Source: a virus
Strand: one strand, 5' to 3'
DNA: 39,205 nucleotides
Virus record (IMG/VR): IMGVR_UViG_3300042691_026482
Coordinates: 1 to 39,205 of that record
Part shown: in pieces, positions 1-39,205 of the stretch
Layout of the letters: each line of letters starts with the position of its first letter
Numbering within the stretch: the stretch's first letter is position 1
Program-made: the position numbers and the translations under genes
Notes under the pieces: model-generated
Database searches by the model: none
Seen by the model: only the letters and a program-made list of their open reading frames with translations
What the model was told of the DNA's origin: nothing

Positions 1-52
1 CCTGACGCGGTCGATCGGCCTCGCACTGCCGAAACCCCCCAACCACCCCATC

Positions 53-268
53 ATGCCCATCATGGAGGCCACCGCCAGCAACCTGAACGACCTGATCTCG
101 ATCGCCGGCAGCCAGACGCTGGCGACCGTCACCACGGTGTCGACGGTGTCGACCGTGTCGACGTTGACCAACCAGGCGCAGATCGGCGGCATCGCCGCCA
201 ACGACTACATGCCGGCGCTGCTGCACCTGCAGGCCGACAACCTCCGCCGCAACATCTCGGTGACCTGA
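53..268 (+). CDS. Small tail-region protein of unknown function
   Basis: A 71-residue protein that opens the distal tail operon; the next gene begins 2 bases after its stop. The first half carries the repeated VST triplets (about residues 27-37), coded by 9-base tandem units near 137-164, and the C-terminal half is more ordinary (IGGIAANDYMP, then LRRNIS). Small proteins with this kind of composition are common in front of phage tail fibre or propeller genes, but I know no function. The frame is open back to base 2, so the true start could lie upstream of the window; ATG at 53 or 62 are the starts seen here. No clear ribosome binding site precedes either. A TGA at 3-5 in another frame may be the end of the preceding gene. 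Confidence 0.7.
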   Translation: MPIMEATASNLNDLISIAGSQTLATVTTVSTVSTVSTLTNQAQIGGIAANDYMPALLHLQADNLRRNISVT

Positions 269-270
269 CC

Positions 271-1704
271 ATGCCCACCACCAACGGAAATCGCCCGATC
301 CTCGACATGAAGCGCTGGGAGGCGTGCGCGCCGGCGCCGGCCGCCACTGCGGCCGCGCAGTTCGTGGTGTCCTCCCGTCACTTTCGCCAGCAGCAGATGT
401 TCGTGCGGTCGAACACCGAAGCATGGATGTACCTGCCGGCCGAAGACTCCTGGGTCGCCCTGGCGTCCCCAGGACTGGCAGGCACGTTCGGTGCCGGCGC
501 GTGCGGCGTCGCCGGCGGCTGGTCGACCGGCGCAACTGTCGGCGCTGCGTCGCTGACGGCGACCGCGGGAACGACCTCGACGATCACGACCAACCAGACG
601 CTGGCGCGCGACCTGCGCGGCTACCACGTCCACATCCTTTCGGGGCCGAACGCCGGGGTGACGCTGCCGATCCGCAGCAACACGATCGCCACGAACGCCG
701 TCATTACGGTCGACGCGCAGGGCAGTGCGTTCTCCGCGTCGACGGTGTTCCGCTTGATGACGCCGCGCTTCTACCTGCTGGGCGCCGGCACGCTCGCCGC
801 GGCGTCGTTCCGCGTCTACGACTACGCGACGAACACCTACCAGACGTTGTCGCAGACGGGTTTGCCGGCGTCGATCGCCACCGACGGCCGGCTCGTCGCG
901 ACGCCGAGCTGGCTCGACGGCGAGTACCGGCAGTTCGCGACCGGCACGGCGACGGCTGGCGGCGCGTCGACGTTGACGAACTCGGCGAAGACCTGGACCA
1001 CCAACCAGTGGACCAACTACCAGCTGCGCATCGTCAGCGGCACCGGAGCCGGCCAGATCCGCACGATCGCGTCGAACACGGGGACCGTGATCACTGTCGG
1101 CGCTGCCTGGACGACGCAGCCCGACGCGACGTCGGTTTACGCGATCGAGGGCAACGACGACTTCCTCTACTTCCTCGGCAACAACGCCGTGACGCTGTTC
1201 CGCTACAGCATCGCGGCGAACACGTGGTCGACGCTGACGCCAGGCGCCGCGCGTGGCGCTGCGCCTGGACTCGGAATGTCGGGGCACTGGGTGCACAGCG
1301 TCACGGCGACCGACTGGACCGACGAGGCGAACTGCCTGAACGGGCGCTACATCTTCAGCTTTCGCGGCGGTGGCGGCGGTCTGCTGGACCGCTACGACAT
1401 CGCCGCCAACACCTGGGCGGCCATCACGTACTCGCCGAACTCGGAGACGTTCACGACCGGCACCAAGTACGCATACCACGACGACCGGCTGTACATGCAG
1501 AAGGAAGCCACCGGTCGCTGGTTCGCGTACGACTTCGCGCGGTCGGAGCTGTTTCCGTGGTCGACGATGCTGTACCCGCAGGGCGCAGCGGTCCTCGGCG
1601 ACACCGCGTTCGACGTTCTCTTCAAAGACGGCGCGACGGAGATCTTCTTCGTGCACATGTTGCTGAACACGTCGACGATTCACCTGCGCCAAATGGTGAT
1701 CTGA
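271..1704 (+). CDS. Kelch-like/beta-rich tail accessory protein with an internal repeat
   Basis: A 477-residue, Thr/Ala/Gly-rich protein. Two stretches (about residues 95-160 and 224-290) share a module with the pattern 'TATAG..ST.T..' followed by an 'ILSGPNAG / IVSGTGAG' turn and a final 'N...ITV', so the module was probably duplicated. The C-terminal third has repeated blade-like segments of the form 'RY.IAANTW' (about 310-320 and 372-380), which suggests a Kelch-type beta-propeller. It lies in the distal tail operon, so I infer a virion tail or appendage role. It overlaps the next gene by one base (TGATG). Exact role unknown. Confidence 0.85.
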   Translation: MPTTNGNRPILDMKRWEACAPAPAATAAAQFVVSSRHFRQQQMFVRSNTEAWMYLPAEDSWVALASPGLAGTFGAGACGVAGGWSTGATVGAASLTATAGTTSTITTNQTLARDLRGYHVHILSGPNAGVTLPIRSNTIATNAVITVDAQGSAFSASTVFRLMTPRFYLLGAGTLAAASFRVYDYATNTYQTLSQTGLPASIATDGRLVATPSWLDGEYRQFATGTATAGGASTLTNSAKTWTTNQWTNYQLRIVSGTGAGQIRTIASNTGTVITVGAAWTTQPDATSVYAIEGNDDFLYFLGNNAVTLFRYSIAANTWSTLTPGAARGAAPGLGMSGHWVHSVTATDWTDEANCLNGRYIFSFRGGGGGLLDRYDIAANTWAAITYSPNSETFTTGTKYAYHDDRLYMQKEATGRWFAYDFARSELFPWSTMLYPQGAAVLGDTAFDVLFKDGATEIFFVHMLLNTSTIHLRQMVI

Positions 1705-1868
1705 TGACCATCGAAGAGCTGATCGAACTGTGCCGTCGCCGCATCCAGTACCTGAACGGCGTCCGAGCGTCGGCGTCGGCGCTCGGCGACGCCGAGCAGG
1801 TCGCGAGCTGCGACGACCGGATCGCCACCACCCAGACGACGCTGAACCAGCTGCTGACGCTGGCGTGA
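1704..1868 (+). CDS. Small helical tail-operon protein (54 aa)
   Basis: Starts at ATG 1704, overlapping the upstream stop (TGATG), and ends 4 bases before the next gene. It codes for 54 residues, mostly helical and charged (begins MTIEELIELCRRRI, ends TTQTTLNQLLTLA), with heptad-like Leu/Ile spacing that suggests a short coiled coil. Small proteins of this shape commonly accompany tail accessory genes in siphoviruses. The tight spacing on both sides supports it as a real gene. Its function is unknown. Confidence 0.75.
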   Translation: MTIEELIELCRRRIQYLNGVRASASALGDAEQVASCDDRIATTQTTLNQLLTLA

Positions 1869-1872
1869 TCCT

Positions 1873-3996
1873 GTGCTGCTGACGCTGCTCAACTCCGGCG
1901 GCGGCGGCGGCGGCACGACGTACTCTGAGAGCATTTCGGATGCTGTCGCGGCCAGCGACACCGCCACGGCGACGGCGATTCTTGCCGCGGCAGCCACCGA
2001 CAGCGCCGCCGGAGCCGATGCGCTTGCTGCGGCACTGACGACCGCGGCCGCCGCGGCCGACAGCGTCGCAGCAACCGACGCCACCGTCGCGCAGATGGTC
2101 GCGGCGGCCGCGGCCGCCGATGCGCTCGCCGCCGGCGACGACTTCTCGACGATCCAGTCGACGACGGCGACGGTCGCCGACTCGGTCGCCGCCGGCGACA
2201 CTGCGGCAGGCGACACTGGCCTCGACAGCAACGAGATCGTCTACCTGCAGCGCTTGGATGACCCAGGCGCGAAGACCGTCACGACCATGGGCCTGCAGCC
2301 TGGTCCGGTTGGCGGCGACGGCTGGAGCGTCGTCGCCGAGCTGCCGACGGCGCGCCTCGAGGCGAACCACCGCTACGCGTTCTGGGTGACCGGGAAGATC
2401 GCCAACATCCGGCGCACAGGGGCCGCGCCGGTGTCGGGACTGATCCAGCTGTGCCTCGGCGATGGATTCGGCACCCGGTCGCCGATCCAGCTCGTGCAGA
2501 TCGGCGCCGGGCAGTCGCTGGCCGCCAACGAAGGACTGCCGTTTTCCTTCCTGCTCGTCTTCTCGTCGTTTCCGACGGTCGTCGATCCGATCTGGGGCGC
2601 GACCTGGCCAAACGCCGCGCCGTTGCAGCTGCTCGGCCGCACTTGGTGGCGCAACGACGTGCCCGCGTACGCGATCGAGTTCGACGTCGTCGATCTGACT
2701 TGGATCTGGGCCGACCTCGACCGCATCCCGACGACCGACCAGATGGTCTCGGTCACGACGACGCCTGTGTCGCTGACGACCTCTCCGAGCTTCCAGAACA
2801 TCGCCAGCGGACTCAATTCCGCAGGCGGCGCAGGTCAGACGTGGGTGCACTTCTGGAGCTTGCTATACGACCCAGGCGTCGACGTCGTGCCGCAGTTCCA
2901 GGTTGGCAACTCGACCGGCCTCAACCTGGCCGGCTTCTCCGCGAAGCACGGGGGCGGCATCGATCCGTCGACTGGGTTCGAGTACGCGATCGGCATCGGG
3001 CACCGCGGGACCAACGTCGCCGGCGTCCGATTGCAGCAGGGGTCGTTCTGGGTGCAGCAAAATGCCGGTGCGGTGAACCTGCCCAGCGTGCGAGGCAGGG
3101 ACCAATACACCGGGTCGAGTTCGACAGTCGTGCGACGGTTCGCGTGCGTCTCGATCCGGCTCGACGACCTCCCAGGAGTCGCCTGGAACTCAGGGCAGGT
3201 CGCTCCGGCGCTTACCGACGAGCTGGCCTCGCTGTTCACTGGCGCGCGTCGCTGGCCGCTCGAGTTGGTCGGCCAGCAGCGCAGCGTCATCCCGTGGATC
3301 TTGGCCACGGGGACTCCGATCCGCAGCACGAGCGCGACTCGGCGATCGTTCTCAGCCTGGGTCGACACGGAGGGCGGCGAACTGCCAGTGTTCTCGCTCG
3401 GCGCGGTCACGACTGACGGCTTGTTCGAGGCGCTGCCCGTGATGGGCTCGGGAGCCTTTGGCATCGGGCCGACGTCGCCGTCGATCCAGTACCGCGCGCG
3501 GTGGCTTGAGCAGTTCTTCGGAGGCAGCCACCTCGACGTTCGCGACATCTACGTACTTTCGTTCTTTCCCACTAAGAACCCGGACAACCTCCCCCCAGGG
3601 ATTCCGACAGTCGGACCGCCGACGGCGATCGTGCCAGGCACGGAGGGCTTGTCGCCAGCGTCGCTGCCGGCTCCGCCGCTGGCTCCTGACGTCGCTGTTG
3701 GCGAGGTGCAGAACTGGAGGCGCGAAGAGATGCGCGGCAGCACTGGGCACGTCCGCACGTGGGGCGTCTTCGTGCAGCCGCGGCGTTCGTTTGCCGTCTC
3801 GTGGGGACCCTTGAGCGTCGCGCAACGCGACACGCTGGTGCAGTTCCTGCAGCAGAACCAAGCTTGGCGGCTGACTCCGCCGCGCGAAGCGGCGATCGCT
3901 GTCGTCGCCATCAGCGAGCTTCGCTGGGAGCAGTCAGCAGGGCAGACGTTCCGCGTGGATCTGGAGGTGGCCGAGCTGGTCTACAGGACCCCGTAA
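1873..3996 (+). CDS. Large tail protein with Ala/Asp repeat region and distal-tail-like C-terminus
   Basis: A 707-residue protein with GTG start at 1873. After a Gly run (residues 9-14), residues ~18-115 are an extreme Ala/Asp/Thr/Ser repeat in which 'D..AA.DA' units recur about every 10-17 residues, likely a flexible or helical spacer. The middle (about 120-580) is a beta-rich domain with many Trp residues. The last ~95 residues (QNWRREEMRGS onward, including the WGPLS / QRDTL / LRWEQS motifs) resemble the fold of small distal-tail proteins such as lambda gpM or DUF2460 members, and the position just ahead of the gpL-like gene fits. I infer a tail-tip or fibre attachment role; the middle domain is unrecognised. 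Confidence 0.8.
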   Translation: MLLTLLNSGGGGGGTTYSESISDAVAASDTATATAILAAAATDSAAGADALAAALTTAAAAADSVAATDATVAQMVAAAAAADALAAGDDFSTIQSTTATVADSVAAGDTAAGDTGLDSNEIVYLQRLDDPGAKTVTTMGLQPGPVGGDGWSVVAELPTARLEANHRYAFWVTGKIANIRRTGAAPVSGLIQLCLGDGFGTRSPIQLVQIGAGQSLAANEGLPFSFLLVFSSFPTVVDPIWGATWPNAAPLQLLGRTWWRNDVPAYAIEFDVVDLTWIWADLDRIPTTDQMVSVTTTPVSLTTSPSFQNIASGLNSAGGAGQTWVHFWSLLYDPGVDVVPQFQVGNSTGLNLAGFSAKHGGGIDPSTGFEYAIGIGHRGTNVAGVRLQQGSFWVQQNAGAVNLPSVRGRDQYTGSSSTVVRRFACVSIRLDDLPGVAWNSGQVAPALTDELASLFTGARRWPLELVGQQRSVIPWILATGTPIRSTSATRRSFSAWVDTEGGELPVFSLGAVTTDGLFEALPVMGSGAFGIGPTSPSIQYRARWLEQFFGGSHLDVRDIYVLSFFPTKNPDNLPPGIPTVGPPTAIVPGTEGLSPASLPAPPLAPDVAVGEVQNWRREEMRGSTGHVRTWGVFVQPRRSFAVSWGPLSVAQRDTLVQFLQQNQAWRLTPPREAAIAVVAISELRWEQSAGQTFRVDLEVAELVYRTP

Positions 3997-3997
3997 G

Positions 3998-4699
3998 ATG
4001 CCGCTGATCCTGCCAACGACGCTCAAAGCGGCGAGTGAACGACCGCACGCGCGCCGGCCGTGGGTCTGGCTCGTCGACCTCGAGGTGGAACGCCGCACGA
4101 AGACGTTGCCTGCGGTCGTGCTGCGCTTCACGAGCGCGCCGGCCGAAATCCTGTGGCCGCCTGACCCGACCGAGGGTGTCATCTTCTACCCGCTGTCGTT
4201 CGAGCTGACGGACATCGAGCAGACGCAGGAAGGCGACCTGCCGTCGGTGGATCTGGCGATCGACAACACGGCCCGCACGCTCATGCGCCACTTGCACGCC
4301 GGCCGCGGGTTCGAGGGCAACCGCGCGACGGTCTACCTGACGCACGACGAGGCGCTGACGACTCCCGCGTACCCCAACCACCAGTTCGTGCAGTGGGACT
4401 TCGTCGTCGCGAGCGCCGTAGCCACCGAAGCGACGGTGACGATGCGCCTCGAGCAGCCGAACTTCTTCCAGATCCGCGTGCCGTCCGCTCGCTTCGTGGC
4501 CAGGCGGTGCCGCTGGGAGTTCGGCGGCCCCGAGTGCGGCTATCCGATCACCACGGCGGCCGCGTACACGACGTGCGGCAAGACCATCGACGACTGTATC
4601 CAGCGCGGCATGGATGAGGCGTCACGCAATCTGCCAGTGCTGCACCCTCGTCGGTTCGGCGGCTTCCCGGGCATCCCGACGCAGCGGGGGCCCCGATGA
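3998..4699 (+). CDS. gpL-like tail tip protein (candidate Fe-S protein)
   Basis: A 233-residue protein that resembles lambda minor tail protein L. The N-terminal two thirds are a beta domain (about 20-160). The C-terminal part carries four cysteines, Cys171 (RRCRWEF), Cys180 (PECGY), Cys193 (TTCGK) and Cys200 (DDC), the same arrangement that in lambda gpL binds an iron-sulfur cluster. It sits directly before the NlpC/P60 protein and the J-like protein, the L-K-J order of lambda-type tail tips. Its stop overlaps the next start (ATGA at 4696-4699). Family assignment is by motif and gene order. Confidence 0.85.
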   Translation: MPLILPTTLKAASERPHARRPWVWLVDLEVERRTKTLPAVVLRFTSAPAEILWPPDPTEGVIFYPLSFELTDIEQTQEGDLPSVDLAIDNTARTLMRHLHAGRGFEGNRATVYLTHDEALTTPAYPNHQFVQWDFVVASAVATEATVTMRLEQPNFFQIRVPSARFVARRCRWEFGGPECGYPITTAAAYTTCGKTIDDCIQRGMDEASRNLPVLHPRRFGGFPGIPTQRGPR

Positions 4700-5088
4700 C
4701 GCTGCTTGCCATGCGCTACCGTCTCGGCGGCCGCGGCGAGGACGGCACCATCGACTGCCTGGGCGTCGTGCTGGCCAAGGCCGCCGAGCTCGGCCTCGAC
4801 CTGCCGGCGCGCGATCCATGGGCCACGGTGTGCGACCAGTGGCGGCGCGGCGGCCTCGACTCGGCGACCGGGTTCCCTGACGGCTGGCGCAGGCTGCGCG
4901 GCGAGGCGCTGCGCGACGCACTGCAGCTGCCGAAGGATGGCGACGTCTGGCTGGTCCACCACGACCACCCCGGCGTCGGCATCATCGCCGGCGGCCTGTT
5001 CTGGTCAGCCACGGCGCGCGCCGGCGGCGTCGTCGCCCTACCGCCCGACCGCGTGCAGCCGCGTCCCTCGGAGGTCTGGCGCCGATGA
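4696..5088 (+). CDS. NlpC/P60-type tail tip peptidase (gpK-like)
   Basis: A 130-residue protein with the short NlpC/P60 layout: catalytic Cys21 in 'TIDCLG' and a His at 91 in 'HPGVGI', the positions expected for a papain-like Cys-His peptidase. Relatives such as the C-terminal domain of lambda gpK cut peptidoglycan stem peptides and ride on the tail tip to help DNA entry. The JAB/Mov34 metallopeptidase domain found in lambda gpK is absent. It overlaps the genes on both sides by 4 bases, so it is translationally coupled to the L-like and J-like genes. Confidence 0.85.
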   Translation: MTLLAMRYRLGGRGEDGTIDCLGVVLAKAAELGLDLPARDPWATVCDQWRRGGLDSATGFPDGWRRLRGEALRDALQLPKDGDVWLVHHDHPGVGIIAGGLFWSATARAGGVVALPPDRVQPRPSEVWRR

Positions 5089-8000
5089 TCCGCGTCTGGG
5101 TCAAGTCCGGGCTGATGGGCGAAGGCGAGCGCCACGAGCACCTGGTCGAGTGGCGACCAGGCCTGCGCGCGGCCGAAATCCGTCTGCACGTCGAGCAAAC
5201 CCTCGCCGGTTCGCGCGTCGGCGTCGCCGCCGACGGCCGACTGCTCGCCGACGACGACGAGGTGCCAGACGGTTCGACCGTGCTGGTCGCCGCCGACCCC
5301 GGCGCTGTGCTGGTGCCGTTCATCGTCATGGCGCTGGTGTCGGCCGTCGTGTCGGTCGGCATCTCGCTGTTGATCCAAGCGCTGACGCCGAAGCCGAAAC
5401 CGCCGGGTGTGCCGCAGGAGCGAGGCGACGATTCCTCGCCCACGTACGCATGGGACGGCGTCCAGACGGGCTTCGGCCAAGGCTTCCCGCTGGCGGTCGT
5501 CTACGGTCGGCACGCCGTCGGCGGCCACGTCATCAACACCGACGTGTATGCGTTCGGTCTGTCCAGCTCGTCGAGTAGCGAACTGCTGAACGTCGTCCTG
5601 TTTCTGAGCGAAGGACCGATTTACCGCATCGGCGACCAGCTTGCGCGCGTCGCCAATGGCCTTGGCGGCTTTGGAACCGGCCCAAGTGGCGGCGCAATAC
5701 CAGACCACATCCGCGTTGCGGAAAACCTGCTGGAATCGACGAACCCGCTGCCAGGCGCGCGGCTATGGATGCGTCCCGGCACGTTTGACCAGCCGGCGCT
5801 GCCGACCGATCCGTTCCAGGGTGCGACTACGCTTTTCCAGGTCGCCGCGCAGCTGAACAACCAGGGCGACGAGTCCATCTTCACGTACAGCGGCACGGAG
5901 GAGATCGCGAGCGTCACCTTCGTCTTTGCTGCGCCGTCGGGTCTGTATCAGCAAACGGCAACCGGCGGAATCGTGTCGTATCCGGTGCAGGTGCAGCTCG
6001 AGTTCCGACCTGTCGGCGCGACGAGCTGGTCCCAGCTGTACGGGAATCCCGGCGGGGCGATCCCAGGAGGCGTAAGCATCGCCACAGGTGGTGCCGAGCC
6101 TTTTGTTCGAACGTACGTCTTCGATCTGGCGCCCAATAATGCGCCCGCGCGAGGTCCGTTTGAGTTTCGAGCTCGCCGAACGACCCCTGCGCAGGCAAGT
6201 AGCGGTCAGACTGTTTCTGCGGTTGTTTGGCGCAGCATCGGCTTCAACATCCGTCAGGATTTTGCGTACCCAGCGTGCGCTCTGCTGGGCCTGCAGCTGT
6301 ACGCCGGCCAACGGTACAGCGGCAACGTGCCGAACTTCTCGGTGCGCGTCGACGGCGCGCTCGTGCGTGTCTGGGACCCGACGCACGGGTTCTCGCCGCG
6401 GTGCTGGGACATTCCGGCCGCCCCGTTCAACTTCATGACGCAGCCGCCGGGCCGCAATCCGGCGTGGATTCTCGGCGACTTCCTGACTTCGCGCTGGGGC
6501 CTCGGCCCGTACCTCGACGACGCGCGAATCGACTGGGCATCGTTGCGTCGCTGGGCGGCGTTCTGTGACCAGCAGCTCGCCAACTGGAACGAGCCCGCGT
6601 TTCAGTGCGACATCGTGCTGGATGCTCCGCGGCCGGCCTGGGAAACCGTGCTGGCCATCTGTGCGACGGGCCGCGCCGCGCCGATCTGGCGCAACGGCAA
6701 GCTGGCCGTCGTCTACCAGTACCGCGACGCGCACGGCGACGCCGGCGTCTCCGTGCCGGCCAAAGCGCCGGTGCAGCTGATCACGTCGGGCTTGTGCGAC
6801 AACGTGCAGGTGCGCTGGCTGCAGAAGAGTGACCGCGTGACCGCGTACTCGTTCCAGTTCCTGAACGGCGAGCAGCTGTACGCGCAAGACGTTCTGACGA
6901 AGGAAGACGACGAGTCGAACATCAACGACCCGAGCGACCCGAACCGCGAGAAGTGGCGGCCGGAGATCGTCCAGGCGTACGGCGTGACGCGCCCGACGCA
7001 GCTGATCCGCGAGGGCCAGTACATGCACCGCGTGAACCGGCTGGTGCGTCGCGAGCTGACGTTCGACTGCGGCCCGTGGCTGCTCGCTGCCGAGGTTGGC
7101 GACCTGATCGAGTTCGAGCACGATGTGCTGCGGCCGTTCGGCGCCGACGTGCCGCTGGCGATGCAGGTCCTTGCCGGCGGTGTCGCCGTAACGACCCTCA
7201 CGGTCGACCACGCCGTCTCAGGCGCGATCGCGTTCGCCGCGCGCGACGCCGACGGGAAGCCGGTGCATCGGACGGTCACGTCGACGACTCCGGTCACCAT
7301 CGGCGGCCGGACGTGCACGGTGCTGTCGTTCACCGCACCCGTGACCATCCCCACCGGCGCGGCGGTCGCCGTCGGCCTGGTCGACAAGATCGTCGAGCCG
7401 TACCAGATCGTCGCCGTCACCCTGGGGCAGAACCTGCGGCGCTCGGTGCGCGCGCTGCAGTGGGTGCCGGAGGTCTTCGACGACGTCCCGTTGCCCGGGA
7501 CCGACGGCGAGGACGAGCCGGCCGTCGACCTCGACCTCGTCATGGCGCAGCCGTCGTCAGAGTCCGGCGCGCAGCTGGCGACGGACCTGTGCGCGATCGT
7601 CCTGCCCGGCGCCGTGCAGCGCGTCGCCTGGGTGCGTCCCCCAAGCCGCTCGACGGCGCGCGCCCGCGTCTACCTGCGGCAGCAGCAGGTCGGCGCTGCG
7701 TTCATGCTCGTCGGCGAGACGATCGCCGCGTCTCTCGACCTGCCGCAGCTCGAGGCGTGGAAGCCGTACGAGTTTGCCGTCTGCCTCGAGACCGGCGGCG
7801 GCGACTACCAACCGCCCGAGCTCGGCGCGCGGCTGTCGTTCATCCCCGAGGAGTTCCCGCCATGGTCGCCGGTCGCGCCGACAGCCGTCACGGCCAGCCA
7901 GTCGGCCGGCGAGAACCTGCTGGTGCTGCGGTGGGACCAGGGCGACTCCGGCGACCTGGAGCACTACGAGGTGCGCTGCGGCGACGACTGGGCCGCAGGT

Positions 8001-8729
8001 CACGTCGTCTACCGCGGCCGGCTCGCCGAGGCGCGACTGCGGCCGCCGCCGGGACACCGCACGTACCAGATCGCCGCGCGGTCGACGTCTGGCCTGTACG
8101 GCGCGCGCGCGCAGATCACCGTCGCGCTGACGGCCGTGCACGACCTCGGCGCCGAGGTCGTCGACGACACTTCGTTCGCGCCGACCGGCACCGGTGGCAC
8201 GCATAGCGGCACGCAGCGCAACACCACCACCGAGCCGGCCTCGCCGTTCCTCGAGCTGCAGCCCGGCGTGCTGACCGGCACGTTCACCAGCTCGACGGTA
8301 GACATCGGCTACGACGCGCCGTCGTTCCTACGGGTCAGCCTGTCGGCGCAGGAGCTCGACGGCACCACCATCGACGACTGGAAGTTCGGCGTCGACTCCG
8401 GCGAAGCGCGGTGGCGAACGGTCGACACGCGTCCGGCCTCCGCAGGTCTGCCTGGCATCGACTGGTCGACGCTCGTCGACGACCTGACGCAGCAGATCGA
8501 CGACCTGCCAGACGACTTGCGCGCCGGCGGCACGCTGGGCGAGACTGGATCGCACGTTCTCTGCCGCGTCGAGTCCCGCACGTACACCAGCGGCACGTGG
8601 TCGGCGTGGGCGCAGCACGTCGATCGCCTAGCTGTCTGCTCGCGCTGGGAAGCGCGGCTGATCATGGCGCGTAGCAGCGCATCTCGCGCGGTCCGCGCGC
8701 GAACCTTCCGCATGGAGACGATCCTCTGA
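5085..8729 (+). CDS. Tail tip / host specificity protein J-like, with gpI-like N-terminus
   Basis: A 1214-residue protein, the largest in the window. Residues 1-70 look like the ubiquitin-like domain of lambda gpI (ending 'VPDGSTVLVAADPG'), followed by a hydrophobic helix at about 80-105 and a Pro-rich linker. The rest resembles the central tail-tip protein J: 'LFLSEGPIYRIGD' near residue 180, the 'WRPEIVQAYGVTR' region near 625, and a fibronectin-III-like domain near 932-1015. In lambda, gpI and gpJ are separate, so this is a fusion. It should form the tail tip hub and bind the host receptor. The C-terminal ~200 residues probably carry the variable receptor-facing part. Its stop overlaps the next ATG. 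Confidence 0.88.
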   Translation: MIRVWVKSGLMGEGERHEHLVEWRPGLRAAEIRLHVEQTLAGSRVGVAADGRLLADDDEVPDGSTVLVAADPGAVLVPFIVMALVSAVVSVGISLLIQALTPKPKPPGVPQERGDDSSPTYAWDGVQTGFGQGFPLAVVYGRHAVGGHVINTDVYAFGLSSSSSSELLNVVLFLSEGPIYRIGDQLARVANGLGGFGTGPSGGAIPDHIRVAENLLESTNPLPGARLWMRPGTFDQPALPTDPFQGATTLFQVAAQLNNQGDESIFTYSGTEEIASVTFVFAAPSGLYQQTATGGIVSYPVQVQLEFRPVGATSWSQLYGNPGGAIPGGVSIATGGAEPFVRTYVFDLAPNNAPARGPFEFRARRTTPAQASSGQTVSAVVWRSIGFNIRQDFAYPACALLGLQLYAGQRYSGNVPNFSVRVDGALVRVWDPTHGFSPRCWDIPAAPFNFMTQPPGRNPAWILGDFLTSRWGLGPYLDDARIDWASLRRWAAFCDQQLANWNEPAFQCDIVLDAPRPAWETVLAICATGRAAPIWRNGKLAVVYQYRDAHGDAGVSVPAKAPVQLITSGLCDNVQVRWLQKSDRVTAYSFQFLNGEQLYAQDVLTKEDDESNINDPSDPNREKWRPEIVQAYGVTRPTQLIREGQYMHRVNRLVRRELTFDCGPWLLAAEVGDLIEFEHDVLRPFGADVPLAMQVLAGGVAVTTLTVDHAVSGAIAFAARDADGKPVHRTVTSTTPVTIGGRTCTVLSFTAPVTIPTGAAVAVGLVDKIVEPYQIVAVTLGQNLRRSVRALQWVPEVFDDVPLPGTDGEDEPAVDLDLVMAQPSSESGAQLATDLCAIVLPGAVQRVAWVRPPSRSTARARVYLRQQQVGAAFMLVGETIAASLDLPQLEAWKPYEFAVCLETGGGDYQPPELGARLSFIPEEFPPWSPVAPTAVTASQSAGENLLVLRWDQGDSGDLEHYEVRCGDDWAAGHVVYRGRLAEARLRPPPGHRTYQIAARSTSGLYGARAQITVALTAVHDLGAEVVDDTSFAPTGTGGTHSGTQRNTTTEPASPFLELQPGVLTGTFTSSTVDIGYDAPSFLRVSLSAQELDGTTIDDWKFGVDSGEARWRTVDTRPASAGLPGIDWSTLVDDLTQQIDDLPDDLRAGGTLGETGSHVLCRVESRTYTSGTWSAWAQHVDRLAVCSRWEARLIMARSSASRAVRARTFRMETIL

Positions 8730-9346
8730 TGGCACAGACCTGGACGACCCCGGCCGGCACCGATCCGGCCAATCTCGCAATCAAAGTCGCTCTGCCCGAC
8801 CGCGACGAGTCGCTGCGCTCGCTGTTCTCCGGCGCGACTGCGCCGACGAGTCCCGTCGCCTACCAGCTGTGGGCCGACACGGCGACGAAGACCCTGAAGC
8901 AGCGGAACGCCGCCAACTCGGCGTGGGTCGAGCTGCTTCCGCTCGCCGACTCGGTGCGGCTGCAGCTGGCGTTCCGCCTGTCCGGCGCGCTGGCCGCCGA
9001 GGTGCTGCAGATCCCAATGCCGATGGCCGGCCGGGTCGAACGGGTCCAGGTCGTCGGCAGCGTCGCGACGTCGACGTCCGCCGCCGGCACCAAGGAGTGG
9101 ACCTTCATGTTGCGCAACCACACCCAGGCCGTCGACCTGTTCTCGGCGACGCCGTCGACGGCGACGGTCGTGTCTGGCGTCGGCGGCGGCGAGCTGGCGG
9201 CGAACGCGACCTACAACCTGTCGGCCAACCAGAACCAGGCCGTCGCGGCAGGCGACGTGCTGCGGCTGACCATCGCCAGCGTCGGCTCGCCGACGGCCGT
9301 CGCCGACGTGTCGATCCGCGTCAACATCACGCTGACCGGCGTCTGA
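8729..9346 (+). CDS. Tail fibre-like virion protein
   Basis: A 205-residue protein starting at ATG 8729, overlapping the stop of the J-like gene (TGATG). The N-terminus 'AQTWTTPAGTDPAN' followed by a short 'YQLWADTATKTLKQRN' motif is typical of the shaft/attachment region of small phage fibre or appendage proteins; the C-terminal half is beta-rich (alternating Val/Thr strands, ending SIRVNITLTGV). There are no cysteines. Its place directly after the host-specificity gene suggests a fibre or fibre-capping role. Assignment is by context and composition only. Confidence 0.75.
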   Translation: MAQTWTTPAGTDPANLAIKVALPDRDESLRSLFSGATAPTSPVAYQLWADTATKTLKQRNAANSAWVELLPLADSVRLQLAFRLSGALAAEVLQIPMPMAGRVERVQVVGSVATSTSAAGTKEWTFMLRNHTQAVDLFSATPSTATVVSGVGGGELAANATYNLSANQNQAVAAGDVLRLTIASVGSPTAVADVSIRVNITLTGV

Positions 9347-9963
9347 TGACCGCCGTCGACCAGAGCGGGCGGACCGTGGCCGCCGGCGAGACGTACCTGC
9401 TCGCCGGCATCGTGCGACGCATCGAAGCGGCCAACCGCGTCGCCATCGTGACCGGTAGCGGTGAGCGTCGAGCGCTGCTGCGCGTCGATCCGGCGCAATT
9501 GCTGCGTGTCGACGATCTGATCGTGTCCGACGGCTCGCGCAGTTTCTCGCAGGCGCCGCTGGTCAACGACTCGCCCAAGGCCGACGGCAGCGCGGCGAAC
9601 AAGCTGTACGTCGACACCGAAATTGCCGCCGTCGTCGACGCCGTGTCAGCACTGTTCCAGCCGATCGACGCGACGCTGACGGCACTGGCTGGCCTGACGA
9701 CGACGGCTGACCGCGTGCCGTACTTCACCGCCACCGACACCGCCGCCGTCGCGACGCTGACGTCGTTCGGCCGCTCGCTGATCGACGACGCCAACGCCGC
9801 CGCCGCACGCACGACCCTCGGCCTGACCTCGATCGCCACGCTGGCAGGCGCAGCAAAGGGCGACCTCGCCTACTTCAACGGCACGTCGTGGAGCGTGCTG
9901 CCGATCGGCACGGTGGGACAGGTGCTTACGGTGTCCGCGAGTCTCGACCTCGAATGGGTGTGA
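9346..9963 (+). CDS. Tail fibre-like protein with phage-fibre repeat
   Basis: A 205-residue protein with ATG at 9346 overlapping the upstream TGA. The middle has the 'DSPKADGSAANKLYVDTEIAA' linker and the 'LTALAGLTTTADRVPYFT' segment, both classic pieces of phage tail-fibre shafts; a later 'AAARTTLGLTSIATLAGAA' segment is the matching 'AR..LGL' fibre motif. The C-terminus 'VGQVLTVSASLDLEWV' is the usual ending of such beta-structured fibres. It is probably a trimeric fibre or side appendage. It closes the tail operon. Confidence 0.85.
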   Translation: MTAVDQSGRTVAAGETYLLAGIVRRIEAANRVAIVTGSGERRALLRVDPAQLLRVDDLIVSDGSRSFSQAPLVNDSPKADGSAANKLYVDTEIAAVVDAVSALFQPIDATLTALAGLTTTADRVPYFTATDTAAVATLTSFGRSLIDDANAAAARTTLGLTSIATLAGAAKGDLAYFNGTSWSVLPIGTVGQVLTVSASLDLEWV

Positions 9964-9976
9964 GGGTGCACAGAAC

Positions 9977-10318
9977 ATGACGACCACCACCGCGAACGCG
10001 AATCCCCACCACGACACGCACGAGAAAGTCGCCAAGGTCTTCGATCGCTATTGGCGCGTGCTGAGTGTGCTCATGCCTCTGCTGGTCGTGCCTGCGATCC
10101 AGTGGGGCGTCGGGGTCAACCACGACCTCGAAGATCTCCGCCTGCAGCTGCGCGAGCTGTCCACACGACGGACGCACGAGCAGCAGGCCGCCGCCGACCT
10201 GACCGCCGAGCTGCGCGCGATGCGCGGCCAGCTCGAGCAGTTTCGCATGGACGTCGTCCAACGAATCGCCGTCCTCGAGGCGCGCATCGACATGACCCGA
10301 CCGAAGGAAACACGATGA
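9977..10318 (+). CDS. Membrane-anchored coiled-coil protein (holin or i-spanin candidate)
   Basis: A 113-residue protein: a polar N-terminus (1-28), one hydrophobic segment (about 29-48, VLSVLMPLLVVPAIQ), then a charged helical tail with heptad-like Leu spacing (50-105). One membrane helix plus a periplasmic coiled coil is the plan of inner-membrane spanins, and some holin-associated proteins look alike. It directly follows the fibre genes and overlaps the start of a lipoprotein gene by 4 bases (ATGA), the gene pair expected of an i-spanin/o-spanin module. No sequence motif proves this, so lysis is an inference. Confidence 0.65.
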   Translation: MTTTTANANPHHDTHEKVAKVFDRYWRVLSVLMPLLVVPAIQWGVGVNHDLEDLRLQLRELSTRRTHEQQAAADLTAELRAMRGQLEQFRMDVVQRIAVLEARIDMTRPKETR

Positions 10319-10743
10319 AGACGAACCTGCTGCTACTCCTGATTGCCCTGATGTGCTTCGCGCTCGCCTCCTGCGCCACCACCGAGGCCACCGCCGCGAC
10401 CGTGACGGCCGTCGCCGCCGGCGCCGTCGCGATCGTCGACGCCGTCGCGCCGATGCTGCCGCCGGAGACCGTCGCCAAGCTGCAGCTGACGGCGTCCAGC
10501 ATCGACGGCACCGTGCAGGCGACCGCGACGGCCGTCCGCACGATCGCCGACGCGATCGCCCAGATGCGCGGCGGCGTCGGCGCGCAGATCCAGGCGCAGG
10601 CCGAGGCGCTGGCGCGCGCCTCGACGCAGATCGCGTCGATGCCGTCCCGCGAGGAGGTCTACCTGGTCGGCGCCGGCACCGGCGCCGCCGGCACCGCCGC
10701 GTCGCGGTGGCTGTCGAGCGTCAAGAACCGGCCGCACGCGTAG
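10315..10743 (+). CDS. Ala-rich lipoprotein (o-spanin candidate)
   Basis: A 142-residue protein with ATG at 10315 and a GGAAA ribosome binding site just upstream. Residues 1-20 are a lipoprotein signal peptide (MKTNLLLLLIALMCFALASC) with lipobox A-L-A-S-C, so the mature protein starts at Cys20. The remainder is a long Ala/Thr-rich helix (about 25-115) ending in a small Gly/Ala-rich stretch and a basic tail. Coupling to the upstream membrane protein and the position after the fibre genes suggest an outer-membrane partner in lysis, though it is longer than most o-spanins. It converges on the reverse-strand lipoprotein gene 13 bases downstream. Confidence 0.75.
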   Translation: MKTNLLLLLIALMCFALASCATTEATAATVTAVAAGAVAIVDAVAPMLPPETVAKLQLTASSIDGTVQATATAVRTIADAIAQMRGGVGAQIQAQAEALARASTQIASMPSREEVYLVGAGTGAAGTAASRWLSSVKNRPHA

Positions 10744-10756
10744 CCCGCGGCCAGCG

Positions 10757-11188
10757 CTACCGATCGAAGCTCGTCACGCTGATGCAGCGACCGGCGAGCA
10801 GCTCGACGAACGACTGCGGCCCGACCGGCCGGCCGTAGGTCCAGACCTGCAGCTCGCCGGCGCGCGAGACCTGCCGCAGCGTCGACCAGGGCCGCCCCCA
10901 CGCCACCAGCACCTGCTGGTGTGTGGCACCCACCCAGACCTGGCCGGCGGTCACGCGTCGCACGTCGGCCGGCTGCCAGCCCAGGCGCTGGGCCAGCTCG
11001 TGGATGATCGCCGGACGGTAGGCCGCGTCGTGCCTGGCGTACTCTGGCTCGCGCGCGGCCGGCGAGCACGCCTCGGCGACCAGATCGTCGAGATCGAGCC
11101 GCGCAAGCTCGTCGGCAGGCATCGGACCGCCGGCGCAGCCGGCGAGCAGGACCAGGGGCAGCAGGTGCGCGCGCATCGCTCGGATCAT
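10757..11188 (-). CDS. BamE/SmpA-like outer-membrane lipoprotein, accessory (moron) gene
   Basis: A 143-residue reverse-strand protein. I start it at ATG 11188 because this gives a clean lipoprotein signal: MIRAMRAHLLPLVLLAGC, lipobox L-A-G-C at Cys18; ATG at 11176 is an alternative. The C-terminal half ('VWVGATHQQVLVAWGRP', then 'LQVWTYG') matches the SmpA/BamE-type pattern of a small outer-membrane lipoprotein: a 'G.....V...WG.P' helix and a 'W.YG' strand. It is transcribed against its neighbours, between the lysis and lysogeny regions, a typical place for a gene expressed from the prophage that alters the host surface. I infer lysogenic conversion or exclusion; a host-derived gene is also possible. 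Confidence 0.7.
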   Translation of the reverse strand: MIRAMRAHLLPLVLLAGCAGGPMPADELARLDLDDLVAEACSPAAREPEYARHDAAYRPAIIHELAQRLGWQPADVRRVTAGQVWVGATHQQVLVAWGRPWSTLRQVSRAGELQVWTYGRPVGPQSFVELLAGRCISVTSFDR

Positions 11189-11269
11189 GCCGCGGTCCAG
11201 CGTGCCGGCGGCGACCGTGGAAGTATTCCCTGCCAAAAAACGGCGACGGGCGGCGAATAGTGGCGACCG
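11189..11269. promoter_or_regulatory. Divergent intergenic region between lipoprotein and forward accessory genes
   Basis: About 80 bases separate the reverse-strand lipoprotein gene from the forward gene at 11270. The stretch around 11218-11245 is relatively AT-rich for this DNA (GTGGAAGTATTCCC, then CCAAAAAACGG), which fits promoters firing both ways. I cannot place -35/-10 hexamers with confidence. Confidence 0.35.
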
Positions 11270-11908
11270 ATGGCCGTATCGGCTACCATGCCCAACGTGA
11301 GCAACCTCGCCTCGAACGTCTCGCAGATCCTCTCCTCGATCGGCCTCGGCCACGTCGGCGTCCAGCACGACGACGAACTCGCGTGGGTGACCGACACCAT
11401 CCTGCCCGCCGCCGACGCGCGTCGCGCCGTCGCGGCGCTGCGCGCCGCCGGCTACGTCGCCGACGATGCCCGCGACGGCCACGCTGCCGGGTCGTGGGTG
11501 TACGTGTCGCCCCCCGTGGTGGAGGTCGCGGCCTACGTCGACGCCGCCGGCGACCTGATGGTCGAGCTGCCGGGCCAGCGCGGCACCGTCGAGGTCCGCG
11601 AGGCGACGCGCGAGGAGGCGCAGGAGTCGGCGGGCACGACCGAGGGCTGGATCACGACGCACGTGGCGCGGCACCTGCTGGTCGCGGTCGGCTACCTGCC
11701 AGCCACGACGCTATACAGCTGGAGCACGGACGCCGCGTCGGGCGAGCTGCAGGCCACCAGCGTCGAGGAGGCGGTCGACGAGCTGGTCGCGCAAGGCGAG
11801 TGGGCGTCGCTCGACAGCCCGCGCGAGCAGCGCGACATCGCCGACGGCGCGTGGCTGCTTTTGCACGACGCCGACGGCTGCATCGTCATGCGTCGCGGGG
11901 AGGTCTGA
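11270..11908 (+). CDS. Accessory protein of unknown function (212 aa)
   Basis: First gene of a three-gene forward group (11270-12374). It codes for 212 residues, acidic, with no signal peptide or membrane segment. The N-terminal half contains a helix-rich 'DARRAVAALRAAGYV' segment followed by a beta-rich 'GSWVYVSPPVVEVAAYVD' stretch; the C-terminal half contains a 'VEEAVDELVAQGEW' helix and ends 'DGCIVMRRGEV'. I do not recognise a family. ATG at 11288 (PNVSNLAS) is an alternative start. Its location in the non-essential interval between lysis genes and repressor suggests an accessory role. Confidence 0.7.
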   Translation: MAVSATMPNVSNLASNVSQILSSIGLGHVGVQHDDELAWVTDTILPAADARRAVAALRAAGYVADDARDGHAAGSWVYVSPPVVEVAAYVDAAGDLMVELPGQRGTVEVREATREEAQESAGTTEGWITTHVARHLLVAVGYLPATTLYSWSTDAASGELQATSVEEAVDELVAQGEWASLDSPREQRDIADGAWLLLHDADGCIVMRRGEV

Positions 11909-11910
11909 CC

Positions 11911-12114
11911 GTGACGACCGTCACCGACGCCGGCGTCCTGCGCGACCGCCTCTCCGACCTGACCGGCATCCGCGAGCTCACGGCTGGGCACGCGCGCGAT
12001 GCGATGCACCTGCGCGGCTGGACGCGGTACCAGTCGCTGAGCGACGAGCAACTGGGCTTGCTGGCCGACGACATCCTGTCGGGCTGGTCCTTCCGCGACG
12101 AGGTGCGGTCGTGA
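11911..12114 (+). CDS. Small accessory protein (67 aa)
   Basis: Starts with GTG at 11911, two bases after the stop of the previous gene, and overlaps the next GTG by 4 bases. It codes for 67 residues, helical and charged (DRLSDLTGIRELTAGHARDAM, then LSDEQLGLLADDILSG). The segment resembles small helical adaptor proteins but I recognise no family. Its tight spacing makes it part of one transcript with the genes on both sides. Confidence 0.6.
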   Translation: MTTVTDAGVLRDRLSDLTGIRELTAGHARDAMHLRGWTRYQSLSDEQLGLLADDILSGWSFRDEVRS

Positions 12115-12374
12115 CGCAGCTCGACCTGGACCTGCGGGAGACCCTGGAGGCGTACCCGGGTCGCCTGACGGGCCTGTCGATGGCCGCGGGCGTGCCGTAC
12201 ACGACGCTGCGGCGCATCCGTGACGGCGTAGGTCGTCGCGTGCCGTGGGATGCCTGCCGGCGTCTCGCCGCGGCGCCGGGATGGGCGCAGGTGCCTGGCG
12301 TGCCGGCGGAGTCGCCGGAGTCGGTCCTGGCGTACATGGCTCTGTTGTGGTCCCGAGCCGGCGCGGCGAAGTGA
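12111..12374 (+). CDS. Small helix-turn-helix protein
   Basis: An 87-residue protein with GTG start at 12111. Residues ~18-55 ('LTGLSMAAGVPYTTLRRIRDG' and the following 'DACRRLAAAPG') have the spacing of a helix-turn-helix of the XRE/Cro type, with the recognition helix near 'YTTLRRIR'. It lies just across a convergent junction from the repressor gene, so it could regulate the lysogeny region or only the accessory operon. It is not in the usual Cro position, which would be divergent from the repressor. Confidence 0.6.
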   Translation: MTQLDLDLRETLEAYPGRLTGLSMAAGVPYTTLRRIRDGVGRRVPWDACRRLAAAPGWAQVPGVPAESPESVLAYMALLWSRAGAAK

Positions 12375-12438
12375 GGCGGCCGGCGACCGCCGGCGCGGCG
12401 CGGTGAGCACGCGCGACGCCGGCGACCCGCCGGCCGCC
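12375..12438. terminator. Long inverted repeat between convergent genes
   Basis: The 11-base arms GGCGGCCGGCG (12375-12385) and CGCCGGCCGCC (12428-12438) are perfect inverted repeats that begin immediately after the stop of the HTH gene. The 42-base loop is itself GC-rich and self-complementary. Placed between genes converging from both sides, it may act as a bidirectional terminator, but it has no T-tract. Confidence 0.4.
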
Positions 12439-12473
12439 CGGTCGACCATACCGCGACCGCTCGCCGGCCGCAC

Positions 12474-12959
12474 CTACCCGCCGACGCGCACGCGCTCAAC
12501 GAGTCGTGCCAGGGTGCCGGCGGCCCGGACACGCCACAGCTCGGCCGCCTCGCGCGCGGTCGCCTGCCAGTGGTCCGCCGGCACCTGCACGTCGGCCGGG
12601 TCGACCACGACGCCGATCTGCGGCTGCAGGTCGAGGCACGCGGCCAGCTCGGCCTGAGTCGTGGCCGTCTGCAGTCGCGCGACCCTCGCCGGCGACACCC
12701 AATAGAGCGGCGACGACCGCAGGGCCGCGATGGACGGCGCCGGCTCGAGCAGATCCTGCACGCGCACCCCGAACGCCGCGGCCAACGACAGCGCGTCGAG
12801 CACGCCAAGCTCCTGCGCGCCGGTCTCCCACCGCGACAGCGAGTTTACGGCCCGGCCGAGCTGCGCGGCCAGCTGCGGCTGTGACCATCCGCGCGAGCGC
12901 CGCAGCGCGGCGATCCGTTCGCCGATGCAGCGAAGCGTTTTCTTCCGGATGTTTTCCAC
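12474..12959 (-). CDS. XRE-family phage repressor (CI-like)
   Basis: A 161-residue reverse-strand protein with GTG start at 12959. Residues 9-71 are a clear XRE/Cro-CI DNA-binding domain: 'IGERIAALRRSRGWSQPQLA' followed by 'VNSLSRWETG' (recognition helix near 38-46) and 'ALSLAAAFGV'. The C-terminal part (75-161) is short and lacks the Ser/Lys LexA-type autopeptidase motif of lambda CI, so induction by RecA-driven self-cleavage is unlikely. The gene is divergent from the small membrane and excisionase-like genes across a 116-base region with operator-like repeats. It is the best candidate for the master lysogeny repressor. Confidence 0.85.
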   Translation of the reverse strand: MENIRKKTLRCIGERIAALRRSRGWSQPQLAAQLGRAVNSLSRWETGAQELGVLDALSLAAAFGVRVQDLLEPAPSIAALRSSPLYWVSPARVARLQTATTQAELAACLDLQPQIGVVVDPADVQVPADHWQATAREAAELWRVRAAGTLARLVERVRVGG

Positions 12960-13024
12960 GGCTCGTCACAGACCTACAACGATGCAACGCGCGGAAACGT
13001 GCGAATCTGCTGGAATCTGCAAAA

Positions 13025-13061
13025 TCTACCGAGAAGGTGTTGACTCTACCGAAACGGGTAG
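13025..13061 (+). promoter_or_regulatory. Operator-like repeats and candidate early promoter
   Basis: The octamer TCTACCGA occurs at 13025-13032 and again at 13045-13052, exactly 20 bases (two helical turns) apart. The second copy is half of a perfect inverted repeat, CTACC-GAAACG-GGTAG (13046-13061); the first has the weaker form ACC-GAGAA-GGT (13028-13038). A TTGACT hexamer (13040-13045) could be a -35 element, with a poor -10 near 13063-13068. The layout suggests two repressor sites over a promoter reading right. Confidence 0.6.
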
Positions 13062-13075
13062 GCATCGTCCGCGGC

Positions 13076-13210
13076 ATGGAGAACCGCGACGCGAAGGATG
13101 GCCTCGAGCTCGTTGGCGCCGGTGTCACCGGCCTGTTCCTGCTGGCTCTGGGCCTTGGACTTCTGGACGGCTTGGCAGCGGCGGTCGCCGCGGCGCTGGG
13201 GGCGTCGTGA
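13076..13210 (+). CDS. Small membrane protein (44 aa)
   Basis: Starts at ATG 13076, only 15 bases after the operator-like repeat, and overlaps the next GTG by 4 bases (GTGA). It codes for 44 residues: a charged N-terminus (MENRDAKDG) followed by one long hydrophobic segment (about 12-42, rich in Leu, Gly and Ala). It is the first gene to the right of the repressor. Function unknown; small membrane proteins at this position sometimes block superinfection, but nothing here shows that. Confidence 0.5.
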   Translation: MENRDAKDGLELVGAGVTGLFLLALGLGLLDGLAAAVAAALGAS

Positions 13211-13494
13211 CCGAGACGACGACGATCGTCGACGGCGAGTTCGTGTCGCTCCGGGCGGTGGCGGCCGAACTCTGCACGACGCCGGCGCACCTGCGCCGCA
13301 TGGCGCGGGCCGGGGACTTCCCGCCGTTGCTGCGGGTCACGCGCAAGCACTACGTCGTGGGCCGCGAGGCGTTTGCCGCGTGGAAGGCCGGCCGCTGGAC
13401 GACCGAGGCGACGGCGCGCGCGGCGATCGTCGCCGAGGCGGTGCGCGGCGGCGTGACCAACCGGCGCCGGCGGCTCGCAGGCGGTCGGCGATGA
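13207..13494 (+). CDS. Excisionase/AlpA-like DNA-binding protein
   Basis: A 95-residue protein with GTG start at 13207. Residues ~12-58 ('FVSLRAVAAELCTTPAHLRRMARAGDFPP', then 'YVVGREAFAAW') have the winged-helix pattern of the MerR-like HTH_17/AlpA/excisionase group: a short helix-turn-helix, an 'R.....FPP' turn and a wing. The C-terminus is Arg-rich. It converges on the integrase gene, whose stop is 2 bases away, and is expressed away from the repressor, so I infer a Xis/Cox role (direction of integration), possibly also a transcription role. Confidence 0.7.
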   Translation: MTETTTIVDGEFVSLRAVAAELCTTPAHLRRMARAGDFPPLLRVTRKHYVVGREAFAAWKAGRWTTEATARAAIVAEAVRGGVTNRRRRLAGGRR

Positions 13495-13496
13495 CG

Positions 13497-14597
13497 TCAG
13501 CCGTGCTCGAGGTCGCCGGCGACTTCGCCGCCGCTGACGTAGCGCAGGCGGCCGGTCGCCGCGTGCAGGTCGGCGGCGACGAGGTGCACGTACCTCTGCG
13601 TCGTCGCGAACGAGCTGTGGCGCAGCATCCGCTGCACGACTCCGGCCTCGACGCCGGCGCGCACGAGGTTCGTCGCCAAGCTGTGCCGCAGCGCGTGGGG
13701 ATGGAAGCGGCGGTCGCCGAGCCGGCGGGCCCAGCGCCGGAACAGGCGGTCGATCCACTGCACGCGCCGCGTCTCGCCGGCGCCCGGCACGAGGAATCCG
13801 CCCGCCGGCGTGCCGCTGTCGCCGCGCGCGAGCGCGCGCTCGACGAGGCGGCGCGCCGCGTCGCGAATCGGAGCAGTGATCGGCGCCGCCTCGTGCTGGA
13901 CCTTGCCGCGCACCCAGACGACGTTGCGCGCGAAGTCGAAGTCTGTCGCATGGAGGCGCGCCAGCTCGGCGCGCCGCAGGCCGGAGTACGCCGCAAGCAG
14001 CACGACTTCGTGGTCGTCGGGCACCGCGCGCACACGTTCGAGCATGGCCGCCAGCTCGGCCTCGCCGATAACGTCCGGCGACGTCGGCTGCGGCTGCGGC
14101 CACGTGGCCAGCGGCACCGGGTTCGGGCCGCGGAACCAGCCGCGCTGCGGCTTGCTTGCCCAGACCACCAGCCGGTGCAGCCAGCGCCGGTAGTGCTGGA
14201 TCGTGCGTGCGCTGAATCCGCCGCGCTGTGCCAGCCGGATCATCTCCTGGAGCACGGCCGGCGTCAGACGCACCAGCGCCAGGTCGCGCGACACGAAGCG
14301 GAACACGGCGCGCGCCTGGCGCGCGTAGAAGTCGACCGTGCCGGCGCGCCGCAGGTCCTGCAGCTCGGCGTGCATCGCGTCGGCGGCCTCGCCGAGCGTG
14401 CGCGTGACCTGCGGCGCCGCGGCGTCCCCGTCACGCAGGGCGATCGCGTCGCGGTGTGCCTCGTGCGGGTCGCTGCGGGTCGGCCCGTACACGCGCCGAC
14501 CGCCGATCATCGCCCACCCGCGGAACCGCTGACGACGCTCCTGGACGAACGGAGGAAGACGCCGCCGGCGACGCTCGCCGTGCTGTCGGTTGCTCAC
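13497..14597 (-). CDS. int: Tyrosine-family site-specific integrase
   Basis: A tyrosine recombinase of about 366 residues. Counted from a TTG start at 14645 (382 residues), the catalytic set is complete: Arg224 ('YSGLRRAEL'), Lys248, His317 and Arg320 ('HALRHS'), His343 ('LRHSS') and nucleophile Tyr352 ('QRYVHL'). The N-terminal part has an AP2/arm-binding-like segment ('GGRRVYGPTRSDPHEAH') and a SAM-like core-binding domain (about 85-185). I prefer the GTG at 14597 because it leaves a 24-bp attP repeat (14610-14633) outside the coding region. The gene lies directly beside the attP-like region, as expected for int. Confidence 0.9.
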   Translation of the reverse strand: MSNRQHGERRRRRLPPFVQERRQRFRGWAMIGGRRVYGPTRSDPHEAHRDAIALRDGDAAAPQVTRTLGEAADAMHAELQDLRRAGTVDFYARQARAVFRFVSRDLALVRLTPAVLQEMIRLAQRGGFSARTIQHYRRWLHRLVVWASKPQRGWFRGPNPVPLATWPQPQPTSPDVIGEAELAAMLERVRAVPDDHEVVLLAAYSGLRRAELARLHATDFDFARNVVWVRGKVQHEAAPITAPIRDAARRLVERALARGDSGTPAGGFLVPGAGETRRVQWIDRLFRRWARRLGDRRFHPHALRHSLATNLVRAGVEAGVVQRMLRHSSFATTQRYVHLVAADLHAATGRLRYVSGGEVAGDLEHG

Positions 14598-14609
14598 GTT
14601 CGGCACCGT

Positions 14610-14633
14610 ACTTTGTGGCCACGTTTGTGGCCA
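14610..14633. repeat. 24-bp direct repeat, left copy (integrase arm-site candidate)
   Basis: An exact copy of the repeat at 14878-14901. Each copy holds TTTGTGGCCA twice, 12 bases apart, so the pair gives four decamers around the tRNA-like core. Tandem decamers on both sides of a core are the layout of arm-type integrase binding sites in attP. It lies just upstream of the preferred integrase start. Confidence 0.7.
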
Positions 14634-14687
14634 GCCGCCCCCCAAGTCTTGACCCCGATGACCGCAACCCTAGGCTGTGCAAGGGCC

Positions 14688-14740
14688 GCCGGAGTGACGG
14701 AATCGGCAGACGTACAGGTTTCAAAACCCTGTGCTGCCGA
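14688..14740 (+). other. attP core candidate: 5' half of a tRNA-Leu(CAA)
   Basis: The sequence from 14688 reads as the first half of a leucine tRNA: acceptor strand GCCGGAG (14688-14694), TG, a 3-base D stem ACG/CGT (14697-14699, 14711-14713), the AATCGGCAGA D loop, then an anticodon arm with anticodon CAA at 14722-14724. The anticodon stem pairs except for a T-C mismatch at its loop end. No T arm or CTCCGGC acceptor complement follows, so it is not a complete tRNA gene. Next to an integrase gene and between arm-like repeats, it is best read as the attP crossover region that matches a host tRNA-Leu gene. Confidence 0.75.
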
Positions 14741-14877
14741 CTTCTGCCCGACCGCGGCCAGTTCTTCGACGCCCCCTTCGACGCGCCGTAGCTCGCGACT
14801 GCCGCATGACTTGTGGCGTGCCGCTGCAGCCGGCGCCGAACGCCAGCTGACCGGCGCCCGGACCCGTTTCGCGCGGC

Positions 14878-14901
14878 ACTTTGTGGCCACGTTTGTGGCC
14901 A
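14878..14901. repeat. 24-bp direct repeat, right copy (integrase arm-site candidate)
   Basis: An exact second copy of the 24 bases at 14610-14633, in the same orientation, 268 bases further right and on the opposite side of the tRNA-like core. The identity stops abruptly at both ends, as expected for conserved protein-binding sites and not for a recent large duplication. Confidence 0.7.
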
Positions 14902-14956
14902 CGCTGGCCGCCGCAGGTCTGGCGGCCGTCGCGCTCGACGCGCAGGACGGTGCCTC

Positions 14957-15232
14957 GTGACTGGCCTGCTGCGCGAAATCCTCGCGGACTGGGAGTTCGC
15001 CGGGCTCGGCGAGCCGTCGCATCTCTACGCAGCCTGGAAGATCGGGCGGATCATCCCGCCAGCCTCGTCGGCCCCTGGCATGACCGAAGCCGCCTGGGCT
15101 GCGTATGGCGCCGCGCTGTCCAAGTTCAGGCAAGCGAGCCCGTCCAAGCAAGCCGCGATGCTCGAGAAGATGATGGCGGCAGACGATCGTTGCCGCGCCA
15201 ACGGCGTCGATGCCGAAGGCGGTGCGCCATGA
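14957..15232 (+). CDS. First early-operon protein, unknown function (91 aa)
   Basis: GTG at 14957 with AGGACG 10 bases upstream gives 91 residues; an ATG at 14813 in the same frame would add an Arg-rich leader that overlaps the attP repeat, so I reject it. The protein has a helical N-terminus ('LLREILADWEFAGLG'), a 'SHLYAAWKIGRIIPP' segment and a Lys/Met-rich C-terminal helix ('SKQAAMLEKMMAADD'). No family recognised. Stop overlaps the next start (ATGA), so it leads the early operon. Confidence 0.65.
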   Translation: MTGLLREILADWEFAGLGEPSHLYAAWKIGRIIPPASSAPGMTEAAWAAYGAALSKFRQASPSKQAAMLEKMMAADDRCRANGVDAEGGAP

Positions 15233-15738
15233 AGGCCGTTGACCTGCTTGGCGAGCTGCTTGACCGCTTCGAGCACGCGCTGCGAGACCAAGGATCGGCG
15301 CGCGCAGCGCTGCAGATGCGCATCGAGGAGGCCGACGGCCTGCGATGCGATCGCGAACAACTGCGGCGCGAGCTCGACGTCGCGCGCTCAGAAGTCGGTG
15401 CATCGAAGCAGAAGATCGTGCAGCTGCTCGGGGAGCTGGGCGCAGTGCGCGAGCTGATCGAGCGCGTGCAGCGAGAGCGCGACGAGCTGAACCTCGCGCG
15501 CATCGAACTCGATCGCAAGATGCCAGGCGGATTCGTACTGACGTCGGCCGAGCGCCCGTTCGTGTGGGCTGTACGCGACGAGCGCGCTGGTCGGACGATT
15601 TCGAGCTCGGCGACGGACGTCGCCGATTTGCGCGAATCGTTGCGCTTGGCGTTTTGCGCACTTACCTGCGAGCCGATCGACGCCAATCCTCTCCTCTCCT
15701 CTAAGGATCCGCGGTTGGCGCAGGACGGTGCACCGTGA
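15229..15738 (+). CDS. Coiled-coil early protein (169 aa)
   Basis: ATG at 15229 overlapping the previous stop. Residues ~10-110 are a long charged helix with heptad spacing of Leu/Ile ('LLGELLDRFEHAL' through 'ELNLARIELDRKM'), probably a coiled coil. The C-terminal part (112-165) is a small mixed domain. Coiled-coil proteins are frequent next to phage replication genes, but no specific role is visible. A pyrimidine run at 15688-15702 within the gene is the reverse complement of a purine run at 17157-17171. Confidence 0.65.
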   Translation: MKAVDLLGELLDRFEHALRDQGSARAALQMRIEEADGLRCDREQLRRELDVARSEVGASKQKIVQLLGELGAVRELIERVQRERDELNLARIELDRKMPGGFVLTSAERPFVWAVRDERAGRTISSSATDVADLRESLRLAFCALTCEPIDANPLLSSKDPRLAQDGAP

Positions 15739-15890
15739 ATTGCTCTGCCCCCATGCCGCCGCGCCGGCTTGATCCGTGGGAGGACGACGACCCGCCGTGC
15801 CGGTCGATGCGCGGGTTTGCCGTCGGCGCCTGCCTGGCGCTGGCGTTCTGGCTGGTGATCGCCGTCGCCGTGTCGAGGTGCTCGTCATGA
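15735..15890 (+). CDS. Small membrane protein (51 aa)
   Basis: GTG at 15735 overlaps the previous stop (GTGA), and the stop at 15888-15890 overlaps the next ATG. It codes for 51 residues: a polar, acidic N-terminus ('DPWEDDDPP') and one hydrophobic segment (about 28-47, 'FAVGACLALAFWLVIAVAV'). The perfect overlaps on both sides are the main evidence. ATG at 15753 is an alternative start. Function unknown. Confidence 0.55.
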   Translation: MNCSAPMPPRRLDPWEDDDPPCRSMRGFAVGACLALAFWLVIAVAVSRCSS

Positions 15891-16283
15891 CCTGGCACAA
15901 GGCCGACACCCGGCTGCAGTGCAGCCCGCGGCTGCGCGCGATCGGCGCGCAGCACGGCACGACGGCGCAGCAGCGCGCCACCCTGGTCTGGCTGGCCGTG
16001 CTTGCCGTGAACGCCGAGCACGACTGCGACGGCAAGCTCGACGCGATCTACGCCGACGTCGGCTACCTGTCGACGTACTGCCCGGCGGTGAACGCGATCG
16101 AGTTCCGGGCGGCCCTGCAGCATCTCGCCGACGCAGGTCTGCTTGAGCTCGGCGACGCTGGTCTGGTGCTGCCCGGCTGGGACGAGACCTGGCGCGCGGT
16201 GAAGACGTCGACGGCGCGCGTGCGGCAGCACCGCGCAATCAAGGCCGAGCGTGATCGCCAGCAGAAGCTGGCGGGCGGTGGCC

Positions 16284-16291
<8 letters not shown>
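15887..16291 (+). CDS. Winged-helix replication-type protein, N-terminal part
   Basis: A 134-residue protein with ATG at 15887. It has the N-terminal plan of phage replication initiators and related helix-turn-helix proteins: 'WHKADTRLQCSPRLRAIG', a helical block ('RATLVWLAVLAVNAEHDCDG'), then a winged-helix-like 'FRAALQHLADAGLLELGD' segment. It ends in a basic helix ('VRQHRAIKAERDRQQKLAGG'), where related proteins usually run on into a basic, low-complexity linker. That linker-like sequence occurs at 17087-17272, after another gene. So this may be the front part of a split gene. Confidence 0.7.
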
Positions 16292-17086
<795 letters not shown>

Positions 17087-17090
<4 letters not shown>

Positions 17091-17272
17091 CCGGCCCAAC
17101 CGTGCAACGCTACCGTGCAACGTTCCCGTGGAACGTTTCACCTAAGCGTTCTGAGGAGAGGAGAGGAGAGGAAACCCCCCTTACCCCCCTCCCCTCCGGG
17201 GAGAGGGGCTCGGCTCGCGCCGAGCAGAACCAGACCCAGCAGCAGAGCTGGGAAGGGTGGGCGCCGTGGTGA
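17087..17272 (+). CDS. Short basic protein, possible C-terminal part of a split replication protein
   Basis: GTG at 17087 overlaps the previous stop, and the stop overlaps the next GTG; 61 residues. It reads as a linker: 'PTVQRYRATFPWNVSPKRSEERRGEE' style, then 'LTPLPSGERGSA', then a Gln-rich tail ending 'WEGWAPW'. This is the composition of the linker and C-terminus of replication-initiator-like phage proteins, whose N-terminal part resembles the gene at 15887. It may be a separate small gene or a remnant left after the Ala-rich gene was inserted. Confidence 0.5.
17153..17219 (+). repeat. Purine run followed by GC hairpins
   Basis: A 22-base purine run (17153-17174) made of GAGGA/GAGAG units is followed by short inverted repeats CTCCCC/GGGGAG and CTCGGC/GCCGAG up to about 17224. 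It lies inside the small basic gene. The purine run contains several Shine-Dalgarno-like AGGAG copies. Confidence 0.5.
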
Positions 17273-17871
17273 CCGACCGCGACCTGCGCCGGATGGGCAT
17301 CTGCTCCCGCAACCCGGCGGCCCGGCGCCTGCTGGCGCTGACCCTCGGCGACTGCGGCGTCGACGCCGTCGAGTGGCTGCTGGTGCGCGCGACGCGCGAC
17401 GTCGGCCCCGCCAACGCCGCCGCGGTCGCCACGCAGCAGCTGCAGGACGGCACCTGGCGCGAGGCCTGGGCCGCCGAGCGGCGCCGGCGCGCCGCCGAGG
17501 AGGTCGGCGAGATGCCGCGCGAGCGCCTCGAGGGTCTCGTCGCCTGCCGCGTGCTCGCCGACCGCCGGACTGTCGACGAGGTCGCCGCCGAGTTCCATCT
17601 CGAGCGCGACGAGGTCCGCCGCCTCGTGATCCGCCACGGCGTGCGCCGCGGCATGACCGACGACCTGATCGGCCAGGCGCTCGGCCTGGTGCCGGCGCGC
17701 CGCGTCGAGCTGCCGCGGCGTCCGGCTGCGTCGGCGCCGGCGTCGAGCGCGCCGGCGCCTGCGGCCGCGCCGGCGCCGACGCGCGCGCAGATCGGCCAGC
17801 TGTACCTACAGGCCGGCCGCCGGCCGCCGGCGCACGTGCTCGAGATCCTGACCGCCACGAGGAAGCCATGA
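17269..17871 (+). CDS. Early protein with possible helix-turn-helix, unknown function
   Basis: I start it at GTG 17269 (GTG 17266 is adjacent); GGGAAGGG lies about 10 bases upstream. 200 residues: a helical N-terminal domain with 'CSRNPAARRLLALTLGDCG', a long charged helix, then 'RTVDEVAAEFHLERDEVRRLVIRHG' (about 102-126), which has helix-turn-helix spacing. A Pro/Ala linker (about 155-180) leads to a short C-terminal helix. Probably a DNA-binding early regulator or replication accessory. Its stop overlaps the next ATG. Confidence 0.65.
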   Translation: MTDRDLRRMGICSRNPAARRLLALTLGDCGVDAVEWLLVRATRDVGPANAAAVATQQLQDGTWREAWAAERRRRAAEEVGEMPRERLEGLVACRVLADRRTVDEVAAEFHLERDEVRRLVIRHGVRRGMTDDLIGQALGLVPARRVELPRRPAASAPASSAPAPAAAPAPTRAQIGQLYLQAGRRPPAHVLEILTATRKP

Positions 17872-18572
17872 AGCCGAAGCCGAAGAAGTTCCGAAAGGCC
17901 GTCCGCGTCTGGACGGGCCCAACAGCGCTTGCCGACTGCCTGCGCCCGATCGCCGAGCTGACGCCGGACCCGCGCAACGCTCGCCGGCACGACGAGCGCA
18001 ACCTCGCCGCCATCCGCAGCAGCGTGACGGCGTTCGGGCAGCTTCGGCCGCTTGTCGTCCAGAAGTCGACCGGCCACGTCGTCGCCGGCAACGGCACGCT
18101 GGCCGTCCTGCGTTCGCTCGGCTGGACGCACGCAGCAGTCACGATTGCCGACCTGACCGACGCACAGGCGCGCGCGTTCGCCATCGCCGACAACCGCACG
18201 GCCGAGCTGGCCGAGTGGGACGTCGGCGAGCTTCAGGCCGCGCTGTCCGATCCCGAGCTCGACGGCCTGCTCGACGCGACCGGCTGGTCGGCCGACGAGA
18301 TCGAGCAGCTGCTGCGCCAGGCCGGCGAGGACCAGGCCGAGGCGCCGAAGCCGGCGAGTGACCCGAAGAAGCCGGCGCCCGCCACGGCCAACACGACGAA
18401 GACGCTGACCAGCGGGACTGCAGAAGGCGAACTGCACGACGAGGTCGACGTCGTCGACGGCATCGGCGAGCAGCTGTGCAGCCGCTGCCAGCAGCCCGTC
18501 ACGCGCGGGCCGCGCAGCGAGGACGTCTACCCCACCCACCCCAGCGGTCGTTACCGCTACGCCGGAGACTGA
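17868..18572 (+). CDS. ParB/Srx-fold nuclease-like protein
   Basis: A 234-residue protein with ATG at 17868 overlapping the upstream stop. Residues ~25-120 are a ParB-N-like domain: 'PIAELTPDPRNARRHDERN', 'IRSSVTAFGQLRPLVV', 'GHVVAGNGTLAVLRSLG' (the ParB box, 69-85) and 'RAFAIADNRTAELAEWD'. In phages such domains are often fused to or paired with DNA methyltransferases; no methyltransferase is present here. After an Ala/Pro/Lys linker, the tail has 'LCSRC' and an 'HPSGRYRY' ending that resembles the zinc-finger gene just downstream. Role likely in DNA handling; partitioning cannot be assumed. Confidence 0.8.
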   Translation: MKPKPKKFRKAVRVWTGPTALADCLRPIAELTPDPRNARRHDERNLAAIRSSVTAFGQLRPLVVQKSTGHVVAGNGTLAVLRSLGWTHAAVTIADLTDAQARAFAIADNRTAELAEWDVGELQAALSDPELDGLLDATGWSADEIEQLLRQAGEDQAEAPKPASDPKKPAPATANTTKTLTSGTAEGELHDEVDVVDGIGEQLCSRCQQPVTRGPRSEDVYPTHPSGRYRYAGD

Positions 18573-18576
18573 CACC

Positions 18577-18762
18577 ATGACCGAAATCGACAACGGACGG
18601 CTGTGCAGCCGCTGCCGCAGCTACATCCCCAGCGGTGGCTGGTTCCTTTGCACGGCCTGCTTGCAGGCTGTGCAGGCCGAAGCACGCAACCGCGTGCGCG
18701 ACCAGTTCCTGCAGGCGATCGCAGAGAAGACGGCGCGCGCCGCAATGGAGGCGCGGCCATGA
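18577..18762 (+). CDS. Small zinc-finger protein (61 aa)
   Basis: ATG at 18577, 4 bases after the ParB-like stop, with GGAGA in the preceding bases. Residues 10-32 hold two C-x2-C pairs ('CSRC' and 'CTAC') spaced for one zinc ribbon; the rest is a charged helix ('QAEARNRVRDQFLQAIAEKTARA'). The first pair and its coding DNA match the end of the ParB-like gene. Stop overlaps the next ATG. Likely DNA-binding or an adaptor; no family assigned. Confidence 0.7.
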   Translation: MTEIDNGRLCSRCRSYIPSGGWFLCTACLQAVQAEARNRVRDQFLQAIAEKTARAAMEARP

Positions 18763-19661
18763 CCGGCGAACCGATCCGTCGCTTCACCCGCGCCACCAAG
18801 AGCGCCAGCCGGCTTCGCCTCGCGCTCTGCGGCCCGACCGGCGCGGGGAAGACGTTCACCGCGCTGTCGATCGCCTGCGCGCTGGGAAAGCGCGTCGCCG
18901 TCATCGACACCGAGCGCGGCAGCTCGCAGAAGTACGCCGACCGCTTCGCGTTCGACGTCCTCGAGCTCGACAACCACAGCCCCGACGACTACCGCGACGC
19001 GATCCAGGCCGCCGTCGTCGAGGCGTACGACGTGCTGATCGTCGACAGCCTGTCGCACGCGTGGATGGGCAAGGGCGGCGCGCTCGAGATGGTCGACCAA
19101 GAAGCGGCGCGCACGAAGGGCAACTCGTTCGGCGCCTGGCGCAACGTGACGCCGAAGCACGTGCGACTGCTCGACGCGATCACGGCGGCGCCGCTGCACG
19201 TGATCGCCACGATGCGGACCAAGACGGAGTGGCTGCAGGAAGAGGTCGACGGCAAGAAGCGCATCCGCAAGATCGGCACTGTGCCGATCCAGCGCGACGG
19301 CATCGAGTTCGAGTTCGACGTGGTCGCTGACCTCGAGCCCGAGCACAACCGGCTGACGGTGACGAAGACTCGATGCGTCGAGCTCGACGGCCTGGTTGTC
19401 GAGAAGGCCGGCAGCGAACTAGCAGACACGCTGGCGCAATGGTTGGCCGGCGACGAGACGCCGTTCGCCAAGGCCGTCGCGGCGATCCAGTCGTCGGGCA
19501 GCTTCGACGAGCTGGCGCTCGCCGCCGAACTGGCGAAGGCGTGCCCGCCACGTGACCGGGACAGGCTCAAGCCGTTGTTCGCCGCGCGCCGCGACCAACT
19601 CACACACACCGACAGCACGGCGTCTGCGCAGCATCAGCGGCGCTCGGAGACGATCCGATGA
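18759..19661 (+). CDS. AAA_24/RecA-like ATPase (Sak4-type candidate)
   Basis: A 300-residue P-loop ATPase with ATG at 18759. Walker A is 'GPTGAGKT' (25-32) and Walker B 'DVLIVDSLSH' (91-100); the RecA-like core also shows 'VAVIDTERG' and 'HVIATMRTKTEW'. This is the layout of AAA_24-type phage ATPases, a group that includes Sak4 single-strand annealing partners. The basic C-terminal 60 residues are poorly conserved in type. It precedes a RusA-like resolvase in the same operon, which supports a recombination role. Confidence 0.8.
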   Translation: MTGEPIRRFTRATKSASRLRLALCGPTGAGKTFTALSIACALGKRVAVIDTERGSSQKYADRFAFDVLELDNHSPDDYRDAIQAAVVEAYDVLIVDSLSHAWMGKGGALEMVDQEAARTKGNSFGAWRNVTPKHVRLLDAITAAPLHVIATMRTKTEWLQEEVDGKKRIRKIGTVPIQRDGIEFEFDVVADLEPEHNRLTVTKTRCVELDGLVVEKAGSELADTLAQWLAGDETPFAKAVAAIQSSGSFDELALAAELAKACPPRDRDRLKPLFAARRDQLTHTDSTASAQHQRRSETIR

Positions 19662-20110
19662 GGGGCCGCCGTGTTGTCCCGGCGGGCTCGACGGCGCGGC
19701 CTAGCGCGCCGTCGGGCTCGTCGCTTTCCGTCGAGCTGCCGTGGCCGGCGCCGACGCTGTGGCCGAACGCTCGCCCGCACTGGGCGGCGAAGGCGCGCGC
19801 GGCGAAGGCGATGCGCCACCTCGGCTTCGTACTGATGCATCACGAGATTGGCGGCCGCACGTTCTACGTCGGCGGCCAGCTGCTGGTCGACCTAGAGTTT
19901 CGGCCACCGGCACGGCGCCGTGACGGCAGCCGCAACCCCAGCGTGCCCGACGTGGACAACTGCGTCGCCGCGCTCAAGTCCGGCCTCGACGGCATCGCCG
20001 ACGCGCTCGGCGTCGACGACCGCGTCTTTCGCCTGCAGCCGCCGCAGCTGCTCGCCGCAAGCGATGAAGCCGCCGCCGGCAGCGTGCGCGTCACAGTGAG
20101 GGGGCACTGA
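19658..20110 (+). CDS. rusA: RusA-like Holliday junction resolvase
   Basis: A 150-residue protein with ATG at 19658 overlapping the upstream stop. It shows the RusA pattern: an N-terminal 'LPWPAPTLWPNARPHWAAKA', and the acidic catalytic set Asp98 and Asp100 ('PDVDN'), Lys107, Asp111 ('GLDGIADALGVDD') and Asp120/121. RusA cuts four-way DNA junctions as a dimer; in phages it resolves recombination intermediates before packaging. An Arg/Pro/Ser leader of ~22 residues precedes the fold, so a start further in is possible. Confidence 0.8.
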   Translation: MRGRRVVPAGSTARPSAPSGSSLSVELPWPAPTLWPNARPHWAAKARAAKAMRHLGFVLMHHEIGGRTFYVGGQLLVDLEFRPPARRRDGSRNPSVPDVDNCVAALKSGLDGIADALGVDDRVFRLQPPQLLAASDEAAAGSVRVTVRGH

Positions 20111-20292
20111 TGCACCGGCACGCCAACCAGATCGCGACAGCGCGCACGCGCGCCGTCGTGCTGTCCCTGTGGGCGTTGGCCTTTCCCGTCGGCCTCGGTG
20201 CCGGCTGGGGATGGCGCGCCGTCGTCTACCTCGTCGCCTCGGTCGTCGCATTGGCCGCGGCGTGGCACCTGTCAGAGAGCACCGACACATGA
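20110..20292 (+). CDS. Small two-helix membrane protein
   Basis: A 60-residue protein with ATG at 20110, overlapping the RusA-like stop by one base, and itself overlapping the next ATG by 4 bases. Two hydrophobic segments (about 15-31 and 37-53) separated by a short 'GWGWR' turn suggest a helical hairpin in the membrane. Holins can look like this, but the gene lies in the early operon far from the tail genes, so I do not call it a holin. Function unknown. Confidence 0.6.
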   Translation: MHRHANQIATARTRAVVLSLWALAFPVGLGAGWGWRAVVYLVASVVALAAAWHLSESTDT

Positions 20293-22232
20293 TCCGCGCG
20301 ACCAACTACGGCCCCACCCGCTTCTGCGGCTGGTGGCGTTCCACCTGCAGCAACTGGCCGACGCACGCCGCCGGCGTGCCGACAGATGTGCAGACGCGCG
20401 ACCGCTGCCGGCGGGTCGTCTTCGGCCCGCTGCTCGGCGATCGCCGCGAAGTCGACCTGCTGCTCGACCTCGGCCCAGGCGAAAGCGTCGACGTCGACCT
20501 GATGACCACGCGCGCCGAGCAGTTCGCGATGCCGGCGTTCGACCCGGCCGGCTACGGCGTGCCGGCCATCCTGTGCCGGACTGGCAGCGGTGACGGCGTC
20601 ACGTTCCCGCTGGCGTTCCTCTCGGCAGAGATCGCCGGCGCGAAGATCCGGTGCACGTTCCGCGGCCGATTCGATGAGCTGACGTGCGCCGACGTCTGGG
20701 TGGACTTCGTGCCCGGCCAAGGATGGGCCGTCTGGGAGGCGATGATCACGGCAGCGAACCCGCTGGTGCCGGAGACGCAATGGTTCGCGTCGGTGCGCGT
20801 CGACGGCAAGCCCGTTCCTAGCGACATCTTGCTGACGTGGATGCACGTTGAGGGCGCGGTCGTGTTCCGGTCGGGCATGAAGGCGCCGGCGACGCTGCTG
20901 CGTGCCGGAGAGACGATGGCACACGGCCAGGCGCGCGCGTTCGTCGGCGTGATCGGATGGCAGCCGTTCGCCGATGCTGACCGCGACGCCGGCTACTGCG
21001 CTGCGCTGCAGGCGATCGTCGCCGTCGAGGTCGACCAGCTGGCGCCGATCGGTCTGCCGCTGCCGGCGCCGGGCAAGCGCTTCGGCGCGCTGATCCAATG
21101 GGGCTCGCGACTGCTGAAGCCGACGCGCGACACGCTCGACGGCTACGACCCGTGCCCGCTGGGCCCGGCGCCGAACTCGTCGGTGACGGGAGCGCAGGAG
21201 GACCAGGGCTACGCGCACGGCGGCGAGTGTGCGGAACCGGGCAACCTGCTGCCGAGCTTCTTCTCTGCGCTCGGCTTGGCGCGCCGTCCGTGTCACTGGA
21301 TCGAGCCGAACGGCGAGCTCCTCGAGCCCGACCAGCACAAGCAGCTGGTGTTCTGGAGCGGTCAGCCGCACTGGCACCGCGGCGTCAGCCCCGACCAGCT
21401 GGGCCTGCCGCGCCTGCCGAGTTCGCTCGAGACCTGCGGATGGTATGGCCCGGACCGCGAGCACTGGTTCTCGAATCGTCTGTGGTTCGCGCTGGCGTCG
21501 ACCGCGTCGCCCGCGCTCTACCGCCTCGCCGAGCACCAGGCGCAGCTGTTCTGCTTCGGCGAGACCGTCGAGCCGGGATGGTCGACCAGCGGCGCCGGCA
21601 CGGCGCGCGGCGTTGGCTGGACGGCGCTCGTCGCGGCCAACCTGCTGCGGCTGCTGCGCGCAGGTCGCCTGCGTGATCGGTTCGTGAAGCGCCTGCTCGA
21701 GCGCATCGAGCGCGTCATCGTGCCGACGCTGCAACCCGCCAGCCTGGAGACCATCCCCGTGATGCATCGGCATCCTGGCACCGACCTGCGCAGCGGCATC
21801 TCGCCGGCGTTCCCGGCGTGGTGGCAGACGTGGCAGCAGGCCGTCGGCGCGTTCGGGTTGTGGATGCTGGCCGAGCAGCGCGAGGTGCGCGCGCATGGAT
21901 GGGGCGCGACCGCCGACACGCTGCAGACCATGGCGCTGGCGTTCGCTCGAGGCGTCACCGACTACGCGACCACCGACGAGCCGAACGGCGACTTGAAGAC
22001 GTGGGACAACGTCGGCCTGCGCAGCGACGGACAGCCGCTGTGGCCGGATCAGTGGCGGCAGGGAGTCGGCGCCACGTGCTCGGGCATGTTCCGCCATTGG
22101 GCGCAGCCGCTGGCGTGGTGGGTCGTGGCGCGTGGATCGCAGGACGCGCGGGCCCGTGACCACTACGAGCGCCTGCGCGGCGAGGCGATGGCCTCGGCGT
22201 CGACCTGCCTAGCATGGATGCCGCCTCTTTGA
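20289..22232 (+). CDS. Large protein of unknown function in the early region (647 aa)
   Basis: ATG at 20289 overlaps the previous stop; 647 residues, no signal peptide, unusually Trp-rich. The N-terminal half (about 1-300) is beta-rich with 'GPLLGDRREVDLLLDLGPGESVDVDL' style strands. The C-terminal half (about 330-640) is helical with repeated Trp-containing helices ('WFSNRLWFALASTASPALYRLAEHQ', 'VGWTALVAANLLRLLRAG', 'FPAWWQTWQQAVGAFGLWMLAEQ'), a plan like an alpha/alpha toroid of the kind seen in six-hairpin glycosidases. It is nonetheless in the early operon, after recombination genes and before packaging. No family recognised; the fold idea is an inference. Confidence 0.75.
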   Translation: MIRATNYGPTRFCGWWRSTCSNWPTHAAGVPTDVQTRDRCRRVVFGPLLGDRREVDLLLDLGPGESVDVDLMTTRAEQFAMPAFDPAGYGVPAILCRTGSGDGVTFPLAFLSAEIAGAKIRCTFRGRFDELTCADVWVDFVPGQGWAVWEAMITAANPLVPETQWFASVRVDGKPVPSDILLTWMHVEGAVVFRSGMKAPATLLRAGETMAHGQARAFVGVIGWQPFADADRDAGYCAALQAIVAVEVDQLAPIGLPLPAPGKRFGALIQWGSRLLKPTRDTLDGYDPCPLGPAPNSSVTGAQEDQGYAHGGECAEPGNLLPSFFSALGLARRPCHWIEPNGELLEPDQHKQLVFWSGQPHWHRGVSPDQLGLPRLPSSLETCGWYGPDREHWFSNRLWFALASTASPALYRLAEHQAQLFCFGETVEPGWSTSGAGTARGVGWTALVAANLLRLLRAGRLRDRFVKRLLERIERVIVPTLQPASLETIPVMHRHPGTDLRSGISPAFPAWWQTWQQAVGAFGLWMLAEQREVRAHGWGATADTLQTMALAFARGVTDYATTDEPNGDLKTWDNVGLRSDGQPLWPDQWRQGVGATCSGMFRHWAQPLAWWVVARGSQDARARDHYERLRGEAMASASTCLAWMPPL

Positions 22233-22245
22233 GCGTCGCGCCCTA

Positions 22246-23022
22246 ATGATCCAGACAAAGTACCAGGACAAGCTCAAGCGCGTAACCGTCGGAGATGACG
22301 GGACGATCTACGTAGACGGCAAGGCGGCGGCACTGCGCACGAACACCGGGACGGGGTACAACCAGTTCAACGTCGACCGGGCGACGTTCCGCGCACATCG
22401 CGTCATCGCGTGGAGTCTGTTTGGCGATGCAATGGACCAACGTTTCCCGAGGGTCGCGGCTGTGCTTGGCGACGGCGTCGTCTGGGACGTGGCCCACAAG
22501 AACCGGAACCGGACCGACAACCGACCCGAAAACCTCATGTGGTGCCCGAGATCGTTCAACGCCAAGCATTCGATCCTCTGCCCGGTAGTTTCGCGGATTA
22601 TCGGCTACTCACCTGAGTTAATCGCCAAGAGACGAGCGGCGGGCAGGAAATGGTGGGCGATGCTCACGGAACAACAGAAGCAGGAGCATCGAGACCAATC
22701 AGCTCAACTAATGAAAGAGCAGCGCGCACCGATCGAGAAGAAGCCGTTGACGAAGGAGGACCGAGCACGAATCGCGCGCGCAAGCTGGGCCACAGCAAGC
22801 GACGAGCGACGCGATCGACTGCGAAACCGAAACCGTGCACGCGCCGACTTCGCAAACGTGCGACGAGGCACCGCGCATCCTTTCGCGAAACTGACCCTAG
22901 AGATAGCCGCACGTCTTCGAGAGTGGAGGGCGACGGGCCGCAGCGTTAGGCAACTGGCGCGGGAGCTGGGCATCAGCAAGACGCACGCCCACCGCGTCTC
23001 TCGAGGAGAAGGCTGGCAATGA
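22246..23022 (+). CDS. HNH endonuclease with C-terminal helix-turn-helix (homing-type)
   Basis: A 258-residue protein. The HNH motif is intact: His51 ('FRAHRVIAWSLFG'), His84 ('WDVAHKNRNRTDN') and Asn92/Asn96 ('NRPENLMW'). The middle is a charged helical linker; residues ~232-258 ('SVRQLARELGISKTHAHRVS') form a helix-turn-helix like the DNA-recognition modules of free-standing homing endonucleases. Base composition here is visibly less GC-rich than the surrounding genes, supporting recent entry. Because it sits next to the terminase genes it could also be a packaging-associated HNH protein, but the C-terminal HTH favours homing. Confidence 0.8.
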   Translation: MIQTKYQDKLKRVTVGDDGTIYVDGKAAALRTNTGTGYNQFNVDRATFRAHRVIAWSLFGDAMDQRFPRVAAVLGDGVVWDVAHKNRNRTDNRPENLMWCPRSFNAKHSILCPVVSRIIGYSPELIAKRRAAGRKWWAMLTEQQKQEHRDQSAQLMKEQRAPIEKKPLTKEDRARIARASWATASDERRDRLRNRNRARADFANVRRGTAHPFAKLTLEIAARLREWRATGRSVRQLARELGISKTHAHRVSRGEGWQ

Positions 23023-23314
23023 TGCACGGCGCAGCGCATACCAATACAGCACCCCTTCACGGTGGGGTGCCACAGTGGCATGGGGGGGCATGGGTCCCTG
23101 CCCCCACAACCCCCCTGGTACAAGGGTCACGGGTCGAGTGCTCTCGCAATACCTGGGTCGCCATTTTGCCGTGTCGCCGCCGCCGCACGGCCGCCACGGC
23201 CCGATTCTGGCGTCCGGCACCGTCCGAGCGGCAGGCGACGCCGCCTCGCCCAAACGGGCTGCCACGCAACCAGGAAGCCGACGGTCGCACCGTATTTGAC
23301 CCCCTGACGACCCG
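23023..23314. other. Non-coding hairpin-rich stretch upstream of terS; candidate cos region
   Basis: No gene of phage type fits in these ~290 bases. It begins with three inverted repeats: GCACCCC/GGGGTGC (23049-23055 and 23064-23070), GCCAC-A-GTGGC (23069-23079) and GGGGGCA/TGCCCCC (23084-23090 and 23099-23105), all with short loops. Lambda-type phages carry cos just upstream of the small terminase gene, which is where this lies. The hairpins could instead terminate early transcription. Confidence 0.5.
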
Positions 23315-23851
23315 ATGACCGCTCGACCCGACTGGGACGCGCTCGCCGCGGCCGCTGGCGTCAGCCGGCGCACGCTGGAGCGCTACCGGCGGTCGGGCGC
23401 GCCCGTGCCCGTCGGCGGCGAGCAGGTCGCCGCGTGGGCGGCCCGGCTGCGGTCGTGGGTCCGGTCCCGGCCTGGCCGAGCTGGCCGCGCGCTCGGCGAC
23501 GAGCCGGCGGCCGCGCCGGCGCCGGCTCCCGGCGTCGACTGGGAAGAGCAGAGCCGGCGAGCGCTGGCGCTCACCCGGATGCACGACCTGGCGGTGAAGC
23601 GCGGCGAGTTCCTGGCGCGCAAGCGCGTCGTCGAGGAGTGGGCGCGCCGGTGCTGGACGTTCCGCCAGCGAGCGCTGGCGCTGCCGCGCATCCTGGCCGC
23701 GAGGTGCGCGCGCGCCGAGGCTGACGTCGTCGAGCGCGAGGCCGACGCGATCGTGCGCGAGATGCTGCTCGAGTTCGCGCGCCGCGCCGAGCTGACGCCG
23801 ACCCCTGACGACTTCGACGAGCCGGCGCCGCCGGCGCAGGAGACGTCGTGA
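23315..23851 (+). CDS. terS: Terminase small subunit
   Basis: A 178-residue protein. The N-terminus is a helix-turn-helix ('WDALAAAAGVSRRTLERYRRSG'), as in Nu1-type small terminases that bind cos; a Pro/Ala linker (about 60-72) leads into a helical C-terminal domain ('VKRGEFLARKRVVEEWARRCWTFRQRA') used for oligomerisation and for TerL contact. It overlaps the terL start by 4 bases (GTGA). Assigned by context plus HTH; direct homology to a named family is not certain. Confidence 0.8.
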   Translation: MTARPDWDALAAAAGVSRRTLERYRRSGAPVPVGGEQVAAWAARLRSWVRSRPGRAGRALGDEPAAAPAPAPGVDWEEQSRRALALTRMHDLAVKRGEFLARKRVVEEWARRCWTFRQRALALPRILAARCARAEADVVEREADAIVREMLLEFARRAELTPTPDDFDEPAPPAQETS

Positions 23852-25713
23852 CCGACCTGCAGCTCTACCTCGAGGAAGCCGACGCGCTGCGGCCGCCGGA
23901 GTCGCTGACGCCGACGCAGTGGGCCGACCGTTTCCGCTACCTGGACCCGCTGACGACTTCGGCCGGCGGCCGCTACTCGTCGGAGCTGACGCCGTACGCG
24001 CGCGAGTGGATGGACTGCGCCGGCTGCGGCTGGGTGCGCCAGGTGTCGATCGTCGCCGGCACGCAGATCGGCAAGACCGAGACGCTGAACAACGTCCTCG
24101 GGTACGCGATAGCGCAGGACCCAGGGCCGGCAATGTTCGTCGTTCCGCGCACGGTCGATATCACGATGGCGTCGCAGCGCCGCATCGTGCCGATGATCGA
24201 CGCGACGCCGGCGCTACGCGCCGAGCGAACCGACGCCGCGCACGACGAGAAGACTCGCGAGATCGTCTTTAAGCGCTCGGTGCTCTACCTGCGCTCGTCG
24301 CAATCGCCGGCCGATCTGGCCAGCGTGCCTGTCCGCTACCTGTTTGCCGACGAGGTCGACAAGTACCCGAAGTGGTCCGGGAAAGAGGCCGCGCCGCTCG
24401 ACCTGGCGCGCGAGCGCCAGCGCACGTTCTGGAACTCGACGTGCTACGTCGTCAGCACGCCGACGACGCGCGACGGCACGATCTGGCGCGAGTGGGAGGA
24501 CGGAGACCGCCGGCGCTACTACGTGCCCTGCCCGCACTGCGAAGCGTTTCAGATCATCGAGTGGCGCAACGTGAAGTGGCCGGAGCACGTTCGCACAGCG
24601 AAGGACGCGCGCCGCGAGCGCGTCGCGTGGTTGCTGTGCGCTCACTGTCACCAGCCGATCGACGATGCCGCCAAGCGCGGCATGTTGGCGCGCGGCGTCT
24701 GGGTGCCTGACGGCGTCGCCGTGCAGGACTGGATCGCCGGCGCGCGTGACCGTGACCGCGTCGACCATCGCAGCTACCACCTGTGGGCGGGATACTCGCC
24801 GTGGCTGACCTGGTGGCAGCTCGTCGCGCAGTTCCTCGCGAGCAAGGACGACCCAGCGCGCCTGCAGAACTGGGTGAACTCGTGGCTGGCCGAGGTCTGG
24901 GAGGAGAAAATCGAGGCGCCTGCGATCGACGCCGTGCAGTCCGCCATCGTGCCGGGCTTCCACATGGGCGCCGCGTCGGTCCCTGCCGGCGTGATGGTCG
25001 CGACCGGTGGGGCCGACGTGCAGAAGGACGGCATCTTCTTCGTCGTGCGCGGCTGGGGCGTCGACGAGGAAAGCTGGTTGCTCGCCGCCGGCAAGGTCGC
25101 GACGTTCGTCGAGCTCGAGGACGTGTTCGCGCGCAACACGTGGGCCCGGCGTGGATCGGTCGGCGTCCGCTGCGCCGTGGTCGACTCCCGCTACCGCCGC
25201 GACGAGGTGCTCGAGCTGCACCGCCGTCGGCCGACAATCCGACTCGGCGTCGGCGTCGAGCGCGACGGCCCGATCGACTTCGGCACCAACAAGCTGGAGC
25301 GACACCCGCGCACCGGCGCGCCGCTGGCGAACTCGGTGCTGATCTGGTCGCTGAGCGTCGGCCGGTTCAAGGACTACGTCGCCGGCAGGATGCAGAACCC
25401 AGCGACCTGGCACCTGCCCGAAGACATCCCGGACGGCTATGCCACGCAGGTGACCAGCGAACACAAGGTGCGCGTGCGCAGCGGCGGCCGCGAGCGCGAG
25501 CGCTGGGTCGTCAAGCCTGGCAGCTCGGCGAACCACTACTGGGATGCCGAGGTCTACGCCGCCGCCGCGGCGAAGATGATCCGCGTCGAGTTGCTCCGCC
25601 GCCGACCAGGCGAACCCGATGCGCCCGCACCCACGCCGCCGGCGACGCCGAGGCCGCCGAGACCTGATCGCCATCGGCAAGGGCCGCCCCGGTTTCCGAG
25701 GCTCAGCAGATGA
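23848..25713 (+). CDS. terL: Terminase large subunit, GpA family
   Basis: A 621-residue packaging motor. The ATPase part has 'GTQIGKTE' (71-78, Walker A-like) and 'LFADEVD' (165-171, Walker B). The middle carries two CxxC pairs ('CPHCEAF' and 'CAHCHQP') typical of GpA-type terminases. The nuclease part begins near 'GGADVQKDGIFFVVRGWG' (about 388-405) with the acidic residue, followed by 'VVDSRYRRDEV'. It cuts concatemers and drives DNA into the prohead. The last ~35 residues are a Pro-rich tail. Start GTG 23848. Confidence 0.92.
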   Translation: MTDLQLYLEEADALRPPESLTPTQWADRFRYLDPLTTSAGGRYSSELTPYAREWMDCAGCGWVRQVSIVAGTQIGKTETLNNVLGYAIAQDPGPAMFVVPRTVDITMASQRRIVPMIDATPALRAERTDAAHDEKTREIVFKRSVLYLRSSQSPADLASVPVRYLFADEVDKYPKWSGKEAAPLDLARERQRTFWNSTCYVVSTPTTRDGTIWREWEDGDRRRYYVPCPHCEAFQIIEWRNVKWPEHVRTAKDARRERVAWLLCAHCHQPIDDAAKRGMLARGVWVPDGVAVQDWIAGARDRDRVDHRSYHLWAGYSPWLTWWQLVAQFLASKDDPARLQNWVNSWLAEVWEEKIEAPAIDAVQSAIVPGFHMGAASVPAGVMVATGGADVQKDGIFFVVRGWGVDEESWLLAAGKVATFVELEDVFARNTWARRGSVGVRCAVVDSRYRRDEVLELHRRRPTIRLGVGVERDGPIDFGTNKLERHPRTGAPLANSVLIWSLSVGRFKDYVAGRMQNPATWHLPEDIPDGYATQVTSEHKVRVRSGGRERERWVVKPGSSANHYWDAEVYAAAAAKMIRVELLRRRPGEPDAPAPTPPATPRPPRPDRHRQGPPRFPRLSR

Positions 25714-25952
25714 CGCGCCACGCAGAACTCGACGACATGCTTCCGGCCGTGCCGTTTTGCCCGGTGCGGTGTCCGCGCTGCGGCGCAGCCAAGCCGTTCA
25801 CGTACGGGCAGAAGGGCCGAATTCGCTATCACCGCTGCCAGGAGTGCAACTGCCGCTACAGGTCGTTGGAACTGCGCCGCGACCAGCTGCAGACGTTCGA
25901 CCCACCCGCAGCACGGTCAGCAGCGCAGAATCAAGGCCGCGCATCCGACTAG
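25710..25952 (+). CDS. Small zinc-ribbon protein in the packaging region
   Basis: An 80-residue protein with ATG at 25710 overlapping the terL stop. Residues ~17-50 hold a zinc ribbon, 'CPVRCPRCG' and 'HRCQECNCRYRS', with basic residues on the loops; the C-terminus is a short charged helix. Zinc-ribbon proteins of this size sit near many phage structural operons (Ogr-like activators are one type), but a late-gene activator role is not shown here. Confidence 0.65.
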   Translation: MTRHAELDDMLPAVPFCPVRCPRCGAAKPFTYGQKGRIRYHRCQECNCRYRSLELRRDQLQTFDPPAARSAAQNQGRASD

Positions 25953-25973
25953 CTGCGCGCTCAAGATGCGCGC

Positions 25974-26183
25974 GTGGATACCAACGCGCAGGCAGCGGAT
26001 GCGATGGAGGCGGCGGCGCAGGAAGCACTGCAGGCCGACAGCCTCGACGTGCAGGCCTACACGGTCAACGGTCGCACCGTGCAGGGTCGCTCGTTGCGTG
26101 AATTGATCGAGCTGCACAAGTACGCGACGCAGCTGAAGCAGCGCGCGAACGGCATCCGGCGCACGAGGGTGTCGTTCCGGTGA
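25974..26183 (+). CDS. gpW-like head-tail joining protein
   Basis: A 69-residue protein with GTG start at 25974. The sequence 'VQAYTVNGRTVQGRSLRELIELHKYATQLKQR' is the gpW pattern: a short beta hairpin after a helix, then the 'R...L.EL......L' helix. Lambda gpW finishes the head and joins it to the tail. It overlaps the portal GTG by 4 bases, as in lambda (W then B). Confidence 0.85.
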   Translation: MDTNAQAADAMEAAAQEALQADSLDVQAYTVNGRTVQGRSLRELIELHKYATQLKQRANGIRRTRVSFR

Positions 26184-27868
26184 AGAGTCGCGCCGCGCCG
26201 CCAGGCTTCGTCGCGCGCCTGATCGACCAGGCCGTCGCCGCCGTGTCCCCACAGTGGGCCATGCGGCGCCAGGCGGCCCGCAACGTGCTGCAGCGAAGCG
26301 TGCCCGGCACGCGCCTGCGCTACGACGCCGCCCGCATGGATCGCGTCCGCAGCGTGCCGCGCAGCGGGTCGGCCGACGGCGATCTGCTGCCCGACCTGCG
26401 CGTGCTGCGCGAGAAGTCGCGCTCGCTGGTGCGCGACGACGCGCACGCCGCTGCGGCGATCCGCGTGCTGGTCGACAACGTCGTCGGCGACGGCATCAGC
26501 CCGCAGAGCAACCTGCGGCCGGAGACTTCGGGCCTGACGCAAGCGCAGTGCGACGACTGGAACGCCAGCGCCGAGCAGCTGTGGCGCGAGTCGTGCGCCG
26601 TCGCCGCCGACGCCAACGACGTCGACGACTTCGCCGCGCTGACGCGCCTCGTCTACCGCACCAGGCTCGTCGACGGCGAGGCATTGGCGCACCGCCTGGT
26701 CGTTCCGGGCCGCGGCCCGATCGCCACCTGCTATGAGCTGATCGACGTCGACCGCCTCGAGGACCCCGCTTCACCTGGCAACGTGCGCTACGGCGTCGAG
26801 CTCGGCGACCGCGGCGAGCCGGTCGCGTACTGGCTGCTGCCGCACCACCCGGACGACCTTCGGTTCACGACGGCGCAAGCGCTGCGGCCGACCAACCCGG
26901 AGCGGTTCGTGCGGCGGAACGGCGACTTCTGGAACGTGCTGCACGTCTACCGGCGCGAGCGCCCTGGGCAGTCGCGCGGTCTGCCGCTGCTGACGCCGGC
27001 GATGCCGCTATTCGAGCACCTGCACCACTACCTCGACTCGGAGATCATCGCCGCGCGCGCGAACGCGAACGTCGCGATGTTCATCCGCAGGCCGCTCGAC
27101 CCAGCAGCCGACCCCGACGTTCGTCCGGTCGACGACGACGCAGGACGAGACGGCGAGCTCGTCTACCACGAGACGCTCGAGCCCGGCACGATCGAGTACC
27201 TCAACGAAGGCGAGGAGATCCAGCCGTTCTTGCCGGCGCGGCCCGGCTCGTCGTTCGACGCGTTCGTGACGCGAATCCTGCGCGCGATCTGCGCGGCGCT
27301 CGACCTTCCGTACGAGATGGTCGCGAAGGACTTCGGCGGCATGAACTACAGCAGCGCGCGCGTCGCGTTGCTCGAGGCGCGCCGAGGCTTCGAGATCGAG
27401 CAGAACGCACTGGTCGGAACCTGGCTGAAGCCGGTCTGGGAGAACATGGTGCGCGAGGCGATCGCCGTCGGCGCTCTGCCCACCTACGCCGCCGCGATGC
27501 GGCGCAACCCGCGCGCGTTCCTGACGGCGCGGTGGATTCGTCCGGCGTGGGGATGGGTCGACCCGGTGAAGGAGATCGACTCCGCACGCCAGGCCATCGC
27601 CGCCAACCTCTCGACGCCGGACATCGAGGCGAGTCGCGCCGGCCTGGACGCGGTCGAGGTGCTCGAAGCCCGCGCGCGGTTCCTGGTGGCTGCGCGCGAG
27701 ATCGAAAGCCGCAACGGGCTCGCGCCTGGCAGCCTGACCGCCCAGCCGACGGCCACAGCCGGCGCCGCGCCGGCGGCGCCGCCGGCTGACAAACCGCACG
27801 CCGACGACGCCGACGACGCCGAGGACGCGCCCGACGAGCAGCCGCAGGAGCAGCAGGACACCCCATGA
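26180..27868 (+). CDS. Portal protein, lambda gpB family
   Basis: A 562-residue protein, start GTG 26180. It has the lambda-type portal signature: 'AAIRVLVDNVVGDGISPQS' near the N-terminus, 'RTRLVDGEALAHRLVV', 'YELIDVDRLEDP', 'FEHLHHYLDSEIIAARANANV', and 'LPYEMVAKDFGGMNYSSARVALLE' in the core. The portal dodecamer forms the DNA channel. The C-terminal ~90 residues are an Ala/Pro/acidic tail. Confidence 0.92.
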   Translation: MKSRAAPPGFVARLIDQAVAAVSPQWAMRRQAARNVLQRSVPGTRLRYDAARMDRVRSVPRSGSADGDLLPDLRVLREKSRSLVRDDAHAAAAIRVLVDNVVGDGISPQSNLRPETSGLTQAQCDDWNASAEQLWRESCAVAADANDVDDFAALTRLVYRTRLVDGEALAHRLVVPGRGPIATCYELIDVDRLEDPASPGNVRYGVELGDRGEPVAYWLLPHHPDDLRFTTAQALRPTNPERFVRRNGDFWNVLHVYRRERPGQSRGLPLLTPAMPLFEHLHHYLDSEIIAARANANVAMFIRRPLDPAADPDVRPVDDDAGRDGELVYHETLEPGTIEYLNEGEEIQPFLPARPGSSFDAFVTRILRAICAALDLPYEMVAKDFGGMNYSSARVALLEARRGFEIEQNALVGTWLKPVWENMVREAIAVGALPTYAAAMRRNPRAFLTARWIRPAWGWVDPVKEIDSARQAIAANLSTPDIEASRAGLDAVEVLEARARFLVAAREIESRNGLAPGSLTAQPTATAGAAPAAPPADKPHADDADDAEDAPDEQPQEQQDTP

Positions 27869-28935
27869 CCGCCCCCAAGCTCAACGTACCGGCCAACGCG
27901 TGCGTGTTCGCGCTCGAGGCACCCGACCACCTGACGCTGACGCCGGCGGCCGACAAGGCTCCCGCGCGTTTCGACGTCGTCGCCAACTCGGGCAAGCCGA
28001 TCCAGGGGCACTGGTTCTGGGGCAACCTGGGGATCGAGCTCGCCGGCATCAAGGCCAAGTCGCGCGTGCCCATCCTGATGGACCACGACCCGACGCAGCG
28101 CATCGGCTACAGCGATGCGCGCGAGATCACCAAGCGCGGCCTGCAGATGCAGGGCGAGTTCTTGCGCAGCTCGGCGCTGGCCGCGCAGGTGCGCAGCGAA
28201 AGCCTGGACGGGTTCCCGTTCGAGGCTTCGGTCAACCTGCGCCCGGTGAAGGTCGAGCGCGTCGCCGAGGGCGAGACCGTCGAGGTCAACGGCTACGAGA
28301 TGACGGGGCCCGGCCACGTCTTCCGCCGTTCCGAGCTGCGCGAGGTCTCGTTCTGCGCGCTCGGCGCCGACAGCAACACGTCGGCCGCAGCTCTCGCCCA
28401 GGAGGCAGAGCTGGCGGTCGAGCTTTCCCAACACGACACCATGACCCCGACCGACACCAAGGGCGCGACCGCCGCGCCGTCTCCCGCCCCGGCGGCCCCG
28501 GCCGCCCTGAACGCCGACGCGATCCGCCTCGAGGCCGCCGCGGCCGAGCGCGCGCGAATCCGCGGCATCCGCGAACTGTCGACCAGCGAGCAGGCCGCGC
28601 TCTGCGAGGAGCTCGTCGAGGCCGGCGCGACCATCGAGGCCGCCTCCGTCCGTCTCGCCGCCGACCTCAAGGGCAGGCACGAGGCCATGAAGGCGCAGCT
28701 CGCCGCGAGCAGCGACAAGTCGCTGAGCGCCGGCAACCGCGGCACCGAGAAGCCGGCGGCCACGCCGCTGGACGCCGTCAAGGCGCTGCCGGACGGCCCC
28801 GAGAAGTGGACCAAGCTCTACGAGACCGACCCGCAGGTTCGCGCCGAATGGCACAGCGCGGCCGCGTTCTCGGCGTACCAGGAGTCGCTCGTGCTCGGCA
28901 CGCGCAGCTTCGGCGCGCCGAAGACGGAAGCCTGA
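27865..28935 (+). CDS. Prohead protease with C-terminal scaffold-like domain
   Basis: A 356-residue protein with ATG at 27865. Residues 1-175 match HK97-type prohead proteases: catalytic His74 ('VPILMDHD') and Ser162 ('LREVSFCALGAD'), with 'PFEASVNL' between. After an Ala/Pro linker (about 195-215) the C-terminal part is a long charged helix ('AERARIRGIRELSTSEQ', 'SVRLAADLKG'), as in scaffold domains that are cut away during maturation. Protease and scaffold in one chain is the lambda C/Nu3-like arrangement. Confidence 0.88.
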   Translation: MTAPKLNVPANACVFALEAPDHLTLTPAADKAPARFDVVANSGKPIQGHWFWGNLGIELAGIKAKSRVPILMDHDPTQRIGYSDAREITKRGLQMQGEFLRSSALAAQVRSESLDGFPFEASVNLRPVKVERVAEGETVEVNGYEMTGPGHVFRRSELREVSFCALGADSNTSAAALAQEAELAVELSQHDTMTPTDTKGATAAPSPAPAAPAALNADAIRLEAAAAERARIRGIRELSTSEQAALCEELVEAGATIEAASVRLAADLKGRHEAMKAQLAASSDKSLSAGNRGTEKPAATPLDAVKALPDGPEKWTKLYETDPQVRAEWHSAAAFSAYQESLVLGTRSFGAPKTEA

Positions 28936-28978
28936 GCCCGCACCAACCCCGCACACCAACCGACCGAGGACCTGACCG

Positions 28979-29917
28979 ATGCCCGTCACCACGACCGCGA
29001 CTCCCCTCACGCTGCGCAACGTGCGCGGCGAGTACTTCCTCGCCCTGAACCAGCAGCTCGGCGCCAGCTGGGCCCGCATGGTCGCGAGCCTCTTCCCGAC
29101 CGACCAGCCGCAGGAGCAGTACCCCTGGCTCGGCGCGTCGCCGAACCTGCGCAAGTGGGAAGGCGAGCGCACCGTCCGCGAGCTGCGGTCGGACACGATC
29201 ACGATCGTGAACGACGACTACGAGACGGGCATCGAGTTCCGTCTGCCGGACCTGCGCCGCGACAAGACTGGCCAGATGATCGGCCGCGTCCGCGACATGG
29301 CGACGCGCGTCGCGATGTTCCCGGAGCGCCTGCTGACCGACCTGCTGGTCGCCAACGGCAACGCGTACGACGGCGTCGCGTACTTCGCCGACAGCCACGC
29401 AGTCGGCTCGAGCGGCACGATCGACAACAACATCGGCACGGGCGACGGCACGGCCGGCGGCGCCGCGCCGACGACGGCGCAGATGTCGGCGAACATCCTG
29501 ACCGCCCTGCAGCGCCTGATGAGCTTCCGCGACGACCAGGGCGAGCCGCTGAACGAGTCGGCGCGCCAGTTCGCGCTGATGGCGCCGCCGAACCTGTGGG
29601 GCCCGGCCGTCGCCGCCATCCAGAGCGACTTCACCTCGGCGTCGGCGTCGAACCCGCTGGCCGAGCTGCGCAGCGTCGGCGTCCAGATCGTGCCGATGGT
29701 CAACGCTCGCCTGACCGCGACGAACACGTTCTACATGTTCCGCACGGACGCCGGCATCCGGCCGTTCATCGTGCAGGAAGAGGGCGTCATGCCCGTCGAG
29801 CTCGGCCCCGACAGCGAGCGCGCGGCCATGACGAACCGCGCCTACTTCGGCCACGGCTGGCGCGGCGGCGCCGGCTACGGCCGCTTCGAGCTCGCCGTCC
29901 GCGTCGCGACGTCGTGA
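28979..29917 (+). CDS. Major capsid protein, Mu gpT-like
   Basis: A 312-residue protein. It follows the Mu-like major head protein gpT: 'WARMVASLFPTDQPQEQYPWLG', 'RELRSDTITIVNDDYETGIEF' with 'LRRDKTGQMIG', a 'LLTDLLVANGNAYDGVAYFADSH' region and the C-terminal 'RPFIVQEEGV...YFGHGWRGGAGYG'. It is a HK97-fold protein. This gpT-type shell is combined with a lambda-type terminase and portal, so the head module is a mosaic. Confidence 0.9.
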   Translation: MPVTTTATPLTLRNVRGEYFLALNQQLGASWARMVASLFPTDQPQEQYPWLGASPNLRKWEGERTVRELRSDTITIVNDDYETGIEFRLPDLRRDKTGQMIGRVRDMATRVAMFPERLLTDLLVANGNAYDGVAYFADSHAVGSSGTIDNNIGTGDGTAGGAAPTTAQMSANILTALQRLMSFRDDQGEPLNESARQFALMAPPNLWGPAVAAIQSDFTSASASNPLAELRSVGVQIVPMVNARLTATNTFYMFRTDAGIRPFIVQEEGVMPVELGPDSERAAMTNRAYFGHGWRGGAGYGRFELAVRVATS

Positions 29918-29924
29918 TGCAGCC

Positions 29925-29948
29925 GGCGGCCGCGACGTAGCGGCCGCC
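29925..29948 (+). terminator. Perfect hairpin after the capsid gene
   Basis: GGCGGCCGC (29925-29933), six-base loop, GCGGCCGCC (29940-29948): a 9-bp perfect stem just after the capsid stop. No T-tract follows. It may attenuate transcription or stabilise the capsid message. Confidence 0.5.
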
Positions 29949-29954
29949 TCAACC

Positions 29955-29987
29955 CTCGACGCCGGGCCTTGCCGCGCCGGCGTCGAG
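29955..29987 (+). terminator. Second perfect hairpin before the decoration gene
   Basis: CTCGACGCCGG (29955-29965) and CCGGCGTCGAG (29977-29987) pair over 11 bp with an 11-base loop, only 6 bases after the first hairpin. The pair forms a tandem structured spacer between the capsid and decoration genes. Confidence 0.5.
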
Positions 29988-30031
29988 CAGCAGCGCGGCA
30001 ACCGAACACCTACACCAGACCCGAACGAACC

Positions 30032-30457
30032 ATGGCCAACCTGACCGCACCCCTGCCGCGCACCTTCCGCGGCATCCGAGAGATGACCACCCTCCCCGCT
30101 TCCGGCGCGATCTTCCAGGGCGCGCTCGTCGAGGAGGACGCCAACGGCCGCCTGCAGAACGCCACCGGCGCCGGCACGACCTTCGTCGGCGTCGCGATGC
30201 AGAGCGCGACCGCCCAGGGCGAGAACGTCGAAGTCGCCCAGCAAGCGACCGTGCTGCTGACGGTCGCCAAGGCGACGAACTGGGCGCTGACCGACGTCGG
30301 CGTGCTGGTCTACGCCAGCGACGGCGGCGACGGCTTCACGCTGACCAGCACGAGCAACCAGTCGATCGGCAAGGTCGCCGAGATCGTGTCTGGCTTGGGC
30401 ACCGGCTCGGCGCAGGTCTGGGTCCGCATCGAGGGCGCGGCGGTCCGCTCGATCTGA
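30032..30457 (+). CDS. Capsid decoration (cement) protein
   Basis: A 141-residue protein starting at ATG 30032 in the usual gpD position, right after the capsid gene. The pattern 'PRTFRGIREMTTLPASGAIFQGALV..' with alternating hydrophobic strands and the 'VGVAMQSATAQGENVEVA' and 'VGVLVYASDGG' blocks fits the beta-rich trimeric cement proteins that brace the shell. Assigned by context and strand pattern. Overlaps the next ATG. Confidence 0.8.
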   Translation: MANLTAPLPRTFRGIREMTTLPASGAIFQGALVEEDANGRLQNATGAGTTFVGVAMQSATAQGENVEVAQQATVLLTVAKATNWALTDVGVLVYASDGGDGFTLTSTSNQSIGKVAEIVSGLGTGSAQVWVRIEGAAVRSI

Positions 30458-30687
30458 TGCGCGTCCGCGTCTACACGCCAGCCGGCGACCTCGGCGAGCT
30501 TCGGCTCGCCGAAGGCGTCCGGCTGGTCGACGTGCTCGACGCCATGCGCGGGCACCGGCTCTACCTCACGCCGGCGGCGACGCCGGTGCCCGAGGCGGCC
30601 GGCGCGCCAACGAACACCGACTGCCACCCTGCGGCCGACCCGGCTCACGCACACAAGCCGACGAGTCGCCGCCGTGGCGGTGCGTGA
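30457..30687 (+). CDS. Small head-region protein of unknown function
   Basis: A 76-residue protein with ATG at 30457 overlapping the upstream stop. Residues 1-40 are a compact beta-alpha segment ('RVRVYTPAGDLGELRLAEGVRLVDVLDAMRG'), then a Pro/Ala/His tail ending 'RRRGGA'. Its place fits the FI-type assembly factor of lambda, but the size and sequence are not enough to name it. Confidence 0.6.
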   Translation: MRVRVYTPAGDLGELRLAEGVRLVDVLDAMRGHRLYLTPAATPVPEAAGAPTNTDCHPAADPAHAHKPTSRRRGGA

Positions 30688-30718
30688 CGCGCCAAGGACG
30701 CCTGGCGCAATGCACGCT

Positions 30719-30752
30719 CGCCCCTCGTCGCGCTGACACGTGACGAGGGGCG
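30719..30752 (+). terminator. Hairpin before the glycanase gene
   Basis: CGCCCCTCGTC (30719-30729) and GACGAGGGGCG (30742-30752) pair over 11 bp. It lies in the ~100-base gap between the small head gene and the glycanase-like gene and has no T-tract. It may separate the glycanase gene from the head operon. Confidence 0.55.
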
Positions 30753-30786
30753 GCACCCTTGACGGCCACAGACCAGCAAGACACCC

Positions 30787-32970
30787 GTGACCATCTTCCG
30801 CGACCTTGGACCGACGGGCACGCCGAGTTCCGCGTCGGTCACGTGGTCCCCGTCTCTGTACCTGACCGACCGCAGCAGCTCCCGGTTTCGCGTGCAGGTC
30901 AGCCAGGGCAGCCCAGCCTGGAACCACGTCTACGGGTTTGGCCGCGTCGGCACGTCAACCGCGCGCGGCCCGCAGCTCTACGGCAACCAGTGCTGGTCCG
31001 CCGGGGCCAGCGTCGAGGCATCGTGGACGGGATTCTCGGCCGACACGACTACGACGGTGACGGTCAGCCTGACCGGAGGCGAGACCATCTCCAGCTTCAC
31101 CATCTACCCAAAGACGCTGGCGGTGCAGCCTCAGCTCGTGTCGGGGCAGCTCGTCTTGCAGGTGCCTCCTGACTCGCGAATGCTGATCGAGGTCAACGGC
31201 AACCGCAAGGACACGCTATGCGTGTTCGTAGATACTGTTGCTGCAGAGACGACGCCTTACACGCTAGGCGACACGATCCTGGTCGACAGCGGCAACATCG
31301 GGACGCTGAGCACGCTGGGCAACACCCTGCGCGATGCATCCGAGCCGCTGGTCGTCATCTTCCCGCCGGGAGTCTGGCAGCTGCCGACAACGGCAGGCAG
31401 CAGCACGGCACCAGCACGGACCCCGGCAATCACTCGCGAAAAGGACGGGCAGCTGTGGCTGGTGCGTCCGTTCACCAAGATTGTCCTGCAGCGAGGAGCG
31501 TGGGTCATCGGTTCGCTCGACATGCGACAGGGCAACGACATCGAAGTGACCGGGCCCGGTGTGTTGAGTGGTGAGTGGGCTACCTGGTCCGACATGCTGC
31601 AGAAGCTGCAAGGCAACCAGAACGCGCACCAGGCACCTGGACAATTCCTCACGTTCAACCAGCAAGTGGCGTGGTCGATGTTCTGTGGCACGACGTGGGA
31701 CGACGGCGACGAGGACTTCCCTAGCCTGGCTTGTTTGTTCCCGACGATCGTTGGCTCGCCGTTCTATCTGCAGAGCTCTGCTTTCAACAGTTACGACCGC
31801 GTAAAGGTTATTAGCCACTGGCTGTTCAACTGCGACGGTTTTAACCCAGTTTTAGACCCGGCGACGCAGCAGCGCACAGTCAACAATAGCTTCGCAATGA
31901 CGGGAGACGATGCGCTGCACCTCGGTGGGTACAACTGGGGCACGACGACAATCCAAGACACTCATGCAATAGCCTACGCTGCTGCGCCGATCCTCGTCGC
32001 GTACGATTCTTACATACCCAGCAGCACGCCGGGATTGCGGCAGATGACGAACTGCACAGCGCAGTCGAACGCTCCGCTGGCTGAGTGGGGCTTCGATCTG
32101 CACACAGGCGTTCCGCATAACTGGTCGCCATCCGAAGCCACGTGGCTCAGCGTCCATACCTATGCCGCGCCGGCGGCATTCACTGCGTGCATCATCAAAC
32201 TATGGCTCGACGGGTCGGACTCTGACCCGCTCGGCTGGGGCATGTTCGACGTTCGCATCGACAACCTGCGAGTCGAGGGGACCATCCCTTTTGCGCTTTG
32301 GTCGATCGAGAACTGTCTCTATCCGTTTGGCTCGACCACCGCGACCAACGACCAGCCGCTACAAGACGACAAGGCCGGATCTGCTGCGGGCATCCAACTG
32401 AAGAACATCACGACCGAGACAGTGCCTCGCTACCGGTCCCGGCTGCTCGGCCGCGATCGCAGCAACACGCCGCACGACATCACGGTCGAGAACGTCACGC
32501 TCGGCGGTCACCGCCTGACGACGGCAAACTGGAACCAGTACGTTCTGCAAAACGGACCGCCGTACAACGTGTTCGTCGACGGCCACGCCGTGGATGACCT
32601 CGTCCCAGCCGCCGATGGACTGGGAAGGCGCTTGCGGGCCGATGCTCGCAAGATCACCACCACCAGACACCATGGCGAGCTCGTCACCTACCTGTCGAGC
32701 GTGCCCGGCGCTCCTGGCCGCAACCTACGCGCGATCGTCCAGCGGAACCGGCTGCAAGCGCTCGGCGCCGAAAGAGAAATCGGGGCCGCCGTGCTTGAGG
32801 CGCTGGTATGGCTGCCATTCGACGTTGACCCGGCGCGCGGCGTCGTCGCAGTTGCCATCGGCGACGAGTTGGTCTGCGTGCTGCAAGAAGGTGCGACGGC
32901 GATTCGCTGCCGGATCGTCGAGACCGTCAGCGAAGACGCCGGCGGCTTCTTGGTCAGGGTGCAACGGTGA
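30787..32970 (+). CDS. Beta-helix glycanase-like protein (GH49/GH28-like) fused to a connector-like domain
   Basis: A 727-residue protein with GTG start. Residues 1-150 are a beta-sandwich ending 'LQVPPDSRMLIEVNG', then a right-handed beta-helix: 'IFPPGVWQLP' (~193), 'VTGPGVLSGEW' (~254), and 'SFAMTGDDALHLGG' (~372), with the Asp pair typical of GH28/GH49-type polysaccharide hydrolases. Residues 602-727 are different: 'DGLGRRLRADARKITTTRHHGELVTYLSS' and 'RAIVQRNRLQALGAE' resemble the small head-tail connector genes that usually follow the capsid genes. An in-frame GTG at 32590 could be that domain's old start. Base composition of the glycanase part is less GC-rich, suggesting transfer. The likely substrate is a surface polysaccharide. 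Confidence 0.8.
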   Translation: MTIFRDLGPTGTPSSASVTWSPSLYLTDRSSSRFRVQVSQGSPAWNHVYGFGRVGTSTARGPQLYGNQCWSAGASVEASWTGFSADTTTTVTVSLTGGETISSFTIYPKTLAVQPQLVSGQLVLQVPPDSRMLIEVNGNRKDTLCVFVDTVAAETTPYTLGDTILVDSGNIGTLSTLGNTLRDASEPLVVIFPPGVWQLPTTAGSSTAPARTPAITREKDGQLWLVRPFTKIVLQRGAWVIGSLDMRQGNDIEVTGPGVLSGEWATWSDMLQKLQGNQNAHQAPGQFLTFNQQVAWSMFCGTTWDDGDEDFPSLACLFPTIVGSPFYLQSSAFNSYDRVKVISHWLFNCDGFNPVLDPATQQRTVNNSFAMTGDDALHLGGYNWGTTTIQDTHAIAYAAAPILVAYDSYIPSSTPGLRQMTNCTAQSNAPLAEWGFDLHTGVPHNWSPSEATWLSVHTYAAPAAFTACIIKLWLDGSDSDPLGWGMFDVRIDNLRVEGTIPFALWSIENCLYPFGSTTATNDQPLQDDKAGSAAGIQLKNITTETVPRYRSRLLGRDRSNTPHDITVENVTLGGHRLTTANWNQYVLQNGPPYNVFVDGHAVDDLVPAADGLGRRLRADARKITTTRHHGELVTYLSSVPGAPGRNLRAIVQRNRLQALGAEREIGAAVLEALVWLPFDVDPARGVVAVAIGDELVCVLQEGATAIRCRIVETVSEDAGGFLVRVQR

Positions 32971-33725
32971 CGACCATCGGTAGCGAACGCGACGGCATCG
33001 AGTTGCGGCTCGACACGTCGGCACTGTCGGCGGCCTTCACGCTCGGACCGTCGTCGTGTTACTTCTGGCTGCGCACATTCCTGTTCGGCTCGCTGCTGAA
33101 GCACCGCACGTACTGGCTGCGAACGAAGTCGACGAGGTTCGGCAGATCCAAAGACAAGTCGCGCGCCATCAAGGTCTGGAGGATCAACGAAGCACCGTTG
33201 ACGGGCATCCGGCCGAACTGGGTCACCTACCACGTGACGCCGAAGGAGCAGCGCGAGAAGAACGCCGGTCGCGCCGCGGCGCTGCTGCCGACGCTCGCAG
33301 GCGTCGCCGGTGCCGGCTCGATCGTGCTGGACGTGCACCAGACCGGCCGGGACATCCGCACGCCTACGTGGATGGCGATTCCGCTGCGAACCCGCGAGCG
33401 CAGCCCACGGGCTTGGCGCCAGAGGAACCCAGCGAAAGTGCTGGTCGTGGTGCCAGACCGCCGCAACTCCGGCCGACTGTTCCTGGCGGAGCGCATCCGC
33501 TACATGGGCAGGCGCGCGAACGGCGTGCTGCCAAGCGACCCCAAGAAAACCAAGGTCGTGCGCGACAAGCTGCGCCGCCGGTTCCTGCTGCTGAAGTCGG
33601 TCGACATGAAGCCGACGCTGAACTTCTACGAGTCCTGGGATGCGCTCGGACCAGAGCGCGCTCAGGAGTTCTCCCGCATCTCCGACCGCATCCTGAAGGA
33701 CATTGCCCGTGGCAAGCTTGCGTGA
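32967..33725 (+). CDS. Neck/minor tail protein, DUF6441-like
   Basis: A 252-residue protein, GTG start overlapping the upstream stop. It begins with a strand-rich 'GIELRLDTSALSAAFTLG' and has a basic middle ('RTKSTRFGRSKDKSRAIKVW') and a conserved-looking 'IRYMGRRANGVLPSD..' segment; the C-terminus is a helix ('YESWDALGPERAQEFSRISDRILKDIARGK'). In this position it corresponds to lambda gpZ or HK97 gp10-type tail terminator/completion proteins. Family assignment moderate. Confidence 0.7.
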   Translation: MTTIGSERDGIELRLDTSALSAAFTLGPSSCYFWLRTFLFGSLLKHRTYWLRTKSTRFGRSKDKSRAIKVWRINEAPLTGIRPNWVTYHVTPKEQREKNAGRAAALLPTLAGVAGAGSIVLDVHQTGRDIRTPTWMAIPLRTRERSPRAWRQRNPAKVLVVVPDRRNSGRLFLAERIRYMGRRANGVLPSDPKKTKVVRDKLRRRFLLLKSVDMKPTLNFYESWDALGPERAQEFSRISDRILKDIARGKLA

Positions 33726-34161
33726 CCAGATCGCGACCGAGCTCGTCGCACGCCTAGACGCGCTGACCGGATGGGCCGCTACCCTGCGCGGCGGCGACGA
33801 GGTGACGAACGTCGCCGTGCTGGCCATCGTTGCCATCCTGGGCGAAAGCAAGCGGCCACGAGATTCGCTGATGTACGCGTGCACGCTGCAGCTGGGCGTG
33901 CTGATCCGCGGCCGGCACGAGGACGCCGACCCGACGCTCGACGGCTACAATCCGGTGCGCTACATGGATCGATTAGTCGCGACTGCCGAGCGCGCTGTGC
34001 ACGCGTCCCCGTGGCAGAACGAAGCGCTGATATCGATCACCGGGCACACCGTCGATGCAAGCGAAGATCCCAACGTGTTCGAAGCGACTTTGACGCTGAC
34101 CGTCGACTATCGGCACAACTTCGACGACCCGGACCAGTACGCGCCGGGATACGTCCCGTGA
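33709..34161 (+). CDS. Tail terminator-like protein (gpU-type position)
   Basis: A 150-residue protein. I start it at GTG 33709; TTG 33703 is also in frame. It has an amphipathic N-terminal helix ('RDQIATELVARLDALTGW'), then 'RDSLMYACTLQLGVLIRGR', 'YMDRLVATAERAVHASPW' and a final strand 'FEATLTLTVDYRHNFDDPDQY'. This helix-then-strand plan and the position between the gpZ-like and tail tube genes fit a tail terminator. It overlaps the end of the previous gene by 17 bases. Confidence 0.7.
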   Translation: MASLRDQIATELVARLDALTGWAATLRGGDEVTNVAVLAIVAILGESKRPRDSLMYACTLQLGVLIRGRHEDADPTLDGYNPVRYMDRLVATAERAVHASPWQNEALISITGHTVDASEDPNVFEATLTLTVDYRHNFDDPDQYAPGYVP

Positions 34162-34511
34162 CCATTGCGCCGGAGTTTCTGCCGTCGCCCGGACGCGTCA
34201 GCGTCGAGGTGTTGGACACGACGCAGCGGTCTGTCACTTGGCGATCTGGGAAGCTCCTGCGCACCAGGCAGACCGACCCATCGAATCGGCCCAGACGGTG
34301 GGACCTGTCCTACGACAGCTGCAACGGCGCTGTCGCCGACGCGATCCGCCAACACTTTCAGCAGCACAGACTCGCCGACTTCGCTTGGTCGCCGCCGGGG
34401 GCATCATCCCCTGTGCGGGTCATGCATCGCGAGCCTCCGTCGATCGACTGGGACAGCTCGACGACGGCGACCGTCCGCGTCTACCTCGAAGAGCTCCTCG
34501 CGTACGCCTAG
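34158..34511 (+). CDS. Minor tail protein, distal-tail-like fold
   Basis: A 117-residue protein, GTG start overlapping the upstream stop. The pattern 'VTWRSGKLLRTRQ', 'RRWDLSYDSC', 'IRQHFQQHRLADFAWSPPG' and the final 'VRVYLEELLAYA' matches the C-terminal domain of the large tail protein at 1873-3996 in layout, and the small distal-tail fold of lambda gpM/DUF2460. Its place before the tube gene is unusual for such a protein. The role is inferred. Confidence 0.7.
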   Translation: MTIAPEFLPSPGRVSVEVLDTTQRSVTWRSGKLLRTRQTDPSNRPRRWDLSYDSCNGAVADAIRQHFQQHRLADFAWSPPGASSPVRVMHREPPSIDWDSSTTATVRVYLEELLAYA

Positions 34512-34525
34512 CCAACCACCCCAAC

Positions 34526-35977
34526 ATGCCTCTGACTCGCAAGCAGCAGATTCTTGCCAAGATCGAAACCAGCTTAGGCGTCGACGCCACGCCTGGCGCT
34601 TCCGACGCCGTGCTCGTCTACGATCCGACGATCGCCGACGACGTCGCCACGACGGATCGCGTGCCAGCCGGCTCGACGCTGTCGCGGGACTTCGTGCCGA
34701 TCGGCCGCAAGTCGCGCACCATCACGTTTACCAGCGATCTGCGCGGGTCGGCCGACACCTCGATTCCAGTCACGGTGCCGGAGTGGGGCACCCTGCTGAC
34801 GGCCAGCGCCTACAAGTTCGTGCAGCCTGTCACCATCCCGGTGTCGGCGCTGACGGGGACCGGATTTCAGGTCGGCGAGATCGTGCAGAAGGGCTCGACC
34901 ATCCGCGGAATCGTCATCGGTCTGTTCGTCGGCGGTGTGCTGACGTCGCGTCTGACCGCCTCCGGCAACGTGATCGTCTGCCCGATCCAAGGCACGTGGA
35001 CCAGCTCCGGCACGGTCACCGGCGAAAGCAGCGGCACCTCGGCGACGATCGGAACCGTCGTCAACTACGCCGGCCTGTCGTACGTGCCGACCAGCCAGAA
35101 TCTGATCAACGTCACCACCGGCGCGTGGTCTCCTTTGGTGCCGGCAGTGGGCGACGTCCTGCGCGTGCGCAGCGGGACGGTCGTCGTCGGATTCGTCCAG
35201 GTCATCGCGGACAACTCCGCCGGCGCGTTCACGAACCTGGACGTCACACTGCTGTCGGGAGGCATCGCCAACGGCAACGTGCTGGCGACCGGCGACACGG
35301 TCGGCAATACGGCCACGATCAACGCGTCGCCGACGATGATCCGCACGCCGTCGCTGACCATCCGGCACAACCTCGACGGCCGCCAGCGCGGCCTGGTCGG
35401 GGCTCGCGGCGACTTCGAATTGCGCGGCGAGGCCGGCGGGCCGATGACCTTCAACTGGACGTTCACCGGAGACCCAGGCACCAGCGTCGACGCGCTGCCG
35501 GTGGCGACCGCCGGCCTGAGCAGCATCCGCCCGCCACGACTGCTTGGCGCGATAGCCGCCTACGGACGGACCGTCAACGTGCCCAACGGAGACACGGCCG
35601 TCGACTTCGTGCGCCTGCCGACGAAGTCGGTCGGCCTGCAGGCCGGCAACACCATCTCCCCCAACCTCGACGCCAACTCCGCCGGCGGGTCGACCGGCGC
35701 CAACGTCACCGACCGCGACCCGCAGCTGTCCGCCACGGTCGACCAGATCCACAGCGCGTTCGACTGGGAGAGCTTCCGCGACAATGCGCTTGCCGTCCGC
35801 ATGGCGATTCTGGCCGGCACCACGCCGGGCCAGATTTGCGGCTTCGTCGCGCCGAACTGCCAAGTGCTCGAGGTGGCCAACTCGGACGCCGACGGCGTCG
35901 CCGCGTGGGACCTCAACATGCGGCCGCGGCGCGTCCTCGAGGGCGGCGAAGACGAGATCGTCATCTTCCAACTCTGA
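34526..35977 (+). CDS. Major tail tube protein with inserted domain
   Basis: A 483-residue protein starting ATG 34526. The N-terminal ('RKQQILAKIETSLGVDATPGASDAVLVYDP', 'SRDFVPIGRKSRTITFTSDLRG') and C-terminal ('SIRPPRLLGAIAAYGRTVNVPNG', 'FDWESFRDNALAVRMAILAGT') parts match major tail proteins of siphoviruses. Residues ~110-270 are a Val/Thr/Gly-rich insert with alternating strands, making the protein much longer than most tube proteins; similar inserts form knobs outside the tube. It precedes the tail chaperone genes, as in lambda (V, then G and T). Confidence 0.85.
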   Translation: MPLTRKQQILAKIETSLGVDATPGASDAVLVYDPTIADDVATTDRVPAGSTLSRDFVPIGRKSRTITFTSDLRGSADTSIPVTVPEWGTLLTASAYKFVQPVTIPVSALTGTGFQVGEIVQKGSTIRGIVIGLFVGGVLTSRLTASGNVIVCPIQGTWTSSGTVTGESSGTSATIGTVVNYAGLSYVPTSQNLINVTTGAWSPLVPAVGDVLRVRSGTVVVGFVQVIADNSAGAFTNLDVTLLSGGIANGNVLATGDTVGNTATINASPTMIRTPSLTIRHNLDGRQRGLVGARGDFELRGEAGGPMTFNWTFTGDPGTSVDALPVATAGLSSIRPPRLLGAIAAYGRTVNVPNGDTAVDFVRLPTKSVGLQAGNTISPNLDANSAGGSTGANVTDRDPQLSATVDQIHSAFDWESFRDNALAVRMAILAGTTPGQICGFVAPNCQVLEVANSDADGVAAWDLNMRPRRVLEGGEDEIVIFQL

Positions 35978-35979
35978 CC

Positions 35980-36366
35980 ATGGGCTTCTCACTCATTCCG
36001 TCGCGGCCGTTCACCTACACGCTGGCACGACACCTGGCCGGCGCCGAGGGTGTGGCGACGTTCCGCCTGCGCTACCTCAGCTCGCGCGTCTTTGCCGACC
36101 TGCTCGAGATGATGAAGACGGACGCCGCGAAGGCGTTCTACGTCGTCGCCAGCGTGGGCTTGGTCGGCTGGTCCAACATCACACGCGACGACGAGCCAGC
36201 TGCGTTCGTGCCCGCGCGCGACGGAAAGCGCCTGGTGCACGGCATCGAGGTAGAGGGCGGCGCGTCCGCCGAGTCGCTCGACGCGCTTCCGTACGAGGTG
36301 ATCGTCGAGCTCGCGCAGAAGATCATCGAGGCCAACCAGCTCGACCGCGACACCGTAAAAAACTGA
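35980..36366 (+). CDS. Tail assembly chaperone, short form (gpG-like)
   Basis: A 128-residue protein read in the zero frame from ATG 35980 to the TGA at 36364-36366. Segments such as 'RLRYLSSRVFADLLEMMKTDAAKAFYVVASVGLVGWSNI' fit gpG-type chaperones that bind the tape measure. The last codons are GTA AAA AAC, followed by the stop; the AAAAAAC run is a -1 frameshift site that gives the long form. Confidence 0.85.
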   Translation: MGFSLIPSRPFTYTLARHLAGAEGVATFRLRYLSSRVFADLLEMMKTDAAKAFYVVASVGLVGWSNITRDDEPAAFVPARDGKRLVHGIEVEGGASAESLDALPYEVIVELAQKIIEANQLDRDTVKN

Positions 36367-36755
36367 TCCTCGCCGCCGCCGCTCTACTCGACTGCCGCGG
36401 CGGCGGGATCTGCGGCCACGAATGCCCACACCGCCACAAGCACGACGTCGCCGACTGCACCGGGCCGCCGCTTGGTCCGTTGGTCATCGCGTGTCCGACG
36501 TGCGCGGGCAAGGACAGTGGCTGCGTCGAGTGCGGCGGGACCAATCGCGTCGAGATACCTGGCTGCCCGCGGCAGCGCGTGACGGCGCAGCACGAGGCGG
36601 CGATCCACGCGACTCTGCAGATGGAGCGGGGCATTTTGCCGGCGTCGGGAGCATGGTTGGACCAGTCGGCGACGTTCGTCGACGCGTTCCCCGTGCTGCA
36701 GAACGAGCTGGGACACTGGCGGCAGATCGCGAGCAAGCACGCGACCCAGGAGTGA
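35980..36755 (+). CDS. Tail assembly chaperone, -1 frameshift form (gpGT-like)
   Basis: The long product reads 35980-36363 in the zero frame and continues from 36363 in the -1 frame to the TGA at 36753-36755: 128 + 130 residues. The T-like part starts 'LILAAAALLDCRGGG' and is Cys-rich: 'CGHECPHRHKH', then 'CPTCAGKDSGCVECGG', a zinc-ribbon-like cluster that ends in a helical 'WRQIASKHATQE'. In lambda, gpGT links the tape measure to tail tube subunits. No independent start codon is needed for the second part. Confidence 0.85.
36357..36363 (+). promoter_or_regulatory. Programmed -1 frameshift slippery site A AAA AAC
   Basis: The zero-frame codons are GTA AAA AAC TGA, so the heptamer A AAA AAC has the X XXY YYZ form. 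A -1 slip leads straight into the open T-like frame. The stop follows immediately. This site makes a fixed ratio of short and long chaperones. Confidence 0.9.
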
Positions 36756-36758
36756 TCG

Positions 36759-38813
36759 ATGGCCGCCGTTGAAAAGCGCGTGCTCGAGATCCTGGCCAAA
36801 GTCACCGACCAGGCCAGTCGACCGCTGCTGGCGATCGGTCAGGGCGTCAAGAAGGCGTTCGGCGACGGCGCGCGGCAGGGCGTCGAGTTCGCCAAGTCGA
36901 TCGTCTCAGTCCGAACCGCGGTGACGGCACTGGTCGGCGGCTTCGCTGCGTTCCGCGGCGGCCAGTTCGTCAACGGCATCGCCGCCAGCGTCGACGAGCT
37001 GGCGAAGCTGGCGCGCGGCACGGGCTCGACGGTCGACCGCCTGCAGACGCTGCAGAACGCGTTCAAGCTGTCCGACATCGAGGGCGACCGGTTCCGGGCG
37101 CTGCTGGCCAGTCTGACGAAGTCGGTCGGAACGGCGCTGACCGATGGCACGAGCAAGGCCGCGAAGCAGCTCGGGCAGCTCGGCCTCACGTTCGAGGATC
37201 TGCGCACCTCCGACCCGGTGAAGCTGTTCGACCGTCTCGCCGGCAGCTTGGAGCGCTTCACCACGCCGCAGGAGAAGGCCGCGGCCATCGTCGAGATCTT
37301 CCCGAAGATGGCCGGCGAGGTCGAGCTGCTCGTCGACGTGCTCGGCCAGGGGCAGGCGAGCTTCCGCAACCTCGTCGCGACGGCGGAGTTCTTCGGCGGC
37401 ACGCTGACGAAGGAGGCGACCGACAGCGTGGTTCGGTTCAACGGCGCCATGGACCTGCTGAAGCTGTCGATCGACCGCGTCGGCCGCTCCGCCACCGTGG
37501 CGATTGCCGATCGCCTAGCGCCGGTGATCGAGCGCATCGCAACGTTCGTCGCCCAGAACGGCGACCGGATCGGCGACGCGATCGGCCAACTGGTCGCCAG
37601 CATCTCGCAGTTGGTACTGCTGGTGTCGGCGGCGTTCATTCGCTTGGCGGCACTCCTGCAAAGCAACGGCGAACGGATCATCGAGACGATCGAATCGATC
37701 TGGGTCGTCGGTCAGCCACTGGGCAAGCTGTTTCGCGACTTGTTCGACGCGCGGTCGATCGTGCCAGGCGCGCGCGCGTTGCGCGACGAGATGGAGCAGG
37801 TCGCCAACCAGGTGGCCAGCGCGCGCACCGAGACGACGCGACTGATGCAGGTCCGCGACCAGATGGCGCGGCTGCCGGGCGAGTTCGGGGCCGAGCAGCA
37901 GGCCCAGATTGCGCGCCAGATCGAGGAGACCGAACGGCAGCGCCTGACCAACTACGAGCGCCTGCTCGATCTGCAGGAGCAGTTCAACCAAGCGCAGCAG
38001 CGCGGCGGCGGTGCGACAAGTGGCGACGAGGTCGGCCGGCAGATGCGAGCGGCCGAGCTGCGCCAGACGGCCGCGACGCTCGGCTCGTTGGCCAACTTCG
38101 ACAGCCTGCCGAGCCCGCCGACCGACCTCGCTCCGATCGTCAAGGCACTGTTCGGTGCCGACGGCGTCGCCGGCGTCGAGCAGAAAACCCGGACGTTTAT
38201 CGACGGCGTCTCTGACGGTCTGGACCGTGTCGCGCAGCGGTGGACAGACTTCGGCGCCGCCGGCGAGGAGGCCGCGATCCGGATCGTCGACGGCGGCCTG
38301 AACGGCCTGACCGACGCGTTCGCCGACATCGTCACCGGGCAGAAGTCGGCGAAGGAAGCGTTCCGCGACCTCGCGAAGACCATGCTCGCCGAGCTGGCGC
38401 GCATCATCGCGAAGCTGCTGATCATGCGCACGCTGCAGATGTTCCTCGGCCCGAGCGCCGGCGTCGGCGCGACGTTCGAGACTGGCGGCGTCTACCCCGG
38501 CGAGATGCAGGGCACGGTGCCGTTCCGCAAGTTCGCGATGGGCGGCGTCGTCAAGCGTCCGACGCTCGCGCTGTTCGGCGAGGGCTCGGCGAGTCGCGGC
38601 GAAGCGTTCGTGCCGCTGCCCGACGGTCGCCGCATCCCGGTCGCGCTGTCCGGTGGCGGCGGGTCGACGATGAACATCACGATCCAGGCCATGGACGGCG
38701 CCGACGTGACGCGCGTACTGCTGCAGAACCGCGGCACGCTGCGCGCGGTCTGGCAGCACGACGTCTCGCGCGTGCGCGCGGTGCGGCAGAACGTCGCGGG
38801 GGCGGCCCGGTGA
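36759..38813 (+). CDS. Tail tape measure protein
   Basis: A 684-residue protein starting ATG 36759. It has long helical stretches, a hydrophobic segment (about 270-300, 'ISQLVLLVSAAFIRLAALLQ'), coiled-coil regions (about 345-420), and a C-terminal region typical of tape measures ('SAKEAFRDLAKTMLAELARIIAKLL', 'FGEGSASRGEAFVPLPDGRRIPVAL'). Its length is modest, suggesting a fairly short tail; length sets the tail length. Placed after the GT chaperone as usual. Confidence 0.9.
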   Translation: MAAVEKRVLEILAKVTDQASRPLLAIGQGVKKAFGDGARQGVEFAKSIVSVRTAVTALVGGFAAFRGGQFVNGIAASVDELAKLARGTGSTVDRLQTLQNAFKLSDIEGDRFRALLASLTKSVGTALTDGTSKAAKQLGQLGLTFEDLRTSDPVKLFDRLAGSLERFTTPQEKAAAIVEIFPKMAGEVELLVDVLGQGQASFRNLVATAEFFGGTLTKEATDSVVRFNGAMDLLKLSIDRVGRSATVAIADRLAPVIERIATFVAQNGDRIGDAIGQLVASISQLVLLVSAAFIRLAALLQSNGERIIETIESIWVVGQPLGKLFRDLFDARSIVPGARALRDEMEQVANQVASARTETTRLMQVRDQMARLPGEFGAEQQAQIARQIEETERQRLTNYERLLDLQEQFNQAQQRGGGATSGDEVGRQMRAAELRQTAATLGSLANFDSLPSPPTDLAPIVKALFGADGVAGVEQKTRTFIDGVSDGLDRVAQRWTDFGAAGEEAAIRIVDGGLNGLTDAFADIVTGQKSAKEAFRDLAKTMLAELARIIAKLLIMRTLQMFLGPSAGVGATFETGGVYPGEMQGTVPFRKFAMGGVVKRPTLALFGEGSASRGEAFVPLPDGRRIPVALSGGGGSTMNITIQAMDGADVTRVLLQNRGTLRAVWQHDVSRVRAVRQNVAGAAR

Positions 38814-38827
38814 CCACAGGAGACCCA

Positions 38828-39205
38828 ATGCAGGCCGACACGATGCGGGCGCCGCGGGCGCGTTTCTCGATCCAGTGCCTCGACGCCGCCGGCAACGAGC
38901 GGTGGACCGAGACCGTCGACAACCTGGTGCTGAACGCCGGCAAGACGGAGATCGTCGACAAGTTCCTGAAGGCCGCAAGCTACACGGCCTCGTGGTTCCT
39001 GCTGCTGAAGGGCACGGGCACGATCGCCGCCGGCGACACGCTGGCGACGCACGCAGGCTGGACGGAGCTCCAGCCGTATGCCGGCAGCAACCGCCCGGCG
39101 ATCACCTGGGGCACGACCTCGGCCGGCAGCAACACGTCGACGACCGTCGCTGTCTCGATCAACGCGACGGCCACCGTCGCCGGCGCCGGCATCTGCAACG
39201 TGCAG
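38828..39205 (+). CDS. Tail protein, C-terminus cut by window end
   Basis: ATG 38828 with AGGAG 8 bases upstream; 126 codons read to the last base with no stop. It begins 'MQADTMRAPRARFSIQCLDAAG' and continues with 'GKTEIVDKFLKAASYTASWFLLLKG' and alternating strands rich in Thr, Ala and Gly. Proteins with this pattern are common small beta-structured phage tail proteins of ~150 residues, so perhaps 25-50 residues are missing. Follows the tape measure, like the distal tail genes at the start of the window. Confidence 0.75.
   Translation, partial: MQADTMRAPRARFSIQCLDAAGNERWTETVDNLVLNAGKTEIVDKFLKAASYTASWFLLLKGTGTIAAGDTLATHAGWTELQPYAGSNRPAITWGTTSAGSNTSTTVAVSINATATVAGAGICNVQ

Follow-up and report, generated by a model that had tools for sequence, protein, structure and literature searches.

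In the window, the 39,205-nucleotide stretch of viral DNA analysed here, a gene at positions 30787-32970 (plus strand) joins a glycanase-like N-terminal part with a GH49-type fold in frame to a C-terminal domain, and the gene lies in the neck module between the capsid and tail completion genes. It is probable that the product is a neck-anchored glycanase, in which the C-terminus would act as a connector and the outward-facing N-terminus would cut host glycan. The frame is open from a GTG start through 727 amino acids. That a hydrolase-like part is fused in frame to a C-terminal domain had been proposed from the letters alone (the sequence-only reading), and the comparison with other virus contigs bears this out. 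The gene is unchanged in contig L001 and in the partial copy carried by L003, and it is kept whole both in L002, a clearly different virus, and in L015, from a contig that had been assigned to a Phycisphaerales MAG by binning, whose proteins are 56% (over 741 columns) and 55% identical to that of the window, respectively. The gene order around the fusion is common to the window, L002 and L015.

Changes between the window and its relatives are enriched at codon position 3 in the hydrolase part, across the junction and in the last 126 residues alike, with dN/dS about 0.4-0.5. Given that the changes fall mostly at third positions in both halves and at the junction, the frame is translated as one and not open by chance, and together with the conserved gene order this indicated that the fusion is a real and maintained protein. 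Any single contig taken alone could be a chimera, and a stop codon could have been lost between two neighbouring genes, but the presence of the same frame in the separate records L001, L002, L003 and L015 and the purifying selection that spans the junction rule out both, so that an artefact of this kind has practically no chance of being the explanation. Between the window and L002 the fusion, at its 56% identity, diverged much more than the major capsid protein (92%), the tail terminator (87%) and the tape measure protein (83%). The fusion thus appears to outpace the surrounding structural genes, as expected for a host-facing part.

The neighbouring genes place the fusion in the neck module. 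Upstream are the portal protein (26180-27868, plus strand; PF05136, E = 2.6e-90; phrog_21), a head maturation protease (27865-28935) within the head module and ahead of the capsid gene, a Mu gpT-like major capsid protein (28979-29917, plus strand; PF10124, E = 2.1e-30; phrog_371) and a cement/decoration-like head protein (29969-30457, plus strand; PF09956, E = 4e-7; phrog_1731), followed by a gene of 76 amino acids. Downstream, the start of a gene for a 252-aa neck-region protein (32967-33725, plus strand; 78% identical in L002 and L015) overlaps the stop codon of the fusion. This protein occupies the place of lambda Z; it has no family match, and a profile comparison with Z/Neck1 gave no match. 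It is followed by a tail terminator-like protein (33703-34161, plus strand), which corresponds to positions 7320-7775 of L002, where the copy matches the tail terminator family phrog_4204 (E = 0.0045), by a probable major tail protein assigned by position alone (34469-35977, plus strand; 72% identical in L002, no family match) and by the tape measure protein (36759-38813, plus strand; PF09718, phrog_2854 and others). The order of capsid, cement, 76-aa protein, fusion, 252-aa protein, terminator and probable major tail protein parallels E, FI, FII, Z, U and V of lambda, and the fusion takes by gene order the place of FII. The L- and J-like genes of the tail tip are found elsewhere in the window (3998-8729). 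The earlier suggestion that the hydrolase sits in the neck module rather than in the fibre region therefore holds in the relatives as well: L002 and L015 also have the entire chain between capsid and terminator, and neither carries it in the fibre region.

A gpW-like adaptor between terminase and portal was considered and rejected, as the small gene between the large terminase and the portal (25710-25952), in the place of gpW in lambda, resembles a zinc-ribbon protein (a sub-threshold match). The two ends of the window (1-265 and 38710-39205) both match parts of a single ORF in L002 and L021, the intervening stretch of about 120 residues being absent, and the window therefore probably represents almost all of a circularly permuted genome of about 39.6 kb.

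The hydrolase-like domain comprises residues 1-600 (30787-32586, plus strand). An AlphaFold2 prediction from two sequences only was useless (pLDDT 32), but with distant relatives added the alignment grew to 12 sequences, and the resulting model has a pLDDT of mostly 75-94 in this domain (pTM 0.71). In the model a beta-sandwich at about residues 30-150 is followed by a right-handed beta-helix at about 154-600, the plan that had been read from the sequence. When the model was compared with solved structures, the best matches, which extend over residues 4-600, were isopullulanase (3WWG/1WMR) and dextranases (6NZS, 1OGM), all of the GH49 type, with Z scores of 23.9-25.2 and rmsd values of 2.9-3.4, and Foldseek agreed with the GH49 matches (E from 1e-11 to 1e-14). 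The GH28 polygalacturonases came next (Z = 18.6) and aligned only from about residue 154. Identity to the GH49 enzymes is only 16-19%, and the Pfam scores stayed below their cut-offs (PF17433, 16.3 bits, E = 0.008, cut-off 21.3 bits; PF03718, 13.8 bits, E = 0.06, cut-off 27 bits), so that the domain is better named GH49-like than a GH49 member. Even with E allowed up to 10, searches of PDB sequences with the single sequence and with profiles did not retrieve a GH49 enzyme, and the assignment therefore rests on structure and motif. A PF17433 search of 119 genomes gave no match anywhere, with the controls equally silent, and is thus uninformative. The hydrolase domain was not matched in cultured phages.

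The Asp-Asp motif that had been noticed in the sequence is present as D374-D375 (31906-31911, plus strand; motif G-D-D-A) and is invariant in all 12 aligned domains, down to 26% identity. A third residue, D350 (31834-31836, plus strand; motif N-C-D-G-F), would be the first Asp of a putative catalytic triad, judged by motif and conservation. The catalytic residues of the GH49 enzyme Dex49A are Asp376, 395 and 396 (PMC6723167). The window has the same x-D-G...D-D pattern, with a spacing of 24-25 residues as against about 19-20 in GH49. Fold and triad pattern together agree with the proposed GH49/GH28-type hydrolase, and the domain is presumably catalytically active. The substrate is perhaps an alpha-glucan, as the GH49 enzymes known so far act on dextran or pullulan.

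It is unlikely, though conceivable, that the fold was instead kept for binding host polysaccharide from the neck, with catalysis weakened or lost. The position of D350 is occupied by Asn in the L029/L037 group, which fits such a loss, and carbohydrate-binding modules on phage particles have precedents in the accessories that R4C carries at several tail sites (PMC10276861) and in the carbohydrate-binding domains that lactococcal neck passage proteins can bear (PMC10684548). Against this, D350 is kept in 10 of the 12 sequences (the window included) and the Asp pair in every one of them, at 26-57% identity, and such conservation would be unusual for a pure lectin.

More distant fusions were obtained by scanning virus contigs with a profile of four sequences. 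Seeding the scan with neck fusions biases the share of neck fusions among its results, though it does not affect the finding that there are several partner families. The C-terminal partner is the head-tail adaptor Ad1 (PHROG 477; PF20557 DnaT_2) in L020, L028, L029, L030 and L032-L039. Both phrog_477 (E = 4e-33, 5e-40 and 2e-33) and PF20557 match in the first three, PF20557 matches the C-terminal part of L030, and L032-L039 were assigned by near identity rather than by a profile test of their own. In L031 the C-terminal part is a T7 gp11-type tail tubular protein (PF17212, E = 2e-36; phrog_446, E = 3e-46), and the fusion adjoins portal, capsid and phrog_457 tail genes. L027, which shares 47-48% identity with the window in its hydrolase part, has a tail-tubular-like C-terminal part (phrog_394, E = 1.7e-40; phrog_9239 tail tubular, E = 4e-6). 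In the Ad1- and gp11-type fusions the enzyme domain is N-terminal and the neck protein C-terminal, and wherever the position was tested the distant fusions lie downstream of the major capsid gene and upstream of Hc1 or tail/neck (gp12-like) genes; the gene that follows in L020 and L028 is Hc1 (phrog_161). In the two cultured phages that were checked, XM05 and RDJL3, Ad1 is encoded by a stand-alone gene (169 and 191 aa, respectively). Because distant viruses fuse the same enzyme type to other recognisable neck proteins, carrying an enzyme of this sort at the neck and not on tail spikes seems to be a recurrent solution.

The only exception is L040, a 93-kb contig in which the domain lies in the second half of a 1463-aa protein (5910-10301) with neither a recognised neck partner nor a neck module, apparently a different, non-neck use of the domain. 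The adjacent frame in this contig (10301-16429) encodes a 2042-aa protein with an endolysin-type match.

The enzyme half behaves as a cassette. In the tree of the hydrolase domains, some branches of which are long, the grouping is not by connector type: the four types require four changes of partner, and the two gp11-type fusions fall apart. Throughout the hydrolase part the sequences of L037 and L038 match L029 at 92-100% identity, but past a point within the Ad1 part they match L032 at 95-100%, and they do so again (97-99%) about 1.5 kb upstream. From these identities L037 and L038 are recombinants in which a backbone of L032 type has received an L029-type cassette, one crossover falling within or close to the Ad1 part, and by the same comparison the exchanged piece consists of the hydrolase cassette and its upstream neighbour (reaching about 1.2 kb upstream), the neck being otherwise constant. 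Cassette exchange together with fast divergence is, by analogy, the behaviour of host-facing depolymerases.

The C-terminal domain of the window's own protein, about 126-127 residues (32587-32970, plus strand), is a putative neck connector on the basis of gene order and analogy. It is 53-54% identical in L002 and L015, with a length difference of 12 residues among the relatives. For comparison with the stopper fold, a small beta-barrel with a helix at its N-terminus, the model offers a predicted helix (612-621) followed by five strands (647-726) at a pLDDT of only 27-64, and the lists of fold matches were filled by the N-terminal domain. No match was found in Pfam, PHROG or PDB sequences. Comparison by hhalign with lambda FII, phi3LM21 and RcRhea gave no match for a query built from three close sequences (Neff 1.3), nor did a profile comparison with Ad1. 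The idea that the last 126 residues are connector-like was therefore sustained in part: the position in the neck module is kept in the relatives, but the gpFII/Hc1 and Ad1 profiles did not match and the model is of low confidence. A search for phages with the two parts as separate genes had also been proposed; no stand-alone copy of the C-terminal domain, only the fused close relatives, turned up among 50,697 phage records, the virus contigs and 294 genomes of the phylum to which the L015 MAG belongs.

By analogy with lambda, we infer that the domain is a connector ring protein, likely for head closure or an adaptor. Connector identity is the weakest link in the interpretation of the window, where adaptor, stopper and docking domain are all candidates. 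The missing connector profile match and the cement protein among the neighbouring head genes would agree with a small docking or carbohydrate-binding domain that tethers the enzyme to the surface of head or neck in the manner of a decoration protein, another protein making the connection. We regard this as possible though not likely, given that only the 252-aa protein would then be left as a head-closure candidate between capsid and terminator, that the gene order is that of lambda E-FI-FII-Z-U, and that the other identified partners of the hydrolase domain are neck ring proteins. The linker at about residues 605-668 is modelled with very low confidence and, together with the 12-residue variation in the C-terminal part and the head maturation protease encoded in the same module, it leaves some room for a fusion that is cut in the linker, the connector being built in and the free glycanase diffusing off. 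No conserved cleavage motif was identified, however, and the domain is always covalently joined across several partner types, for which there would be no need if the enzyme were meant to be set free. Such a release is accordingly very unlikely, and the enzyme would rather stay attached in the virion.

The neck-anchored glycanase would then work as follows. The C-terminal domain would build the protein into a ring under the portal, the GH49-fold N-terminal domain would project outward from the neck, and several hydrolase copies would surround the head-tail junction, where they could cut host capsule, exopolysaccharide or biofilm glycan as the particle approaches its host or is lodged in the matrix. 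Elsewhere among viruses this type of enzyme is carried by Ad1 or by a gp11-type tail tubular protein, and the enzyme half is exchanged as a cassette. Given that the neck proteins involved are of at least three unrelated kinds (Ad1, the gp11-type protein and the window's domain), with genomes of different tail types and crossovers inside the connector, we are inclined to think that neck-anchored depolymerases form a general and so far unrecognised class of phage host-interaction proteins.

Virion glycanases are usually taken to be tail spikes and fibres. Tailspike depolymerases of the P22, CBA120 TSP2 and KP32gp38 type likewise carry a beta-helix module that degrades polysaccharide in the virion and is exchanged as a cassette among relatives, but they are located on the tail or baseplate, have an N-terminal anchor and are usually trimeric, whereas the window's protein is encoded between capsid and terminator, with the enzyme N-terminal and a C-terminal anchor that would be a neck protein. 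In a 2017 review the characterised depolymerases were all in fibres or spikes, with one exception (PMC5380687). Among GH49 enzymes, Dex49A of Penicillium minioluteum, AoDex KQ11 and the isopullulanase of Aspergillus niger share with the window's domain the beta-sandwich, the beta-helix and the D...DD triad, but the window's domain differs in being joined to a phage structural domain. Closer in location are phi29 gp12 and the pre-neck appendage proteins (Dpo7), which likewise place a beta-helix enzyme at the neck region. Phi29 gp12 was among the structural matches of the window's model (Z = 14), but these are separate appendage proteins with no covalent tie to adaptor or stopper. The neck passage structure proteins of lactococcal phages also bring glycan-related domains to the neck, shuffled between phages as here, and one has a pectin-lyase-like domain (PMC10684548), but that protein is a separate accessory with a conserved N-terminal part and no connector fusion. 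For KP32 gp31, a T7 gp11-type tail tubular protein A and thus of the same partner type as in L027 and L031, saccharide hydrolysis has been reported (PMC5440376, PMC5741709); the protein itself is described as a tail protein with two functions, and the abstracts mention no fused GH49-like domain. In the open-access literature searched we found no report of an adaptor, stopper or tail tubular protein that carries a fused glycanase. Neck-borne glycan enzymes were thus already known as separate proteins, and the covalent fusion to neck proteins appears to be new.

Here, in several neck families that are unrelated to one another, connector proteins essential for assembly would double as enzyme carriers, and ring proteins would tolerate an N-terminal cargo of 600 residues. 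This gives a second genomic place to look for depolymerases, among genes labelled only as adaptor, tail protein or hypothetical, and raises the question of what a phage would gain from glycan cleavage at its neck, such as freeing the head from the matrix or moving through biofilm. If true, the neck would be, besides the tail tip, a site of enzyme-based host adaptation.

Several smaller features of the locus had also been pointed out. The in-frame GTG at 32590, suggested as the start of a separate gene, is present in the window, but both relatives have GTC at this place and no Shine-Dalgarno-like sequence precedes it, which leaves the separate-gene reading unsupported for the present-day gene. 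The in-frame TTG at 32632 of the window is ATG in both relatives and could in principle start a short product. The lower GC content of the hydrolase part was found as described (62.2% for residues 1-600 vs 70-72% in the head genes). Given that the drop is smaller in L002 (66% vs 70-71%) and that the tail genes behind the fusion in the window also have 66-69%, GC content is weak evidence for a recent transfer. The hairpin ahead of the fusion gene, originally placed at 30719-30752, proved real. It spans 30718-30753 (plus strand) with a 15-bp stem and is present in the window and both relatives, with compensatory changes on both sides of the stem in three pairs. A T-run is absent after it, and it may be an element that sets expression or a processing site.

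Contigs L015 and L020 both belong to one Phycisphaerales MAG and represent two unrelated viruses, each with a neck hydrolase fusion, which may reflect a shared host or chance in binning. A 69-residue stretch is common to the tail-region protein at 1-1704 of the window and the hydrolase part of L020 (12460-14751), with 42% identity, and is possibly a small mobile module.
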